DNA of 64,000 bases, from positions 1 through 64,000 of IMG/VR virus record IMGVR_UViG_3300036715_001574. One strand, given 5' to 3'. This DNA is from a virus. This document shows, piece by piece, positions 1 through 64,000 of this stretch (position 1 is its first letter; each line of letters starts with the position of its first letter). The notes below the pieces were generated by a model. It had not been told where the DNA came from. It did no database searches and was given only the letters and a program-made list of their open reading frames with translations. Both the position numbers and the translations under genes were made by a program.

Positions 1-3000
1 TTCAGGTGTTGTTGAATGAAATGCCGGTTGAAAAAATTTTAATTTATCTTTAAGATTGTCATAAAGCATAGGGGTTTCTTCTTTCATAACTTCAAAATAA
101 TCACATTCAGATAGTAATGCTCTTAAAACTCTTTTACTAATATTATCTCTTTGAACTGGAACATTTTCCACACTATTAACTTTTTCTTTTGTTGTTACAA
201 CATTACCGGTAACAACTGTTCTTGTTTCTCTTGGATTCTCAACAATTATTGGAGGAGCAGGTGGAGGAGCGGTTAGAGTTGAACTTATATCAGCAATAAA
301 TGCTCTCCGACAAGCCATGGCATTTGATGTAAAAACTGCGGTTGATGACATTGTGTCTCCACCCGCAGCATTTTGATTTGTATCAGTACAGTTTACAGTA
401 TTTCCAGGTGAAAATGGTAAAGTGTATGGTGCAACATTGGTGCTTGAGACCATTGGGGTTGAGCTTGTCACTTCTCCACTTGCGGTTCCAGCGACCACCA
501 TTAATCTTCTTTGTGTTATATAATCTTTTGTTGCCGGATTTTCTGCAAAAAATTTAATAACCGAATTAATTCTTCTAACCGATAACTCAGCATTATAACC
601 AACAGTTGCAGGAGCGGAACAACTTGAATTAATTCTAATTGTTACTGTACCAGCCTCACTATTTTTAATTTGTTCGGCAACATCAATTGCCATTTGTTTA
701 GCAATTTCATAGTTTGGTGTTACCATTGTATCAAAAGTTTGGGTTAACTGAGCTCCGTTTGATTTGCTAGCATATAAATTTTTGTTTGTTGCACTTGTGT
801 ATCTATTGTATTCTTCGGTATAATTTGGTGAGGTATCTGGTTTAGGATAATCATTACCAAAATAAAACCCAATTTGTTTATATTTGTTCATAAAATATTC
901 GGTATTCCCAATAATTGGAGTACTAGCACTAGTTGCCCCACCACCATTACTACTTGCAATTGGACTCTCTACAGTAATTGTACTAACAACATATTCCATC
1001 TGTTCTTTTGTAATTTCTTTAGATGTAATTGCTTGTTGCATTTGAAATAAATCATTTTGATTTATTGTGGAATATTTTTTAGCCAATTCATATAAATCGT
1101 ATTTTCTACATCCAGCAAAAAATGAATCCAAAATACTATCAATTCTTGTTTTGTTGGTTTCGTTGGCCATAACTTTATTAACAATAATGTTTAACACAGA
1201 TGGGTGGTCAACAACAATATCCCAAGTTAAAGTACCGGTTCTACTTGTATTTTTGTAAGTATAAATTGGTTCAGGTCTTCCAATAAAATCATTTGATTGC
1301 CAACTTGCTTGAACTGACTCACTAAATACTAAATTATATGGTGGAAACCACATAACTCTACCTCCATTAGGTCCTCGTTCACATACCGCCAAGTCAGAAA
1401 CCGCAAGACCTGGACTGTTTGATGTTGCCCACGCCAAGTTCTCTAATGAGAACATATATTTTTTAGCATAAGCATTATTTAGTGAACCAATAATATTTGT
1501 TGAGTCTTTACCCCCTTCTTGTTTGTTAGGCACAATGTTAAGATTATATGTCTTATCTAGCACAGAATAAGAAAATCGTCTTCCTTCAGTTGTAATACCG
1601 TCTGTTTTTTGAAGGTCATTATACTGAAGGTATGGAGTATCTTTTGTAAATACTCTACAATATTCAGTTCCAACTTCTTGTCCAATTGCCCCAACATACG
1701 ATAAAACTCTTGAACCTTTAGTCATTTCTTTATATCCATCATTGAATACTTTACTAACTTGGTCAATCGCATTACCAGCATGTTGTAATCTTTTACCACC
1801 TTTTGGTTGGCTATCAATAATTCTTTGTGTCTTATCAAGTATGGAACCTTCTTTAAAAGTCCTTTCAGTTGATTGGGTTGAATTATAAGATGATGGTTTA
1901 AAATCAGAATCTTGATTTGTTACTTCTCCACCGACACCAACATGTTTACCCGCATTATCTTTATATTTTGGTGACACCCAAGTAAATCCACCTTCAATAC
2001 CTCCTCCATTACTATATGTTGGTCCGTTAGCACCTAAACGAATTTCGTTACTTGGGCCTTCATATAATTGAGCCAACTCAGATGGACCATAAACAGGGTC
2101 TTGTTGTTCATTACCAAATGCGTCATTTGGTAGTGCTCCTGATGGTGAGAATACTCTTGATGGGTCTGAAGATGTGCTTCCAACATAAAAATTTGAAGTG
2201 TTTGTACTAGTTCCAACTAGCGCACCACCTAAAGTATCTAATAAACTCTTATCATAATTTGGTTTAAACTTATTATAATTAAGGTTTTTCCATAAAATAG
2301 ATTTTTGACCTGCACCTGTATTGTTGTAAAATATTTGAGTTCCTGTTTTAGTTGGTCCCAATAAATTACTTATAAAATTACCTACAGCCGCAATTGGATT
2401 TGCTAATAAAGATTGTGCTATTGTTGTTGGTTGCGGTGGATTTATACTAGTGTCAAAATAAGAACCCGGTATTATTGAAAATGGTGCAGTAACTCCACCA
2501 AGACTAACGGCAAAATTTGCAGCAACCGCTAATGGATTTGACGATACTGTAATGGTATAGTTTGGTTCTATTAAGGGTATTTGACCACTTAAGATATTAA
2601 CAAGGTTACTACCACTATTAATATTTAATATGTTAGCATGTCCAAGAGTTTGTCTTAATATTTCTCGACCAATACGGTCTTCAAATTCTTTTTTTAAAGT
2701 TTTTGCTCCTAATCTAGCAATAAATGAGTCATCACTCAATAAACCATTACTACCTTGTGGGTCATTATCTAATAAGATTGAGAGTGGTCGATAGGACGAA
2801 GGAACAAATTTAAAATAAGGTTGTCCATTTGATTGTTTTTGGTCAGGTAAAAAAGTGTTTAAAGTTGTTATTGCCTCTCCAGCGTCAAAATTATTATTAC
2901 TTGAGTACCCATTTAACGGTCTCCATATTTGAGTTGCAGCAAATCCGGAATCAACAATATGAGCATCTTGTTGTCCTGGCCCATATTCTCCTTGATTTGA

Positions 3001-3267
3001 AAGGGTATTTAAATTTCCACTAACATCGGGAGCTTGGTGATATCCTCCTTCAGCTCCCCACTTGTTAAGTGGATAACTTGAATTAGCAAAGTATGGGGTA
3101 TCAATTAAATAATCGGGACTATCAACAACAGAATAATTTGACTGAATAACCTCAAAATTAATAGGTGGGGTGGCAGGACTAGGTGATTTAGCGTATGGAG
3201 CTAAATTTCTAGGAATTAATTTTTGTCTAAATCCTTCACTATTTACAAAATCTAACGGGCTACCCAT
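1..3267 (-). CDS. Large virion protein with OmpA-like domain, 3' end outside window
   Basis: An open frame begins at the ATG at 3265-3267 and reads without a stop to base 1, giving at least 1089 residues. The protein is Asn/Ser/Pro-rich and soluble-looking, with no membrane segment. Around residues 850-935 it has a pattern like an OmpA-type peptidoglycan-binding domain: a beta strand, then YNAELSVRRINSVIKFF, matching the N-x2-LS-x2-RA-x2-V helix of that family. It lies directly downstream of the tape-measure gene, so a tail, hub or baseplate component that contacts the cell wall is the best guess. The motif TATTTATA lies 15 bases upstream of the start. No exact homologue is recognised; the OmpA assignment is by pattern only. 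Confidence 0.75.
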   Translation of the reverse strand, partial: MGSPLDFVNSEGFRQKLIPRNLAPYAKSPSPATPPINFEVIQSNYSVVDSPDYLIDTPYFANSSYPLNKWGAEGGYHQAPDVSGNLNTLSNQGEYGPGQQDAHIVDSGFAATQIWRPLNGYSSNNNFDAGEAITTLNTFLPDQKQSNGQPYFKFVPSSYRPLSILLDNDPQGSNGLLSDDSFIARLGAKTLKKEFEDRIGREILRQTLGHANILNINSGSNLVNILSGQIPLIEPNYTITVSSNPLAVAANFAVSLGGVTAPFSIIPGSYFDTSINPPQPTTIAQSLLANPIAAVGNFISNLLGPTKTGTQIFYNNTGAGQKSILWKNLNYNKFKPNYDKSLLDTLGGALVGTSTNTSNFYVGSTSSDPSRVFSPSGALPNDAFGNEQQDPVYGPSELAQLYEGPSNEIRLGANGPTYSNGGGIEGGFTWVSPKYKDNAGKHVGVGGEVTNQDSDFKPSSYNSTQSTERTFKEGSILDKTQRIIDSQPKGGKRLQHAGNAIDQVSKVFNDGYKEMTKGSRVLSYVGAIGQEVGTEYCRVFTKDTPYLQYNDLQKTDGITTEGRRFSYSVLDKTYNLNIVPNKQEGGKDSTNIIGSLNNAYAKKYMFSLENLAWATSNSPGLAVSDLAVCERGPNGGRVMWFPPYNLVFSESVQASWQSNDFIGRPEPIYTYKNTSRTGTLTWDIVVDHPSVLNIIVNKVMANETNKTRIDSILDSFFAGCRKYDLYELAKKYSTINQNDLFQMQQAITSKEITKEQMEYVVSTITVESPIASSNGGGATSASTPIIGNTEYFMNKYKQIGFYFGNDYPKPDTSPNYTEEYNRYTSATNKNLYASKSNGAQLTQTFDTMVTPNYEIAKQMAIDVAEQIKNSEAGTVTIRINSSCSAPATVGYNAELSVRRINSVIKFFAENPATKDYITQRRLMVVAGTASGEVTSSTPMVSSTNVAPYTLPFSPGNTVNCTDTNQNAAGGDTMSSTAVFTSNAMACRRAFIADISSTLTAPPPAPPIIVENPRETRTVVTGNVVTTKEKVNSVENVPVQRDNISKRVLRALLSECDYFEVMKEETPMLYDNLKDKLKFFQPAFHSTTPE

Positions 3268-3281
3268 CAATATCTTTATTA

Positions 3282-3289
3282 TATAAATA
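3282..3289 (-). promoter_or_regulatory. TATTTATA motif upstream of OmpA-domain gene
   Basis: The minus strand reads TATTTATA 15 bases before the start codon at 3267. It is one of about fifteen similar sites placed just before virion genes in this window. A phage late promoter element is inferred. Confidence 0.4.
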
Positions 3290-3331
3290 GGTTAGTTTGT
3301 ATTTTTTAATTGTTAATTAAATGTTTTCTGA

Positions 3332-5209
3332 TTAGTATGATAAAACTCCAGACCCTTTATTTTCCGAAGAATTTTGTTTTGTAAGGTTAACAACATATTG
3401 TTTAAATTTATCGTTATTGAATATATCATTTAATTGTTGTTGAGTTAAAGTTGTTCCTGGTGGTGTTTGAATTGTGATTTTAAATTCTCCAAAATCAACT
3501 TTACTATTGGTATTTAAATTTTGACTACTTGAACCTTTATTATTTAAATTTTCCTGAATTGGGTTGTTTTTTTTTCCTAATACATTTGATAAACCTAATA
3601 CTTGGACTTCCTCTTTATTTTCTTTTATTTTTGTTTCAGTATTTTTTGATTCACTTAGTGGAGTCCCTGTCGCGGTTAAAATCTCAGAAGCAAACTTTTT
3701 AAATTCTTTTTCAATACCACTACTACCTGTTACTTTTTTATTTGCGTCAGAAAGAATATTTTTAAAAGCTTCAATTCCTTTTTCACCTAAACTATTTGCA
3801 TCATTTACTATAGTACTTTGGAGGGTTTCTAATTGTTTTGCAAATTCATCGTTAGTTAGTTTACCTGCGTCTTTTGCAATAAATAATCCACTCATTTTAT
3901 CTACCGCATCATTAATTTTTTCAGTTATTACAGCACTTTCAGGAACATTTTTATCGACAGAATTTGTAAGGGCATTTGTTATTCTTTCCGCTCCAACAAT
4001 ATTACCTCGTACAACGGATGCACCGGCAACACCATAAGTTCCTTTGGCGGCAGTTCCTTCAATTGCGGCCTGAATATTTTTTAATACATCCAACTGACTT
4101 ATTTGAATTTCTTCTAAGGTCTTAGGTTTTTCATCTTGTTGTTTTCTTAAAGCTTTAAGTTCTTCATTTGTAATTTCACTTAACTTAATTTTATCAACTT
4201 CCCCCGTCTTATCATTTTTAAGTTGTACAATGTATTCTCCACCCTCTCCCATTGTTGCCATATTTGCCAACAATTCTTTATCTTCAGGTTTGTCAAAATT
4301 TAACGCTGGATTAATGAACGAAAGTCTTTTATCTAAATCTACCGCGGCTAAAGCACTTTTTGCTAAATTATCATAAGAAATTCCAGTTTCTGTTGCCATT
4401 TCCCTCAAAGTTAACATTCCTTGTGGGTTTATTTTAAATGATTTTGTTTTTTCATCAAATTGAACAAACTGTTTTGTTGCCTTAATTAAACTATCTTGTA
4501 ATGCTCCTGGGTCATTGATTGCGTCATTCATTAATGCAAATGGGTCACCTAATTGGCCAACAGCAACACCTAATCTTTGTAAAGCCGCGGCGGTCTTAAT
4601 TGCTCCGTCAGGGTTCATAACATCTTCCGCAAACTTAAAGGTATCTGCCATATCAAACCGTAACATTGACGCTTGTGCCGCCATTTTAGCCAACCCAACA
4701 ACACCATCGGCAAAATTGTATTTATTCATGTTCTTCATGTTATCATTAACATCGCCCATAACCTCTTTCGCATTTAAACCAAGACTTTGAATATACTGAA
4801 TAGAACCTTCTAAATTAACACCAATTTGAGAAGTTTCATACCCAACTTCCGCAAAACTACTAACTAAAGTTTCAGAACTAGTTCCTAATACACTATATGC
4901 CGCATATAATTTTTTAACTTGTTCTTCAGTCGCAATAACATTTCGTCTTGACCCTGCGGCAATATTTTGCATAGTTGTACCAACATCAGTTATTGAACCA
5001 CCTAAACGAATAACTCCTGCAGCCGATTTTGAAACGGCATCGGCCATTTCATCCATTCTGGTTCTACCTTCTAAAAATGCGTGATTAAGCGTATTAGCCT
5101 CATTATACATGCTGCCAATAGCATCAATAATTTTTTCAATTGGGGAACCTAAACTTTCAATACTATTTTTAAGTCCCTCTACAGAACCTTCACCATCTCC
5201 TGTTCCCAT
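3332..5209 (-). CDS. Tail tape-measure-like protein
   Basis: The 625-residue protein is predicted mostly helical, rich in Ala, Asn and Lys, with a Gly/Met/Ala-rich middle and low-complexity tail, as expected of a tape-measure core. Its N-terminal third (MYNEANTLNHAFLEGR and onward) resembles tape-measure domains of Bacteroidota myoviruses. It follows the chaperone gene at 5451-6194 with a gap that holds only the small overlapping chaperone extension; that order (chaperone, frameshifted chaperone, tape measure) is conserved in tailed phages. It is short for a tape measure in a long-tailed myovirus, so the function may be shared with the protein downstream. No zinc or lysozyme motif was seen. 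Confidence 0.65.
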   Translation of the reverse strand: MGTGDGEGSVEGLKNSIESLGSPIEKIIDAIGSMYNEANTLNHAFLEGRTRMDEMADAVSKSAAGVIRLGGSITDVGTTMQNIAAGSRRNVIATEEQVKKLYAAYSVLGTSSETLVSSFAEVGYETSQIGVNLEGSIQYIQSLGLNAKEVMGDVNDNMKNMNKYNFADGVVGLAKMAAQASMLRFDMADTFKFAEDVMNPDGAIKTAAALQRLGVAVGQLGDPFALMNDAINDPGALQDSLIKATKQFVQFDEKTKSFKINPQGMLTLREMATETGISYDNLAKSALAAVDLDKRLSFINPALNFDKPEDKELLANMATMGEGGEYIVQLKNDKTGEVDKIKLSEITNEELKALRKQQDEKPKTLEEIQISQLDVLKNIQAAIEGTAAKGTYGVAGASVVRGNIVGAERITNALTNSVDKNVPESAVITEKINDAVDKMSGLFIAKDAGKLTNDEFAKQLETLQSTIVNDANSLGEKGIEAFKNILSDANKKVTGSSGIEKEFKKFASEILTATGTPLSESKNTETKIKENKEEVQVLGLSNVLGKKNNPIQENLNNKGSSSQNLNTNSKVDFGEFKITIQTPPGTTLTQQQLNDIFNNDKFKQYVVNLTKQNSSENKGSGVLSY

Positions 5210-5284
5210 CTATTTTTGTTATTATATTTTTTTTTAGTTTACGTATGAACTTACAAACCAACAAAGATTGGTTTACTTCTTAAA

Positions 5285-5292
5285 TATAAATA
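5285..5292 (-). promoter_or_regulatory. TATTTATA motif upstream of tape measure
   Basis: The minus strand reads TATTTATA 76 bases upstream of the tape-measure start, in the gap after the chaperone extension. It is the same element as at other virion genes. Confidence 0.35.
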
Positions 5293-5311
5293 GATTAAAG
5301 AATTTTTTTTT

Positions 5312-5491
5312 TTAAGTTTTTTGGTTATCTTCTATCCACTTATCTAATAAGTATTTTCTTACAAACAAGGGCATTCTTTCAAAATCTTGATAAGAAATTT
5401 TCATTAGTGTTGTTAAATAATAAAATTCGTCGATTTGAACTTTTCTATAATCAGAAGAAAGGGAGAAAAAAGTCAACCCCAAAACCAACAT
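5312..5491 (-). CDS. Second-frame extension of tail chaperone (frameshift product)
   Basis: An open frame of 59 codons overlaps the 3' end of the chaperone gene in another frame and ends at a TAA at 5312-5314. Its downstream part contains DFERMPLFVRKYLLDKW, a pattern of an acidic residue, Met-Pro, then Arg-x-Tyr and Leu, typical of the C-terminal parts of tail or baseplate chaperones. It is most likely not translated alone but joined to the upstream frame by a +1 or -2 shift near the T6 run at 5466-5471, giving about 293-294 residues. Internal ATGs at 5489-5491 and 5402-5404 could allow separate synthesis (59 or 30 residues). The sequence shows the open frame; the fusion is inferred. Confidence 0.55.
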   Translation of the reverse strand: MLVLGLTFFSLSSDYRKVQIDEFYYLTTLMKISYQDFERMPLFVRKYLLDKWIEDNQKT

Positions 5492-6194
5492 TCACTGTTA
5501 GCTTTTCTCCTGACGGGGCTATAATTGTTTTAGTCATATCTAATCTTGGTTCATTTTCATTCATAAATTTTCTTATGAACTTTGAGTCTGAAATTGGCAT
5601 CGACTCAACAAACTTTGCAATTGATGCTTTATCGGTTGACCCGTCAACTTCAATAATTTCTTTTTGCATTCTCCAAGTTACCTTTGGAACAACCCTACCT
5701 TGAGGATATGTTTCTGCTAATTTACCAATCTCAATAATTTCACCGTAACTTAATGGTTTAAGTTTAATTGTAGATTGTGATTTTGGTAAAAGAGTTGTAA
5801 ATGAACCGTCCTCATTTGGTTGTTGACCATTAATAATATTTAATTGGTCTAATAATACGTTTGATTTAAATGGTTTTTTAGTGACAGGGTCAGTAACATT
5901 TAATGTTATTTCAGGCCCAAATCCTGTATTTCTTAAAAATATTAGGATTGCTTCAACGTCACCTTCAAGTAATTCCTCAACTTTAATATCAGGTTCGTAA
6001 ATTTTTGCTCGTAATAAAGTCATCGTTAAATCATTTGCACCACCCATTAAAATGTTTTCATCTGAGGCGGTAAGATAACCAACTTTAATTGATTTTTTTT
6101 TATTTTTATAAAAAATTCCTTGGGAAGGTAATTGTACCACATCATGTGGTAATGTGAAGTTTTCTTGACCGTAGTCCATTGATTGAGTATCCAT
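5451..6194 (-). CDS. Baseplate/tape-measure assembly chaperone (gp26-like)
   Basis: The 247-residue protein has LPSQGIFY near its start, then LTASDENIL, and a following segment EELLEGDVEAILIFLR. This spacing (LPS-x-G-x-FY, a DE-x-IL turn, a GD-x-x-AIL helix) matches the T4-type baseplate hub or tail assembly chaperone family. The zero frame ends FFLPFF and a TGA at 5451-5453, while another frame stays open across the end, suggesting a programmed shift. It sits just upstream of the tape measure, where such chaperones normally lie, and would bind the tape measure during tail assembly without being a mature virion part. The family call is by motif and synteny. Confidence 0.7.
   Translation of the reverse strand: MDTQSMDYGQENFTLPHDVVQLPSQGIFYKNKKKSIKVGYLTASDENILMGGANDLTMTLLRAKIYEPDIKVEELLEGDVEAILIFLRNTGFGPEITLNVTDPVTKKPFKSNVLLDQLNIINGQQPNEDGSFTTLLPKSQSTIKLKPLSYGEIIEIGKLAETYPQGRVVPKVTWRMQKEIIEVDGSTDKASIAKFVESMPISDSKFIRKFMNENEPRLDMTKTIIAPSGEKLTVNVGFGVDFFLPFF
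5466..5471 (-). other. Candidate programmed frameshift site (T6 run)
   Basis: The minus strand reads GAC TTT TTT CTC in the zero frame, five codons before the TGA stop. A +1 shift (skipping the C) or a -2 slip on the T run moves the ribosome into the open frame that runs to 5312. A simple -1 shift does not work here. Confidence 0.5.
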
Positions 6195-6318
6195 ATAAAA
6201 AATTAACCGTAAAGTTTATTGTCTTTACGGTTAAATATAATTAGATTTTTTTAATTATAAACATAATTCTTATTTAATTATGATTTATAGTAAATGAATA
6301 GAAGTATTGTATTACAAA

Positions 6319-6462
6319 TATGTCTTACTTTTTATTCTTTAATATTAATTTTTATTTTTTTTGGTTATTAATTTTATATTCTGTTAAATTTGTGTTCCGA
6401 CTTCACCAGATGTTGATGTCTCATTTTTAACTGGTTCGAGAGCGGTAGTTGTTTGTTGAGTT
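6319..6462 (-). repeat. Direct repeat, copy 1, includes decayed gene start
   Basis: About 144 bases are closely similar to 6917-7060. The block spans the 3' end of one gene and what should be the start of the next. Here the part corresponding to the start of the 6384-6953 gene has lost its ATG and gained an in-frame stop, so a third gene copy downstream has decayed. Confidence 0.7.
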
Positions 6463-6953
6463 GTTTGTTGAGTTGTTATCCCTAATGCTTTATTTATCGC
6501 GTCGATAGTTTTTGGACCTATACGATTGTCTGTATCTAATCCTGATTGTTTATTAGTATTTAACCACTTTTGCATAGCCCTATTAGAGACAAAAGTCGCA
6601 TTTGTTGCTGTATTAGAGACAGGAGTCACATTTGTTGCTGTATTAGAGACAGGAGTCACATTTGTTGTAGTATTAGAAACAGGAGTCACATTTGTTGCTG
6701 TATTAGAGACAGGAGTCACATTTGTTGCTGTATTAGAGACAGGAGTCACATTTGTTGCAGTATTAGAGACAGGAGTCACATTTGTTGTTGTAGTAGAGAC
6801 AGGAGTCACATTTGTTGCAGTATTAGAGACAGGGATTTCCTCATCTTCGTATGGTCCCGCCTCTGAAATAATTTTTTTAATAGTTTTTTCTCTTTCTTTA
6901 GAATGCATTTTTAAGATATGTCTTACTTCTTCTTCATTAATATTAATTCTCAT
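6384..6953 (-). CDS. Internal-protein candidate: decapeptide repeats plus peptidoglycan-binding-like domain
   Basis: The 189 residues fall into three parts. Residues 1-31 form a basic/acidic helix ending KKIISE, a good match to the T4 gp21 prohead-protease rule (hydrophobic-x-Glu). Residues 41-126 are eight full copies plus a partial copy of a decapeptide PVSNTATNVT. Residues 127 onward (MQKWLNTNKQSGLDTDNRIG) look like a PG_binding_1 domain. The last 21 residues are almost the same as those of the neighbour at 6981-7820, so the two are duplicates. A virion protein matured by cleavage after Glu31 is inferred. The true function is unknown; a cell-wall-targeting role follows only from the domain. 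Confidence 0.65.
   Translation of the reverse strand: MRININEEEVRHILKMHSKEREKTIKKIISEAGPYEDEEIPVSNTATNVTPVSTTTTNVTPVSNTATNVTPVSNTATNVTPVSNTATNVTPVSNTTTNVTPVSNTATNVTPVSNTATNATFVSNRAMQKWLNTNKQSGLDTDNRIGPKTIDAINKALGITTQQTTQQTTTALEPVKNETSTSGEVGTQI
6576..6833 (-). repeat. In-frame 30-bp tandem repeat (8.5 copies)
   Basis: A 30-base unit encoding PVSNTATNVT repeats head to tail, with only scattered substitutions (for instance one copy reads STTTT). Near identity suggests recent expansion by slippage or unequal recombination. All copies stay in frame with the host gene. Confidence 0.9.
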
Positions 6954-7060
6954 TTTTTTAGTTATTAATTTTATATTCTATTAAATTTGTGTTCCGACTT
7001 CACCAGGTGTTGATGTCCCATCTTTAACTGGTTCGAGAGCGGTAGTTGTTTGTTGAGTCC
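6917..7060 (-). repeat. Direct repeat, copy 2
   Basis: This block matches 6319-6462 with few differences. It covers the 3' end of the 6981-7820 gene, the 27-base gap and the first codons of the 6384-6953 gene, marking the unit of a tandem gene duplication. Confidence 0.75.
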
Positions 7061-7820
7061 CCTTAGTTAATGCGTCGTAAATTGCCTTTCTAGTTTTTCG
7101 ACCTAAATACCCGTCTGGTACTAATCCTGAACTAAATTTAGCGTTTAAATTTTTTTGTAATTCGATAACACTTGGGTTTGGGGGTCTTTTTACTTTTGTT
7201 TGTACTAATTTAGGGTCAGATTTTTTTACTAATTTAGGTTCAGATAAAGATGGCTCAAATCCTTCTATTGGATGTGATTTTTGATATTTAATAATCTGCT
7301 CCGACATTGTTTTATTATCATATTTACCGAAGAGTCCTAAATTAAATGTCAAGTTTATACTTTCTGAGTCTAGTATAATTTTATCTGCCAGTTGTCCTGC
7401 ATATTTACCTCCTAAGAATTTAAATTTTGCACTAACATTTGTTGCCGAATCTGTGAACAAAATTGGATACCCACCATTTGTGGTTAAATCTTTATATATT
7501 ATCCAACTATTATTCCAATACATAAATGAGGAATCATCACCATTTGAGTTTTCCCATTTAACTGGGATACCATGTTTTGTTAGTACATTAAATAGTATTT
7601 TCCAATACCCTAATGGTCCATCACCATCTCTATTCCAACCTGTAGGTCCTTTGTAAAATAGGTCGTTACCAAGAGCATCCTTTCCTATCATTCCATAATT
7701 ATGCGTTTCTGCGTCAAAACCAACTTGTTCATTCAAGTTTAAATATCGTCTTTTAGCCGACTCGTGAAGATGACGAATAATTTTTTTTTCCTCGTCATTT
7801 GCAAAAATTAATTTTTTCAT
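6981..7820 (-). CDS. Internal-protein candidate with C-terminal peptidoglycan-binding-like domain
   Basis: The 279-residue paralogue of the 6384-6953 product. Its first 31 residues (EKKIIRHLHESAKRRYLNLNE) carry the same helix pattern as the neighbour and end LNE at position 31, again a match to the T4-type (I/L)-x-E cleavage rule. The middle section (about 35-200) is unlike anything recognised. Residues about 215-262 contain VIELQKNLNAKFSSGLVPDG then GRKTRKAIYDAL, a PG_binding_1-type pattern. The tail TALEPVKDGTSTPGEVGTQI nearly copies the neighbour's. It is the first gene after a terminator at 7934-7964. A virion-internal or wall-binding protein is inferred. Confidence 0.65.
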   Translation of the reverse strand: MKKLIFANDEEKKIIRHLHESAKRRYLNLNEQVGFDAETHNYGMIGKDALGNDLFYKGPTGWNRDGDGPLGYWKILFNVLTKHGIPVKWENSNGDDSSFMYWNNSWIIYKDLTTNGGYPILFTDSATNVSAKFKFLGGKYAGQLADKIILDSESINLTFNLGLFGKYDNKTMSEQIIKYQKSHPIEGFEPSLSEPKLVKKSDPKLVQTKVKRPPNPSVIELQKNLNAKFSSGLVPDGYLGRKTRKAIYDALTKGTQQTTTALEPVKDGTSTPGEVGTQI

Positions 7821-7933
7821 AAATTTTCTTTATTAATAAGTATCTTAAAAACATTAATTAATATTCGTTAGAGTAAAAGATTAATTCTTATTGTTGTTGG
7901 TATTTAAACAATTCATTAATATGTTTTATAACA

Positions 7934-7964
7934 TAAAAAAAGGAAACGATTTCTTGTCTCCTTT
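7934..7964 (-). terminator. Rho-independent terminator after tail tube gene
   Basis: On the minus strand a 9-bp stem (AAAGGAGAC paired with GTTTCCTTT, one G-U pair) with an 8-base loop is followed by a T run. It lies downstream of the tail tube gene, so it should end transcripts of the sheath/tube operon. The rest of the 7821-8083 gap holds no convincing gene. Confidence 0.75.
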
Positions 7965-8083
7965 ATCTTATTACGTTTTATTTGATTTATGTCTATTCTC
8001 AATACCCAACATTGGTTGTAGGTTATCTAAAGGTCAACAAGACATAAATTCACTATCAACCATTTCTTGGATATTAAAATGAG

Positions 8084-8572
8084 TTAGTAAACCAACACAC
8101 ATCTATCCATTCTTAAAGAAGCCGTAATTTCGGCCAAAGCATCTTGACTATAAGATAAGGTTCCAAAATTTACATCAGTTAAGAATGTTCCGTAAAGAAT
8201 CCATTTTTCAACAACAACTCCTGTTGGGTCCAACATTTCAAGGTCAATGTCTTTTTTGTATCCCGCAGCATAACCCATACGACCTGTCACGGATTCAGCG
8301 TGTAAACGAACCCACTCCATAAGTGCTTGAGCGGCTGATGGACCAATAGGGTCACGAAACTTAACACTAATTGGGTCCCAATTAAATCTACCAGCAACAA
8401 ATGTTGATGTGTTTAAGAATTGTATTTCAGTTGCTCCAATTTTAATTGCTGGTCTTGAAGCACTTTCAACAAACCATTCGTTAATACCTAAACTTGATGG
8501 AAACCTTAAAATAAAACGATTTTGTCGTTTTGGTTCATAAGGTATCGGCATTTTCATTAATAAATCAGCCAT
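8084..8572 (-). CDS. Tail tube protein (gp19-like)
   Basis: The 162-residue protein has the length and layout of T4-type tail tube monomers. It has a start with PYEPKRQNRFILRFP, a central FNWDPISVKFRDP segment and an end rich in beta strands with SLRMDRCVLVY. The pattern (N-terminal arm, strand RFIL-x-FP, then W-x-P-I-x-V-x-F-x-D) is common to myovirus tube proteins. It lies two genes downstream of the sheath gene, as in T4 order 18-19. It should polymerise around the tape measure into the inner tube. A terminator follows at 7934-7964. Confidence 0.88.
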   Translation of the reverse strand: MADLLMKMPIPYEPKRQNRFILRFPSSLGINEWFVESASRPAIKIGATEIQFLNTSTFVAGRFNWDPISVKFRDPIGPSAAQALMEWVRLHAESVTGRMGYAAGYKKDIDLEMLDPTGVVVEKWILYGTFLTDVNFGTLSYSQDALAEITASLRMDRCVLVY

Positions 8573-8614
8573 GTTATTTTATTTTTTTTGTTTTAGTTGT
8601 TTATATTCTATATG

Positions 8615-8622
8615 TATAAATA
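8615..8622 (-). promoter_or_regulatory. TATTTATA motif upstream of tail tube gene
   Basis: The minus strand reads TATTTATA 43 bases before the tube start codon, within an otherwise empty A/T-rich 100-base gap. It belongs to the recurrent late-promoter-like set. Confidence 0.4.
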
Positions 8623-8674
8623 TATCCTTGTTAAAATTTTTTTCTATTTACTTTTATTTTATCAAAATTATAAT

Positions 8675-9505
8675 CTATTTATATTTATTTTTAATGCCAC
8701 TAGCAGTAGAATAAGTCTTAATTATGTTATTTGGTTTATTTATAAAATGTTTATTCATTACTTCTACATTTTTAATGTCGTCATCTGAAAATCCAATAGT
8801 TGGTTGCTCTGGTATAAAGTTATTTGATATATCATTTTTAATAAACGCTCTTTTATTTAACTTATTAGCCATTTTTCTAATATAGGAAGCAAATTTTTCC
8901 ATATCACGAACTTTAGCCTCTTCAGGATTAACCGCACCTGACTCATCACCAAAAGACACTGGATAGTACTTATTTAGGTTCAAATACGACTTAATTAATT
9001 CATCATCACTTATATCATTTTCACCGACAAACGTCCTGTATTTTTTAAGGTTTTTAACTAGTTGATTTTTATCAATCCCATTAAATCCGTTGATAATATA
9101 ATTATAAACAGCTTGTTTTAAAATATTTGGGTTATGACCTCTTGCAGTAATTATTGAAAAAATTGAACCATTATTAATGGCTTCTTTAAAATCATCGAAA
9201 GCTGGTCCAACATTTGCCATCATAGCGTCAACTAAAAAATCTTTATCACCTTCGGTTCGAAAATTTTTAAATGGATTTTTACCAAACCCAACAATAATTT
9301 CTCCATTATATTTAAAATTTTTTTTCCCAATTTTCTCCCTATGTTTTGCAAAATCATTAGTATTCATACCAATTTCGTCACCGTCTTCAGTTTTTACTAT
9401 TATTTTGGTTGGCATGTGGACAATATTGTCATCCCAATCAAACGCGTAATATTTCATGTCTGGAGTTCCTTCTTCTTTAAATCCTTCTCTAAGTTGTCCT
9501 TTCAT
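8675..9505 (-). CDS. HAD-like hydrolase or phosphatase between sheath and tube
   Basis: The 276-residue protein has HAD-fold marks: motif I YAFDWDDNIV (residues about 19-28, DxD), motif II SIITARGH, and a late acidic motif GFSDDD. The exact substrate cannot be told; phage HAD proteins include nucleotide and polynucleotide 3' phosphatases. The N-terminus (MKGQLREGFKEEG) could be an extension, with Met17 (9457) as an alternative start right before motif I. The position between sheath and tube is notable because no T4 gene lies there. The HAD fold is well supported; the role is unknown. Confidence 0.7.
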   Translation of the reverse strand: MKGQLREGFKEEGTPDMKYYAFDWDDNIVHMPTKIIVKTEDGDEIGMNTNDFAKHREKIGKKNFKYNGEIIVGFGKNPFKNFRTEGDKDFLVDAMMANVGPAFDDFKEAINNGSIFSIITARGHNPNILKQAVYNYIINGFNGIDKNQLVKNLKKYRTFVGENDISDDELIKSYLNLNKYYPVSFGDESGAVNPEEAKVRDMEKFASYIRKMANKLNKRAFIKNDISNNFIPEQPTIGFSDDDIKNVEVMNKHFINKPNNIIKTYSTASGIKNKYK

Positions 9506-9516
9506 AATTAGATAAT

Positions 9517-9538
9517 ACGGGGCAGTTATATACCCCGT
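9517..9538 (-). other. GC-rich hairpin between sheath and HAD genes
   Basis: ACGGGG and CCCCGT form a 6-bp stem with a 10-base loop in the 41-base gap after the sheath stop. It stands out in an AT-rich genome. No T run follows, so RNA processing, mRNA protection or partial termination is more likely than a strong terminator. Confidence 0.5.
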
Positions 9539-9546
9539 TAATTTTG

Positions 9547-12500
9547 TTAAATATTTTCAAATGAAGCCCCTGTTGGTGTAATTAAGAATTCAATATCTAT
9601 AAATTCTAACGCCCTTGTAGGTTTTAAATAAATTTTACCTGTTAATGTGTTTCTGTCTAAATCTTCAGGTGAAGACGAAACAGTTACACGGAAATCATAT
9701 AAACCTCTATCTCTTCTAATTGAATCCAAAATAGGATTAACACTATCCAAGAATTGTTGTCTAACAACTTGGTCGTTTTGTTCAAATAATAATCTTACAG
9801 CTACTGCGGAAATTAACTTACGAGCTTGAAGTAACAATCTTCTCACATTCAATCTATTAAGTGCTGAGTCAGCAACTTGTAATGTTTTATTACCCCAAAT
9901 TACAGTTCCAACATCAGAGAAAGTTGCTATAGGATTTATTCTACCTTGATATAGTACATCTCTGTCGGTTTGTGTAAGTTTTTGTCTCGCCTTAATAGAG
10001 TTTACAAGTCCTCTAGTATAACCCGCAGATGCAAACCAAGGGAATGAAATGTTATCGGTTAAAGCTAAGTTTCTACAAACCTCACCTGTCGGAGGTAAAT
10101 AAATTTGTGTGTTATTAACAGTATCTCTTGTTAAAATCCAAGGGAAATAAGTTGCAGTATAGTTAGAGTCAATTCCTGTATTATTTAAATTGTCAACTGA
10201 TTCTTGAGGGTAAATAATGTCTAAAGGATTTGTTCCGTCTGGAGTATACATTCTATAATCAGGTGTGGTACAAATATAAACCGAATCCGCTCTTGAAAAT
10301 TGAATCATGTCTATCGCTTCCTCAACAAGGTTTGAGTTATTTACGTAGTCAATACTTGCACTTGCAAATATATTAATGTTAGTTGATTCTGGATTTGCAA
10401 ATGATAGAATACCAAGTAAATATGCGTAGTAGTCAGTATTCGCAAAATCTTGAGTATTGTTCTGAACCACAATTCTTTTAAACAATCCATCACCTGTTGC
10501 GGTTGGATATCTTGATGAAGGTGCAGTACCCGCCAAATAACCCGCAGCTCCTAATTGAAATCTATCTTCGTTAGTTCTCCACTCTCTATAAATGTCCCAA
10601 CCATCAAACCCACCAGCAAAACATAGTGTGTATTTTCTTGAATATATGAAATAATACGGATTTTCTTGTGTTTCTGGGTCACTTCTAAATTCAGCAGTAC
10701 CACATTCAAAAGCTGTTTGACCACTTGTCATTGATGTGTTAGCAATTGATACAACAGTTGCTCCTGAGTCCATATGGAAACCTTTACTAGTGTAATTCCA
10801 TTTAAATGAGTCAGTTGCCAAAGCCCAATTTGATTGAGGGTTTTGTTTTCCTTTATAAGTTAAAAATGACTCATCAATTCCATACTGTGTTGAGAACCCT
10901 AAATATGTTCTTCTTATAACATCTCCAGGAGATTCAACAGTATTTGAGCCACCAATAGGTGTTCCAAATGGTGGGTTAGCAATAACTTCTCCAGGGTAAT
11001 TATATTTTATTTTATATTTTGGATATGGTGATGGGTAAACCGAAGCGTCTTCATATTCTCTTTGTGTGTAACCACGGAAACCACAAGGTAGTGAGTCAAT
11101 TGGGTATTCATCTGCCATTTCAACCATAACATATCTTGAAATTAAGGCAAATTCACCATTAGATGAACCTATTTTTTTTCCAATAAAGTTATTTGATGCT
11201 GGGTCCATATTACAATTTGTGAATTTTTCAATTACAACTGGATTTGAGTCAGAGTCATAAAAATTTCTAATCATAACATCAAACGACATATTATTGTACG
11301 ATAAGTTAGCGATTGAAATTTTAACTTCAGTATTTGCATCATTTCCATCGGAAATTGATATGAATTTAAATAAATTATAAACTTGGTTACCTCTTAATTC
11401 AGAAACCAAATAAGGTGTTTCAGGTGATTGGTATTTTTCTAAATTCCAAGCAATTGATTGACTTGATTGACTTCTAGCGTCAGGTAGCGCAATTAAATCA
11501 CAATTTAATCCACGGATATAATTTTGACTATAAGCATAATTCAAACTTCCCTGATAAAGTTCTTCAACATAAATAGGAACCGCGTATCTTGATTTACCAA
11601 AATTATCAACACCTAATACTTTTGTAATATATTTTGACGAAGATGCACTTAATGACGTTTCAAATGAAAATGTTTTATTATCATTTGTTAAACCCGATAA
11701 TAAAAAAGATGAATAAGGTGATTCTGTAATACCTGAATATTGTCCAGTACAAACTATTTGTAAATTATTTGGAACCCAAGTATTATTATTATTGTAATCA
11801 ATACCAACCTCATAAACTGGACCATGGTCATTACTTCCGGCACTATTAACATAATTACAAATACCTCGTGAACGAATAGTACCAACAACCATATTATTGA
11901 AGTCAGTGTACGCCATACCTGTAAAATTAACGGAAGCTCCAGAAATAGTGACAGTAAAATTAGAATCCACAGTATTAATAACATTATCAATAACATAATA
12001 AAAAGAATAACCTGAATAATTGTTTCCTGAAGAAATATTAAAATTAGCATAAAGCCAAGGGTCGTTTGACGACGCAGATAAATCATTTTCTTCTAAGATA
12101 GGTACACAATCATATGGAGTTATTACATTAGGTCTTCCATATGTAAGATAATAATTGTCATCATAAAGTATTGAACCATATATAACTGATGTTGTTGCAG
12201 AAAGTGATGTCGTATTTACAATCTCACTTAAATAATTGTTAAAGTCGGTTTGTATTGTAGATGTTGAACCGTCTTGTAATTTATATTGTTTATTTAATTG
12301 AACTTGGTTTGGTAATGACCCACTTGCAATTCCAAATGTACCTCCCGATGATGTACCAGTAAACGTTGCGGTAAAAGCTACGGGATTTGATGGTGCAGAA
12401 ATAGTTGTTGGGTCAACATTAGCAACTAATGAAAGACTCCAAGATGGTCCTGCGTCATATCCAGACAATCCTAAAATTCTTGTTACAAACAATTGATTTG

Positions 12501-12768
12501 ATTGTTGTAAATATGATTTGGCAATATACGCCGCCTCATATTTTGGTATCTGAGTACCATAAAATTTAACGGGCTCTGTTCCACCAAAATATGATTGGAA
12601 TTCGTCAAAATTTGTTATGAATACTGGTTCAAATGCTGGACCTTTTAAAGTTTCTCCAACAAGGCCTAAAGTTGTTACCCCCACACTTTGGGCGATAAAT
12701 GATAAGTCGGTTTCCGATGTGTACACTCCAGGTGATACAAATACTTTTTGATTTGCTTGTGCTGCCAT
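9547..12768 (-). CDS. Tail sheath protein (gp18-like)
   Basis: The 1073-residue protein starts with VFVSPGVYTSETDLSF, the typical sheath N-terminus (SPGVY-x-x-E), followed by the GLVGETLKGPAFEP strand-turn. The C-terminal part has LNRLNVRRLLLQARKLI, QNDQVVRQQFLDSVNPIL and GLYDFRVTVSS, the conserved sheath C-terminal domain that forms the contractile mesh. It is much longer than T4 gp18 (659 residues); the extra length is in the middle, probably surface-exposed insertion domains. It contracts around the tube on infection. It shares a divergent start region with the small plus-strand gene at 12889. Confidence 0.95.
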   Translation of the reverse strand: MAAQANQKVFVSPGVYTSETDLSFIAQSVGVTTLGLVGETLKGPAFEPVFITNFDEFQSYFGGTEPVKFYGTQIPKYEAAYIAKSYLQQSNQLFVTRILGLSGYDAGPSWSLSLVANVDPTTISAPSNPVAFTATFTGTSSGGTFGIASGSLPNQVQLNKQYKLQDGSTSTIQTDFNNYLSEIVNTTSLSATTSVIYGSILYDDNYYLTYGRPNVITPYDCVPILEENDLSASSNDPWLYANFNISSGNNYSGYSFYYVIDNVINTVDSNFTVTISGASVNFTGMAYTDFNNMVVGTIRSRGICNYVNSAGSNDHGPVYEVGIDYNNNNTWVPNNLQIVCTGQYSGITESPYSSFLLSGLTNDNKTFSFETSLSASSSKYITKVLGVDNFGKSRYAVPIYVEELYQGSLNYAYSQNYIRGLNCDLIALPDARSQSSQSIAWNLEKYQSPETPYLVSELRGNQVYNLFKFISISDGNDANTEVKISIANLSYNNMSFDVMIRNFYDSDSNPVVIEKFTNCNMDPASNNFIGKKIGSSNGEFALISRYVMVEMADEYPIDSLPCGFRGYTQREYEDASVYPSPYPKYKIKYNYPGEVIANPPFGTPIGGSNTVESPGDVIRRTYLGFSTQYGIDESFLTYKGKQNPQSNWALATDSFKWNYTSKGFHMDSGATVVSIANTSMTSGQTAFECGTAEFRSDPETQENPYYFIYSRKYTLCFAGGFDGWDIYREWRTNEDRFQLGAAGYLAGTAPSSRYPTATGDGLFKRIVVQNNTQDFANTDYYAYLLGILSFANPESTNINIFASASIDYVNNSNLVEEAIDMIQFSRADSVYICTTPDYRMYTPDGTNPLDIIYPQESVDNLNNTGIDSNYTATYFPWILTRDTVNNTQIYLPPTGEVCRNLALTDNISFPWFASAGYTRGLVNSIKARQKLTQTDRDVLYQGRINPIATFSDVGTVIWGNKTLQVADSALNRLNVRRLLLQARKLISAVAVRLLFEQNDQVVRQQFLDSVNPILDSIRRDRGLYDFRVTVSSSPEDLDRNTLTGKIYLKPTRALEFIDIEFLITPTGASFENI

Positions 12769-12801
12769 TATTAAATTATTCTGTTACAGATTTATTTTAT
12801 T

Positions 12802-12854
12802 GATAAATATTAGAGTTTTTATGAAAAAACTTTACTTTTAGATAAGTATTTATA
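12802..12854. promoter_or_regulatory. Divergent TATTTAT motifs between sheath and RHH genes
   Basis: The minus strand reads TATTTATC at 12802-12809, 34 bases before the sheath start. The plus strand reads TATTTATA at 12847-12854, 35 bases before the start at 12889. The two face away from each other, each toward its own gene. Confidence 0.45.
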
Positions 12855-12888
12855 AAGAGTATGAATAAATACTGCTTTTTTTCTACCT

Positions 12889-13050
12889 ATGAATCCGAAA
12901 AAAGAAATAAAAAACATCAAAATATCTCCTGAATCACACGATATTTTAAAAAAATATTGTGATAAACGGGGAATAAAAATTTACAAATTTTTAGAAAATT
13001 TAATTATAGAAAAATGTAAAGAAAAGAAAGACATTTATGGGGAAAATTAA
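12889..13050 (+). CDS. Small ribbon-helix-helix-like DNA-binding protein
   Basis: The 53-codon frame starts at ATG 12889 and ends at TAA 13048. The product begins with a basic stretch, then IKISPESHDILKKYCDKRG, followed by a hydrophobic helix KFLENLIIEKC. The pattern (short beta strand with alternating residues, SPE-x-H, helix, Gly turn, helix) is that of Arc/CopG/MetJ-type repressors. It lies on the opposite strand from all its neighbours, with its own TATTTATA motif, and its stop overlaps the end of the convergent gene by 4 bases. A regulator of the adjacent sheath promoter is an attractive inference. Confidence 0.65.
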   Translation: MNPKKEIKNIKISPESHDILKKYCDKRGIKIYKFLENLIIEKCKEKKDIYGEN

Positions 13051-14090
13051 ATTAATTTATTTTCATATAGTATGTTTGATTCTTTAGTATTGTCATTTTT
13101 TGTAACTTCTATAGTTAAAATATCGTTTGTTGTAATCTCAATTTTTTGAAGGTCGCTCCCATAATAATCATTATTAATATATACATCAAAAGTATCAACA
13201 TTACTTGTTGAAAGTAAATTCATATTTGAGCTAAATTCAATAACATCTGTTAAACTTGTATTGCCCGAAACAAATAAAAACGGAGTTTCAAAATTATCAG
13301 GGTTTTTAGGATATTTGTTTATTCTTTTTTTTCTTGTCGCTGTGTTCATTTCAATTAATTGAGTTACTCTTTGAATTGCTGGTTTTACTTCAAATTCTTC
13401 TTCATCTATTAAATAACCCAACATAGTAAACTCATAATTTTGGACGTAATATTTTCTAGATTCCATACTTAATTGAGATTCGTCGGAAATGTTGGCTAAT
13501 ATAATTGGTATGTATTGACCTTTAATAAATGTATATGCTTGTTTTGACGAAAATGTTTGCATCACAATCTTATTAAGTTGATTTAACTCTCTCATTCTAT
13601 TACAAATAATTTTTACATTATATGTAATATCTACAGGAACTGGTTGTGGAATTGTATAAATATCCATTCCTTGTTCGTTTCCATTCCAAGTTGGTACCGA
13701 AGCATAATAAAATTGTTTTCTGTTTGGTATTGTATATTGAAGTGATGGATTTGTACCATACTTAACTTCAGGAGTCCTAACGACAGTAATGAATGGGGGT
13801 GTTGGATTATAGTCAACATCCACAAATTTCCAAGTTTCTAAATATTGTGTCCAATTTTGAGTTGTGATTATAATATCTAACAATGGAACTATTTTACCTG
13901 AGGTAACAACTTTAAGTTTATCTTTAACAAATTCAAGCATACCCTTATCCAAATCCGCATGTAATACTGATTTGGGTAAATAAGTTCCATCGTCTTTAAT
14001 ATATTCTAAAAGTTGTTCTCTCCTTTCAGATAAAACTTTTTTTGGTACTAAAGGTAATGTTGGTTTAACTATTGTTCTTGGTAGTGGCAT
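13047..14090 (-). CDS. Tail sheath stabiliser/terminator (gp15-like)
   Basis: The 347-residue protein has a central region with VPVDITYNVKIICNRMRELN, a long helix, then KGQYIPIILANISDESQ and YYVQNYEFTMLGYLIDEEEF. This arrangement (P-x-x-I-x-Y-x-x-I, RM-x-E-x-x, then a P-x-x-L-x-x-I-x-DES stretch and FT-x-x-GYLID) resembles the gp15-type tail terminator family. The order neck, this gene, sheath matches T4 14-15-18. It would cap the sheath and tube and join the tail to the head. The C-terminal 80 residues have no clear counterpart. The assignment is mostly by synteny and motif. Confidence 0.55.
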   Translation of the reverse strand: MPLPRTIVKPTLPLVPKKVLSERREQLLEYIKDDGTYLPKSVLHADLDKGMLEFVKDKLKVVTSGKIVPLLDIIITTQNWTQYLETWKFVDVDYNPTPPFITVVRTPEVKYGTNPSLQYTIPNRKQFYYASVPTWNGNEQGMDIYTIPQPVPVDITYNVKIICNRMRELNQLNKIVMQTFSSKQAYTFIKGQYIPIILANISDESQLSMESRKYYVQNYEFTMLGYLIDEEEFEVKPAIQRVTQLIEMNTATRKKRINKYPKNPDNFETPFLFVSGNTSLTDVIEFSSNMNLLSTSNVDTFDVYINNDYYGSDLQKIEITTNDILTIEVTKNDNTKESNILYENKLI

Positions 14091-14102
14091 GTTATTATTT
14101 TA

Positions 14103-14627
14103 TTATAATCCGTTAAATTCGTCAGGACTTACATATGTTGCAACAATCGTTCTATAGAATGGTTTATATCCACCGTAAGTGTGTTTAGTGTCAGACACAA
14201 CATATCCGTCATCACTAATGGAATAGTATCTGACTTTAGACTCTGTTTCATAATATCCAAGGTAATCCCCCATCCAAATCTCAACACCTAAGTCATCAAG
14301 TTGTTTTTGATAAATTGAGAACTTTAAATTTCCAGGTTCTTGTATTTCAACTTTAGAACTACCGTATAACTTATTAGTTGGTGCCATAACTTGAACTAAA
14401 CCTTTTAATTCAATAGGAGCCATAAATTGTATCCCATCTTCTAAAACTTCACCGTAAACATCGTCTTTTTTTGTTTTATACCTATCAATACGATACAACA
14501 CAACGGTAAAATTCATATCACCCTCAAGCCATTCTTGTCCCATATCAATATCAAGGTCAAAATCTTCATTACCAAAAAATTTGCCTAATCTTGTAACTGG
14601 AACTAACTTTTCTAATGTCCGTTTCAT
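14103..14627 (-). CDS. Neck/head completion protein (gp14-like)
   Basis: The 174-residue protein includes FTVVLYRIDRYKTKKDDVYG, a YGE strand, GLVQVMAPTNKLYG, and a later GDYLGYY with YSISDDGYVVSDTKHTYGG. Such proteins occur in T4-like genomes between gp13 and gp15, where they form the neck. It ends 13 bases before the gp15-like gene and shares a divergent region with the helicase. A TATTTATC motif sits 6 bases before its ATG, so a leaderless transcript is possible. Identity as gp14-like rests on position and overall pattern. Confidence 0.5.
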   Translation of the reverse strand: MKRTLEKLVPVTRLGKFFGNEDFDLDIDMGQEWLEGDMNFTVVLYRIDRYKTKKDDVYGEVLEDGIQFMAPIELKGLVQVMAPTNKLYGSSKVEIQEPGNLKFSIYQKQLDDLGVEIWMGDYLGYYETESKVRYYSISDDGYVVSDTKHTYGGYKPFYRTIVATYVSPDEFNGL

Positions 14628-14632
14628 ATATT

Positions 14633-14640
14633 GATAAATA
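14633..14640 (-). promoter_or_regulatory. TATTTATC motif 6 bases before neck gene
   Basis: The minus strand reads TATTTATC only 6 bases from the start codon. If it acts as a -10 element, the transcript would begin at or next to the ATG. Confidence 0.4.
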
Positions 14641-14682
14641 CTTAAAGTTTTATTATATTTTAAATAAGTTTATTAATATTAA

Positions 14683-16437
14683 ATGAGTAACGTTAGTTTA
14701 GAATCAAAGGCAATGTCCATTCTTGAGTCATATGAGGGTGGCAATAACTATATCTTGGAATTAAAACGTAAATCACAGGTTAATAGAAAATTTTATCCAA
14801 CAAGGAGCCAATCAGAATACATTATCAATTTTCACAATAAACAACCAAAAGTTGCAAAGAAATGGGTAATCCTTGACACATACTTTGCTCAGAAATTAGC
14901 CGACGACAAATTATATACCGAAATCCCCCAAAAAGTTTGGGTTGAGAAGTTATTAGCTGATAAAGAAAAGGCTTACCACATTTGGGGTAAGGTTTTTGAA
15001 AATGAAGAACTTCACGATTTTTGGTTACCAAAGGCCGCAATTATCAAAGACAATTCAGTTAAAGATGTGGTAATTGATTATTCAAAATATTCTCATCGTC
15101 CACCACTTGAACATCAAAAAGAAGCAATTCAAAAATTAGTTGAGAATAAAAAGTTTATCCTTGCCGATGATATGGGTCTTGGTAAAACAACCTCAACAAT
15201 TATCGCCGCGTTAGAATCAAATTCAAAAAAAGTATTAATTATTTGTCCTGCAACATTAAAAATTAACTGGAAACGTGAGATTGAAAATTACTCGGACAAA
15301 TCAATCTACATTGCAGAAAGTAAAAATTTCAGTACCGAAGCTGATTTTGTAATCATAAACTACGACATAATTAAAAATTTCCATGACCCTAAAAAGAAAA
15401 ACGAATCTCAAGTCCTTGCGTCCAACTTTGATTTAGTTATTATCGATGAAGCCCATTATATTAGGAATGGTACGGCGCAGAGGACGAAACTAATCAATGA
15501 TATTGTCAAAAATACCGAAAGACTTTGGTTGTTAACGGGTACACCAATGACATCACGGCCAATCGATTATTTTAATTTATTAAGTATAATTGATTCTCCT
15601 GTTGCAAAGAATTGGATGGCATACGCTATCCGTTATTGTTCTGGATACCAATTTAATGTTGGGGGAAGAAAGATTTGGAATGTAACAGGGGCGTCAAACT
15701 TGGAAGAGTTAAGAGACCGAACCTTAGGTTTAACATTAAGAAGATTAAAAGAAAATGTTCTTGATTTACCCGATAAGATTATCACACCTGTTTACCTAAG
15801 ATTGAAATCAAAATTATATGAAAATGTTATGGGAGAATACTATGATTGGTATGACAAGAACCCTGACGAATCCAAATCATTAACCGTTCAATTTTCAAAG
15901 TTAACAAAAATTAGACAAATTATTGCCGATGAAAAAATTGAACAAACTATTGAACTAGCGGAAAATATTCTTGAGCAAGATAAGAAAGTAATCATTTTCT
16001 GTAATTTCACCGATTCGTTAAATAAAATTACAGAACATTTTGGTAAAGCTGCAGTTAAACTTGATGGTTCTATGTCAAAACCCAACAGACAAAACTCCGT
16101 TGACCAATTCCAAGATAACCCCAAGATTAAAGTCTTTGTAGGTAATATTAAAGCGGCTGGTGTCGGTATAACATTAACTGCTGCTGAAGCTGTTATTATG
16201 AATGACTTATCATTCCTTCCATCAGACCACGCCCAAGCTGAAGACCGAGCTTATCGTTACGGTCAAAAAAATAACGTTTTGGTTTATTATCCAATATTCG
16301 AAAATACAATCGAAGGTATCATCTACGATATCCTAAACAACAAAAAACAAGTCATTGCAACTGTAATGGGAGACAACCAACATCCAGCAGATGCTGCAGA
16401 AGAAATCCTACAAAGAATTAATGAATTGAGATATTAA
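14683..16437 (+). CDS. SNF2-family DNA helicase/translocase
   Basis: The 584-residue protein carries all main SF2/SNF2 motifs: Q-like HQKEAIQ (144-150), Walker A MGLGKTT (164-170), IICPATLKINW (motif Ia region), DEAH (255-258), LLTGTP (283-288), and C-terminal GVGITLTAAE and QAEDRAYRYGQ (motif VI). The RYGQK form of motif VI marks it as SNF2-type, close to HARP/SMARCAL1-like annealing helicases. In T4-like phages a helicase of similar role (UvsW) reverses forks and controls origin use. It is divergently arranged from the neck gene and followed by the SOD fusion gene 41 bases later. Confidence 0.92.
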   Translation: MSNVSLESKAMSILESYEGGNNYILELKRKSQVNRKFYPTRSQSEYIINFHNKQPKVAKKWVILDTYFAQKLADDKLYTEIPQKVWVEKLLADKEKAYHIWGKVFENEELHDFWLPKAAIIKDNSVKDVVIDYSKYSHRPPLEHQKEAIQKLVENKKFILADDMGLGKTTSTIIAALESNSKKVLIICPATLKINWKREIENYSDKSIYIAESKNFSTEADFVIINYDIIKNFHDPKKKNESQVLASNFDLVIIDEAHYIRNGTAQRTKLINDIVKNTERLWLLTGTPMTSRPIDYFNLLSIIDSPVAKNWMAYAIRYCSGYQFNVGGRKIWNVTGASNLEELRDRTLGLTLRRLKENVLDLPDKIITPVYLRLKSKLYENVMGEYYDWYDKNPDESKSLTVQFSKLTKIRQIIADEKIEQTIELAENILEQDKKVIIFCNFTDSLNKITEHFGKAAVKLDGSMSKPNRQNSVDQFQDNPKIKVFVGNIKAAGVGITLTAAEAVIMNDLSFLPSDHAQAEDRAYRYGQKNNVLVYYPIFENTIEGIIYDILNNKKQVIATVMGDNQHPADAAEEILQRINELRY

Positions 16438-16449
16438 CAAAGAACGGAT

Positions 16450-16457
16450 TATTTATA
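16450..16457 (+). promoter_or_regulatory. TATTTATA motif upstream of SOD-fusion gene
   Basis: TATTTATA lies 22 bases before the ATG at 16479, in the 41-base gap after the helicase stop. Confidence 0.4.
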
Positions 16458-16478
16458 TATAACGGATAATCCAATACT

Positions 16479-18008
16479 ATGAAAAAAACAGAAGAGAAAA
16501 TCCAACAATTAGAGTTACAGATACTTGAAAATCACGTAACCAAAGAAAAAGAGTTGTTGATTACAGAAATGAAAAAAATCGGAATAGAGAAACTACCTTA
16601 TTCCTACTCAGCCCTTAAACAATTTATTGACCCCGAAACCATGAGTTTCCATTACAATAAACATTACAAAGGGTATGTTGATAAACTAAACGACGCATTA
16701 TCAAAGAAAAAATACGGAGATTTAGATTTAGAAAAAATAATTAAAACAATCAGTCGTTTTGATAAGACAATTCGAAACAACGCAGGTGGAGCATTTAACC
16801 ACGCTTTGTTTTGGAATATGTTAACTCCCGAACCAAAAAAACTAACTGGTGAACTTTATACAAAAATCACCAAACAGTGGGGAACATTCACAAACTTTAA
16901 AAAAGAATTTGAAAAACAAGCCAAAGACCGTTTTGGTTCAGGTTGGGTCTGGTTAATTCTAACCTCTAATAACACTTTAAAGATTATGTCAACTCCAAAC
17001 CAAGATAATCCATTAATGAATGTGATTGAAGGTGGTGGGTTTCCATTGTTGGGGTTAGATTTATGGGAACACGCTTATTATTTGAAGTACCGAAATAAAA
17101 GAGACGAATACATAACAAACTTTTGGAAAGTTGTTAATTGGGAATTTGTAACTAAAATGTACGAAATGAGAGTTGAAACCAAAATAACAGAATCTACCAA
17201 AATGAAACAAATATTAAATGAAGGTAAATCTGAAATGTGTTCAAAATCTGATAACGAATTTTACAGAATGTTATTCAACGTAAATCAAGATATTAAATGG
17301 ACTTACATGAATGGTATCAATAGAATCCTCAAAGAAGTTTTTAATGAAAATTATATTGAAATTCCTCCAAATAATCAATTACCGGGTATTTATGATATTG
17401 AGGGACCTGGTAGGTCAGTAATTAATAAACTCAACACAAATTACACGGCATTTTGTATTTTATTAAAAGATTTAAATCAAGTTATTACAACTATACCAAA
17501 TAAAAAACCAATTGTTTTTACCGATAAAACTCCTGCAGAACAGAAAAAAGAAGTTGAGAGATTTGTAAATGCATTAGGACATTTTAAATATAGAATATTT
17601 GATAAACAAAGTTCAACATTTATTAATTTATTAAGAACCTTAACAGAAAAAAATAATGCAGGTGATAAAAGAGAACAAATTACGTTATCAATCCTTAAAA
17701 GATTTTTTGGTCAAAAAGCAAAAGTTGAGTTGGTTGGTGAGTTAGGAAACAAAAAAGATGCAATTCAAGGTGTTGATTTAGAAATATTTAAAGATGGTAA
17801 GTTACACACCGCACAAGTTAAACCATTTAGAGAAATGAAAAAAACTGAAAGTGGAATTGAATTGGAGGGTACCGCAAGTGTTAAATTATATAAAACGGAT
17901 TGGATGGTTTTTCAACGAGGAAAGAATGTTTTAGTGTTTGATAAAAAACCAAAAATTGTTGGTGGTAATTTTGTTTTTCCACTTGATTCACTTTTATATA
18001 GTATATAA
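16479..18008 (+). CDS. Superoxide dismutase fused to nuclease-like C-terminal domain
   Basis: Residues about 39-230 form a complete Fe/Mn superoxide dismutase: LPYSYSALKQFID, TMSFHYNKHYKGYV, NNAGGAFNHALFWN, FGSGWVWLI, TPNQDNPLM and GLDLWEHAYYLKY. The four metal ligands are present (His58, His108, Asp194, His198). Gly-Gly at 103-104 with Gln175 is the manganese-type signature. After a linker with KMKQILNE (a possible prohead-protease site at Glu248) come about 260 more residues with no SOD similarity. There, Glu399, Asp433 (GVDLEI) and AQVK (445-448) resemble a PD-(D/E)xK nuclease core. The first 38 residues are a charged coil. The frame is continuous across both parts, so this is a true fusion. 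Confidence 0.85.
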   Translation: MKKTEEKIQQLELQILENHVTKEKELLITEMKKIGIEKLPYSYSALKQFIDPETMSFHYNKHYKGYVDKLNDALSKKKYGDLDLEKIIKTISRFDKTIRNNAGGAFNHALFWNMLTPEPKKLTGELYTKITKQWGTFTNFKKEFEKQAKDRFGSGWVWLILTSNNTLKIMSTPNQDNPLMNVIEGGGFPLLGLDLWEHAYYLKYRNKRDEYITNFWKVVNWEFVTKMYEMRVETKITESTKMKQILNEGKSEMCSKSDNEFYRMLFNVNQDIKWTYMNGINRILKEVFNENYIEIPPNNQLPGIYDIEGPGRSVINKLNTNYTAFCILLKDLNQVITTIPNKKPIVFTDKTPAEQKKEVERFVNALGHFKYRIFDKQSSTFINLLRTLTEKNNAGDKREQITLSILKRFFGQKAKVELVGELGNKKDAIQGVDLEIFKDGKLHTAQVKPFREMKKTESGIELEGTASVKLYKTDWMVFQRGKNVLVFDKKPKIVGGNFVFPLDSLLYSI

Positions 18009-18020
18009 TAAACTAAACGA

Positions 18021-18028
18021 TATTTATT
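18021..18028 (+). promoter_or_regulatory. TATTTATT motif before gp13-like gene
   Basis: TATTTATT ends 5 bases before the ATG at 18033, in the 24-base gap after the SOD-fusion stop. It is another very short leader. Confidence 0.35.
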
Positions 18029-18032
18029 AGAT

Positions 18033-19148
18033 ATGTCAGTTATACCAGAACCAGAAAGGTCAAAAATTTATACGAGAATAAAACATCTATTGGGTGCACC
18101 ATTAAGAAGTGTTGAAGTCACTGATGAAATGATGGATTCGTTAATGGAATTATCCATTCAAGATTACGAACAGTATATCTTGAATTGGTTAATTGATAGT
18201 CAATGGGTTAACTTGGTTAATCTTAATATGAGTGAAAAATCTGTTGCTCAAGCGTTAATCACAAGAACAATGGATTTTGAAAAACAATTCTCATATTCAT
18301 ACTCAAAAATTGTGGGGCTTCAAGCTGAAGGTCCTTGGGTATTAAAAAAAGATTATATTGTTCTTGAAAAAAACAAACAGAACTACGAAATCCCTGCAGG
18401 TCGTGAAATAAATGAAGTGCTATGGTTTAGTAATCGACCTATTACCGCATTTGGTATGGGAGGTATTGGTGCTGGAGCAGGTCTTGGTGCAAATGAAGCT
18501 GGTTTTGCCCAAGTGGGTAATCAGGGTTCTTATTATATGATGTCAGGGTTTGATTACTTGATAAGAATGCAAGAAGCGAATATTATAAAAAGAATCCTTG
18601 GTGGTTCTTTAACTTATAGAATTACTGCATTACCTGATGGTAAAAAAGATTTACAGTTATACAATGCGCCTGGTAGTCGATTTAATTGGAGTAATTATAG
18701 TCAATACGTTGGTAATGCTGTTTGGTATTGGTACTACGATGTAACACCTGATAGTAGAGCAGATTGTTTAAAAAATAATCCTGACGTAATTAAAATGCCA
18801 AACGAAGTTCCTTTAGAAGAAATGAATTGGGTTGACTTAAATGTTCCCGCACAACAATGGGTAAGAAGATGGTTCACCGCATATGTTAAAGAAACGTTAG
18901 GTCGAGTTAGAGGAAAATACAGTGGAAATTTAAAGGCTCCTGATTCAGAATTAACAATGGACTACACAAGTTTATTAACTGAAGGTAAAGACGAAAAGAC
19001 AAAGTTGATTGAAGAATTGACAGGGGCTGAAGGTTGGTTAACAAGATTACGTCCTGAAAAAGTGATGGAAAAAGAAGCGTTACTCGCAGAAAATCTAAAT
19101 AAACAAATGAAATTCAGAGCAATGCCTCGTCAAATATATGTAATTTAA
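18033..19148 (+). CDS. Neck protein (gp13-like)
   Basis: The 371-residue protein contains WFTAYVKETLGRVRGKYSG followed by a P-x-x-x-LTMDYTSLL segment and EGKDEKTKLIEELT. The pattern (KE-x-LG-x-(I/V)R-x-KYSG, then a LT-x-D-x-x-x-LL stretch and a long amphipathic helix) is characteristic of T4-type gp13 neck proteins. The middle has a Gly-rich loop (GMGGIGAGAGLGANEAG), unusual for the family and probably flexible. It would plug the portal after packaging and join the tail. Its partners gp14- and gp15-like lie 3.4 kb away on the other strand, separated by helicase and SOD genes. Confidence 0.7.
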   Translation: MSVIPEPERSKIYTRIKHLLGAPLRSVEVTDEMMDSLMELSIQDYEQYILNWLIDSQWVNLVNLNMSEKSVAQALITRTMDFEKQFSYSYSKIVGLQAEGPWVLKKDYIVLEKNKQNYEIPAGREINEVLWFSNRPITAFGMGGIGAGAGLGANEAGFAQVGNQGSYYMMSGFDYLIRMQEANIIKRILGGSLTYRITALPDGKKDLQLYNAPGSRFNWSNYSQYVGNAVWYWYYDVTPDSRADCLKNNPDVIKMPNEVPLEEMNWVDLNVPAQQWVRRWFTAYVKETLGRVRGKYSGNLKAPDSELTMDYTSLLTEGKDEKTKLIEELTGAEGWLTRLRPEKVMEKEALLAENLNKQMKFRAMPRQIYVI

Positions 19149-19151
19149 ATT

Positions 19152-19487
19152 ATGGCAATTATTAAAACAATACCGTCAACAAGATTGATTAATGGTGAAG
19201 TTATTGAAACATCTGAAATTTCAATAGTATCTGAAAAAGAATACAGAACAAATGGTGAAGAGTGTGTTATTGTTAGAAATGTACAAGAGTCAACAATCAT
19301 ATTAGATTCAAAAACAACAGACCATATAGTTATAAAATCTATGACTTATTTAAAAATTAAACCAGATATTGGTAAAATTGATGAAGAGTATGATGAAGTA
19401 ATCGCAGATAGATACTCATGTATTGAATTTAGATTTTGTGTTGGTAACTGGTATATTTTATCCAGTGACGGTCTCAAGAATTCCTAA
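19152..19487 (+). CDS. Small protein, probably virion-associated
   Basis: The 111-residue product has regularly alternating hydrophobic residues (CVIVRNVQESTIILDSKTTD, HIVIKSMTYLKIKPD) and looks all-beta. It is not recognised. It starts 3 bases after the gp13-like stop, so it is co-translated with that gene and is likely a small head, neck or decoration protein. Its last 30 bases overlap the end of the convergent DNA polymerase gene, so the C-termini of both proteins share coding DNA on opposite strands. Confidence 0.6.
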   Translation: MAIIKTIPSTRLINGEVIETSEISIVSEKEYRTNGEECVIVRNVQESTIILDSKTTDHIVIKSMTYLKIKPDIGKIDEEYDEVIADRYSCIEFRFCVGNWYILSSDGLKNS

Positions 19488-22193
19488 TTTTTCTTTCCAA
19501 TCCTCTTCGGCAAAATCATAGATATAATCACAACTTAAACCTCTTCTCCCCCAATAATTTAATTCTTGTTCTGTTATATCAAGTACATCTTCTTGTAATC
19601 TATCTTGGTCACCATTACCTAATGGATGTCCATTGATAAGTTCACATTGTGATTTTGTAAAAATACCCCTATTTTCAGGGTCATTAACAATTAAGTTATT
19701 TCTAACCTCATTTTGAAATACAACCATCAATGGTTCCATTCTTTTGTTAAATGTAGTAATTGCTCTTGGTATATTATAATCACCTGTTAAATTAGGGTCA
19801 TTTTCCAAAATGTCTTTGTGTAACATATAACAATTGATTTGAACTCCGTCACCTTTTTTCTGAACATCACCATGTGATGCTCTTAATCCATTATTCACAT
19901 ACATGATAACATCACCAAGATTTACCGCAAGATTTTCTTGTATTGCAAGTTCCATGTGAGCCATTCGACTCATACTATTACCCGATTTAGTTTTAGTTGT
20001 TAATCTTTTCTTATAGTCATCTACAGATAGTTTAACTTTTGCTCGTTGAGCAATCTTACTTAACGGTATTTGTTTGTCAAAAATCTTTTGTAGGTATTCA
20101 TAATAATATTCAACAAATGCTTGACCATTACCTTCCAATAACATCTTTACCCCTTTATCTAAGAACTCCTCAATATATAATGGAAGTTTCTTTGATTTGA
20201 TACTGTTACCTGTCAATTTGATTTTACCTTTGTCATCCATAACCGCATAGTTCTTACGAGCCAAGTTAATACATGAAGGCCAAACCCCATCCGTATCAAG
20301 TGCCATTTCGCCTCTCATGAAAATATCATTATACTCGGCAACATCAGCTTCAGGACCATAATATTCTTTACCCAACTTAACTTTCCAATTTAATCCACGA
20401 CCAACATAAACCCTGTTTTTTGAATCATCAGGAGTTGAAAAGTTTACACCGTCAGTGTCCATTACCAAAGGAACATAACCTTTAGTCATAAAGAACTTAA
20501 TCATCTGACGAAGGTATTGTCTACCTGTACAAGTAATCTGTTCTCCCATGTACATATCTCCCCAAGCAAACACTTGTGGTGCTGACAACGCCCCAAACAT
20601 CGAGTTAATGAAAATCTTAATTGGTAATTGTTTATTACCATATGATTCTGACTTATTACGGTCGGTTTCGTAGTATTCTTCGGCAAGTTGTTTGTATTTG
20701 ATACGAGTGTCACGGAAGTATTTTAACATTCCTTTCATTGCCCCCGTTACATCACACTTAGGAAATACATCGTGTACTAACTGAATAGATGGATATAACG
20801 AAGAAAAATCTAGTTTAAGTACATTCTTACTATAACCAACCTTAAGTAGTCGTGAGAGACCTCCTACGAAGTCTGTTTTACCTTGTTTGGCGGGGATTGC
20901 AAGTCCGTGTTTGTAAGACCAAGCTAACATTAACATTTTCCATAGAGTTGCAGTACCCATTGTAGATACTCTCTCGTATGTTGTTGGAATCATTGCAGCA
21001 AGTAGGAACGACCCCTGATTAAACTCTTGGTCAACCTTTAAGGTTTCATCTAAGTCATCATCAAGATACATCTCTACAATCTTATCACCTGTAATCTTTT
21101 TGTATACGTTAGGAAATTTTGTATCTAAATCATTATATGCAGGATTATTGGCCTTTTTGTAATTACCATTCTTTGTGTTTAACCAATATTCCTCTTTGTT
21201 AAGGAACATCTTACCGATATTATCGTGGTCAATATACACACGACTTGGTGATTCAGCATTGATATATTTGGTAATGTATTTTAATCCAGCCGCTTTAATA
21301 CTAGAATTGATTGCCTGAGCTCTACGAACTGCGTGGATAATATCAATGACATTATAACCCCAAATTGAAGTTTGAGTAAATATTTCCACATCATTTGCAA
21401 GTTTTAACATTCCGTCTTTTCTTGTGAATGAATGTTTGGGGTGCAATGATTTACAAATCTTTTTTGGGTCAAGACCCAAGATTTTACAACGTTCAAAAAT
21501 CCAATGCCAATCAAAGTTTGCAGAATTATATCCACCAATAATACTTGGTTTTAACTCGTCGATAATATTAAAGAATTCGATGATTGCTCCTCGCTCTTCA
21601 GATTCATCAATACATTCAATAACTTTGTGGTATCCTTTATTTGTTTTAATTCCAATCATAAAAATACGACCGTGTTGTGGTTCAAGAGAGGTTGTCTCTA
21701 AGTCATATACAAGTCGGGTGACTTCATTATAATTTTCAAAACCTTTAAATAATCGTTTTTCTTTTGAAATAAGATATTGTTCTACTGGGGGTAAAACAAT
21801 GATTTTATCCTTTGTCTTTTCTCCCCACGGGTCACATCCACCTTCTCTAAAGAATTGGATTAGTTCACGATAACCTTTAAGAGATTTAACCATAAAAGTC
21901 ATACCCTTTTCTAATCGTTCATCACCATGAGTTTCTAATTTATCAATCATAATCCCATGTTTGGTCATGGCAACTTTTTGGGCGGATTTAGAACCACCGT
22001 AAAAGTTAATATTTCGTAAATCACCAACCCAAGCAAATGGAGTAAATGTGTCTTTACGTATTTCTTTTCCTTTACCAGGAATTTCTTTTATTTTGTAAAT
22101 GGAGTTGGATGCGTAGTCAAATTCAATTGCCACAATAAATTCTTCAGGGTCGTTGCCGTGCAAGAAAGATTCAATTTCTTCGTTAGATATCAT
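19458..22193 (-). CDS. Family B DNA polymerase (gp43-like)
   Basis: The 911-residue protein matches T4 gp43 in length (898) and layout. The 3'-5' exonuclease has Exo I VYDLETTSL (Asp164, Glu166) and Exo II GYNSANFDW (Asn226, Asp228). The polymerase has motif A LDFSSLYPSI (about 461), motif B KIFINSMFGALSAP and motif C MDTDGVNFS (578-586), where the usual DTDS is DTDG. It is the replicative polymerase of the phage. It overlaps the 19152-19487 gene by 30 bases. The leader contains a small hairpin (22220-22237) and a TATTTATA motif (22256-22263). Confidence 0.95.
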   Translation of the reverse strand: MISNEEIESFLHGNDPEEFIVAIEFDYASNSIYKIKEIPGKGKEIRKDTFTPFAWVGDLRNINFYGGSKSAQKVAMTKHGIMIDKLETHGDERLEKGMTFMVKSLKGYRELIQFFREGGCDPWGEKTKDKIIVLPPVEQYLISKEKRLFKGFENYNEVTRLVYDLETTSLEPQHGRIFMIGIKTNKGYHKVIECIDESEERGAIIEFFNIIDELKPSIIGGYNSANFDWHWIFERCKILGLDPKKICKSLHPKHSFTRKDGMLKLANDVEIFTQTSIWGYNVIDIIHAVRRAQAINSSIKAAGLKYITKYINAESPSRVYIDHDNIGKMFLNKEEYWLNTKNGNYKKANNPAYNDLDTKFPNVYKKITGDKIVEMYLDDDLDETLKVDQEFNQGSFLLAAMIPTTYERVSTMGTATLWKMLMLAWSYKHGLAIPAKQGKTDFVGGLSRLLKVGYSKNVLKLDFSSLYPSIQLVHDVFPKCDVTGAMKGMLKYFRDTRIKYKQLAEEYYETDRNKSESYGNKQLPIKIFINSMFGALSAPQVFAWGDMYMGEQITCTGRQYLRQMIKFFMTKGYVPLVMDTDGVNFSTPDDSKNRVYVGRGLNWKVKLGKEYYGPEADVAEYNDIFMRGEMALDTDGVWPSCINLARKNYAVMDDKGKIKLTGNSIKSKKLPLYIEEFLDKGVKMLLEGNGQAFVEYYYEYLQKIFDKQIPLSKIAQRAKVKLSVDDYKKRLTTKTKSGNSMSRMAHMELAIQENLAVNLGDVIMYVNNGLRASHGDVQKKGDGVQINCYMLHKDILENDPNLTGDYNIPRAITTFNKRMEPLMVVFQNEVRNNLIVNDPENRGIFTKSQCELINGHPLGNGDQDRLQEDVLDITEQELNYWGRRGLSCDYIYDFAEEDWKEKLGILETVTG

Positions 22194-22219
22194 AATACTT
22201 ATTTCTTTGGTTCATTAGC

Positions 22220-22237
22220 TTTCACACCGTCGTGAAA
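22220..22237 (-). promoter_or_regulatory. Hairpin in DNA polymerase leader
   Basis: TTTCAC and GTGAAA form a 6-bp stem with a 6-base loop, 27 bases upstream of the polymerase start. T4 gp43 represses its own translation by binding a hairpin near its ribosome site, so this could be an analogous operator. The position and fold are visible; the function is inferred. Confidence 0.35.
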
Positions 22238-22255
22238 TTTACCTTCGTAAATAAA

Positions 22256-22263
22256 TATAAATA
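22256..22263 (-). promoter_or_regulatory. TATTTATA motif upstream of DNA polymerase
   Basis: The minus strand reads TATTTATA 63 bases upstream of the polymerase start, before the leader hairpin. As this is not a late gene in T4, either the motif is not late-specific or this match is chance in AT-rich DNA. Confidence 0.25.
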
Positions 22264-22282
22264 AAAAATTGGATTAATCAAA

Positions 22283-22660
22283 TTAACAACAAGCAGTTTC
22301 CGAAATAAAACTTGGTTGAATATTAATATATAATTCCTCTCTGATTGGAAGAATTAAATTTCCCTCGTCATTCTTAATTAAGAACTGACCAACATACCTA
22401 CCTGGTGTGTTTGTGTCTCTTGAAGTGAATTTGTAATAGATATAATATTCAGGTGTCGCACCTAAAGGCAAGATAAGTGAAACAATTTCACAAGGGGCAG
22501 AAACAATTTTAGGAATTTCGGTCTCAACATCAATCATTGTAAAAAAAATAGTAGAAACTTCCAAGTCCTGCATCAGTTCCAAGTAACCCGCTCTACCATC
22601 TTTTACTACTTGCATTTTTAATACAGGTAACGTCGAGTTTTGTTTAATAAAGAATTCCAT
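22283..22660 (-). CDS. Small baseplate-like protein (BppU N-terminal-like)
   Basis: The 125-residue product looks all-beta. Its pattern of DTNTPGRYVGQFLIKNDEGN followed by LPIREELYINI recalls the N-terminal domain of baseplate upper proteins (DT-x-x-x-G-x-Y-x-x-x-F-x-I, then P and I-x-I). It ends with two Cys. An AATAAATA-containing element (minus TATTTATT, 22664-22671) lies 4 bases before its ATG. It is upstream of the DNA polymerase but looks like a virion protein. The call is by pattern only. Confidence 0.4.
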   Translation of the reverse strand: MEFFIKQNSTLPVLKMQVVKDGRAGYLELMQDLEVSTIFFTMIDVETEIPKIVSAPCEIVSLILPLGATPEYYIYYKFTSRDTNTPGRYVGQFLIKNDEGNLILPIREELYINIQPSFISETACC

Positions 22661-22676
22661 AACAATAAATATATTG

Positions 22677-24353
22677 CTATGACTCTTTTCTTAAACTTCT
22701 TTCATAATGTTCAAATCTATCATGTTCTGTTGGTGTCATAAGTAATAATCCAGGATACAACTCACCTTTCTTAACCAACTGATACATATGGCTCATCCAA
22801 GTTTGTTCAAATGGATGTCCCCATGTTACATCTAAGAACATTTTTTGATTTCCTGTTCTTGTAACAATTTGAGGCCAATTACAATAATAAACATCGCCTG
22901 TTACATAAGGAACTCCTTGAAATGAATTAACTGAATCATATACCGTTCTTGGAGCATTTGGGTCTAATCCTTGAACAGGTAATCTGTCTTTACCTGGCCA
23001 ATACTTTTGTCTAACATCTTGAGGTACGTTGTACCATGACCATTGAGTACCATTGTCACCAAAGAATTCACTATAATTGAGTTTTAAAAAGTCAAAGTTT
23101 TCTTTTTTAACAATTTGTAATGTTTTTGAATATAAATTTGGAACATATCGGTTAAAACCATTTCTACATACATCTCCCTCTTTTGGATAAAAGAACATAT
23201 CATCTTCAAAAAACAAATAAAAATCTAAATCTGTTTCATTTTGGAAATGTTCGGCAATCCATTGACGGCCACCACAAATCCCTAAATTATCTTTCTTAAT
23301 GTGTTCAAACCCATTTTCTTCACACAATTTAGCATAGTCATCAAATGTTGAAGTATCACTTGAATTATCTAACAAAAACTTTTTAGTTTTTAATAAATAA
23401 TCTTTATCGTAAGCATTCATGGATTCAATTAAAGTTGAAAATTGTTTTGGGCTATTAAATGTAATCACATATAAACCAACTTTATTAACATCTAATGTGT
23501 TTGTTTCTTTATGAATATTTTCAGATTTAGGTTTCAATTCATTATTTTTTAAATCTTCAAAAAACTTACCAACCAAACCATTAGATTCAATTTCAAAATA
23601 ATTAACCATATCAGAGTGTTTATAACACATAATACTGAAGATTGATTCTTCAGTACCCATATAACCTTCATCTAAAGTTGTTTGCAACAAATTATAATAT
23701 ATTCCATTAATATCGCCAATAGTATGTTTTGGGCCACCAAAAAATCCACCTCTTGCGACTTTATTAACTTTTGAACCCGCAATAGAATTTAACTTATTAT
23801 ATTCAAAACCATGAATTTCAGTTTCAGCATCATATTGAAAACAAATAAATGAAAATTTTGAAATGTATTTTGACAAGTTATTTAAAACTTTATCATGAGT
23901 AAAATAACCTTGATGAACGGTATTTGTTAAACCACCATCAATCCAAAACATATATTCAGAGTCAAATTTATCCATAATCTTAGCATCGTGTAATAAGAAT
24001 ACCTTGGACATAACTAATGGATTATAATTTTCTAATCTACATTGTGTTGACTCTTTTAACCAACCAGATAAATTTTGCCAATTTTCATCAGTTCTAATTT
24101 TTTGAACTTTGCTAAAAAATTCAGATTCTCTAAACCAAGACATTGGTCTAAGAATAAATTGTGTATTGTCATGACTTCTTCTTTCAAAGACAAATTTTTG
24201 AAGTTCTTCGTCTCCAAAAATAATCATATTCTCATCACACTTTAAAAGTTGTTCAAACTTATCTAAATAATGTTGGTAGGGTCTTGACCAACCTTCGGTT
24301 AATTCTTCTCGACCGATATCCCAGATTCCTGTTACTAATGTTATCTTACTCAT
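22677..24353 (-). CDS. Two-domain protein: HtrL/YibB-like plus GT-A glycosyltransferase
   Basis: Residues 1 to about 280 match the HtrL/YibB (WlaTC) family: ITLVTGIWDIGREEL at the start, YMFWIDGGLTN (W-x-D-x-GL), ARGGFFGGPK and TEESIFSIMCYKHSDMV. From about 290 a second unit begins with VGLYVITFNSP, NLGICGGRQWIAEHF and LFFEDDMFF, a GT-A glycosyltransferase with an acidic metal-binding site (EDD). The HtrL-like half shares its motif order with the 37497-38372 product. It is the last gene of the minus-strand glycan cluster. The acceptor is unknown. The upstream gap holds a truncated copy of the C-terminus of the 37497 gene. Confidence 0.75.
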   Translation of the reverse strand: MSKITLVTGIWDIGREELTEGWSRPYQHYLDKFEQLLKCDENMIIFGDEELQKFVFERRSHDNTQFILRPMSWFRESEFFSKVQKIRTDENWQNLSGWLKESTQCRLENYNPLVMSKVFLLHDAKIMDKFDSEYMFWIDGGLTNTVHQGYFTHDKVLNNLSKYISKFSFICFQYDAETEIHGFEYNKLNSIAGSKVNKVARGGFFGGPKHTIGDINGIYYNLLQTTLDEGYMGTEESIFSIMCYKHSDMVNYFEIESNGLVGKFFEDLKNNELKPKSENIHKETNTLDVNKVGLYVITFNSPKQFSTLIESMNAYDKDYLLKTKKFLLDNSSDTSTFDDYAKLCEENGFEHIKKDNLGICGGRQWIAEHFQNETDLDFYLFFEDDMFFYPKEGDVCRNGFNRYVPNLYSKTLQIVKKENFDFLKLNYSEFFGDNGTQWSWYNVPQDVRQKYWPGKDRLPVQGLDPNAPRTVYDSVNSFQGVPYVTGDVYYCNWPQIVTRTGNQKMFLDVTWGHPFEQTWMSHMYQLVKKGELYPGLLLMTPTEHDRFEHYERSLRKES

Positions 24354-24357
24354 ATAT

Positions 24358-24495
24358 TTAATTTAACTCTTCTAATATTTTATAAAAACTTTTATTTAAT
24401 CTTGTATGTTCTACCATATCTGTGCCAGCAACTCTTTCGTCTTCATGCCACCAAATATCAAATTCTAATGTAACAAATAAATCGGGATTGTCCAT
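24358..24495 (-). pseudogene. Truncated C-terminal copy of HtrL/YibB-like gene
   Basis: An open stretch of 45 codons encodes NPDLFVTLEFDIWWHEDE and continues to SFYKILEELN with a TAA stop. It is nearly identical, at DNA and protein level, to the last 43 or so codons of the 37497-38372 gene 13 kb away. The other 85% of the gene is missing. A chance ATG opens the fragment. It is a recombination scar from a lost or moved copy. Confidence 0.85.
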
Positions 24496-24538
24496 GCCAA
24501 TCAGAGAATATATTTTAAATCAAGGTTAAAAATATTTT

Positions 24539-26134
24539 TCAAAAATAATCGTTTTTTTTATGGATATTTATTTTATTAAAATATTTATTCCAATAATTGT
24601 AAGTTTTATAATCGTTCGGAGTGCCCCAACAGATGTAATTTTCAACCTCAAAAACTTTAACTTTTAAACCATCTTTAATATTTTGATTTAAAACGTCATC
24701 AACATAAAATTCACCATTTGTTCTTATGTTTTCATTATAATTTTTCTGCAATCCTTCCATAAAATATCTTCCCTTTCTGAAAAACATTGTACCAATTATT
24801 GCGTGAGTGGTTAAAGGGTTTTCATAAATAAATTTTTTACAAGAAACATGTTTTATGTTATTATTTTCATCAACATCTAACCATGCATATGCGTTTGGGT
24901 TAGTTTTACTGGCCTGATTATTTCTAAAAGTCCAAACAATTACATCAATAGATTCATCATTTAAAAGTTCTAAGTATTTTTTTCTATCATAAAAAACACC
25001 ATTATCACAAGCGGAAATTAAAATGGGATTTTCTAAGTTTACATTTGTTTCTTTAATACCTATTTCACAAGTACATGCCTGACCTTCAGTAGTTTCATTA
25101 ATTGATATAATCTCTGTATTTAAAAAATAATTTTTTAAAGTCTTATCAATATCAAAATTATCAACATGGTCTTGTAAACAAATAAAAACATTATTGTCTG
25201 ACTCAGGTAAACAATCAACGGCTTGTAAAATCATAGGTAATCCATCAACATCCAAAAGTGGTTTTGGTAAATCATACCCTTCTTCCGCAAATCTTGAACC
25301 TTTACCAGCCATAGGAAGTATCAACGTGGTATTTGACGGGTTTTTTATTTTTATTTGTGGAGCATTAATATTTGAGAAGTATTTTGACCAACTTTTGTAA
25401 TTCTCTAAATCATAAGGAGTTCCCCACTGTAACATATTTTCAATCTCAAATATACCAACTTTAAGACCATCATTAATTAATAAGTTATAAAGTAAACTCA
25501 CATAATATTCACCATTTATATTAATGTCTAAATCAATAAGTTTTTGTGAGTATTCTTTTAATAAAAGACCCGATTTAAAATAATACGTACCGTTTGATGC
25601 GTATTCATTCATTTTGTTATCAGTAAAAGGTTCTTTTTCTTTTATTTGAATAAGCTCCATATTACTTTCTTTACAGAAAGCATAATTGTCACTACCTAAC
25701 ATATGTGGGTGAAATCCTGTATAACAAGGAATTGCACCATCAAGATTTTTGTCATTTACATAATTAATAAAATTTTCAAAATCCCAATAAGTTCCATAAT
25801 CACAATAACTTACAATTGTTTGTTTATTATTATCAATAAAATCAAATATTTGATGAATTGCGTTTATTGGACCCTTTGTATTATTAACAACTTCAAATAT
25901 TCTACAATTTGGGGAAATATCATTAAGAATTTTCCTCATATTTGTTTGTTTTAAATGAATATCATTACAAATAAAAATAACATCCTTTACACCAGGAAAT
26001 AAATCAACAACATGTTTTATTATAGGATAACCATCAACGTCAATTAATGATTTGGTTTCTTCATACCCAGCGTCTACGAACCTTTTACCAATACCTGACA
26101 TTGGTATAATTAATTGAATATTATTATTAATCAT
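24539..26134 (-). CDS. Tandem sugar-phosphate nucleotidyltransferase
   Basis: Two NTP_transferase domains follow one another. Domain 1 (residues about 1-250) begins NIQLIIPMSGIGKRF with TKSLIDVDGYPII; domain 2 (about 265-520) begins LILPMAGKGSRF with LPKPLLDVDGLPMI. The G-x-G-x-RF loop binds the nucleotide; the Lys-Pro pair is intact only in domain 2 and is Lys-Ser in domain 1. The start at 26134 is preferred over the upstream ATG at 26173, because the longer form would overlap the preceding gene by 38 bases. It may activate a sugar for the cluster. It ends in an Asn/Lys-rich tail. Confidence 0.8.
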   Translation of the reverse strand: MINNNIQLIIPMSGIGKRFVDAGYEETKSLIDVDGYPIIKHVVDLFPGVKDVIFICNDIHLKQTNMRKILNDISPNCRIFEVVNNTKGPINAIHQIFDFIDNNKQTIVSYCDYGTYWDFENFINYVNDKNLDGAIPCYTGFHPHMLGSDNYAFCKESNMELIQIKEKEPFTDNKMNEYASNGTYYFKSGLLLKEYSQKLIDLDININGEYYVSLLYNLLINDGLKVGIFEIENMLQWGTPYDLENYKSWSKYFSNINAPQIKIKNPSNTTLILPMAGKGSRFAEEGYDLPKPLLDVDGLPMILQAVDCLPESDNNVFICLQDHVDNFDIDKTLKNYFLNTEIISINETTEGQACTCEIGIKETNVNLENPILISACDNGVFYDRKKYLELLNDESIDVIVWTFRNNQASKTNPNAYAWLDVDENNNIKHVSCKKFIYENPLTTHAIIGTMFFRKGRYFMEGLQKNYNENIRTNGEFYVDDVLNQNIKDGLKVKVFEVENYICWGTPNDYKTYNYWNKYFNKINIHKKNDYF

Positions 26135-26135
26135 A

Positions 26136-27008
26136 TTAGAATGGCATATCAATGAATTTTTCGGGGTCATCAATAATTTTATTTATAATTAAATCATTTA
26201 TATTGTAATTAGTACTACTAAAGTGGTTATAAAAACTAATAATTTTATCTTTAGTTGCTTTGTTGTTGAATATTTGGTTTGTGTCATGTGAAAAATTATA
26301 AAAATTAACATTGTAACTATCATAAACACAATTTGACTCAAGTATGTTAGTATCTGAATATTCGTTTGGTATTAGAGGAATATTTAATCTTTCTAAGATT
26401 TGATTAGTTATCCATATATTGAAATAAGGTGTTAAATGATTTTGTGTGACAAATAATCTTTTATTTTTATAATGTTCTAATATAAAATCAGATACTTTTA
26501 TATTACAAATTTCATCTTTTTCTTTCAATAATTCCATACAAACATTCATTCTTTCTTCAAAATAAAAATCAATTAAACCATTGTCATACAAATTTATTAT
26601 TTCATCAATTTTACGTTTTTCTAAAATCAAAGACATTATATTTTTCCATCCACAATTAATTAATGTTTGAAGTGTCCATCTTGGTGAAGCGTCTTCCCAA
26701 TAAGTGGTATAAAATGATGAGTTATATACATAGGGAAAACTAATTTTTACACAACTGTCTTTTAACATTGATTTTAAATTCTCTGTACCATAAACTCCGT
26801 GACTTTCTCCAAGTGGTTGGTATATAAAAACATCACAGTTTTTAAGTTCATCAACATCAATATTTACTAATTTTTTTGTTTGTTCCCTATCATGATTCAC
26901 ATAGGATATTAAATCATAATGTTTTTTGAATTCAGTTAAATTATTTAATAATTCATAAACATAAATAATGGCCTGACAATTACCATACAGTATGCATTTT
27001 TTTTTCAT
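26136..27008 (-). CDS. WcbI-like polysaccharide biosynthesis acyltransferase
   Basis: The 290-residue protein opens with KKCILYGNCQAIIYVYELL, the hallmark GNCQ start of the WcbI family, found in capsule clusters and thought to act as an acetyltransferase of the SGNH-like fold. A second marker is the ISFPYVYNSSFYTTYW region, and a later FVTQNHLTPYFN resembles the family's H-P-x-P-F-Y motif. Ser/Cys and His active-site residues cannot be placed with certainty. It is transcribed with the nucleotidyltransferase gene immediately downstream. Confidence 0.65.
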   Translation of the reverse strand: MKKKCILYGNCQAIIYVYELLNNLTEFKKHYDLISYVNHDREQTKKLVNIDVDELKNCDVFIYQPLGESHGVYGTENLKSMLKDSCVKISFPYVYNSSFYTTYWEDASPRWTLQTLINCGWKNIMSLILEKRKIDEIINLYDNGLIDFYFEERMNVCMELLKEKDEICNIKVSDFILEHYKNKRLFVTQNHLTPYFNIWITNQILERLNIPLIPNEYSDTNILESNCVYDSYNVNFYNFSHDTNQIFNNKATKDKIISFYNHFSSTNYNINDLIINKIIDDPEKFIDMPF

Positions 27009-27012
27009 TTTT

Positions 27013-28023
27013 TTAAAGTAATTTTAACCAATCTTTATAGTAATAGATATTTTCTAATTCTGACCACTTAGTATACACAATTTGACTATCTTCTAAAAGG
27101 TATACAAAATTGTTTTTATTAATAAAGGATGAAAACATAGAAAAACCAGAATATCTTTGAGATAATAAAACATTTTTTGAAATGGACATCAAATACATAT
27201 CATAATATGTTTGTTCAAAATCAAATTCAAATGATGGGGTTTTTAAATAATAATCCTTATACATATTTTCCCATTTTAATTTTTCTTCCTCATCATCAGA
27301 ACAAAATAAAATTTTTGAGTTTGGTTTTTTTTCTAAAAAAGAATCAACAACAATTTTAGTTAATTCATTTAAATCATTTAATTCTCTATAATCAATTACC
27401 TCGTTATTTAATTTAGACAATCTTACTTTATCTTCTCTTCTTAAGTGTACTGTTAAATCAGGAATAATATCTACTTTTGAAACATCTATAAGTTTTTTTG
27501 TTGGTTTAAAACTATTACAGACAGTATAAAAAGTTTCAATAAATGACTTCAAATCTATTCCCGATTTATTTGTTTTAAAAGGGGAATAATAACTCATAAT
27601 TAAATTATCGTTTAATACGTATTTTTGATAAAACGTTATTGGTGATTCAACTCCACCAATATACCCATCAAAATATGATAAATTTAATAAATCCGATTCA
27701 TTTTTTTCAATAAATGTGTTTTCAGGTAATTCAAAATATTTTAAAAAATTTTCATGTTTATAGTCAGAATATCTAACATCTTTAAAAAATTTACAGATGT
27801 GACCACTATTATCTAATTTTAAATTGTCTAAACTTGTGTTATCATCTTCTTTTGCGTGATAGTAAGATTTACCATCCCCATGATTACTATATAGTGGTTT
27901 CCATTTTGAACTAAAATCTGAGTTGTTTAATTTAGCATATGTTGCTATTAAAGAAAAATCAATAAGTCTATCACACAAACCAGATAGTGGTGAGTTAGTC
28001 CATATTAAAGTATTATTATTCAT
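27013..28023 (-). CDS. Fucosyltransferase-like (GT23/NodZ/O-FucT fold)
   Basis: The 336-residue protein begins with SGLCDRLIDFSLIATYAKLN, like the Gly-x-x-x-R-L start of GT11/GT23 enzymes. It has LTVHLRREDKV, a close match to the H-x-R-R-(G/D)-D GDP-fucose-binding motif. ILFCSDDEEEKL and QRYSGFSMFSSFIN match the later motif with Ser that contacts the donor. Which family (GT23, GT37, GT65/68) is not decided, but a GDP-sugar donor is likely. The phage makes GDP-fucose (59807-61714), which supports the call. It is 3 bases upstream of the next gene. Confidence 0.65.
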   Translation of the reverse strand: MNNNTLIWTNSPLSGLCDRLIDFSLIATYAKLNNSDFSSKWKPLYSNHGDGKSYYHAKEDDNTSLDNLKLDNSGHICKFFKDVRYSDYKHENFLKYFELPENTFIEKNESDLLNLSYFDGYIGGVESPITFYQKYVLNDNLIMSYYSPFKTNKSGIDLKSFIETFYTVCNSFKPTKKLIDVSKVDIIPDLTVHLRREDKVRLSKLNNEVIDYRELNDLNELTKIVVDSFLEKKPNSKILFCSDDEEEKLKWENMYKDYYLKTPSFEFDFEQTYYDMYLMSISKNVLLSQRYSGFSMFSSFINKNNFVYLLEDSQIVYTKWSELENIYYYKDWLKLL

Positions 28024-28026
28024 AAA

Positions 28027-28848
28027 TTATTTAAGTATTTGCCAATTTTTGGGTATAGGATTTTCATAAATTGTGTAACCTTCTCTTTGGTTAGCATAAT
28101 AATGAAAATACTTTGGGATTTGTTTTATTTTTTTGTTAGTTAAAGATAAAAAATAAATCAAAACTGAATAACTTGAATCAATAAAATGAATTTCTTTTGC
28201 GTTTTCTAAAATTTTAATTTGGTCAACCATAGTTTTTGAACCATCGTTTAATTGGTGGACATAAATGTCATTAGGTAATTTAGACTTATCAATATTTATC
28301 CCTCTTTGACTATCATCATGTAATACAATGTAATCTTTTTCAGGTAACAATTCATATTTTTTATTTTCACTATCGTCATCTCTGTAAACAGAAAATTCAG
28401 TTTCTCTAACTTTTAAATCAAGATTTTCAAACAAATAAAAAGAATGTGAAAAAGAAATGTTGTTATTTATATTTTTTCCTAAAAATGATTTCCATAACTC
28501 ATAATCTTCTTTAAAACAACCAACTTTAATATTGTCATAATCACTCCACTCTGAATAATCAACAAATTTGTGTGTATCAAACTTTGTATCATATCTACAA
28601 GAATAATGGTCTGATTGCATACAAATCAAACAAGAACTATTGTATATGTTTTGGTTAATTAATTTAGGTATAACACATTTTATATTTGGTTTGTGTTTAT
28701 ACATTTCCTCAATAACAATCTTTCTTGGTTCATCTAATGCAAATATAATTAATTCATCGTACAAATTAACATAGTAATTACATAATGAATTATTTGTGAA
28801 TAAATCACCAAATCCTTGGTGATGCATTATTGTTGCTTTCTTATTCAT
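28027..28848 (-). CDS. GT-B-like protein, paralogue of 29925-30692
   Basis: The 273-residue protein begins ATIMHHQGFGDLFTNNSLCN, then has YIVLHDDSQRG and QIKILENAKEIHFIDSSYSV. The gene two places upstream (29925-30692) has the same frame: FHQGFTDIVN, YVLYHGLNDS, KILQNAKDIHVLDS. The pattern (G-D loop at the N-terminus, then I-H-x-x-DS) is like ADP-heptose transferase-type GT-B enzymes that lack other marks. Function is unknown; a glycosyltransferase acting in the same pathway is likely. Confidence 0.55.
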   Translation of the reverse strand: MNKKATIMHHQGFGDLFTNNSLCNYYVNLYDELIIFALDEPRKIVIEEMYKHKPNIKCVIPKLINQNIYNSSCLICMQSDHYSCRYDTKFDTHKFVDYSEWSDYDNIKVGCFKEDYELWKSFLGKNINNNISFSHSFYLFENLDLKVRETEFSVYRDDDSENKKYELLPEKDYIVLHDDSQRGINIDKSKLPNDIYVHQLNDGSKTMVDQIKILENAKEIHFIDSSYSVLIYFLSLTNKKIKQIPKYFHYYANQREGYTIYENPIPKNWQILK

Positions 28849-28849
28849 A

Positions 28850-29923
28850 TTAATTGGTGTTATTTTTTACTTGATGGTCAACCCAGTTATATGTTTCTTT
28901 AAGACCATCAATTAATAATTTGAAAGGTTCCCATCCTATTTTTTCACGAAAAAGTTTATTATCCGATTTTCTACCTTTCACACCTAAGGGACATTTAAAT
29001 CCATACTTATTTAAAAATTCATCACCGTAAAGATTGTCTATTTTTACATTTTTCTGAGATATATCAATCGTCATTTGGGCTAATTGATTTATTGTTACCA
29101 TCTCTTCACTTCCTATATTTACGGGTTCCATAAAATCACTATTCATCAAACGTTCTACGGCCTCTAAACACTCATCTATAAATAAAAACGAGCGTGTTTG
29201 TTGACCATCACCCCACACTTCAATAGAACCATTATCCTCACATTCAGAAACCTTTCTACACATAGCTGCGGGGGATTTTTCTTTACCACCTTTCCAAGTA
29301 CCCATAGGACCAAAAACATTATGAAATCTACCAATTCGTACATTTAGATTATAATTTCTATGATATGCTAAAAACAATCTTTCTGAAAATAATTTTTCCC
29401 ATCCATATTCTGAATCAGGATTTGCTGGATAGGCTGAAGACTCTTCACAGTTTGGATTGTTTGGGTCTAATTGATTATGTTCAGGGTACATACATGCAGA
29501 AGATGAATAGAATATTTTCTTTATACCGTATTTAACTGACTCATTTAATACATTTAAATTTATTAAAGATGAATTATGCATAACGTTTGCATCATTTTCA
29601 CCAGTAAAAATGTATGCGGCACCACCCATATCGGCAGCCAATTGATAAACTTCATCAAATGAATCACCAATTACCTCATCAATATGATTTTCAAAATCAA
29701 CAAGTTTTGTTATAATTTTTTGGTCAGGAGAAAGTAAAACGTTTTTAACAACATTAATATCTTTTAAGTCTCCCTGTACAAATTCATCACAAATTTCATT
29801 TTCTTGAAAGTATTCGTGTTTTTTTACATCACATATTCTGACCCAACACCCTTCGGATTTTAATTTTTTTGCGAGGTGTCCACCGATAAATCCACCCCCA
29901 CCTAATACTAAAATTTTTTTCAT
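28850..29923 (-). CDS. gme: GDP-mannose 3,5-epimerase
   Basis: The 357-residue protein is an extended SDR enzyme: LGGGGFIGGHLAKKL for NAD binding, AADMGGAAYIF, SSSACMYPEHNQ, the catalytic YGWEK, and RIGRFHNVFGPMGTWKGG. AADMGG, SSACxYPE and RFHNxxGPxGTWKGG-x-EK-x-PAA are diagnostic of GDP-mannose 3,5-epimerase and differ from general epimerases. The enzyme converts GDP-D-mannose into GDP-L-galactose (and GDP-L-gulose). It is common in plants and some bacteria but rare in phage. The product would supply an L-galactose donor. Confidence 0.9.
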   Translation of the reverse strand: MKKILVLGGGGFIGGHLAKKLKSEGCWVRICDVKKHEYFQENEICDEFVQGDLKDINVVKNVLLSPDQKIITKLVDFENHIDEVIGDSFDEVYQLAADMGGAAYIFTGENDANVMHNSSLINLNVLNESVKYGIKKIFYSSSACMYPEHNQLDPNNPNCEESSAYPANPDSEYGWEKLFSERLFLAYHRNYNLNVRIGRFHNVFGPMGTWKGGKEKSPAAMCRKVSECEDNGSIEVWGDGQQTRSFLFIDECLEAVERLMNSDFMEPVNIGSEEMVTINQLAQMTIDISQKNVKIDNLYGDEFLNKYGFKCPLGVKGRKSDNKLFREKIGWEPFKLLIDGLKETYNWVDHQVKNNTN

Positions 29924-29924
29924 A

Positions 29925-30692
29925 TTAATTTAATATAATTTGCCAATTTGTTAAAGTTTTTGGTTTAAAAAACATTTCACTATAACCACGTAAACAATAT
30001 GTTGATATTGTAATATGATTAAATAATTCATATTTACTATCTACTTGATATAAAAATGCTCCCCACACAGAATCCAACACATGAATATCTTTTGCGTTTT
30101 GAAGTATTTTAATATAGTCAAAAAAGGTGTTTGTTGACTTATTTAAATCAACTAATTTACTTGTAGGGTGTTTATCCCTAATACTTGAAATAATACTATC
30201 ATTTAATCCGTGGTATAACACATAATCATTACCATGTTCTTCAACAAATTTTGAATATGTGGATTCTTCTAAGTTTAAATCTCTATCAAACTCAAACATT
30301 GATACTCTATTTGAATAATCAATATCATATGGTGTATAAAAAGATTCAACAAAAAACATATTTGCCGGAGCTCCTCCATAAGCGTTAATATACTCATGAG
30401 TTCTGTAACCATCATGTTGACCAAACATTAACATTGTTGAATTCTCACTATACAATGGTATAATTTGTGAAAGATGATTGTCTATTTTAAATTTTTCATG
30501 GTAACAAGCCTCAACATTAGAAAATTGATTTAAATAAAAATCGACAATTTCTTTAAAATCATCTCTCATAATTAAATTAATTTTTTTAAATTTTTTGGAA
30601 AAAATATTTATCAGGGGTAAACAATTAACAATATCTGTAAACCCTTGGTGAAATAACATTGTTCCGGTTTCTTGGTAAAAATAATCTTTCAC
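29925..30692 (-). CDS. GT-B-like protein, paralogue of 28027-28848
   Basis: The 255-residue protein shares motifs with the 28027-28848 product: MLFHQGFTDIVN, YVLYHGLNDSI and ILQNAKDIHVLDSVWGAFLY. The two flank the GME gene, suggesting duplication of an ancestral transferase. The other parts differ considerably, so the acceptors may too. It is 1 base from GME and 1 base after the preceding methyltransferase. Confidence 0.55.
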   Translation of the reverse strand: MKDYFYQETGTMLFHQGFTDIVNCLPLINIFSKKFKKINLIMRDDFKEIVDFYLNQFSNVEACYHEKFKIDNHLSQIIPLYSENSTMLMFGQHDGYRTHEYINAYGGAPANMFFVESFYTPYDIDYSNRVSMFEFDRDLNLEESTYSKFVEEHGNDYVLYHGLNDSIISSIRDKHPTSKLVDLNKSTNTFFDYIKILQNAKDIHVLDSVWGAFLYQVDSKYELFNHITISTYCLRGYSEMFFKPKTLTNWQIILN

Positions 30693-30693
30693 A

Positions 30694-31251
30694 TTATAAA
30701 AATTTTAACCAACTTGTGTCATTATATGTTTTGTCGGGTTTACCAAAAGTTTCATTAACTGCATTTACAACACCCATAAAACAGGATTCTAAATAATCGT
30801 GACCCGCAATAATACCACCTTGTTTTATTTTGGGTAACCACATATTGATATCCTCTTTACAAGAATCATATGAATGGTCACCATCAATATATACAAAATC
30901 TAATGAACTATCGGCAATTTCTTTAACAAATTCCTTAGAAGTTGTTTTATGTTTTTTAATAACACTAAAATTTTTTGTTCTAATATCAAAATTAGACTCA
31001 ACAACATTCATTGGGTATTTATCTGAACAAGCGTCTCCTGGTGCGTATCCATTAGACCATGGGTCAATTGCGTGTAACTCCTGTAGCCCTTTTATATTAT
31101 CTGCAAAAATAATTGTTGATTCACCTTGATAAGAACCAACTTCAACCATGTTTGTAATTTTATTATCTAAATCGTTTATTAAGTCAATCAACCCTTGTTT
31201 GTAGGTCGCGTTTCTACATGTCGCTTCATGTAATTCAATTAATTCAGTCAT
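30694..31251 (-). CDS. Class I SAM methyltransferase (Methyltransf_24 type)
   Basis: The 185-residue protein has motif I as MVEVGSYQGESTIIFA, then HAIDPWSNGY, and a strong YIDGDHSYDSCKEDINMWLP with GGIIAGHDYLE. The D-G-D-H-(S/T)-Y motif and the following GG-x-I-x-GHDY define the cephalosporin hydroxylase/Methyltransf_24 group seen in capsule and LPS loci. It should methylate a sugar or sugar acid. It overlaps the upstream GT31-like gene by 8 bases. Confidence 0.8.
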   Translation of the reverse strand: MTELIELHEATCRNATYKQGLIDLINDLDNKITNMVEVGSYQGESTIIFADNIKGLQELHAIDPWSNGYAPGDACSDKYPMNVVESNFDIRTKNFSVIKKHKTTSKEFVKEIADSSLDFVYIDGDHSYDSCKEDINMWLPKIKQGGIIAGHDYLESCFMGVVNAVNETFGKPDKTYNDTSWLKFL

Positions 31252-31924
31252 TTTCGTGTATTATATTATATAGTTTATAGTACTCATCACCAAAAATATA
31301 ATGAAAAGTTATTTGTTTTTTTATTTCTTCGTTAGTATAATTCCAATATTTGGGTTCTCTTGGATTGAATAATGAACTATTAATTTGTTCAATATTATTG
31401 TCCGAACAAAAAATACCAACATTTGCATCTGCATATGGTGTTTGTTTGGCATTATAATCCCCATTTTCTTCACGGAAATAACCGTATTTACCTGAAGGGT
31501 ATGCGTTTTTTAGAACCTCTAAAGCCTTAAAATTAAATAATGTTCCCGCACCACCTGAATGATAGTTTATACCAAAACCAGCACTATTTTCATTCAAACA
31601 ACCTATTTTTATAATTTCATCGGTAGGAAGTGTTTTAACTAGCTCAATTAAATTTTTATAGTTAACAAAGCTATCATCATCAACATTAATAAACCAATCA
31701 AAATCTTTATAATTTTCAAATAGATAAACAAAAGATTTTAAATTCTTATCAGGGGCACTTTCATAAGTTTTATTATCCGTAACTTTTACTGTATGATTTT
31801 CTTTATCATCATAATCTGAAATTATTAAATAATTTTCAAAATCTTTTAACCAAGTATCTTGAATAATTTTAATTCTAGAATCTAAGTGTTTTTCAGATGA
31901 AATAATTGTAACTAATATTTTCAT
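31244..31924 (-). CDS. GT31 (beta-1,3-galactosyltransferase/Fringe-like)
   Basis: The 226-residue protein has KILVTIISSEKH, RIKIIQDTWL, LKSFVYLFENYKDFDWFINV then DDDSFVNYKNL, and SGGAGTLFNFKAL. The order R-x-x-I-x-x-TW, WF-x-x-DDD-(S/T), and SGGAG is that of the Fringe/beta-1,3-galactosyltransferase family GT31. DDD is the DxD metal site. Fringe extends O-linked fucose with GlcNAc, while core-1 synthase (C1GalT1) adds Gal to O-linked GalNAc on Ser/Thr. Such enzymes are mostly eukaryotic, so its presence is notable. Donor and acceptor are unknown. Confidence 0.75.
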   Translation of the reverse strand: MKILVTIISSEKHLDSRIKIIQDTWLKDFENYLIISDYDDKENHTVKVTDNKTYESAPDKNLKSFVYLFENYKDFDWFINVDDDSFVNYKNLIELVKTLPTDEIIKIGCLNENSAGFGINYHSGGAGTLFNFKALEVLKNAYPSGKYGYFREENGDYNAKQTPYADANVGIFCSDNNIEQINSSLFNPREPKYWNYTNEEIKKQITFHYIFGDEYYKLYNIIHEND

Positions 31925-32631
31925 AATAAAGTATAATGATAATCTCTTTTATCCGTATCTAAATAAATTTCACCAACAAATTTATTATCATCTCTTTCCA
32001 AAGAAAATGGTTTACTCCATGGTTCCATGTCGTGAAATGAAGAATTCACATAAGAACTATCAATATAATTTGGGTAAATAATGTCTCTAAGAAAATGCAT
32101 ATCCCACCATTTTTCATACCAATCAACATCTACCCTATAATTTTTAGATGTATTGTATTCTATGCAGGAACTTTCCATATTAAAATTTGGTTGTCTTCTC
32201 ATACCCCACATCCCACCTAAAATATGGTATTCGTGGTGTGGATGGTCTCTCATTATGTGTAGTATTTTTTTACTTTCAACCCACTCATCAACAGACACTT
32301 TTTCTCTTTCAGTAATTCTAGAATCAATATCACGAACAATAAATAACTCAACATCTTCATCATCATTTGGTAAAAATCTCCATTGCATGGCACTTATTAA
32401 AGGATTTGTAATTAACTTGAATTCAAGTTTATCATAATCAATATTTTTTTGAATTTCAGAAATATCAAATAACTCGTTATGATATAAGTAAATGTGCCAA
32501 TTTGGATAGTACTTTTGAATTAAATTAATGTTTTGATACAATCCACTAATGTATTTGTTATGATTTGTTTCCATAACTCTTTCCCAATCTGAGGGCGCTT
32601 TATACAAACAAAAAGATATTACTCGTTTCAT
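31921..32631 (-). CDS. Glycosyltransferase (RDxDSR family), paralogue of 58985-59638
   Basis: The 236-residue protein contains RDIDSRITEREKVSVDEW, LHIMRDHPHHEYHILGGMWG and NSSFHDMEPWSKPFSLER. The 58985-59638 product has all three in the same order. The DxD in RDIDSR is a likely metal site for a GT-A enzyme; the group is seen in capsule loci of several bacteria but I cannot assign a CAZy family. Its last codon overlaps the next gene's start by 4 bases. Confidence 0.65.
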   Translation of the reverse strand: MKRVISFCLYKAPSDWERVMETNHNKYISGLYQNINLIQKYYPNWHIYLYHNELFDISEIQKNIDYDKLEFKLITNPLISAMQWRFLPNDDEDVELFIVRDIDSRITEREKVSVDEWVESKKILHIMRDHPHHEYHILGGMWGMRRQPNFNMESSCIEYNTSKNYRVDVDWYEKWWDMHFLRDIIYPNYIDSSYVNSSFHDMEPWSKPFSLERDDNKFVGEIYLDTDKRDYHYTLL

Positions 32632-33353
32632 GTTAAAAACGTGTGTCTGTCATTTAAAAATTTATTTTTATATTCATTGTGTAAATTAACCCAAGTTGAA
32701 TAATCAGAATCATAATGAATTGCCTTTTTTTCAGGACATAAACTACATACCTTTATGTGATTTAAAGCCTTGTGTTTATACCCAAACAAATGAGCTCTCA
32801 TGGACATATCTGAATCGGCATAATAATATTTAAAGTCGGGGTGATACATACCAATTTCTCTAAAAATGTTTTTTCTATAAATTCCATAATTCATGGTTAT
32901 TTCACCAATAGTATCATATTCATCAACAATACACCACCCTTTATTCTTTTGATTTTCATGGTAACGACCTGTTATCCAATCATCGTCTAAAATGTCAACT
33001 TTATTACCATATTTCCAATTGAATAAATAAAAATCGTATCCGTCTTCAATTTCTGAAATTATATCATCCCATGAATTAACTAATAAAACATCATCATTCC
33101 ATTGACAGATTAATTCATGAGTAGCATGTTCAATACCTAACTTCATAAAGTCAGGATAACTACTTCTTCCACCAACCTCAATTAACTTTATCCTTGGGTG
33201 GTTTAATTGTTTTATATATGCAGATGTTGAATTATTTAATTCTCCGCCATCAACTAATACCAATTCTAATTTTTCGTGTGAATCAACGGTATTTTTAATT
33301 AAATCTGGTAATAAATCTAATCGTTCTAATGTGCCAGTAACAATACTTATCAT
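32628..33353 (-). CDS. GT2-family glycosyltransferase
   Basis: The 241-residue protein has a GT-A start, MISIVTGTLERLDLLPDLI, with LELVLVDGG, then ELICQWNDDVLL (the DxD site) and YYADSDMSMRAHLFGYK. The last is the usual GT2 E/D-D-x-D-x-S/R region. It overlaps neighbours by 4 bases on each side, so is strictly co-translated. The donor cannot be told. Confidence 0.8.
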   Translation of the reverse strand: MISIVTGTLERLDLLPDLIKNTVDSHEKLELVLVDGGELNNSTSAYIKQLNHPRIKLIEVGGRSSYPDFMKLGIEHATHELICQWNDDVLLVNSWDDIISEIEDGYDFYLFNWKYGNKVDILDDDWITGRYHENQKNKGWCIVDEYDTIGEITMNYGIYRKNIFREIGMYHPDFKYYYADSDMSMRAHLFGYKHKALNHIKVCSLCPEKKAIHYDSDYSTWVNLHNEYKNKFLNDRHTFLT

Positions 33354-33829
33354 ACTATTAAATATATGGATTTAGATAAATTTATATAATCAGTACAAAT
33401 TGCGTATATTTTTTTTGTTGTGGTAAATATAAGGTCAGTATCACTTAATAACGGAATTATACATTTATCATTTAAGTTAAGTTCTAAATTATGAACCCAA
33501 ATATGGTTAGTACTTGTCAACACAAAATTATCTGATGTGTGACAAAAAAACATGTATGGTGTTTCATAGTTTTTCTGTAATTCACATAATCTTGACGCTG
33601 CATCTAAATTTTTACAATGAAACCATATTTTATGTTTTCTTTTTTCCATCCAAATTTCCGAGATTTCATAATCAGGAGTGTCGTGTCCTAAAAAAAACTT
33701 ATTGTCCAAATAGTTAATATCCACCTCAACATCATAACCCGCGGAAATTGCGGTATCAATATATGATGGTGAATTTTCTCTACTTGGATTAGGCCCAATC
33801 ATATTACCTCTATGTGAAATTAATTTCAT
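33350..33829 (-). CDS. GDPD-like phosphodiesterase
   Basis: The 159-residue protein begins LISHRGNMIGPNPSRENSP, with the HRG and N of glycerophosphodiester phosphodiesterases (TIM-barrel PI-PLC-like). It has GYDVEVDINYLD (E-x-D metal site) and FFLGHDTPDYEI (H at the GHD motif). It is much shorter than a full GDPD (about 240-300) and lacks the last part of the barrel. Such short forms occur in capsule clusters of Bacteroidota and Campylobacter-like loci. It may trim or transfer a phosphoglycerol-type group. Confidence 0.7.
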   Translation of the reverse strand: MKLISHRGNMIGPNPSRENSPSYIDTAISAGYDVEVDINYLDNKFFLGHDTPDYEISEIWMEKRKHKIWFHCKNLDAASRLCELQKNYETPYMFFCHTSDNFVLTSTNHIWVHNLELNLNDKCIIPLLSDTDLIFTTTKKIYAICTDYINLSKSIYLIV

Positions 33830-34134
33830 ATTTCTTCAATTCTAAGTGTTTTATCATCAATGAATAAATCGTAATAAGGTTTTGTAACATTTAATTCGTG
33901 GTGTTTAGCTCCCCACTCATTAAGTTGTTTTTTTGTTAAATCATACCAATTTATTTGTGTACGACTACCACGAGCTGTCCAATATACAATTGTATTCCCA
34001 TCATCATATAATCTATTAATTTTATCAATATTTTCTTTGATAGGTTTGGCGTTGTGGTAGTTTCTGGGTTCTGGTATTTCACAGATTGTTTCATCTATAT
34101 CAACATAAATGACTCTTGTTTTATTTATTTCCAT
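33826..34134 (-). CDS. Small HAD-like phosphatase
   Basis: The 102-residue product has HAD motif I VIYVDIDETICEI (DxDxT), motif II VYWTARG and a C-terminal DLFIDDKTLRIEE. It is like the small capsular HAD proteins with truncated caps. It lies between a GDPD-like gene and a class II aldolase, which often form a module with a PRK-type kinase in surface polysaccharide loci. It probably removes a phosphate from a sugar precursor. Confidence 0.75.
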   Translation of the reverse strand: MEINKTRVIYVDIDETICEIPEPRNYHNAKPIKENIDKINRLYDDGNTIVYWTARGSRTQINWYDLTKKQLNEWGAKHHELNVTKPYYDLFIDDKTLRIEEI

Positions 34135-34795
34135 TTTGCTTAATAAGGTTTTGTCTATAAATTTCTTTTTTATCGGTAATTAAATTATTAACTTCAGTTT
34201 CATTCAAAAAATACGTATTACCTAAAATATGACTACCAATAAAAATTTCTGCAGATTTTTCACAAATATCTGTAGACATAACACATTCTTGAATTGTCTC
34301 TCCACAACAAATAATACCATGATTTTGTAGTAAAATTAATTTAGGAAAATATTTTTCTTTTTTAATAAAAAGATTAACACTATCTTTAATTACATTTGTT
34401 AATTCTTCGCCAGGTTTGGCGTATGGAACAAAACAAGATTTAATACCATTAAAAATAACTTGGTCAGGAAACAATCTGTTTTGTGCAAATGTTTTACCTA
34501 ATTCACTACATAAAATTTTAACTGTGTTTGATGGATGTGTGTGAGAAACATAATTAATGTTATCAAACCCCAATAGGTAAATGTGAAAACTTAATTCCAT
34601 ACTACCTCTTTTTTTAAAATTGTTTAATTGATTACCTTTAAAATCAAAAAATACTAACTCTTTTTTTGTGAGAGATTCTAATTTTGTCCCACTTGCTTTA
34701 ATAATTAAACCATTTTTATACTTAGAGGAAACATTTCCTTCAAAACCGACACAATGTTTTGATACAGATTTAGATAGTTCTAATATTTTTTTCAT
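34121..34795 (-). CDS. Class II aldolase/adducin-type protein
   Basis: The 224-residue protein has the fold marks of fuculose-1-phosphate-type aldolases: GNVSSKYKNGLIIKASGT (substrate phosphate loop), SMELSFH (Glu67), VSHTHPSN (His85, His87) and LLQNHGIICCGET (His159). The three zinc-binding His and the catalytic Glu are in place. It should cleave or form a phosphorylated ketose. It overlaps the HAD gene by 14 bases and lies 24 bases after the kinase-fusion gene; the three may form a single route. Confidence 0.85.
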   Translation of the reverse strand: MKKILELSKSVSKHCVGFEGNVSSKYKNGLIIKASGTKLESLTKKELVFFDFKGNQLNNFKKRGSMELSFHIYLLGFDNINYVSHTHPSNTVKILCSELGKTFAQNRLFPDQVIFNGIKSCFVPYAKPGEELTNVIKDSVNLFIKKEKYFPKLILLQNHGIICCGETIQECVMSTDICEKSAEIFIGSHILGNTYFLNETEVNNLITDKKEIYRQNLIKQNGNK

Positions 34796-34819
34796 TATTA
34801 TAATTTATATTTGTTGAGT

Positions 34820-36271
34820 TTAACCATTATAGTTAAGATTCAATATAAAATATAATATATAGTCATAAAAAGTGTAATCATTATTTATATCAAAAAAGAT
34901 TAATTTTTTATAATTTAAGAATGTTATCTTGTTAAATCTATTTTCGTCTTGTAAATCAAATTCAATTTTATTGTCGGATAATTTTTTTAATATATGTTTA
35001 ATATTAAATGATTTATCAATTAATAGTTCTAAACTTAATTTAGGGTTATCGTCCAAATTTTGTAAGTCAATATCATCAATTGTGAAAAATTTTATTATAA
35101 CATCAGAATTGTCTTTTTGAGGTAATATAAATTGTTTAAAATCAGATTCTCTATTTTTTATATTAGATAAAACTTGGTCAGGAGTATATCCTCGCTCTTT
35201 AACATCACGTGATATTTTCCACTTCTTTTTTAGTAAATCATCCGTATCCATATAAATTTTTAAATCATAGAGATTGTTTTCTGATTGGCTAAATAAACTA
35301 TGAAGTCCACAAACAATTAAATTGTTTGATGGTGAAATTGGTTTTTTTTCTGTAAATTTTCCTGTTGAATGGTCATAATCAACTTGGTAAATTTCATTTC
35401 CAACTTTTAAATTAAAAATGTCCTCACTCATTTTGGTAATATGATTTGCATTTGGGTTTAAATGAGTATAAGTTTTCCAGTTGTTATTTGTTCTTTCCCA
35501 TTTGTGATATCTATCACATTCTAACAAAAACGAATTCGTAAAAGAAATTTTTAATAAATTACTTAATATAGATTTTCCCGAACCAGAGTCACCACAAATG
35601 GCAAAAACATTACATTTTGATAAAATAAAACTATAATCTAAATTAAACAACGTATAGTTAATTTTATTTGAATTCAAATACTCATAAAGTAATGTTTCAG
35701 GACAAGTACCAAATAAATTAATTAAATTCTGAATGTTGTTATAAATGTTAAAATAATTGTTCATTATTTTGGAACTTCCAAAAGCAAACGCATCACAAAT
35801 ATAATTGTCCGTTGGGGTTTCTAACTTTAATTTGTCTATTTTACTATCGTCAGGAATAAACAAAGAATCTTTTTCAAAATTAAAAAAATTGGTGGACTTA
35901 ATTAATAAATCAGGTCTAAGTCTTATTACTAAATCATATTCTTTTCCAGACAAATCCTCATTTATTTTTCTTATTTCATTTAACTTATAAAGTTTTGACC
36001 AATGATTTATTAGATTGTTAATTTTTTTATTCTCATCGTAAAAGATATTATCTTCAACAATAGTTGTAATAGGATTTAAAAGATTTTTGATATGATTTAA
36101 ATCAGATTCACTAATTTGATTAAAATATTTATCCTCTAAATTTTCATTATTAGTTATGTGAAGATAAACATCAACGTTTACAAATTTACCAATAATCTCT
36201 TTTTTTATAAAATTAATATTTTCTTGGTAATTTCTAAGATAACCTGAAATTAATAACGCAACCTTCATCAT
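34820..36271 (-). CDS. Fusion: capsule-type glycosyltransferase plus PRK/uridine kinase-like domain
   Basis: Residues 1 to about 215 begin ALLISGYLRNYQENI and contain YDLVIRLRPDLLI, typical of a family of surface-glycan transferases (WavE-like, with the RLRPD acidic site). From about 221 a P-loop kinase starts: ICGDSGSGKSILSNLL (Walker A 227-234), CDRYHKWER, QVDYDHSTGKFTEKKPI and LIVCGLHSLF. The D-Y-D-H and GLH marks place it with phosphoribulokinase/uridine kinase. After about 380 there is an Asn/Asp-rich tail. A sugar kinase joined to a transferase is unusual. It sits directly upstream of the aldolase. Confidence 0.8.
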   Translation of the reverse strand: MMKVALLISGYLRNYQENINFIKKEIIGKFVNVDVYLHITNNENLEDKYFNQISESDLNHIKNLLNPITTIVEDNIFYDENKKINNLINHWSKLYKLNEIRKINEDLSGKEYDLVIRLRPDLLIKSTNFFNFEKDSLFIPDDSKIDKLKLETPTDNYICDAFAFGSSKIMNNYFNIYNNIQNLINLFGTCPETLLYEYLNSNKINYTLFNLDYSFILSKCNVFAICGDSGSGKSILSNLLKISFTNSFLLECDRYHKWERTNNNWKTYTHLNPNANHITKMSEDIFNLKVGNEIYQVDYDHSTGKFTEKKPISPSNNLIVCGLHSLFSQSENNLYDLKIYMDTDDLLKKKWKISRDVKERGYTPDQVLSNIKNRESDFKQFILPQKDNSDVIIKFFTIDDIDLQNLDDNPKLSLELLIDKSFNIKHILKKLSDNKIEFDLQDENRFNKITFLNYKKLIFFDINNDYTFYDYILYFILNLNYNG

Positions 36272-36278
36272 TTTATTA

Positions 36279-37496
36279 TTAAAAATTAGTTTTAAAACTA
36301 TCTAAATTTATTTCCCACGGCGAATTTAACCCACCATCTAATTTAATACAATCTTTTGAATTAACCTTTTTACTCAAATATTTGGTATCATTATTCCAAG
36401 CGGTTAACATAATATCACTATATGAAATAGTTAGACAATCATTTTCCACTTTGGTTATCTCCCCAACAATATTACCAACCTTTACTCTCATATATGTTTT
36501 AAACTCACTATTTTCAGTGTGTGATGTGTTATCAAATAAGTTTAAATTAACTTTATTTAATGAATATAAAAAACGTTTATTTATATCTAAAAAAAATGGA
36601 GATATTATGGCTGTTAAATTACAACTTTTTTTGGAAAATAAAACATTACAAATACCACCACCTATAGCACCAACAACTTCTTCAACATTGGCAAATAAAA
36701 GTATTTTTTCTGTAGTTGTCATGTTTTCTGTGAATACCTCTGTAAAACCATTTTCAACTAAAAAATCAACCAAAGAATCTTCGTTGACTAATTTACGTTT
36801 AGTTGTGTAGTTTGTACCTATATTACTGAAATCACCGTGTACCCAACTCCTTCGTGAAATATAAATTTTCTTAGGTAAATTTTCTTGATTAATATCTTTA
36901 CTTACTCTCTTAACAATTTTACGATATAAATCATAAATTTCATTTCTTGGGGGTAAATTAGAATCAAAATCATGTGTGTATGATGTTGATACTAAAATTG
37001 ATGAATACTCAGTATCTTCATCTATTATTTTAATATCATTATCTGTAATTTCCAATATATCTAAAAACTCAGAAACAAATCTATAATGTTCTTTTTTATT
37101 GGGATTTGGATAATTCATTAATAATTTTAAATTTGGTTTTGTTTTCTTCATTTCCATAAAACTTATCAAATATGGTAATGTGTCATAAACAAAATGAAAA
37201 TAATTATCGGTATTATAAATGAAGTAGAACAAACTTTCTAACTCAAAATTTTTAGTTGTTTTTTCCTCACCAAATTTAATATCTTTTGAAATTCTTTTTA
37301 AAGACATTGTGGTCTCTTGAATAGGATTAACTATTTGATTTGTTTTGTTTGAAATAAAAAAAATATTTGGATAAAATAAGGATTCTCCAGTTGGGATTAC
37401 ATTTTTTAATTCATAAACATTTATTTCTCGTTGATTTGAATCAACTGAAAATAAATTAAGTTTATCCGTTATTTCTTTGAATGATACAAGATTCAT
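36279..37496 (-). CDS. GT61-family glycosyltransferase
   Basis: The 405-residue protein has YFHFVYDTLPYLISF (the family's H-x-x-x-(D/E) start), KKIYISRRSW, VNEDSLVDFLVENGF and VVGAIGGGICNVLF. These match GT61 (DUF563) proteins of capsule clusters, where the G-x-x-GGG-x-x-N motif is the active-site loop and I-S-R-R binds the nucleotide. GT61 includes plant and animal xylosyl- and O-GlcNAc-transferases. Donor is undecided. It ends one base from the next gene. Confidence 0.8.
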   Translation of the reverse strand: MNLVSFKEITDKLNLFSVDSNQREINVYELKNVIPTGESLFYPNIFFISNKTNQIVNPIQETTMSLKRISKDIKFGEEKTTKNFELESLFYFIYNTDNYFHFVYDTLPYLISFMEMKKTKPNLKLLMNYPNPNKKEHYRFVSEFLDILEITDNDIKIIDEDTEYSSILVSTSYTHDFDSNLPPRNEIYDLYRKIVKRVSKDINQENLPKKIYISRRSWVHGDFSNIGTNYTTKRKLVNEDSLVDFLVENGFTEVFTENMTTTEKILLFANVEEVVGAIGGGICNVLFSKKSCNLTAIISPFFLDINKRFLYSLNKVNLNLFDNTSHTENSEFKTYMRVKVGNIVGEITKVENDCLTISYSDIMLTAWNNDTKYLSKKVNSKDCIKLDGGLNSPWEINLDSFKTNF

Positions 37497-38372
37497 TTAA
37501 TTTAACTCTTCAAGTATTTTATAAAAACTTTTATTTAATCTTGTAAGTTCAACCATATCTGTACCTGCAACTCTTTCATCTTCATGCCACCAAATATCAA
37601 ATTCTAATGTAACAAATAAATCGGGATGGTTTCTATACATTAATGTCATTATGTCTTCTTCGTGATATAGTCTTTTATCGTGTTCAGTAACTTGATAAAC
37701 ATATTTTTTAAAAAGTGTGATTATCTCGTTTAATAATTCTTTTTTTCCACCAAAAAAACCACCAATAATGTGTCTAGAAATATCATGTTTATTAAAATGT
37801 GATGGATTGACAGTACCTGACCAAAAATTTCTTGAGTTTTCTTTTGAAATAATGATTATTTTATCCCCACTTTTAGAAATTAAATTTTTTAAAAATGTGT
37901 TATTAAACAAAGAACTTTCATAATACTGACTATTATGAATACCTGTTTTTGCCAAATACTTATTTGGTATTAAACCACAATGGGACAAACCAGCATCAAC
38001 CCAATAATAATTGTCGTAAGACATATCTTCCATTGATAACCATATAAACTTCATGTATTGTATTTCAATACATCTATCACCTTTTTTAATTCCTTCATAG
38101 TCTTTGTATTGACCAATCAACTCAGAAAATTCATTTTGGTTTAAATCAAATTTGACAAATTTGATTTTTTCAGGATTTATATTATGTTCATTATAGAAAA
38201 AATTAACCAATCCATTGTACTCACTATCAGATGTATAACATAAAAAATCAGCATCAGTCATTTTTAATAATGATAATAAACTCCAACAATAATGACCATG
38301 TCTATTAGGTCTTCCTCCTAAATCAGTTCCATGTAAATTAGAATAAATTGCGGTAATAATTTTAGTTTTCAT
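37497..38372 (-). CDS. HtrL/YibB-like glycan protein
   Basis: The 291-residue protein has KTKIITAIYSNLHGTDLGG, YYWVDAGLSHCG, IIGGFFGGKKELL, HEEDIMTLMYRNHPDLFV and EFDIWWHEDERVAG. This is the W-x-D-x-GL, GGFFGG, EE-x-I order of the HtrL/YibB family, as in the first half of the 22677-24353 product. Members are found in LPS/capsule loci and may be glycosyltransferases. The last 43 codons have a nearly exact stray copy at 24358-24495. Confidence 0.7.
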   Translation of the reverse strand: MKTKIITAIYSNLHGTDLGGRPNRHGHYCWSLLSLLKMTDADFLCYTSDSEYNGLVNFFYNEHNINPEKIKFVKFDLNQNEFSELIGQYKDYEGIKKGDRCIEIQYMKFIWLSMEDMSYDNYYWVDAGLSHCGLIPNKYLAKTGIHNSQYYESSLFNNTFLKNLISKSGDKIIIISKENSRNFWSGTVNPSHFNKHDISRHIIGGFFGGKKELLNEIITLFKKYVYQVTEHDKRLYHEEDIMTLMYRNHPDLFVTLEFDIWWHEDERVAGTDMVELTRLNKSFYKILEELN

Positions 38373-39096
38373 ATTTAAATTCTTTATGTTCGTTGTTTTG
38401 TTTAGTCATTTGATTACGTTCATAATCTAAAAATTCTTTTGGAATTTTATATGGTGAATATAAGTTCCAATTGTATGTTTGCATATAAAAATTACTGTGA
38501 GAACCTTGTGTTACATCTGAAAAATCACTTTTTTGTGGCGCAATTGGTAATATTGGACAGTAACTTTGTTTTTTTAATGTCACATTCTCATAAATGTATT
38601 CATCAATTGGATAATATCCTTGTAAATTATCAGTAATAATTTGTTTTACATTATCATATATTGATTTATGATATATAATCATATTTGTTGCAAACACACC
38701 TCTATGTCTTTCTTCTTTGGGCGGAAAATTAGTAATATCAATTAATAATTTATGGTTATTACTAACATTAACAGGTCTATTATGTGTTGGAGATAAATTT
38801 AAAATACCAAATTCAGTATTCTCTAACTCAATTTCCAATTCTTTAATAAATGATTTTGCGTATGGCATAAATGAACAATCATCTTCTATAACCATAACAT
38901 ATTCATAATTTCTTTCAATTGCAATATCTATAATTCCAACATGAGATAATGTACACCCTAAATGACAACCTGTGTCAACAGCTTTAAATAATTCATAATC
39001 CCACCCAATGTATGACATTTCTTTTTGTATGTGTTCTAATCTGTCAATACGTTTTTCTAAATTTAGAACAAATTTTGGTATTTCATTTAATCTCAT
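38362..39096 (-). CDS. GT25-family glycosyltransferase
   Basis: The protein has IPKFVLNLEKRIDRLEHIQK at the start, then HLGCTLSHVGIIDIAIERN and YVMVIEDDCSFM, the LPS/collagen-type GT25 pattern (NL-x-x-R-x-DR, G-x-x-x-SH, ED-D). The EDD is the metal site. The start at 39096 (MRLNEIPKF) is preferred to the upstream ATG at 39141, which would overlap the FkbM gene by 41 bases. It is translationally linked to its neighbours. GT25 often adds galactose or glucose. Confidence 0.8.
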   Translation of the reverse strand: MRLNEIPKFVLNLEKRIDRLEHIQKEMSYIGWDYELFKAVDTGCHLGCTLSHVGIIDIAIERNYEYVMVIEDDCSFMPYAKSFIKELEIELENTEFGILNLSPTHNRPVNVSNNHKLLIDITNFPPKEERHRGVFATNMIIYHKSIYDNVKQIITDNLQGYYPIDEYIYENVTLKKQSYCPILPIAPQKSDFSDVTQGSHSNFYMQTYNWNLYSPYKIPKEFLDYERNQMTKQNNEHKEFKYEN

Positions 39097-39100
39097 ATCT

Positions 39101-39700
39101 TCATATTTTTTCCCAATTTTCCCACACAAACTCATAATCATAAGTTAATTTGTGTGTTAAAGTTAATTTTTCTCTTATCCAATTTCTTAAATTTACAGAA
39201 TCTGGTATAAACTGATGAAATTGTACCTGTATGTTCTTAAACATATGTATAACATCATTGTCAATTAAACTCTTCAATACTGGAAATTCATCACCCTCAA
39301 TATTAATTTTTATTAAATCAATATTATCTATATTATTTTCATTTAAAAATTTGGTAAATGAAACAACTTTTACCAAAATTTTATTTTCAGCGTTAATATA
39401 AAAAGAACTTGCGTCGTTTAATAATGCAATTTCAATTGATTTGTCTTCATCTGAAATTCCAAAGTCATAAACTTTTATTTTATCATTATTTTTAAATTTT
39501 TCAACCAAATTATTATATAATTCAGGTATTGGTTCAAAAACATGTATATTACATTGATATTTATCGTAAATTTTTTGAGCCCAACTTCCGTGATATCCTC
39601 CTAAGTCAAACACAATTGAATTTTCGTTTAGGGGGTAATTAACTCTTAATGTGTCGTCACCACCAATTTTAAACCATTCTTGTAAATCTTCGTAATTCAT
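39101..39700 (-). CDS. FkbM-family methyltransferase
   Basis: The 199-residue protein has IVFDLGGYHGSWAQKI (SAM motif I), IHVFEPIPELYNNL, and LIKINIEGDEFPVLKSL, the FkbM I-x-x-E-G-x-E/D signature. It should O-methylate a sugar, as FkbM proteins do in glycan loci. It lies 33 bases downstream of the GT11 gene and is the second methyltransferase in the cluster (the other is at 30694). Confidence 0.85.
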   Translation of the reverse strand: MNYEDLQEWFKIGGDDTLRVNYPLNENSIVFDLGGYHGSWAQKIYDKYQCNIHVFEPIPELYNNLVEKFKNNDKIKVYDFGISDEDKSIEIALLNDASSFYINAENKILVKVVSFTKFLNENNIDNIDLIKINIEGDEFPVLKSLIDNDVIHMFKNIQVQFHQFIPDSVNLRNWIREKLTLTHKLTYDYEFVWENWEKI

Positions 39701-39733
39701 TTTTTTTTATTTTATGTTTATTTTTTTTTATGT

Positions 39734-40513
39734 TTATATAATAACCCAATTTTCAGGATAAAGGTCATCTATAATATATGATTGTAATGTCGGACCAAAC
39801 CATTTTTTTGGCGATATTACAATATTTTCTTTTTTATTTAACCAAGCCCCCCACCAACTAAAACTACTATTTGCAATAATGTTATTATCACAGAATGACA
39901 TCAAATATAATTCTTCATAGTCGGACAAGCCAGTAATAAAAATTTTGTTTTCAATATATTTAAACTGTGTTTTACAATATTCTATATCATCTGAAAATAT
40001 TAAATAAACTGATTCAGAACCAATTATTTCATATGATTTTTGATAGTAATCATGTGGTAAAACTGTATGGTAATCTTCTAAATGAAGATAATCACCTCGT
40101 CTTACATGTATAGAACAAGTTTTATTTTTTAATATTTCTCCGTACATAGATTGTAACTTATTTTTAATTTCATCATTTGGTTCAAACAAAGATAAAATTT
40201 CTTCTCGGTTTTTTTTAAAATATTTATCACTTTGAAAAAACCCTGATAATTTTACACTTCTACCAAACGTAGGTATTTCACAGTAATGAAAACTACCCAC
40301 ATTATAAACTTCATACGGTACTTCTGTATTTGAAAATTTTACTTTTTGAAATATTGTGTTTTTATATGTGATTAATGGATGGTGACCATTATAATGTTTT
40401 GTTTCATCAACAATAAAATCTGAGTTCTCGTTTATTGAGGTAGAATACCCTGTAGCAATTTGAAACATTGTATTACCAAGACCTCCGTGTATATCTGTTG
40501 ATATAACATTCAC
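39734..40513 (-). CDS. GT11 alpha-1,2-fucosyltransferase
   Basis: The 259-residue protein starts with GGLGNTMFQIATGYS, the GT11 Gly-rich start, and has the diagnostic CSIHVRRGDYLHLE (H-x-R-R-G-D-Y) and ANSSFSWWGAWLNK (NSSFS-WWGAWL). All three motifs define the alpha-1,2-fucosyltransferase family (FutC/WbiQ type) that uses GDP-L-fucose. The donor is made by the phage's own Gmd and Fcl. It lies 5 bases after the preceding gene. Confidence 0.94.
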   Translation of the reverse strand: MNVISTDIHGGLGNTMFQIATGYSTSINENSDFIVDETKHYNGHHPLITYKNTIFQKVKFSNTEVPYEVYNVGSFHYCEIPTFGRSVKLSGFFQSDKYFKKNREEILSLFEPNDEIKNKLQSMYGEILKNKTCSIHVRRGDYLHLEDYHTVLPHDYYQKSYEIIGSESVYLIFSDDIEYCKTQFKYIENKIFITGLSDYEELYLMSFCDNNIIANSSFSWWGAWLNKKENIVISPKKWFGPTLQSYIIDDLYPENWVII

Positions 40514-40518
40514 TTGTT

Positions 40519-41292
40519 TTAATCTTTAAACATTAATTTTGATTTATCATCATATCCTCGTCTATGCGCAAAAATTACAGAACCAATAGATTTTGCACCT
40601 TCTAAGTTTCTACTTGAATCCGTCCAATATCCAAAAATATCAATATCTTGGGTCGGACAATTATATCTTGATGATAGGATTGATAATACACTTTGGTCGT
40701 GTCTATGATTATCTTCAAAACCATCAACACAACCTTCAATTTGAGAATAATTCCAACCTTCGGTGATAATACGACTGTATTTACCATCACTTTTAAACCC
40801 AACTAATCCTGACCAAAGTTGATTATCCATTAGTTCTTCTTCTGTTGCGTTCATTACCTCAACACATCTCTTGTGTGTAAAATTTCTATTTATGTGAACA
40901 TCACCAACTAAAAAGATATCCTCAGATTCGATAACATTAAAAATTGGTTCCAAACTTCTTAAGGCACAAGCACCAGCATCTAACCATAAAACATTTTTAG
41001 ATAAACTCATAGAATGAAACAAAGTATACATTTTTAAAAAATGACATTTTGTTTTTATTGACGATATTCCTTCATAGATTTGAAAATCTTTTACGATATC
41101 AACAATCATTATTTTTTTTAACGATTTTAATCGATTAATTTCTGTTTGGTCTAAACCAAAATCATAAACCACAATCATATCTACTAACTCAAAACTATCT
41201 TTATGGATACTATTAATTAGAGTTAGTAATGATTCAAAATAAGGACTATTCGCCCCTGTTATAACAATATTATTATACATTTTCATTTTCAT
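40519..41292 (-). CDS. GT-A glycosyltransferase, GT8/DUF1647-like
   Basis: The 257-residue protein has VITGANSPYFESLLTLINS, NVLWLDAGACALRSLEP (an acidic D-x-G-x replacing DxD), LWSGLVGFK and DNHRHDQSVLSIL. This pattern is that of the DUF1647/GT8-like group. The H-D-Q-S late motif completes the active site. It overlaps the GT10 gene by 20 bases, the strongest overlap in the cluster. The acceptor is unknown. Confidence 0.65.
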   Translation of the reverse strand: MKMKMYNNIVITGANSPYFESLLTLINSIHKDSFELVDMIVVYDFGLDQTEINRLKSLKKIMIVDIVKDFQIYEGISSIKTKCHFLKMYTLFHSMSLSKNVLWLDAGACALRSLEPIFNVIESEDIFLVGDVHINRNFTHKRCVEVMNATEEELMDNQLWSGLVGFKSDGKYSRIITEGWNYSQIEGCVDGFEDNHRHDQSVLSILSSRYNCPTQDIDIFGYWTDSSRNLEGAKSIGSVIFAHRRGYDDKSKLMFKD

Positions 41293-42094
41293 TTAAATAA
41301 GTTTGGATTATTTTTTCAGGGTGAATATATTTTTTAGCGGATTCAAAATTACTTTGGATTGAATTAATTTTAGAGTTATATAATTCTACATCTAAAGTGT
41401 CAATAATTGTTGATAATTCATTTTCATCGTTAATAAAAATAACACCATTAGTGTCAAAATAATCTTCAATGTTTTTGGTGCCCCAATAAATTGGAATTGT
41501 ACCAGTTAAAAAACAATCTAATAGTTTTTCAGTAAAATAATCCGGCTCAATTGAATTTTCAATTACCACAGAAAATCTGTAATCTTTAAGACCATCAACT
41601 TTAAAATCTATAGGTTTATCACAACCACTACCATAAAAATCAATTTTTCCACTATCTTTAAACATATTATAGATTGAATGTCTTAATCTATGACCATGAT
41701 TCCAAGTTTTCCATGAAAAAATTGTGCTAATAGATTTTAATTTTTCGTGAATACCCATATCCTCTTCTCTCATCCATGTTCCACCAATTGGAATGTAAAC
41801 AAAATTGTCAATTCTGTTGTTTAAATCTTTTATGGAACTAAAAATATATTTAAAATTTTGGTGGTCTCTAACAGCCTTTGATTGATGGTCACCATTAATT
41901 ACTGGTGGTTCTAATAACCAAACACAATTAATTTTTTCGGGATTTATTTCTTGTGAAAATCCCATGCTATCGGTATATATTGCAATGTCATACTCTGTTG
42001 TGGTCCTTGACCATTCTACAGGACTTGGTAAATTTAAAGATATTCCCGAAGCACCATCAAAATTACCGTCAATTAATTTTATTATTTTTTCCAT
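41273..42094 (-). CDS. GT10 alpha-1,3/1,4-fucosyltransferase
   Basis: The 273-residue protein has FSVVIENSIEPDYFTEKLLD followed by GTIPIYWGTKNIEDYF. These are the GT10 (FucT) motif: E-N-S-x-x-x-x-Y-x-TEK-x-x-D-x-x-x-x-G-x-(I/V)-P-(I/V)-x-(W/Y)-G. Also typical is the CVWLLEPPVINGD region. It transfers L-fucose from GDP-fucose to GlcNAc-type acceptors. It is the most upstream gene of this block of the glycan cluster, and a TATTTATA motif lies 21 bases before its ATG. Size is typical for compact bacterial enzymes. Confidence 0.92.
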   Translation of the reverse strand: MEKIIKLIDGNFDGASGISLNLPSPVEWSRTTTEYDIAIYTDSMGFSQEINPEKINCVWLLEPPVINGDHQSKAVRDHQNFKYIFSSIKDLNNRIDNFVYIPIGGTWMREEDMGIHEKLKSISTIFSWKTWNHGHRLRHSIYNMFKDSGKIDFYGSGCDKPIDFKVDGLKDYRFSVVIENSIEPDYFTEKLLDCFLTGTIPIYWGTKNIEDYFDTNGVIFINDENELSTIIDTLDVELYNSKINSIQSNFESAKKYIHPEKIIQTYLNENENV

Positions 42095-42114
42095 TTTTAT
42101 ATTGTTTTTTTTTA

Positions 42115-42122
42115 TATAAATA
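42115..42122 (-). promoter_or_regulatory. TATTTATA motif before GT10 gene
   Basis: The minus strand reads TATTTATA 21 bases before the start codon, at the beginning of the longest run of glycan genes. It suggests the cluster may be expressed at the same time as the virion genes. Confidence 0.35.
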
Positions 42123-42130
42123 TTAACTAA

Positions 42131-42159
42131 CTTGGTTATTGGTTATTGGTTATTGGTTA
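42131..42159. repeat. Short heptanucleotide tandem repeat
   Basis: A 7-base unit (plus strand GGTTATT) repeats about four times. It runs across the stop codon of the 42143-43402 gene, so slippage could change its last few residues. Confidence 0.7.
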
Positions 42160-43402
42160 ATCTACCTGTGATTCTATCACACCATCCTTTTGATTCTGAG
42201 TGAGGCCAAACAACCCAATGAGATGGCATTTCATCAGTTTGGAACTCTCTCCATACTTTACAGTATTTGTCAGGGTCTATCATAAAACCTGCAATTTCGT
42301 TTTTGTCGGCATCTTTTCTAAATAAAGTTTCATCTTTATCATTATGGAATGCAACAACCCAAAAATCATAATCAGTTTCAGTAACTTGTGAATATCCGAT
42401 ATCAATACAATGTTTGAACATCATACAGAAACTATCTTTCCATTCTTGTTCTGTTTCAAAATTATATGGATTTGGTGGATAATTTTTATCTAAGGTATGT
42501 TTGTCAATCGCTCTCTTTGAAAACAAAATACCGGCATATTTTTCATATTCCGTTAAAGTTCTAACAGGGCCAAAACCATAAGGACCATCATGACCTTCTT
42601 GAGCTTCACCGTCCATACCAAATAATTTTCTATTTGTTAAGTGAGAGTGAGTATTCTTTTGTCCCCAAGTTTTGTCATCATCCCATTGTTTTGTTCTACC
42701 CTTACGAGTATATTCGTGGTAAACAACAGGAATATGAGTGTGAAATAAATCATAACCCCAAGTGTAAGCTCTTGCGGCAATTGAAATTTCTTCACCGTGA
42801 AAATAATATTCAGGATTATGTTGAACTTCCGTTGAGAATTGTCCTAATGTAAAACAAAAGTGAGCCGAATAAAATCTTGCGGTCACAGGTTTCTTCATTT
42901 CTTTCCATCCTGGAATTGTTTCAGGTAAGAAAAATACTGCTCCTTCAGGAATAAAACGGTCAAAGACCATTCTCCAAGCTTCTTGAGCTCTTCCTGCGGG
43001 TTCATTTTCGGGGTCAAAAGAAGGAACATAACCCGTAAGTAGAGGTTTTTTGTATCCGTCCTTCTGTAACCCCTTTATCATTTTGATAAGGATATCATCC
43101 CAATCCTTTACAAATCTCATGTGAGAGTCAATTTGTAGGGTGTAAGTTTCACCTTTATAAAGTTGTTGAACTTGGTGTCGTGCCCAACATACACCTTTGG
43201 CGTCTTGATAAGGAATATCTAAGATTCTAAATCTTTTGTCGTCTTTGTATTCATCTAAATTATCAAAACCATCCTCATCACTATATTGTCTTGCAATACC
43301 TATGACAAGGTTATTTGGTTTTTTGGCGTTTGCCAACATGTCTTTAATTGTTGGAATTAACTGAGGGTCTCTATAAGAGGCGATTTGAACGAAAATTTTC
43401 AT
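42143..43402 (-). CDS. GlcNAc-transferase, Skp1/mucin type (GT60-like)
   Basis: The 419-residue protein starts with KIFVQIASYRDPQLIPTIKD, the I-x-x-x-SYRD-x-x-x-x-x-T start of the GlcNAc family. It has GVCWARHQVQQLY, TLQIDSHMRFVKDWDD (DSH metal site) and FCFTLGQF with YFHGEEIS. The family includes the Dictyostelium Skp1-hydroxyproline GlcNAc-transferase and trypanosome mucin polypeptide GlcNAc-transferases that modify Thr. It lies just downstream of the Thr/Pro-rich fibre gene, separated only by a terminator. Modification of those repeats is an attractive inference. It ends in a small tandem repeat. Confidence 0.85.
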   Translation of the reverse strand: MKIFVQIASYRDPQLIPTIKDMLANAKKPNNLVIGIARQYSDEDGFDNLDEYKDDKRFRILDIPYQDAKGVCWARHQVQQLYKGETYTLQIDSHMRFVKDWDDILIKMIKGLQKDGYKKPLLTGYVPSFDPENEPAGRAQEAWRMVFDRFIPEGAVFFLPETIPGWKEMKKPVTARFYSAHFCFTLGQFSTEVQHNPEYYFHGEEISIAARAYTWGYDLFHTHIPVVYHEYTRKGRTKQWDDDKTWGQKNTHSHLTNRKLFGMDGEAQEGHDGPYGFGPVRTLTEYEKYAGILFSKRAIDKHTLDKNYPPNPYNFETEQEWKDSFCMMFKHCIDIGYSQVTETDYDFWVVAFHNDKDETLFRKDADKNEIAGFMIDPDKYCKVWREFQTDEMPSHWVVWPHSESKGWCDRITGRLTNNQ

Positions 43403-43428
43403 ATAATATTATTTTATACCTAAAAATA

Positions 43429-43462
43429 AAAAACCCTTCAAAAAACTGAAGGGTTTTATCTA
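43429..43462 (-). terminator. Strong hairpin terminator after fibre operon
   Basis: AAAACCCTTCA pairs with TGAAGGGTTTT around a loop of about 6 bases, and a T-rich stretch follows on the minus strand. It separates the fibre genes (43494-49980) from the glycan cluster. The flanking A and T tracts would allow it to act on both strands. Confidence 0.85.
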
Positions 43463-43493
43463 TAATAATTTATATTATATTTTAAATAAATTG

Positions 43494-46400
43494 TTAATAA
43501 GACCTAATTGCTCTAACTCTCCTAGATTCACTCTTAACAATCGTTTCTATTAATGGGTTATGTTGTGGACTACCACCCATATTAAAGAAGATATAATTCA
43601 CTTGAGTATCATCAATCTGAGTAGAACTCAAATAATCTCCTTCAACAAATCCACCAAAACCATTTCTAATATCCCATACTTTTTCTAATTCATCTGCACT
43701 TGGTAGATACCAATCGTTATATCCATTTTGTGATAAATCTGAACACAATCTAGCAGCAATTCCCGCAGTAGCACATCCACTTACTATATCTATGGTGTTT
43801 TGATTACCTGTTCCAATTGTAGTTCCACTAGCTCCTACTAATAGAGTACCCGGACAACCCCAAATTGCAGAACCTGAAACATCTGTTGTTGTAACAACTA
43901 AACCATGTTGGACATTTACGTCATATCCTGAATCTCCAGGTTGTAATATGTAAGCGATATAACCACCTAAAGCTGAGTCACCTAAGGTATAATTACATCC
44001 GTTAGGGTCTGATGTAGTAACTTCTCCAAGACCACCAGTAACGTTATACCAAGCAATTCCGTTAGAATAATAACCATTTGAAACTGGTGTTGTTAATGCG
44101 GTATTAGAATATAAAAATTCACCTACGTTTGGACCAGGTCCTCCCGCAACACTACCATAAACTAAATTTGGTGTTCCTGGGTTATATGCCATACATGCAT
44201 CAATTGCCGCAAGTCCATCATATCCTAAATTATATGTATAATATGCAATTGTTGGTGTTGGTGTTGAAGTTTTTGTAGGTGTGTTAGTTGGTGTTTTAGT
44301 TACTGTAGGTGTATTAGTTGGTGTTGAAGTTTTTGTAGGTGTGTTAGTCGGTGTTGAAGTTTTAGTTACGGTTGGTGTTGAAGTTTTAGTTACGGTTGGT
44401 GTTTGAGTTACGGTTGGTGTGTTAGTTGGAATTAATGAACAAAGTGAGAATCCACCAGTTTCCTCTCCTGTTAAAAGTAATTGAACAACTTTACCTGAAT
44501 TTGTATAGTATCCTGACATGTCAGTTGTAACTGGTCCTAATAATGAATCATAAAATAAGACATTTAGGTCAAAAGTTGCGTTATCACCATATATTGTTAT
44601 TGGGGTAATACCATTACATGAATCATAAGATGTTGCACCTTTATATACACTAAAACTAAATCTAGTGTGTGTTGGTGTATTAGTTACGGTTGGAGTAACT
44701 GTTGGAGTATTTGTTGGTGTTGCAGTATTTGTCGGTGTAACAGTATTTGTCGGTGTAACAGTATTTGTTGGTGTTTGTGTACTTGTTTTTGTTGGTGTTT
44801 GTGTTGGAAATAATAAACATCCATTAGGGTCTGATGTTGTAACTTGTCCAAAACCACCAGTAACGTTATACCAAGAAAATCCATCTTTAGAATAATAACC
44901 ATCTGGAACTGTTGTTGATAATGCGGTATTAGAATATAAAATTTCACCTACGTTTGGACCAGGTCCTGCGGCAACACTACCATAAACTAAAGATGGAGAA
45001 GCATAACATGCCGCATATGCGGTTGATGCATCATATCCTAAATTATATTCATAATATGCAAATGTCGCTGTAGGTGTTGAAGTATTGGTTGGAGTAACTG
45101 TAGGTGTTGAAGTTTTAGTTGGAGTAACTGTAGGTGTTGAAGTTTGAGTTACGGTTGGTGTGTTAGTTGGAATTAATGAACAAAGTGAGAATCCTCCAGT
45201 TTCATATCCTGTTAAAAGTAATTGAACAACTTGACCTGAATTTGTATAGTATCCTGACATGTCAATTGTAACTGGTCCTAATAATGAATTATAAAAGAAC
45301 TGATTTTCATCATAAGTTGAATCATCACCATATATTGTTATTGTTGTTGTGTTAATACCATTACATGAATCATAAGCTGTTGCACCTTTTGTTACAAGAA
45401 AAGGAAATCTAGCATGTGTTGGAGTAACAGTTGGTGTTACAGTATTTGTTGGTGTTTGAGTTTGAGTAGGTGTTTTAGTTTGAGTAGGTGTTTTAGTGTT
45501 AGTTGGAGTTTGTGTTGTAGTCTTAGTTGGTGTTTGTGTATTTGTTGGTGTCTGTGTTGAAGTTGGAATTGATAAACATCCGTTAGGGTCTGATGTAGTA
45601 ACTTGTCCAAGACCACCAGTAACGTTATACCAAGCAAGCCCATCTTTAGAATAATAACCATCTAAAACTGGTGTTGTTAATGCGGTATTAGAATATAAAA
45701 ATTCACCTACGTTTGGACCAGGTCCTCCCGCAACACTACCATAAACTAAAGATGGAACAGCAAAACATGCGTCATATATTGATGTACCATAACCTAAATT
45801 ATATGTATAATACGCAAATGTTGCTGTAGGTGTTGAAGTATTTGTTGGTGTTACAGTTTGTGTTACAGTATTTGTTGGTGTATTAGTTGGTGTATTAGTT
45901 GGTGTTGGTGTTGGAGTATTTGTAATTATCAACGAACAAAGTGAGAATCCTAAAGTTTCATATCCTGTTGGAAGTAATTGAACTACTTGACCTGAATTTG
46001 TATAGTATCCTGTCATGTCAGTTGTAACTGGTCCTAATAATGAATCATAAAAGAACGTATTTTGGTCAAAAGTTGAGTCATCACCATATATTGTTATTGG
46101 GTTAATACCATTACATGAATCATAAGCTGTTGCACCTTTTGTTACACTAAAACTAAATCTAGTTTTTGTTGGAGTAACGGTTGGTGTTACAGTATTTGTT
46201 GGAGTATTTGTTGGTGTTGAAGTTGAAGTTTGAGTATTTGTTGGAGTGTTTGTTGGTGTTTGTGTTTGCGTTTGAGTACTAGTTTGCGTTTGAGTATTAG
46301 TTGGTGTTTGAGTATTTGTTGGTGTAACAGTATTTGTCGGTGTAACAGTATTTGTTGGTGTAACAGTATTTGTTGGTGTTTGAGTATTTGTTGGTGTTTG

Positions 46401-46781
46401 AGTATTTGTTGGTGTCTTAGTATTTGTTGGTGTTGGTGTTTTAGTATTTGTTGGTGTTTGAGTATTTGTAGGCGTTTGTGTTTGTGTTGAAGTTTGAGTA
46501 GGAGTTTGTGTTTGTGTTGCAGTATTTGTTGGTGTATTTGTTGGCGTTGAAGTTGGTGTATGAGTTGGGAAAATAGGTGGAAAAGCACCATTATCAACTA
46601 AAACAATACTAGAATAAAATAAAGGTGAGGTTGAATAAGTATTGTTAATTAACCAAATTGTTTTAGTTTCATTTTGGGTCAATTCCGTTTGGTACTCCCA
46701 CATAGAATCGTCGCATCGTCTATAGTTAAAATTTACTATAGTTGAGCCAGTATTTGTTAAGGTATATTTGCTACAAGCCAT
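43494..46781 (-). CDS. Mucin-like repeat fibre protein with lectin-like C-terminus
   Basis: The 1095-residue protein starts with a small N-terminal module (about 1-75), then a long Pro-Thr-Asn/Gln linker (PTNTPTNT and variants, to about 205). Two domain types then alternate three times, each joined by PT-rich linkers. Type A begins FSFSVTKGATAYDSCNG and type B begins YTYNLGYG and ends TSDPNGC. The end has NDWYLPSADELEKVWD and RRVRAIRSY, a DUF1566/FGE-like lectin fold. It is likely a tail fibre or head fibre that binds a surface glycan. Linkers are rich in Thr, so could be O-glycosylated by the transferase gene next door. A TATTTATA motif lies 15 bases upstream. Confidence 0.8.
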   Translation of the reverse strand: MACSKYTLTNTGSTIVNFNYRRCDDSMWEYQTELTQNETKTIWLINNTYSTSPLFYSSIVLVDNGAFPPIFPTHTPTSTPTNTPTNTATQTQTPTQTSTQTQTPTNTQTPTNTKTPTPTNTKTPTNTQTPTNTQTPTNTVTPTNTVTPTNTVTPTNTQTPTNTQTQTSTQTQTQTPTNTPTNTQTSTSTPTNTPTNTVTPTVTPTKTRFSFSVTKGATAYDSCNGINPITIYGDDSTFDQNTFFYDSLLGPVTTDMTGYYTNSGQVVQLLPTGYETLGFSLCSLIITNTPTPTPTNTPTNTPTNTVTQTVTPTNTSTPTATFAYYTYNLGYGTSIYDACFAVPSLVYGSVAGGPGPNVGEFLYSNTALTTPVLDGYYSKDGLAWYNVTGGLGQVTTSDPNGCLSIPTSTQTPTNTQTPTKTTTQTPTNTKTPTQTKTPTQTQTPTNTVTPTVTPTHARFPFLVTKGATAYDSCNGINTTTITIYGDDSTYDENQFFYNSLLGPVTIDMSGYYTNSGQVVQLLLTGYETGGFSLCSLIPTNTPTVTQTSTPTVTPTKTSTPTVTPTNTSTPTATFAYYEYNLGYDASTAYAACYASPSLVYGSVAAGPGPNVGEILYSNTALSTTVPDGYYSKDGFSWYNVTGGFGQVTTSDPNGCLLFPTQTPTKTSTQTPTNTVTPTNTVTPTNTATPTNTPTVTPTVTNTPTHTRFSFSVYKGATSYDSCNGITPITIYGDNATFDLNVLFYDSLLGPVTTDMSGYYTNSGKVVQLLLTGEETGGFSLCSLIPTNTPTVTQTPTVTKTSTPTVTKTSTPTNTPTKTSTPTNTPTVTKTPTNTPTKTSTPTPTIAYYTYNLGYDGLAAIDACMAYNPGTPNLVYGSVAGGPGPNVGEFLYSNTALTTPVSNGYYSNGIAWYNVTGGLGEVTTSDPNGCNYTLGDSALGGYIAYILQPGDSGYDVNVQHGLVVTTTDVSGSAIWGCPGTLLVGASGTTIGTGNQNTIDIVSGCATAGIAARLCSDLSQNGYNDWYLPSADELEKVWDIRNGFGGFVEGDYLSSTQIDDTQVNYIFFNMGGSPQHNPLIETIVKSESRRVRAIRSY
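43985..46165 (-). repeat. Three ~750-bp repeats within fibre gene
   Basis: Units of A domain, linker, B domain, linker recur with a spacing of about 750 bases (A domains end near 46165, 45418 and 44668). Near-identical segments within them show recent duplication. Confidence 0.8.
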
Positions 46782-46795
46782 TTTAGATATTTTAT

Positions 46796-46803
46796 TATAA
46801 ATA
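46796..46803 (-). promoter_or_regulatory. TATTTATA motif before mucin-like fibre gene
   Basis: The minus strand reads TATTTATA 15 bases before the start codon at 46781. Confidence 0.4.
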
Positions 46804-46913
46804 CTACGTTATTTTATATTATTATAAATATTTGTTTATTCTTTAATAATTTTTAATACTTAATAAAATTTTTATAGTACAATTTATTTATTTGTCGAAG
46901 TAACTGTTCGTGT

Positions 46914-47414
46914 TTAAGTCCTTGTTGGAGTAACTGTTGGTGTTTGTGTATTTGTTGGCGTAACAGTATTTGTTGGCGTAACAGTATTAGTTGGTGTTGA
47001 TGTATTTGTTGTAGTATTTGTTGGAGTATTAGTTGGTGTTGATGTATTTGTTGGAGTGGCGGTTGGTGTTGATGTTGCGGTTGGAGTTAATCCCGTTGTT
47101 GCTGTTGGTGTAACTGTTTTTGTTGGTGTTGGTGTAACTGTTGTTGTTTTTGTTGGTGTTGGTGTAACAGTATTTGTTGGTGTTGGTGTTGGTGTAACCG
47201 TTGGTGTTGGTGTTGGGCCAGGAACATTTAAAGAATATGTATAACCATATGTTGGAACATAACAATCGTATATACCATAATAATAACTTGAGATATAATT
47301 AAATGGAAAAACTTTAGAACCTAAATCAATAGTCCCACCGGTATCTGGTAAATACGTAACATTTGTGGTTTGACCACTCAAATTATCACTTAAAATTCTT
47401 ACTCCTATCGCCAT
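46914..47414 (-). CDS. Fibre-like protein with PT-rich tail, probably truncated
   Basis: The 166-residue protein has a small N-terminal domain (to about 65, ending [11 protein letters not shown]) and then a PT-rich repeat ([14 protein letters not shown] and on) to the end. The last codons read TPTRT and a TAA. The same frame continues after the stop with T-R-T-V-T-S-T-N-K and then a second TAA at 46884-46886, so the stop looks like a recent nonsense change (CAA to TAA would restore TQT). No C-terminal binding domain remains. An AATAAATA element lies 4 bases before the ATG (minus TATTTATT). Confidence 0.75.
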
Positions 47415-47463
47415 GTTAATAAATACTTATTCTTTTTGTTTTAGACATATTAATTAGTTTTTA

Positions 47464-48021
47464 TCAACACAATCCAGAATTAAGAATTAATGTTCCGCTC
47501 ATTTGTATAAATCTATTACCATTTGAAATTGTGAAATTTGCGTTCACAGGTGGAATGGTTAATAATGAATTACCGAAGGCATTATCTCCTGGTACCAAAA
47601 GTTCAAACGGTTTTGTTGTATAAATTGTTACATTTGATGGTGTACCGACATGAGTTGATTCACAAACATTTTGATAATAACCTCCAGTCCATAAATTATA
47701 TTGGTAAATAACTAATGGGGTTTGAGTTGGTGTTGGAGTTTGAGTTGGAGTGACGGATGTTTGGGTTGGCGTTGGAGTGACGGATGTTTGGGTTGGTGTT
47801 GGTGTTACAGTTGGCGTAGGGGTTGTGGAAGGACATAATCCCATATTAACAACATCTAAAGGTGCTGCATAATCCTCAACATATAAATCTTTTGTGCAGA
47901 CATAACTTGTTTGTAATGGTTCTACAGGATTAACACTAATAATATCAGTACAACCCGTCCATCTATAATATCCTGTTTGGACATTATTATAATTTGTTAT
48001 TCTATAGTAGTAGCAACTCAT
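47464..48021 (-). CDS. Fibre-like protein with short PT linker
   Basis: The 185-residue protein has an N-terminal Cys/Tyr-rich module (SCYYYRITNYNNVQTGYYRW), a PT/TQT linker of about 40 residues ([20 protein letters not shown]), and a C-terminal domain (VIYQYNLWTGGYYQNVCES) like the type B domain of the large fibre. It begins 3 bases after the 48025-49980 gene ends, so it is co-transcribed. A fibre accessory or a short alternative fibre is likely. Confidence 0.65.
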   Translation of the reverse strand: MSCYYYRITNYNNVQTGYYRWTGCTDIISVNPVEPLQTSYVCTKDLYVEDYAAPLDVVNMGLCPSTTPTPTVTPTPTQTSVTPTPTQTSVTPTQTPTPTQTPLVIYQYNLWTGGYYQNVCESTHVGTPSNVTIYTTKPFELLVPGDNAFGNSLLTIPPVNANFTISNGNRFIQMSGTLILNSGLC

Positions 48022-48024
48022 TTG

Positions 48025-49980
48025 TTATAATGTTTCATAATATAAATTACCAATAGGAATACTCAAATAATATAAATCATTATTAGGAATTAAAATATAT
48101 GTTAAATCATTTGCAGGTATTGTTATTCTACAATTTAAACAATCAGGGTCTAATAAATTATATTTAAATTTTAATATTCTAAAGTTGTGCTTAATTTGTG
48201 AAGCGTTTAATGGCTCAGTATACATTCTAAATGCACTGATATCACCAATCATACTACCACCAAAATATTCTTCCAATTTAATATGAGTTGTTAAACCAGA
48301 ATAAATTGTATTGTCCAAATCATAAGTAGTTAAACTTTCAGGGTCTTGTTGATAAACGATTTCATTTATTGTTGCGGGACATCCTCCTGAGAATGTTAAG
48401 TTATCGTGAAGTCCTTGAGTTCCTCCACCGATTGAAATGTTATATCCAACTCCAATTTGTTTTTCTTTTGGAGTGTTTAACAATCTTGGAATGATTTCTT
48501 CAAAGTTTTCGGTAACCATGAATAACTTTCCGTTCACATAAAACTTAAGTGTTCCCAATCTATACTTTTGTTCTTCAGTCCACATATCTGTGAATGTCAC
48601 AACTTCAGTCGATGCTGGGTCATAAGGTTGCTCATGGGTTATTGGAGGTTCAATTAAAGTAACACTTCTACCTTCAATTGTTGCATAATATACATCTTTA
48701 ACAAGCAGACCAAGTCCACCTTTATCGTAGAGGTCACAGATATCCAACCATTCATATCTTTGGAATACAGCATCAATCTGAACCCAATGTTCGACATTTT
48801 GATATGTTGTTCCCGAACAATCATCAAAGATACCTCTTGTTGAACACCATTCAGTTAATGAAGTTCCCGTCACATAAGTAAGTCCTGTTAAACAAGTTCC
48901 TGAACTTTCACATCCACCGGTTATTCTATATGTCTTAACGCATAATCTTGGGCTACCAGTGTCACCACTTAATCTTAAAGACAACGCATTTGAAACCTCA
49001 TCATATAATGGGTCTTTTTCAGGATATTGTGCCGTTGTTGTACAATCACACGCACATCCACAAGCACAATGTGTTATTGTTCCACCTGAAGGTTGATAAA
49101 CTTGAAGACATTCTGATGATGTATTTGCGCTACTTGCACAACCACAAGTGTGCATACAAGTTAAACCTGATGTAACTCTTGTATATCCTGAATCTTGTTT
49201 TGGACTACCATCAGCATAATGATAAAATTTATTCTCGGCTCTTGCCCCCATGTAAAAGAACGTACCCTTATTGTCGGGATATCTATTGTTAAGTCCTCCT
49301 GATGTATCACCAGTCCATCTATATTTTAACATAAATTCAACAGTCCAACCTAATGGAACTCTTTGTGGAAAAACTTGGTAATCATACCCCGGTATTTTGT
49401 AAAACCCTTGGAAGAATCCACCTTGTAAGTTTGCAACATACCCAATATCTCCACCAACATTTTGATAATTTAAATCATAAGTGTATGAGTTATCATTCCA
49501 TAATCTGTTTTGAGTTGTAGTAAAACCTGTGATAGGATGAAGTTTCATTCTCCTGTCATATTTGTATCGACTAAACTTATTCGTTGTACCTGAATATAAT
49601 CCTGTTGTAATTTCTATTGTTTCTCCCGACATGTTTTGAACCAGTCCGTTGTCAATTCCTGTTAAACCAATATCACATAATTGTGTGACAATTGGACAAA
49701 AGTTGGGGTCAATGTCATCAGGGTTCCAATAATTCTCAGAAACAATTGTTTGGTAATCAAAAGAACATGCTGATGTTTGACATAATGTTGTCCCTGAACT
49801 ATTGAAGTCAAATTTAAATGGCATTCTGTTTCCATCTAATTCACCAATTAATAAAGGTGAAAAAACAACTTCTTGGTCATAATCCCTCTCGTCCGATGCT
49901 AAGCAAATGTCGGTGATTTCGTTAACAGGTTTTATTCCCCATTTACGAAAATTATACTGATTAATGTTTTGATATGCCAT
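48025..49980 (-). CDS. Cys-rich structural protein with LamG-like end
   Basis: The 651-residue protein has a central Cys-rich segment around residues 275-320 (CMHTCGCASS then HCACGCACDC) with a further run of paired Cys, and a C-terminal part with GDISAFRMYTEPLNASQIKHN, the end of a LamG/concanavalin-like lectin fold. The end (NDLTYILIPNNDLYYL) has short hydrophobic repeats, possibly a trimerisation or docking strand. It starts the fibre operon, with a TATTTATC motif 9 bases before the ATG. It may be the fibre base or a head-surface protein. Confidence 0.65.
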   Translation of the reverse strand: MAYQNINQYNFRKWGIKPVNEITDICLASDERDYDQEVVFSPLLIGELDGNRMPFKFDFNSSGTTLCQTSACSFDYQTIVSENYWNPDDIDPNFCPIVTQLCDIGLTGIDNGLVQNMSGETIEITTGLYSGTTNKFSRYKYDRRMKLHPITGFTTTQNRLWNDNSYTYDLNYQNVGGDIGYVANLQGGFFQGFYKIPGYDYQVFPQRVPLGWTVEFMLKYRWTGDTSGGLNNRYPDNKGTFFYMGARAENKFYHYADGSPKQDSGYTRVTSGLTCMHTCGCASSANTSSECLQVYQPSGGTITHCACGCACDCTTTAQYPEKDPLYDEVSNALSLRLSGDTGSPRLCVKTYRITGGCESSGTCLTGLTYVTGTSLTEWCSTRGIFDDCSGTTYQNVEHWVQIDAVFQRYEWLDICDLYDKGGLGLLVKDVYYATIEGRSVTLIEPPITHEQPYDPASTEVVTFTDMWTEEQKYRLGTLKFYVNGKLFMVTENFEEIIPRLLNTPKEKQIGVGYNISIGGGTQGLHDNLTFSGGCPATINEIVYQQDPESLTTYDLDNTIYSGLTTHIKLEEYFGGSMIGDISAFRMYTEPLNASQIKHNFRILKFKYNLLDPDCLNCRITIPANDLTYILIPNNDLYYLSIPIGNLYYETL

Positions 49981-49988
49981 ATACTAAT

Positions 49989-50017
49989 GATAAATACCTT
50001 ATGAGGTAATATTTATA
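49989..50017. promoter_or_regulatory. Divergent TATTTAT motifs between two virion operons
   Basis: The minus strand reads TATTTATC at 49989-49996, 9 bases before the 49980 start. The plus strand reads TATTTATA at 50010-50017, 15 bases before the 50032 start. They form the arms of an imperfect inverted repeat in a 51-base gap. Confidence 0.5.
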
Positions 50018-50031
50018 GATAAAAAAGAAAG

Positions 50032-50844
50032 ATGATTACTATAAACAAAGAATTTTATTCTTCTCCATATTATTTTTTATTAAGAGATAAGGGGGATAAA
50101 TACTCCTTATACTTTTCTGTGGAAGAAAATTTAAACGAAGCTCGTAAAAAAGATGAGGTAATTCACTTTAAAAAAAGTAAAGGTGAAATGGTTAAAAACC
50201 ATCTTAAAAAAGTTGCCAAAGATAAAAAAGTTAAAACAACTAAAAGTCTTAAAAAAGATTTAGAAGAATTGGTAAATTTAGATGGGACATTATCTAACTC
50301 AAAAATCCCAATTGTTGACCCAAAACTTCACCCAAAAAAAACTATGGACCAAACGGTTTCTGCCGCTAGTATTACAAATGACCCAATTTCAAGAGGATAT
50401 AGAACATATTTTAGAGAATCCGTTAAAGAAATTGATGAAGTTGATATGTCAGGAGCTTTTGGTTATGAAGAAACTAAAGATATGGACGGAAAAGAAACTT
50501 TTAAATATTTAGTTAAAAAAATGGGTATGACTCCTGATGAGGCAAAAAAAAGAACAAAACAAAAAGGACAAGACCCAACAGGTAAAAAAGATGAAAATTC
50601 GCCTTACTATGATGATAAAAATTTTATAACAAAAGCAACTATATCTGAAATCCAAAAACAAAAAATGATTAAAGTTGTTGAAGATATTTTAATGGGTAAA
50701 AAAAAATATGATAATCTTGAAATAGGTAAAAAAGAATTAGACATACCAAATATTTTAAAGAAAAATATTTTATCGTTAAAAAAACAAGCGGAAAAGCAAG
50801 GAGTTTCTCTTTCTGAATTATTAAAGATGTTTAAAAATGAATAA
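50032..50844 (+). CDS. Lys-rich protein, possible scaffold or internal head protein
   Basis: The 270-residue protein is not recognised. It is very Lys-rich and charged (KKVAKDKKVKTTKSLKKDLE) and helical. Near the start it has VEENLNE, a possible (I/L)-x-E prohead-protease site at Glu36. The C-terminal helix KQAEKQGVSLSELLKMF looks amphipathic. The gene starts a five-gene plus-strand operon and overlaps the next by 8 bases. Composition and site make a core/scaffold or internal protein plausible, but this is inference. Confidence 0.5.
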   Translation: MITINKEFYSSPYYFLLRDKGDKYSLYFSVEENLNEARKKDEVIHFKKSKGEMVKNHLKKVAKDKKVKTTKSLKKDLEELVNLDGTLSNSKIPIVDPKLHPKKTMDQTVSAASITNDPISRGYRTYFRESVKEIDEVDMSGAFGYEETKDMDGKETFKYLVKKMGMTPDEAKKRTKQKGQDPTGKKDENSPYYDDKNFITKATISEIQKQKMIKVVEDILMGKKKYDNLEIGKKELDIPNILKKNILSLKKQAEKQGVSLSELLKMFKNE

Positions 50845-51304
50845 AAGTTTATACGATAACGAAATTGAATTCCCATCTGACAAACGGGAACACATGAAAA
50901 AATTTTTTCATATGGTTAAAAATGCAGATGAAAATACTGAAGGATTTAAAAGAAATAAAGAACTTCAAAATCAAAAATTTATTACATATAAACAACTTAA
51001 AAGAATTAAAAATTTTTTTGATAATTTTAAAGGTAGTCACAAAGAGCCGTCATTTATTTTAAATGGTGGTGTTGAAATTAAAAATTGGGTTAACAATGAA
51101 TTAAGAAAAATGAGGGATTACATCGCCAATACAAAAACTAATAAGATGAATGCCGGCATGATGAATCAATTTATTGACCCGCATGAAAAAAAAAATTTTA
51201 CAAATGTAAGAACATCTCAAGAACACTTAAAGACTGTAGACAAATATACGCCATCAGTTAATGAAAATGTTATGAGAATAAACGAAATAATATCAAAAAT
51301 ATAA
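50837..51304 (+). CDS. Unknown basic helical protein
   Basis: The 155-residue protein is not recognised. It is rich in Lys, Asn and Phe, mostly helical, and contains KQLKRIKNFFDNFKG and NWVNNELRKMRDYIANT. It has no membrane helix or known catalytic motif. Its start overlaps the previous stop, and the following gene begins 5 bases after it, so it belongs to the same operon, likely virion-associated. Confidence 0.5.
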   Translation: MNKSLYDNEIEFPSDKREHMKKFFHMVKNADENTEGFKRNKELQNQKFITYKQLKRIKNFFDNFKGSHKEPSFILNGGVEIKNWVNNELRKMRDYIANTKTNKMNAGMMNQFIDPHEKKNFTNVRTSQEHLKTVDKYTPSVNENVMRINEIISKI

Positions 51305-51308
51305 AATT

Positions 51309-51602
51309 ATGGCAACTCAAATTACGGTAGATTTAAATCAAACAGAACCAAACACTCTTTCATCTATTGCTGAACTAGAGAGAGGAAAATTAATTCCTAA
51401 AAATAATTATACTAAATCAGGAAATGAATATTCATCAGTTAATAAAGATGCAATAGCTGACGGAGATTCTAAAGGTAGAGGTACGGGAATTTTTTTAGAT
51501 GTATATAATGCAACTGCAGGAACAATAGAAGACGTGTCCGAAAGAAAAAGCGAAGTAAAAATTAATCAATATAGTGCAGTAAAAACATACCCAAATTTCT
51601 AA
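51309..51602 (+). CDS. Unknown small structural protein
   Basis: The 97-residue product is polar and not recognised (SLNQTEPNTLSS-like start, then GRGTGIFLDVYNATAGTI). Its last base is the first base of the next start codon (TAATG), so translation is coupled. Small head decoration or completion proteins look like this, but there is no diagnostic motif. Confidence 0.5.
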   Translation: MATQITVDLNQTEPNTLSSIAELERGKLIPKNNYTKSGNEYSSVNKDAIADGDSKGRGTGIFLDVYNATAGTIEDVSERKSEVKINQYSAVKTYPNF

Positions 51603-52003
51603 TGAAACTTCATGGAGCTTTAAAAAGTTTAATTTGTGAAATCGCTTCTTTAGATAGCGTAGTTGATGCGATTAAAAACCGAAAAATTATTATTATTAAT
51701 TATAATGGTGATGAGCCAGGTGGTACAGGTATACGACAAATTGAACCTGTCTGTTTAGGTGTTAGTAAATCGGGAAATAAAGTTTTAAGAGCTTGGGATA
51801 GTGAGGGAGCGTCACATACAAGTTATAATGGTGAACAACCATTACCAGGTTGGAGATTATTTAGACTAGACAAAATATTATCAAACAAACCAACTGGTGA
51901 GGTTTACAATGAACCTAAGCCTGGTTATAATTTTAATGGAGACAAAAGTATGATTAGTGTGATTATAAACGCAACATTTAATGATGACTCATTAATACAA
52001 TAA
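51602..52003 (+). CDS. WYL-like domain protein
   Basis: The 133-residue product has IEPVCLGVSKSGNKVLRAWD and LPGWRLFRLDKI, a pattern close to the ligand-binding WYL fold (x-x-P-x-x-L-x-x-x-x-x-x-LRA-x and FRLD-x-I). WYL domains bind nucleic acid or small ligands and are used in regulators. No DNA-binding head is present. It is in an operon of virion-like genes, so a structural reuse is also possible. Confidence 0.5.
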   Translation: MKLHGALKSLICEIASLDSVVDAIKNRKIIIINYNGDEPGGTGIRQIEPVCLGVSKSGNKVLRAWDSEGASHTSYNGEQPLPGWRLFRLDKILSNKPTGEVYNEPKPGYNFNGDKSMISVIINATFNDDSLIQ

Positions 52004-52010
52004 ATATAAT

Positions 52011-52655
52011 ATGGACAGATTAACAGAAAAATTAGCATTATCAAAGGCAATTATGGATAAAGCGGATAGAATTAAAAATACAAATTCTATGAATGGTGGG
52101 CTACCACTAACATCATTACAGCAAATGAATTTACCTGAATCATTTAATGTTCCAACGGCAAAGTATAATATCCCTGAAGAATTTTTGCAGGAATCTAACA
52201 TATCACAACAACCTTACCTATCTCACATACCAAGAGAAAATACTACTCCAGTCGGAATTCCAACTGTAGACGCAATTAAAAATTCTAAATTACCTGACGA
52301 AATTAAAAGATTAATGATGGAGCATCCAATTGCTCAACCTCAACAACAATCTACCACAATTTCTAACGAAGTTATTGAAAGAGCAACAAGGTTAATGAAA
52401 CAAGATAATAGTGGATATATTCCTGAATCCGCAAAACAAACACAACAAATACAACAAACAGAAAAATCAACATCAACAAATGGAGTCGTTAATTATAAAT
52501 TAATACAAAAAATGATTAATGAAGCGATTAAAAATGCGTTTGCTGAAAATGGGTTAATAACTGAAAGTTCTGAAAAATCTAATGAAAATTTTAATTTTAA
52601 AGTTGGGAAACATATTTTTGAAGGTAAAATTACAAAAATTAAAAAAGTATCTTAA
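52011..52655 (+). CDS. Unknown virion-type protein with Gln-rich linker
   Basis: The 214-residue product is not recognised. It has an N-terminal helix, a Pro-rich region with PEEFLQESNIS, a Gln-rich patch (QPQQQSTTI, TQQIQQTEK), a helix LIQKMINEAIKNAFAENG and a C-terminal beta-rich end (FNFKVGKHIFEGKITKIKK). It is the last gene of the operon, with a terminator 13 bases after its stop. The C-terminal module may bind a partner; the rest looks flexible. Confidence 0.5.
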   Translation: MDRLTEKLALSKAIMDKADRIKNTNSMNGGLPLTSLQQMNLPESFNVPTAKYNIPEEFLQESNISQQPYLSHIPRENTTPVGIPTVDAIKNSKLPDEIKRLMMEHPIAQPQQQSTTISNEVIERATRLMKQDNSGYIPESAKQTQQIQQTEKSTSTNGVVNYKLIQKMINEAIKNAFAENGLITESSEKSNENFNFKVGKHIFEGKITKIKKVS

Positions 52656-52667
52656 CCAAGATATGTT

Positions 52668-52698
52668 AACCCTAAATTAAAAAGTTTAGGGTTTTTTT
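52668..52698 (+). terminator. Rho-independent terminator ending virion operon
   Basis: AACCCTAAA and TTTAGGGTT form a 9-bp stem with an 8-base loop, followed at once by seven Ts. It separates the 50032-52655 operon from the next promoter. Confidence 0.9.
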
Positions 52699-52748
52699 GT
52701 GCTCTAATATATACCACCCACACAACACTAATTTATATTTTTTAATAG

Positions 52749-52777
52749 TTGATAATATAAAAGAATATTGTTATAAT
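52749..52777 (+). promoter_or_regulatory. Sigma70-like promoter for second glycan operon
   Basis: TTGATA at 52749-52754 and TATAAT at 52772-52777 are spaced exactly 17 bases apart. They lie 40 bases before the glycosyltransferase gene at 52818 and just after a terminator. The form suggests host sigma use (early or middle), unlike the TATTTAT sites at virion genes. A Bacteroidota-type -7 motif (TAnnTTTG) is not seen. Confidence 0.55.
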
Positions 52778-52784
52778 TTATAAC
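52770..52784 (+). promoter_or_regulatory. Palindrome over the -10 box (possible operator)
   Basis: GTTATAA and TTATAAC form a perfect 7-bp inverted repeat with a 1-base centre, covering the TATAAT box. A repressor or activator site is possible. Confidence 0.35.
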
Positions 52785-52817
52785 AAACTAAATAGTCTTA
52801 AAAAGTTATTAAAAAAT

Positions 52818-54035
52818 ATGGAAAAAAAAATTAATGTTTTAGTTATCCCTAGCGATAAAACTGGTGTTGGAAAATTTCGTTCAATAGACCCTCATATTTT
52901 TTTACAAAATTTATATTCTGATGAATTTCATGTTGATATTATATTTGACCCACAGTATGATGATATGGTCTTTTGGTCTAAATATCAAATAGTGGTATTC
53001 CATAGAAGTATTGGTTCTGATTTTGAAAAAGCCCGTGAATTAATTCAAAAATTAAATTTATTAGGGATAATCACTGTTGCTGATATTGATGATTATTGGA
53101 TGCCAGGTAAAGAACACCCAATTCATGATATTATTAAATTTAATAAGATTAATGAAAAAATTGTCTCAAATCTTAAAGTCGCAACATATATTACAACAAC
53201 AACTGAAATATTTGCAACTGAAATTAGAAAATTTAATAAAAATGTTTTTGTTTTTCCAAACGCAATTAATCCAAATGAAACACAATTTAAAGAACCAACA
53301 TTAGAATCAGACCGATTAAGAATTGGTTGGTTAGGAGGCTCTTCTCATTTACATGACATTCAATTATTAGACCAATCTTTTAATAAGATTATTAATCTTA
53401 AAGATAAATTACAATTTGTTTTATGTGGTTTTGATACTAGAGGAACCGTAACGGAAATTAATAACCAAACAGGTGAACATAATAAAAGAGATATTTTGCC
53501 ACATGAGACTGTTTGGGCTCAGTACGAAAAAATATTTACTCAAAACCATGTATTGGTGTCGGAAGACTACAAAAAGTATTTATTAAACTATACTCAAGAG
53601 GTTTACCCAAATCAATATGACGAATCATATGTAAGAGTTTGGACTCAACCTGTAACATCTTACGCTAAAAATTATTCAAAATTTGATGTATCTTTATCAC
53701 CAATTAAAAATACAATGTTTAATAGAATGAAATCACAATTAAAAGTAATTGAAGCGGGATTTTATAAAAAAGCTCTTATTGCATCTGATTTAGGACCATA
53801 TACAATAGATTTAAAACATTGTTTAAATCACGGTAACTTTGTTGATGGAAACGCAATGTTAGTTGATGAAAATAGAAATCACTCTGATTGGGCGAAACAT
53901 ATTAAAAAATTAGTTGAGAACCCTAACATGGTAAAAGATATGGGGGAAAGATTATATGAAACTGTTAAAGACAAGTATGATTTAAATAACGTAACAAAAG
54001 ATAGAAGAGCCTTTTATTTATCAATAATTAAATAA
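52818..54035 (+). CDS. GT-B glycosyltransferase (GT4-like)
   Basis: The 405-residue protein has a GT-B layout: an N-terminal half with VADIDDYWMPG and a central NVFVFPNAINP that marks the domain boundary, then RIGWLGGSSHLHDIQLL at the start of the donor half. The last part has SQLKVIEAGFYKKALIASD, the GT4 E-x-x-x-x-x-x-x-(P/L)-(V/I)-(A/I) motif. It is the first gene of the plus-strand operon after the promoter at 52749. The donor is undecided. Confidence 0.8.
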   Translation: MEKKINVLVIPSDKTGVGKFRSIDPHIFLQNLYSDEFHVDIIFDPQYDDMVFWSKYQIVVFHRSIGSDFEKARELIQKLNLLGIITVADIDDYWMPGKEHPIHDIIKFNKINEKIVSNLKVATYITTTTEIFATEIRKFNKNVFVFPNAINPNETQFKEPTLESDRLRIGWLGGSSHLHDIQLLDQSFNKIINLKDKLQFVLCGFDTRGTVTEINNQTGEHNKRDILPHETVWAQYEKIFTQNHVLVSEDYKKYLLNYTQEVYPNQYDESYVRVWTQPVTSYAKNYSKFDVSLSPIKNTMFNRMKSQLKVIEAGFYKKALIASDLGPYTIDLKHCLNHGNFVDGNAMLVDENRNHSDWAKHIKKLVENPNMVKDMGERLYETVKDKYDLNNVTKDRRAFYLSIIK

Positions 54036-54041
54036 TATAAT

Positions 54042-54743
54042 ATGATTAACATACCATTAACCAAAATTTTATTTTTAGATATTGAAACTGTCGGAATACA
54101 ACCTGATTGGGATTCATTAGTTAAAAACAACGAATCCCTTTCATTTCAATTTGAACACTATTTTGATTGGTTTCAAAAAAGATTTCCTGAAGATGGGGCT
54201 AATGGAGTCTCTCAAATGTTTGTCAATCGTTCTGCCTTAGTTCCCGAATTTGCAAGAATTGTTTGTATTAGTGTTGCATTTGTAACTGAAAGTGGCGAAA
54301 TTAAAATGCAATCATTTAGTAATGCTGATGAGAAAAAAATGTTATTAGATGTTCAAAAACTTTTACATAGAGTTGGAGAACTAGGATTTTTTTTATGTGG
54401 ACATAATGTAAAGGGATTTGACATCCCTATGTTAGCAAAACGAATGATTATGAATGGAATTATGCCACCAAAAATTTTACCTGGTCACGACACTAAACCG
54501 TGGGAAATTAAAGCTTTAGACACAAAAGAAGTTTGGCAATACGGTGGATATGGTTCTATTGCGTCTCTTGAACTTATGTGTGTTTGTTTGGGTGTTGAGT
54601 CATCAAAAACAATGGAGATAACAGGGAATAAAGTACATGAAGCTTTTTGGATTAAAAAGGATATTGAGGGAATTGTAAAGTATTGTGAAAAGGATGTGTC
54701 CGTATTAATTGAAGTAATAAAAAAATTAATAGATTTAAAATAA
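54042..54743 (+). CDS. DEDD-type 3'-5' exonuclease
   Basis: The 233-residue protein has Exo I LFLDIETVG (Asp, Glu), Exo II GHNVKGFDIPML (Asp) and Exo III YCEKDVSVL (Tyr-x-x-x-Asp), the DEDDy set. Such stand-alone exonucleases, related to polymerase B exonuclease domains, occur in Bacteroidota and phages. It lies between glycosyltransferase and dUTPase genes and overlaps the dUTPase start by 1 base. A role in DNA repair or processing of replication ends is likely. Confidence 0.85.
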   Translation: MINIPLTKILFLDIETVGIQPDWDSLVKNNESLSFQFEHYFDWFQKRFPEDGANGVSQMFVNRSALVPEFARIVCISVAFVTESGEIKMQSFSNADEKKMLLDVQKLLHRVGELGFFLCGHNVKGFDIPMLAKRMIMNGIMPPKILPGHDTKPWEIKALDTKEVWQYGGYGSIASLELMCVCLGVESSKTMEITGNKVHEAFWIKKDIEGIVKYCEKDVSVLIEVIKKLIDLK

Positions 54744-55372
54744 TGAAAAATTTAAATAATATGGGATTTGACCCAAAAATTTATAATGACATTCTTGAAA
54801 AATTTGAAAAAATTAAATTTGACGCTGGAATAGAACCAGATGAAGAATCTCAAAAAGAACTTGAAGAACTTTTTGGAGTTGATTTAGAGGGTTTTGAAGA
54901 TTTAGATGATGAGTTTTTTAAAAATTCTCAGACACGAACTATTGAAGTTGAATTAATTCACAAAGATGCTGTTTTCCCAAAATATGCATACCTATCCGAT
55001 TCAGGATTTGATTTACACTCAACACAAGATTTAGAAATTAAACCATTTGGCAGAATTTTAGTCCCAACAGGGATTAAAGTTTCTTTTGAGAAAGGTTATG
55101 AACTTCAAATTAGACCTAAAAGCGGTTTAGCAATTAAACAAGGATTAACCGTTCTTAATACACCAGGAACTGTAGACCAAGGATATACAGGTGAAATACA
55201 AGTAATTGTGTTTAATACAAATAACCATTCCGTAATGATTTCAAAAGGAATGAAAGTTGGACAAGCAGTTCTATGTCCTGTCATAAATGGGGAATATGTT
55301 AGATTTGAAAAAGTTGACCAACTTGATGAAAAAGATAGAGGTGATAATGGATTTGGAAGTACGGGAATTTAA
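54743..55372 (+). CDS. dut: dUTP diphosphatase with N-terminal extension
   Basis: The C-terminal 150 residues contain the five dUTPase motifs: SDSGFDLHS (1), RPKSGLAIK (2), NTPGTVDQGYTGEI (3), KGMKVGQAVL (4) and DRGDNGFGSTG (5). The enzyme hydrolyses dUTP to dUMP and keeps uracil out of DNA. The first 60 or so residues are an acidic extension (PDEEESQKELEELFGVDLEG) absent from usual dUTPases; it may bind a partner. The gene is coupled to the exonuclease by a TAATG overlap. Confidence 0.95.
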   Translation: MKNLNNMGFDPKIYNDILEKFEKIKFDAGIEPDEESQKELEELFGVDLEGFEDLDDEFFKNSQTRTIEVELIHKDAVFPKYAYLSDSGFDLHSTQDLEIKPFGRILVPTGIKVSFEKGYELQIRPKSGLAIKQGLTVLNTPGTVDQGYTGEIQVIVFNTNNHSVMISKGMKVGQAVLCPVINGEYVRFEKVDQLDEKDRGDNGFGSTGI

Positions 55373-55382
55373 ATATTAAATA

Positions 55383-57011
55383 ATGATTACAGTAGGATAT
55401 TCAACAAGAGAACATAACCCCCAATTTATCGAGTACTTAAAAAAAAGTTCGGGGTTTAAAAAAATAGAAGTTATTGAAAAGATTAATAACGGAGAGAAAT
55501 CATTATCTCAAATTTATAATGAAATTCTTGAGGAATCAAAAACTGACATAGTAGTTCTTTGTCATGATGACATTTACTTTGATACATCAAGTTGGTTCCA
55601 CAAAATTAAAACTCATTTTGAAAAAACTGATTACGGTATCTTAGGTGTTGCGGGTACTACCAACATGCCAGAAACAGGTAGATGGTGGGATTCAAGAAAC
55701 ACCATGATTGGCATTGTTAACCATGAGAGTGAAGGAAAAAAATGGACATCAAAATACTCTGATGATTTAGGTAAATCAATTAAACCGACTGTTATTGTTG
55801 ATGGTGTGTTTATTGCGTTAAGTAAATCAAAAATTAAACATACTTTTGACGAGGAGTTTGAAGGGTTCCATTTTTATGACATTGCATTTTGTTATAGGAA
55901 TTACATAGAAAATGTTAAGGTTGGTGTTATCACAAACGTTAGAATCACTCACAAGTCAATTGGTCAGACCAATCAACAATGGGAAGATAATAGAGAATTT
56001 TTTGTTAAAAAATATGGGGAGAACTTACCATCAAAAATTCCGTTTGATGTTAATAAACGATTAAAGGTTTTATTGTCTTGTATCTCTTTTAGAAACTTTA
56101 CAGGTTCTGAGTTATATGTTTTTGAATTAGCGAAAAGTTTAATCAAATTAAACTGTAGTGTTACGGTTCTTTCACAAATTGGTGGACCTGTGACTGACAT
56201 GGCAAAAAAACTTGGAATTAAATGTGTGTCATTTGAAAACGCTCCAGGTTTCAAACTTGGTGATGGACAATGGGGAACGAATACACCTGAAGGGTTCAAA
56301 CCATCAACACCAAACGCGTTATATAGAGTTTCTGAAGTTGATTATGATATTGTTCATTTCCAACACAAGCCTGTTGCGGAAAGAATTTTAAATATGTATC
56401 CTGAATTACCTAAGATTTGTGCGATTCACTCTGAGGTTATTTCATTAGAAGACCCTGTTGTTGACCCAACAATTAAAAAATATGTCGCAATTCGTCCTGA
56501 AATTAAGGAACACATGATGAACAATTTTGAAATACCTGAAGAAATGATTGAAGTTATTTATAATCCTGTTGATAATGAAAAATTTAAATCTTTGAATACA
56601 ACTGAAAAAGATTATGTTTTATTTGTTGGTACTATAGATTATTTGAGAAAAGAAACCATTTTAGATTTAATCGAATACACAAGAGAGATTGGAAAAGAAC
56701 TTTGGTTGGTTGGTGATAATAATGGAAATTATTTAGAAAATGTATTACTTGAACAACATGTTAAGTATTTTCCGGCAACATGGAACATAGAAAAATTTAT
56801 TTTAGATGCGTATGAAACCGCAGGAATTCAATTAGGTAGAACAACCATCGAAAGTTGGATGTGTGGTAAATCAAGTTGGATTTATAAAGTAGACTCTGGC
56901 GGATTTATTTTATCTAAAGAAAAACATGAACCACCAACAGACATTGAAAAGTATTATTCCATGAATGTTGCACAACAAATAAAAGAACAATACCTCAAAA
57001 TTTTATCATAA
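55383..57011 (+). CDS. Bifunctional GT2 + GT4 glycosyltransferase
   Basis: The 542-residue protein joins two transferases. Residues 1 to about 215 form a GT-A unit with NNGEKSLSQIYNEILEES, VVLCHDDIYFD (the DD site) and TVIVDGVFIALSKSKI. From about 220 a GT-B unit starts with RLKVLLSCISFRNFTGSELY, has VSQIGGPVTDMAKKLG-like and AIHSEVISL marks, YNPVDNEKFKSL at the domain boundary and LGRTTIESWMCGKSS in the donor part. The two may add consecutive sugars. It ends with the next ATG directly abutting its stop. Confidence 0.8.
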   Translation: MITVGYSTREHNPQFIEYLKKSSGFKKIEVIEKINNGEKSLSQIYNEILEESKTDIVVLCHDDIYFDTSSWFHKIKTHFEKTDYGILGVAGTTNMPETGRWWDSRNTMIGIVNHESEGKKWTSKYSDDLGKSIKPTVIVDGVFIALSKSKIKHTFDEEFEGFHFYDIAFCYRNYIENVKVGVITNVRITHKSIGQTNQQWEDNREFFVKKYGENLPSKIPFDVNKRLKVLLSCISFRNFTGSELYVFELAKSLIKLNCSVTVLSQIGGPVTDMAKKLGIKCVSFENAPGFKLGDGQWGTNTPEGFKPSTPNALYRVSEVDYDIVHFQHKPVAERILNMYPELPKICAIHSEVISLEDPVVDPTIKKYVAIRPEIKEHMMNNFEIPEEMIEVIYNPVDNEKFKSLNTTEKDYVLFVGTIDYLRKETILDLIEYTREIGKELWLVGDNNGNYLENVLLEQHVKYFPATWNIEKFILDAYETAGIQLGRTTIESWMCGKSSWIYKVDSGGFILSKEKHEPPTDIEKYYSMNVAQQIKEQYLKILS

Positions 57012-58172
57012 ATGAAATTAGGTTTAATTAGTGTTAATGAAATTGGTTTGTCTTTTGGGTTGTTATGCGAAAAAAAAGGTCATGAAGTTTTAGTTTCAAA
57101 TAGTAATGATGATTATGTTTTTAATCTTAATCAAAATATATGTATTACAAATGAACCATTAATCCAATCTATGTTATTTGATACCACTAAATTTAGTGCA
57201 ACAACAAGTAATGCAGAGGTAATTAAAAATTCCGACATTATTTTTATTTTTTCTCCAACCCCATCTAATATTGATGGTAATTATGACACAACAAAAGTTT
57301 TTGATGTTGTTTCAGAATTTTATAGTTTATCTTCTCAGAACTTTTCTCTTTATAATAAAAAAGTGGTAATATGTTCCACAACAAATCCTGGTGAAGTATC
57401 ACAAATTCAAGAAAGATTAAACATGTTTAATATCCAAGTCGCATATAATCCATTTTTTACAAATGATGGTGAGATTGTAAAAGATATTGAAAATCATGAA
57501 ATGGTCTTAATTGGCGGAGAATATCAAGAACTAATAAATGATTTAATTAGTTTACACACTGAACTTAAAAAAGTTCTTGTTAATGTTTATACAATGTCAT
57601 CAAAGGCTGCCGAATTAACAAAAATTAGTATTAATTCATTTTTATCGGTAAAAATTAGTTATGCCAACATGTTAGGTGAAATTATAACTAAATCAGGAGT
57701 TGAGGATGAGGTTGATATGGTATTAACCGCAATTGGTGGTGATTCAGGAATTGGACAAAAACATATGAAATATGGTTTTGGGTATGGGGGTCCAACAATT
57801 AATGGAGATAATAAATCGTTAAAACATTTTGCTAATAGTATTGATGCAAATACCGAATTAATTGCAAGTGTTGATACATTTAACAAATCACACATTTATT
57901 TTTTAAAAGAATATTATATTCAAAAAAATCCAAATAAAGAAGTACCATTTATTATGAACCACATAACGTATAAGAAAGGTACTAATGTAATTGAGGAGTC
58001 ACAGCAATTTCAATTATGCGTTGATTTATTAAATGAAGGATATACATTAAACGTTATTGAAATACCTGAAGTTGCAGAAAAATTAACATCATTAAGTGAG
58101 TCGTATGATGGTCGATTAAAGTTTTTTCCAATAGGTACAAAACCAGAAGGATACGAAATTAAATTAAATTAA
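57012..58172 (+). CDS. UDP-sugar dehydrogenase-like protein lacking catalytic Cys
   Basis: The 386-residue protein follows the UDP-glucose/GDP-mannose dehydrogenase layout: an N-terminal Rossmann part, IFIFSPTPS, and AAELTKISINSFLSVKISYA with the conserved Lys of the family. The next conserved block (G-x-G-x-GG-x-C-x-x-K-D) here reads GFGYGGPTINGDNKSL, where the catalytic Cys is missing and Pro-Thr replaces it. The glycine-rich N-terminal GxGxxG motif is also weak (LGLISVNEIGLSF). The enzyme is therefore probably not a normal 6-dehydrogenase. It could bind a nucleotide sugar or act as an epimerase or scaffold. Confidence 0.7.
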   Translation: MKLGLISVNEIGLSFGLLCEKKGHEVLVSNSNDDYVFNLNQNICITNEPLIQSMLFDTTKFSATTSNAEVIKNSDIIFIFSPTPSNIDGNYDTTKVFDVVSEFYSLSSQNFSLYNKKVVICSTTNPGEVSQIQERLNMFNIQVAYNPFFTNDGEIVKDIENHEMVLIGGEYQELINDLISLHTELKKVLVNVYTMSSKAAELTKISINSFLSVKISYANMLGEIITKSGVEDEVDMVLTAIGGDSGIGQKHMKYGFGYGGPTINGDNKSLKHFANSIDANTELIASVDTFNKSHIYFLKEYYIQKNPNKEVPFIMNHITYKKGTNVIEESQQFQLCVDLLNEGYTLNVIEIPEVAEKLTSLSESYDGRLKFFPIGTKPEGYEIKLN

Positions 58173-58173
58173 C

Positions 58174-58323
58174 ATGGAAATAAGAGTATTAGTAATCAAC
58201 CTAAATAACAAAGATTATACAAAGAATTGTATTAACTCATTAATTAATCAAAAGTGTAAAAATTTTATGATGACTAGAATAATTGGAAATAACCCCCTTA
58301 AAAAACACCATATTAATTTATAA
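58174..58323 (+). pseudogene. Truncated GT2 N-terminus
   Basis: The 49-codon frame encodes VLVINLNNKDYTKNCINSL with NQKCKNF, the first strand and helix of a GT2 glycosyltransferase. It then ends in unrelated residues and a stop that overlaps the next start (TAATG). The rest of the enzyme is missing. It could still be translated as a peptide. Confidence 0.75.
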
Positions 58324-58988
58324 TGAAACTACTAATTAAATTTCCCACAAGAAACCGAAAAAATAAATTTTTTAAAGTTCTTAGAGAATATCAAAATCTG
58401 TGTGAAGATTTAAATAATACTTATTTCTTAATCACGTTAGATAATGACGATGAAAGCATGAATCCATCAGATGTTGAAGATATTTTTAAAACTTTTAAAA
58501 ATGTTAAAGTAATTTATGGAACTAGTAATTCTAAAATACATGCCGTTAATAGAGATATTGAATTAGTTAATGATTGGGATATTGTATTACTAGCGTCTGA
58601 TGATATGACTCCAAAAGTTAAAGGATATGACAATATAATTCGTAATAAAATGAAAGAATTTTATTCTGATACGGACGGAATTTTATGGTTCAATGACGGG
58701 TTCCAAGGAGAAAAATTAAATACGCTTTGTATATTAGGTAAAAAATACTACAAAAGATTTAATTACATATACCATCCGGATTATAAGTCCTGTTGGTCAG
58801 ATAATGAATTTATGGAAGTTGGTAAAATTTTAAAAAAACAAACTTATATTGATTTTGTAATAATTAAACACGAACACCCTGATTGGGGGTATGGAAATAG
58901 AGACCAAATACATACAAATAATATTAATGATTATCAGTACGACCTTGGGGTTTACAATAGACGTAAAGAAATTAATTTTGAATTATGA
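58323..58988 (+). CDS. GT-A glycosyltransferase-like protein
   Basis: The 221-residue protein begins LLIKFPTRNRKNKFFKVLRE, has LITLDNDDESM, SNSKIHAVNRDIELV and VLLASDDMTPKVKGY (the SDD site). The later HPDWGYGNRDQ is a likely active-site loop. It is typical of small GT-A proteins in glycan loci. Its end overlaps the next start by 4 bases (ATGA). The acceptor is not known. Confidence 0.75.
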   Translation: MKLLIKFPTRNRKNKFFKVLREYQNLCEDLNNTYFLITLDNDDESMNPSDVEDIFKTFKNVKVIYGTSNSKIHAVNRDIELVNDWDIVLLASDDMTPKVKGYDNIIRNKMKEFYSDTDGILWFNDGFQGEKLNTLCILGKKYYKRFNYIYHPDYKSCWSDNEFMEVGKILKKQTYIDFVIIKHEHPDWGYGNRDQIHTNNINDYQYDLGVYNRRKEINFEL

Positions 58989-59638
58989 AAAAAGTAATTA
59001 GTTTTTCATTATGGGGGTCTAACCCAAAATACACAATAGGGGCAATACGAAACGCTGAATTAACCCCTATTATTTATCCGGGTTGGGTGTCAAGATTTTA
59101 TTGTGGTTTATCGGTACCTATTGACATTATTAATACGTTAAAATCATTACCTTATACCGAGGTCATTATAATGGATGTTGATGGTGATTGGACCGGAATG
59201 TTTTGGAGATTCTACGCATGTGAAGATTCTGACGTTATGTTGTCTAGAGATACCGATAGTAGAATAAGTGTTAGAGAGAGATTATCGGTGGACGAATGGT
59301 TAGATTCCGATAAAGATTTTCACATTATGAGAGACCATCCATACCATAATACCGAAATTTTAGGTGGTATGTGGGGTTGTCGAAATGGTATTCTTAAAAA
59401 TATTGTAGATTTGATTAAAAATTATAATAAAGGTGATTTTTGGCAAGTAGACCAAAATTTTTTAAGAGAACAAATTTACCCTATTGTGGTTAATACCTCA
59501 TTTGTCCATGACTCATACCATAACATTAATTCATGGTCTAAAAATTTCTCAATTGAAAGAATTGACCAAGAATTTGTTGGTGATGTTTTTGATGAGCACA
59601 ATCAACGACATTCTCAATATTATAAATTAATATCATGA
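58985..59638 (+). CDS. Glycosyltransferase (RDxDSR family), paralogue of 31921-32631
   Basis: The 217-residue protein has SRDTDSRISVRERLSVDEW, FHIMRDHPYHNTEILGGMWG and SFVHDSYHNINSWSKNFSIE, in the same order as the 31921-32631 product. The DTD in the first is the likely metal site. The paralogues sit in the two separate glycan operons, on opposite strands, which suggests the two regions exchanged or shared ancestry. The CAZy family is undecided. Confidence 0.7.
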   Translation: MKKVISFSLWGSNPKYTIGAIRNAELTPIIYPGWVSRFYCGLSVPIDIINTLKSLPYTEVIIMDVDGDWTGMFWRFYACEDSDVMLSRDTDSRISVRERLSVDEWLDSDKDFHIMRDHPYHNTEILGGMWGCRNGILKNIVDLIKNYNKGDFWQVDQNFLREQIYPIVVNTSFVHDSYHNINSWSKNFSIERIDQEFVGDVFDEHNQRHSQYYKLIS

Positions 59639-59787
59639 AAACAAAATATGATGTTACAGTTTTAATTTGTGTACATAGTGGTGACTAACTATGACCATGA
59701 TTCTTTGTTGGTTAAATCTTTAAAGTCATTAGAAAATCAAACATATAAAAATTTTAGTTCACATTGGTTCTTAATAACCTATATTTA
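59635..59787 (+). pseudogene. Frameshifted GT2 remnant
   Basis: An ATG at 59635 opens KYDVTVLICVHSGD and stops at once. A second frame continues with YDHDSLLVKSLKSLENQTYK, so the two together match the GT2 start (V-x-x-x-x-x-x-S-x-x-x-x-x-L-x-x-SL-x-S-x-x-x-Q-(T/D)-Y-x-x-(F/W)). The reading frame is broken by an indel and the C-terminal part is lost. Confidence 0.8.
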
Positions 59788-59806
59788 AAAATAAATTAAA
59801 CACATT

Positions 59807-60730
59807 ATGTCAATATTAGTAACAGGTTCAGATGGTTTAGTGGGTTCGTCGTTAAAAAAACTTTTAGGTGATGGTCACGTATATCATACTCGTAAAGACG
59901 CTGAATTAACCAATAAAGAACAAACATTAGATTATATTAATTATCACGTAAAACACAGTGGTGTTGACACAATAATTAATTGTGCCGCAAAGGTTGGTGG
60001 GGTACAGGCCAACATGAAAAATAATAAAAAATTTTTTATTGATAACTTTGTTTTAAATAATAATGTTATTGAAGCGTCATTTAGAAATGAAATACCAAAC
60101 TTTGTTAATATTTTATCAACGTGTATTTTTCCCGATAAAAATATTACGTATCCTCTAACTGCAAATCAAATCAATTTGGGTCCACCACATTTTTCAAACC
60201 ATGGATATGCATATGCAAAAAGATTGGCAGGTTATGAAATGAACATAGTTAAACAAGTGTTAAATTCAAATTGGGTTTCAGTTGTACCAACAAATGTTTA
60301 TGGACCATCAGACAATTTTCATTTAGAAGATGGTCATATGATTCCCTCATTGATTCATAGAGCATTTTTGGCAAATAAAAATAAAGAAAAAATGGTTATT
60401 TGGGGTGATGGTTCTCCATTAAGACAAGTAATTTATTCTGAAGATTTGGCAAAATTAATTATTTGGTCATTAGATAATTGGAAAAATGATGAACCGTTTA
60501 TGGCAGTAAACCCAAATGAAATAACAATTTTAGAAGTTGCAAAAGAAATTTGTAATAATTTTAATATATCTGAAGATGATTTAATTTTTGACGAATCAAA
60601 ACCAAAAGGTCAGCATAGAAAACCTGCAGTTTCAGACGCACCATTAGAATTTAAATTTACGCCACTTTCCAAAGGAATTAAAAAATCGGTTAAGTGGTTT
60701 TTAAAAAATTACCCTAATATAAGAAAATAA
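59807..60730 (+). CDS. fcl: GDP-L-fucose synthase
   Basis: The 307-residue protein is an extended SDR: ILVTGSDGLVGSSLKKLL for NADP binding, INCAAKVGGVQANM (GG-x-x-x-N), ILSTCIFPDKN (Ser and Cys of the active site) and HGYAYAKRLAGYEMN (Y-x-x-x-K). The AAKVGGVQAN and STCIFP marks are specific for GDP-4-keto-6-deoxy-mannose epimerase-reductase (Fcl/WcaG). It makes GDP-L-fucose from the product of the adjacent Gmd. The two genes are separated by 9 bases. Confidence 0.92.
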   Translation: MSILVTGSDGLVGSSLKKLLGDGHVYHTRKDAELTNKEQTLDYINYHVKHSGVDTIINCAAKVGGVQANMKNNKKFFIDNFVLNNNVIEASFRNEIPNFVNILSTCIFPDKNITYPLTANQINLGPPHFSNHGYAYAKRLAGYEMNIVKQVLNSNWVSVVPTNVYGPSDNFHLEDGHMIPSLIHRAFLANKNKEKMVIWGDGSPLRQVIYSEDLAKLIIWSLDNWKNDEPFMAVNPNEITILEVAKEICNNFNISEDDLIFDESKPKGQHRKPAVSDAPLEFKFTPLSKGIKKSVKWFLKNYPNIRK

Positions 60731-60739
60731 TTAGTATAT

Positions 60740-61714
60740 ATGAAAAAAGCTCTAATCACAGGCATAAATGGACAAGATGGTTCATATTTGGCAGAATTTT
60801 TAATTGATAAAGGATATGAGGTGTTTGGTACATTAAAACGTAATTCAGTTGCCGAAAATCAAACCGCAAGATTAGATTCTGTATATGATAAAGTAAAATT
60901 ATTTTATGCCGATTTAACAGATTTGTCTTCATTAATATCTGTAATACAAAAAACACAACCAGATGAAATTTATAATTTGGCCGCTCAATCACATGTAAGA
61001 ATTTCATTTGACCAACCAATTTACACCGCACAAGTTACTGGTGTAGGCACATTAAATATCTTAGAGGCGGTTAGGTTAATTAAACCCGATGCTAAAATTT
61101 ACCAAGCGTCGTCATCCGAAATGTTTGGTAATTCTATTGATTCTGATGGATTTCAAAGAGAAACAACACCAATGAATCCTGTTTCACCTTACGGATGTGC
61201 TAAAGTGTATTCGTATAATATTTGTAAAAACTATAGAAACTCATATGACATGTTTATTTCTAATGGTATTTTATTTAATCACGAATCACCAAGACGAGGG
61301 ACAAATTTTGTAACTAATAAAGTTGTTAAAGAAGCGGTTAAAATTAAATTAGGATTATCTAACAAATTGGCATTAGGTAATTTAGATGCCACAAGAGATT
61401 GGGGACATGCTAAAGATTATGTTGAGGCGATGTGGATGATATTACAACTTGAAACACCAAATGATTATGTATGTTCTACAGGAGTATCTCACACAGTTAA
61501 AGAATTGTGTGAATATGTTTTTGGAAAATTAGATTTGTCATACCAAGACTATATTGTTTTAGATGAAAAATTTTTAAGACCTGAAGAATTAAACGATTTA
61601 AAAGGAGACCACTCAAAACTTAAAAAACATACTGGTTGGGAACCAACATACACTTTTGAATCAATGCTTGATGAAATGATTGAGTATTGGTTAAAGTACT
61701 ACAGTAAAAAATAA
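60740..61714 (+). CDS. gmd: GDP-mannose 4,6-dehydratase
   Basis: The 324-residue protein has ALITGINGQDGSYLAEFL, FGTLKRNSVAENQTARLD, YNLAAQSHVRISFDQP, ASSSEMFGNS, SPYGCAKVYSYNI and LFNHESPRRGTNFVTNK. These are the Gmd-specific motifs: TG-(I/V)-x-GQDGSYL, AAQSHV, SSEMFG, YxxxK and NHESPRRG. It converts GDP-D-mannose to GDP-4-keto-6-deoxymannose. Phage-encoded Gmd and Fcl together supply GDP-fucose to the GT10 and GT11 genes in the other cluster. Catalytic residues are intact. Confidence 0.95.
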   Translation: MKKALITGINGQDGSYLAEFLIDKGYEVFGTLKRNSVAENQTARLDSVYDKVKLFYADLTDLSSLISVIQKTQPDEIYNLAAQSHVRISFDQPIYTAQVTGVGTLNILEAVRLIKPDAKIYQASSSEMFGNSIDSDGFQRETTPMNPVSPYGCAKVYSYNICKNYRNSYDMFISNGILFNHESPRRGTNFVTNKVVKEAVKIKLGLSNKLALGNLDATRDWGHAKDYVEAMWMILQLETPNDYVCSTGVSHTVKELCEYVFGKLDLSYQDYIVLDEKFLRPEELNDLKGDHSKLKKHTGWEPTYTFESMLDEMIEYWLKYYSKK

Positions 61715-61731
61715 AACTTTAAATTAAAATA

Positions 61732-62481
61732 ATGGCGACAAAACCAACTAGAAAATCACCAACACCAACACCACTATCAGAAGAAAGAAGTACAAGAACA
61801 AAAAAAGAAATTATTTGTTCAATCATAAAAAGAAAAACTAAAGAAAAGTTTTTAACCCAAACTCAAAAAAGTTATTACGATGTTTTGACATCAAGTGAGG
61901 TAACTATTTGTTCAGGACCAGCAGGTGTAGGTAAAAGTTATATTACAATGAAAGCGGCAATTGATTTATTATCAGACCCAAATACACCTTATGAAAAAAT
62001 TATTATTGTGAGACCCGCAGTTGAAGCTGAAGAAAAATTGGGTAGTTTACCTGGGAATGTAGAAGAAAAATTAGACCCTTATATATTTCCATCTTATTAT
62101 TTGTTAAATAAAATTATCGGAAAAGAAACCAGAGAAAAATTAAAAGAACTTGAAGTTATTGAAGTTTTTGCATTAGCGTTTATGAGGGGTATGAATATTG
62201 ACAATTCAATATTAATATTTGAAGAAGGTCAAAATGCAACACCGAGTCAAATGAAACTTCTATTAACAAGGATTGGATTTAATAGTAAGTTTTTTATTTC
62301 TGGAGATGTCGAACAATCTGACAGATATAAAAACAAAACACACAGTGGTTTATGGGATGCTATTGAAAAATTTAGAGACTCTAATCACATTTCCACTTTT
62401 GAATTTAAAGATAAAAAGGACATCGTTAGAAATCCTTTGATTAGTAAAATTTTAGACAAATACGATAACGAGACAGAATGA
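61732..62481 (+). CDS. phoH: PhoH-like ATPase
   Basis: The 249-residue protein has TQKSYYDVL, Walker A SGPAGVGKSYIT (62-69), IIIVRPAVEAEEKLGSLPG, VFALAFMRGMNID and LIFEEGQNATPSQMKLLLTR (Walker B region), then FFISGDVEQSD. This is the full PhoH domain, a common accessory gene of marine and T4-like phages, of uncertain exact role (RNA handling or phosphate stress). The first 40 residues are a charged, Thr/Pro-rich lead. It overlaps the next gene by 4 bases (ATGA). Confidence 0.95.
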   Translation: MATKPTRKSPTPTPLSEERSTRTKKEIICSIIKRKTKEKFLTQTQKSYYDVLTSSEVTICSGPAGVGKSYITMKAAIDLLSDPNTPYEKIIIVRPAVEAEEKLGSLPGNVEEKLDPYIFPSYYLLNKIIGKETREKLKELEVIEVFALAFMRGMNIDNSILIFEEGQNATPSQMKLLLTRIGFNSKFFISGDVEQSDRYKNKTHSGLWDAIEKFRDSNHISTFEFKDKKDIVRNPLISKILDKYDNETE

Positions 62482-63074
62482 AAATTGCGATAGAATTAAA
62501 CGGAGTATTAAGAGATACTTTAAAAAAAATACAACAAGAGTATGAAAAATGGTACCTTGAGAATCCTTTTAAAGAAGATGAGGAAAAATCTGAATATGAA
62601 GTAATTTCAGATTTAACAACTTTAGATATATCAAAACATCTTAAATTTAAAGATGAAGATGAATTATATAATTTTTTATATAAAGAACATACTATGGAAA
62701 TTTTTGGTCATGCAGGTTCAGTTGAACATTCTAGTATGATGGATTTTAATGAGTTTTATTTAGATTTGAGAGATTCTCACGATATTTTAATCGTTTCGGA
62801 TGAAATGGGCAAATCAAAACCAGCGTCTTTATTTTTCATTTCAAAATTTGGTTGTTTAGTAGAATCTGTTAAATTTTATAGTGAATCAACAATTAATTCA
62901 CTTTGGGATTCAATAGATGTTTTACTTACTGCAAATCCTAGTTTATTATTAAATCATCCGAAAGATAAAACAGTTATTAAATATGAAACATTATATAATA
63001 AAGACATTAATGTTAAACATTATATAACAAATTTTAAAGAATTAAAAACAAAAATAAAAGAGATATATGATTAA
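62478..63074 (+). CDS. HAD-fold-like phage protein
   Basis: The 198-residue product starts KIAIELNGVLRDTLKKIQQE, like HAD motif I but with Glu in place of the first Asp (ELNGVLRD). It also has HDILIVSDEMGKSKPASLFF with the motif II/III order (SD-x-x-x-x-K). The nucleophile change implies it is not a usual phosphatase; it resembles phage-encoded, degenerate nucleotidase-like proteins. It overlaps the PhoH end and the next gene's start. Confidence 0.6.
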   Translation: MKIAIELNGVLRDTLKKIQQEYEKWYLENPFKEDEEKSEYEVISDLTTLDISKHLKFKDEDELYNFLYKEHTMEIFGHAGSVEHSSMMDFNEFYLDLRDSHDILIVSDEMGKSKPASLFFISKFGCLVESVKFYSESTINSLWDSIDVLLTANPSLLLNHPKDKTVIKYETLYNKDINVKHYITNFKELKTKIKEIYD

Positions 63075-63348
63075 AGTATTAGGAGAAAATTATTATTTTG
63101 ATTTAGACAGAGTTGAGGAATACTTAGATATGTCAAATGACATCTTTGATGAGGAATATACCGGCTCAACAGAAATAAAAATTAATATAGTAAAATTTGA
63201 AATAGTTAAAATGTTAATGGATACTATTTTAACAGAACATGAAGAAATTGACGAAAAATTAGGAATAAAATCAAGTACAAACACTAGTATACCATTTAGG
63301 TTAGCTTTTAATAGCCTATTAAATAAAAAACTTATAAATCACTATTAA
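63067..63348 (+). CDS. Small acidic protein, unknown
   Basis: The 93-residue product is acidic in its first 35 residues (YFDLDRVEEYLDMSNDIFDEE) and helical later (KFEIVKMLMDTIL, FRLAFNSLLNKKLI). It is not recognised. It overlaps the HAD-like gene by 8 bases and ends 1 base before the next start, so it belongs to the same operon. It might be an accessory to the neighbouring genes. Confidence 0.55.
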   Translation: MIKVLGENYYFDLDRVEEYLDMSNDIFDEEYTGSTEIKINIVKFEIVKMLMDTILTEHEEIDEKLGIKSSTNTSIPFRLAFNSLLNKKLINHY

Positions 63349-63349
63349 T

Positions 63350-64000
63350 ATGGAATTATCTTTAAACGAAAAAGTAAAACAATCAATTCAAAATTTAAAA
63401 AATAAAAAATCGAGAATATATTTCTTAGTACAAGATACTAAGGGAAACGCGAAAGCATCGGTTAGATTAATTTATCAGACAGCAAAAGTTCTTTTAGATT
63501 CCGGATTTAACCCTATCATTCTTCATGAAAAAAATGACTACTCAGGCGTAGTTGCTTGGATGGATGAAGAATATATGTTAATCCCGCATAAATCAATTGA
63601 GGGTCAAAATTTAGAAATTTCTCCTGAAGATTTTATTGTTGTACCTGAAATTTTTGGTTTTATTATGGAACAAATTAAAAATTTACCTTGTGGTAAAATT
63701 GTTTTAACTCAAAATTATTCTAATATTGTTGAAACATTACAACCAGGACAAAGTTGGTCCCAATATGGATTTTTTAAGTGTATTACAACTAGTAAACAAC
63801 AACAAGAATATATTGAAAACGTAATGAGACAAACTAGTTTTGATATAATTAAACCTTTAATTACGGATAGTTTTTATCCAAAACTTTTACCACCGATGCC
63901 AATTATTGGTGTTCACACTAAAGAACAAGAAGATACTATTAATATAATTAAAACTTTTTATTTAAAATTCCCACAATACAGATGGTTCACATTTAGGGAT
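63350..64000 (+). CDS. Glycosyltransferase-like protein, 3' end outside window
   Basis: The frame from ATG 63350 stays open for 217 codons to the right edge. It begins with SRIYFLVQDTKGNAKASVRL, then IYQTAKVLLDSGFNPIIL, the N-terminal fold of a GT-B transferase, and LTQNYSNIVETLQPGQSW. A donor-binding half would lie beyond the edge. It continues the plus-strand operon that starts at 52818. The family is not decided from the part seen. Confidence 0.6.
   Translation, partial: MELSLNEKVKQSIQNLKNKKSRIYFLVQDTKGNAKASVRLIYQTAKVLLDSGFNPIILHEKNDYSGVVAWMDEEYMLIPHKSIEGQNLEISPEDFIVVPEIFGFIMEQIKNLPCGKIVLTQNYSNIVETLQPGQSWSQYGFFKCITTSKQQQEYIENVMRQTSFDIIKPLITDSFYPKLLPPMPIIGVHTKEQEDTINIIKTFYLKFPQYRWFTFRD

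Follow-up and report, generated by a model that had tools for sequence, protein, structure and literature searches.

A superoxide dismutase fused to a putative nuclease in a T4-like large phage: a candidate cargo polyprotein with conserved prohead-protease motifs at its domain borders

The prohead protease of bacteriophage T4, gp21, cuts after the glutamate of the motif L/I-x-E, and its substrates reach the prohead via short N-terminal capsid-targeting sequences (CTS) (PMC9026906). Foreign enzymes fused to a CTS, including staphylococcal nuclease, are packaged and delivered by T4 (PMC9026906). In the chlorovirus PBCV-1, a Cu/Zn superoxide dismutase (SOD), A245R, is packaged in the virion, and a reduced superoxide level in early infection has been linked to it (PMC7019647). 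The text on phiKZ and SPN3US head proteins describes no SOD or nuclease polyprotein in these large phages (PMC5694885). Here we analyze a gene for a 509-residue protein that joins an SOD to a putative nuclease, located in a 64,000-nucleotide stretch of viral DNA (positions 1 to 64,000 of IMG/VR record IMGVR_UViG_3300036715_001574; hereafter, the window). We propose, with a probability of about 0.7, that this protein is a cargo polyprotein, modular in build, which a large T4-like freshwater phage matures with its prohead protease, packages, and probably ejects. The coordinates of the gene, its parts, and its neighbors are given in Table 1.

Table 1. Features of the window discussed in the text (positions in nucleotides of the window)
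Feature	Position	Strand	Basis or remark
SOD-nuclease gene (candidate cargo polyprotein)	16479..18008	+	509 aa, single open frame
Propeptide at the N-terminus (residues 1-30; helix by prediction), ending LITE30/M31 (first [L/I]-x-E site)	16479..16568	+	LI[TSA]E/M in 70/70 distinct sequences
Mn-type superoxide dismutase domain	16584..17168	+	residues 36-230; Pfam PF00081/PF02777 and PDB matches
Linker between the domains, containing the [L/I]-x-E sites KITE238/S and ILNE248/G	17184..17225	+	kept in nearly all 70 distinct fused sequences; pLDDT <50 at 235-250
PD-(D/E)xK-type nuclease domain (putative)	17223..18005	+	residues 249-509; AlphaFold model, Foldseek to 2ost and 1gef, stand-alone homologues
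Putative nuclease active site, E399, D433, Q446-x-K448	17673..17822	+	invariant in 21 fused homologues and aligned stand-alone homologue
SNF2-type helicase, upstream neighbor	14683..16437	+	PF00176, PHROG 62; constant slot flank
Head-tail adaptor-like protein, downstream neighbor	18033..19148	+	PHROG 211; constant slot flank
Contractile tail sheath	9547..12768	-	PF17482, PHROG 23; T4-like myovirus structural region

The N-terminal half of the protein is matched by the Pfam models Sod_Fe_N (residues 36-115, 3e-22) and Sod_Fe_C (residues 123-226, 2e-39), and solved Mn-SODs such as 6gsc align with it over the full SOD length (2e-57). In the 6gsc alignment the metal ligands correspond to H58, H108, D194, and H198, all of which are invariant among 21 fused homologues, and without residues 1-30 the chain has the N-terminus of an ordinary SOD. 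The combination of G103-G104 with Q175 is of the Mn type and suggests manganese as the metal of this putative enzyme. An earlier reading of the DNA, made from the letters alone (the sequence-only reading), had called the domain an Mn-type SOD from the four ligands and the Gly-Gly/Gln pair, and both the Pfam matches and the structural alignment confirm it.

The C-terminal region of about 260 residues has no match in Pfam, in PHROGs, or among PDB sequences, and neither a profile search of the PDB nor a search of bacterial genomes with this part found relatives. The AlphaFold model of residues 240-509, for which the alignment input consisted of 21 relatives, has a mean pLDDT of 88 with disorder confined to the first 12 residues. 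The best solved Foldseek match of this model is I-Ssp6803I (2ost, probability 1.00, E 1.7e-3), followed by the Holliday resolvase Hjc (1gef, probability 0.93), although the TM-scores to both structures are only 0.4-0.5. A multiple comparison of 21 diverse homologues reveals three invariant stretches, G395-x-K-R-E399, G431-x-D433, and T444-x-Q446-x-K448, which together hold the E...D...(E/Q)-x-K signature, and the residues of this signature are the same in an aligned stand-alone homologue. Fold and signature thus give good support to a putative PD-(D/E)xK nuclease whose activity is predicted. The sequence-only reading had pointed to a PD-(D/E)xK-like continuation of the frame and had named structure prediction as one way to check it; the model contains the nuclease core.

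A database search of IMG/VR yields hundreds of relatives, and at least 285 ORFs with 70 distinct sequences have the same single-frame fusion. Given this number of ORFs, the single frame, and a constant synteny, we rule out a chance or assembly chimera. The fusion gene lies between the SNF2-type helicase and the head-tail adaptor-like gene in 48/48 loci with full flanks, and the adaptor-like gene is followed in these loci by a 111-aa gene and then by a family B DNA polymerase. Both domains are under strong purifying selection (dN about 0.02-0.23 versus dS about 0.35-2.6). We found no two-gene form in close relatives. In L377/L378 (2884-4520) a change of frame close to a poly-A run separates the SOD part from the nuclease part, which we read as a frameshift or sequence error rather than as two genes. 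Separate production of the nuclease from an internal start at M242 is unlikely because this Met is replaced by Phe or Leu in many relatives (L168, L157, L476). The best SOD identities, about 45-50%, are with Bacteroidota; this is only a hint at the host, and we do not claim Bacteroidota as such.

The 509-residue protein has conserved [L/I]-x-E sites at residues 28-30 (LITE30), 236-238 (KITE238), and 246-248 (ILNE248). Among the 70 distinct fused sequences, nearly all have an [L/I]-x-E that follows TK in the linker, and in almost all a [VILM]-x-E precedes [GAS]K, so that the cleavage site suspected between the two parts in the sequence-only reading is real as a motif. In the model of the full-length protein, the only segments of at least three residues with pLDDT below 50 are 30-47, 235-250, and 421-423. 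The linker stretch MKQILNE resembles a capsid-targeting sequence; the 30-residue propeptide at the N-terminus has no clear likeness to the 10-residue CTS of T4, a point against the cargo reading. The motif is short and any single site carries little weight. We counted border sites in 77 non-redundant viral SOD ORFs and in sequence shuffles. An [L/I]-x-E lies at most 24 residues upstream of the SOD core in 76/77 distinct ORFs, compared with a mean of 58 and a maximum of 69 in shuffles. At most 45 residues downstream of the SOD, the motif is present in all 66 ORFs in which another domain follows, compared with a mean of 35 and a maximum of 46 in shuffles. Chains in which nothing follows the SOD lack the downstream site and serve as a built-in control. 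In the proteins of these phages more generally, N-terminal [L/I]xE[AGS] is enriched (28 observed; 12.6 on average in shuffles, s.d. 3.4). Two proteins encoded elsewhere in the window (6384-6953 and 6981-7820, both on the minus strand) have [L/I]xE-rich N-termini and a common C-terminal peptidoglycan-binding-like repeat, and the first of these also contains degenerate TPVSNTATNV tandem repeats.

The phage group has a T4-type capsid and a protease of the gp21 family. A Gp23-type major capsid protein (PF07068, 5e-72) is encoded in the same 77-kb record at about 74.5-76.3 kb, outside the window, and carries SFLINE/AS at about residue 60, which we take to be the counterpart of the maturation cleavage site of T4 gp23. 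The 77-kb record, itself a fragment, lacks a gene for the prohead protease (Peptidase_S77), which counts against the cargo reading; in the relatives G001 and G004 (182 and 107 kb) this gene is located beside the portal and capsid genes. Of 14 contigs that carry SOD modules or stand-alone nucleases, 11 have Peptidase_S77 matches, some below the curated cut-off. The tail sheath encoded in the window is, at 1073 residues, long for a sheath, and its sheath-family match is limited to the C-terminal part, which suggests a large N-terminal insertion. The window also contains a large set of sugar-nucleotide and glycosyltransferase-type genes (22677-43402 and 52818-62481), amid which repeat-rich proteins are encoded at 43494-47414 (PHROG 15511 repeats), and a GC-skew switch near 44 kb.

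In contrast to the close relatives, all 285 of which are fused, distant phages encode the two parts separately, and the proviso of the sequence-only reading that relatives might have two separate genes therefore holds for the latter (nuclease alone in 10 loci, SOD alone in L329 and L341) and fails for the former. The nuclease occurs alone at nine viral loci and in LR745206 (634,780 bp), whose protein matches the fused family in a profile comparison with a probability of 95.6 and an E-value of 1.2e-8. All 10 stand-alone nucleases start with a T4-like CTS that ends in [L/I]-x-E at residue 8-11 (MKKFTEYIKE/S, MLNYKEYLKE/[SA], MLQFKEFIKE/N, MIKKYSSYINE/S, and MKWIKLNE/S); an [L/I]-x-E with its Glu at residues 8-13 is found in only 10% of the ORFs of this phage group. 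Examples include L244 (4494-5249) and L409-L417. No SOD was found in LR745206 or in the other stand-alone-nuclease records tested, most of which contain Gp23 and a diverged S77-like protein. Two contigs, a viral one of 222 kb and one binned as Fluviicola, encode an SOD alone with the N-terminus MNLKIVDILRE/GLKDK. We dropped the idea that the latter, which holds the nearest single SOD, is cellular, as the 222-kb IMG/VR contig carries the same SOD. The Fluviicola-binned contig (L324/L325, JAJTEO010000009.1) has the look of a large phage, with M...[L/I]xE at the start of many of its proteins; it also encodes histone-like proteins rich in lysine and a secreted protein of the T9SS type. The SOD of L329 has a clear CTS-like N-terminus of about 10 residues. 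The SOD of L341 is located in the same gene slot without an N-terminal [L/I]-x-E site, which counts against the cargo reading given that an SOD can then stay in this slot without being packaged. In phage PA5oct, the SOD-like gp223 (L294:2956-3504, NC_071039) is recorded as "hypothetical, ESI-MS/MS", and its SOD ligand pattern looks degenerate.

A search with the single SOD that starts MNLKIVDILRE uncovered further phages in which the SOD is embedded in proteins of 289-962 residues, almost all of them encoded in the same slot between helicase and adaptor. Many of these proteins have an N-terminal domain with the sequence LAHEWVHEYQ, a putative metallopeptidase by its HExxH motif, and the C-terminal partner of the SOD is absent, a nuclease of the type found in the window, or one of two other nuclease-like types. 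Pfam and PHROGs gave nothing solid for the partner domains, and for this reason we name them by motif only. Polyproteins with the N-terminal HExxH domain are encoded, for example, in L330 (2533-4584) and L385 (2575-4683); that of L396 (2902-5529) has no HExxH domain and has both further PD-(D/E)xK-like types after the SOD. We suggest tentatively, and with slightly less than even confidence, that SOD, putative metallopeptidase, and several kinds of nuclease, strung together in this one slot, enter the head in a single chain that the prohead protease separates, and that, once injected together, they dampen the host's oxidative and DNA-based responses.

For the protein in the window, we posit a polyprotein that is probably made late. 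Capsid-targeting sequences, provided by residues 1-30, the linker, or both, would draw the chain into the prohead core, where a gp21-type prohead protease would cut after E30, E238, and E248. Cleavage would release an Mn-SOD of about residues 31-238 and a PD-(D/E)xK nuclease of residues 249-509; both would sit beside the genome in the mature head and probably accompany it into the host. There, the SOD may lower superoxide during entry and early infection, and the nuclease may cleave the DNA of the host or of a rival, or structured DNA, as infection starts. The suggestion of a virion protein, already present in the sequence-only reading, thus gains support, with packaging itself inferred from sequence features. 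The same reading had also considered a stable chimera that couples radical scavenging to DNA repair or cleavage; a cut precursor fits better because the sites flank the SOD, the stand-alone nucleases have CTS-like N-termini, and the partners of the SOD are exchanged in the slot.

One form of such a chimera would be a bifunctional enzyme in which SOD and nuclease stay joined, for example, in order to shield DNA from superoxide during processing. This would agree with the retention of a one-frame fusion in all 285 close relatives; however, the partner of the SOD varies or is missing in the same slot, stand-alone nucleases are found in phages without an SOD in their records, and the two domains meet in a disordered segment with a conserved protease motif. 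We regard a permanently joined enzyme as quite unlikely. Unlikely, too, is a protein of the infected cell that never enters the virion, that is, an auxiliary SOD with a DNA-processing nuclease in which the [L/I]-x-E sites are coincidental or serve another protease. The stand-alone SOD-like genes of Vibrio phage 2.275.O and PA5oct do lie among metabolic or chaperone genes, and the gene adjoining the fusion encodes a helicase, but the gene on the other side is head-tail adaptor-like, the sites exceed the shuffles and vanish when no partner follows, and the stand-alone nucleases have CTS-like starts. In addition, the ESI-MS/MS mark on gp223 of PA5oct may mean that this protein was detected in particles.

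The sites might instead be used to destroy the chain, which would then be a scaffold-like core component with enzyme domains as remnants, in the manner in which gp21 cuts T4 core proteins into small pieces (PMC9026906). We consider this highly improbable: the SOD ligands and the catalytic residues of the nuclease are invariant, selection on both domains is strongly purifying, and the conserved sites fall between the domains and not inside them. A cargo polyprotein that is cut into working enzymes remains our preferred reading. If it is correct, these phages provide a natural counterpart of the engineering of T4 with CTS-fused enzymes, in which several enzymes share one chain and its modules can be exchanged. 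Phages could then bring a ready-made antioxidant into the cell, which would point to superoxide as an obstacle at entry, and the rule of [L/I]-x-E sites at domain borders would be a means to predict injected proteins in unannotated large phages.

The sequence-only reading knew of no such fusion. This stands for the open-licence papers searched, in which we found no description of an SOD-nuclease fusion or of such a multi-enzyme chain, but not for the databases, given that a 501-aa protein of the same type is already in UniProt (A0A6J5L953, uncultured Caudovirales phage). This protein is annotated as "superoxide dismutase" only, shares the C-terminal fold of the 509-aa protein (Foldseek among viral models: TM 0.87, 34% identity), and is evidently the same fusion. 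Among solved structures, the C-terminal domain shares the PD-(D/E)xK core with I-Ssp6803I and archaeal Hjc, its best matches, and differs from them by a low overall TM-score and by an additional N-terminal part that is large and helical. Head proteins that are directed by a CTS and matured by a protease are themselves familiar from T4, phiKZ, and SPN3US; what we did not find in the open-licence papers is a chain of an SOD with exchangeable nucleases, and we know of no SOD or PD-(D/E)xK cargo in T4.

As with the T4 internal proteins IPI-III and Alt (PMC9026906), the system combines a packaging signal with [L/I]-x-E cleavage, both predicted here from sequence, the phage group has a capsid and a protease of the T4 type, and the enzyme cargo would be host-directed; the stand-alone relatives even begin with a CTS-like decapeptide. 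Unlike the T4 internal proteins, two or more enzymes share one chain with sites between them. phiKZ and SPN3US are likewise large phages, with many head proteins that are cleaved and ejected, as we posit here, but their motifs are A-x-E in SPN3US and, among others, S-x-E in phiKZ (PMC5694885). PBCV-1 A245R offers an analogy for a virus-encoded SOD that may scavenge superoxide at entry, with packaging predicted in our case, yet that enzyme is a stand-alone Cu/Zn SOD of an algal virus rather than part of a fusion cut by a protease.
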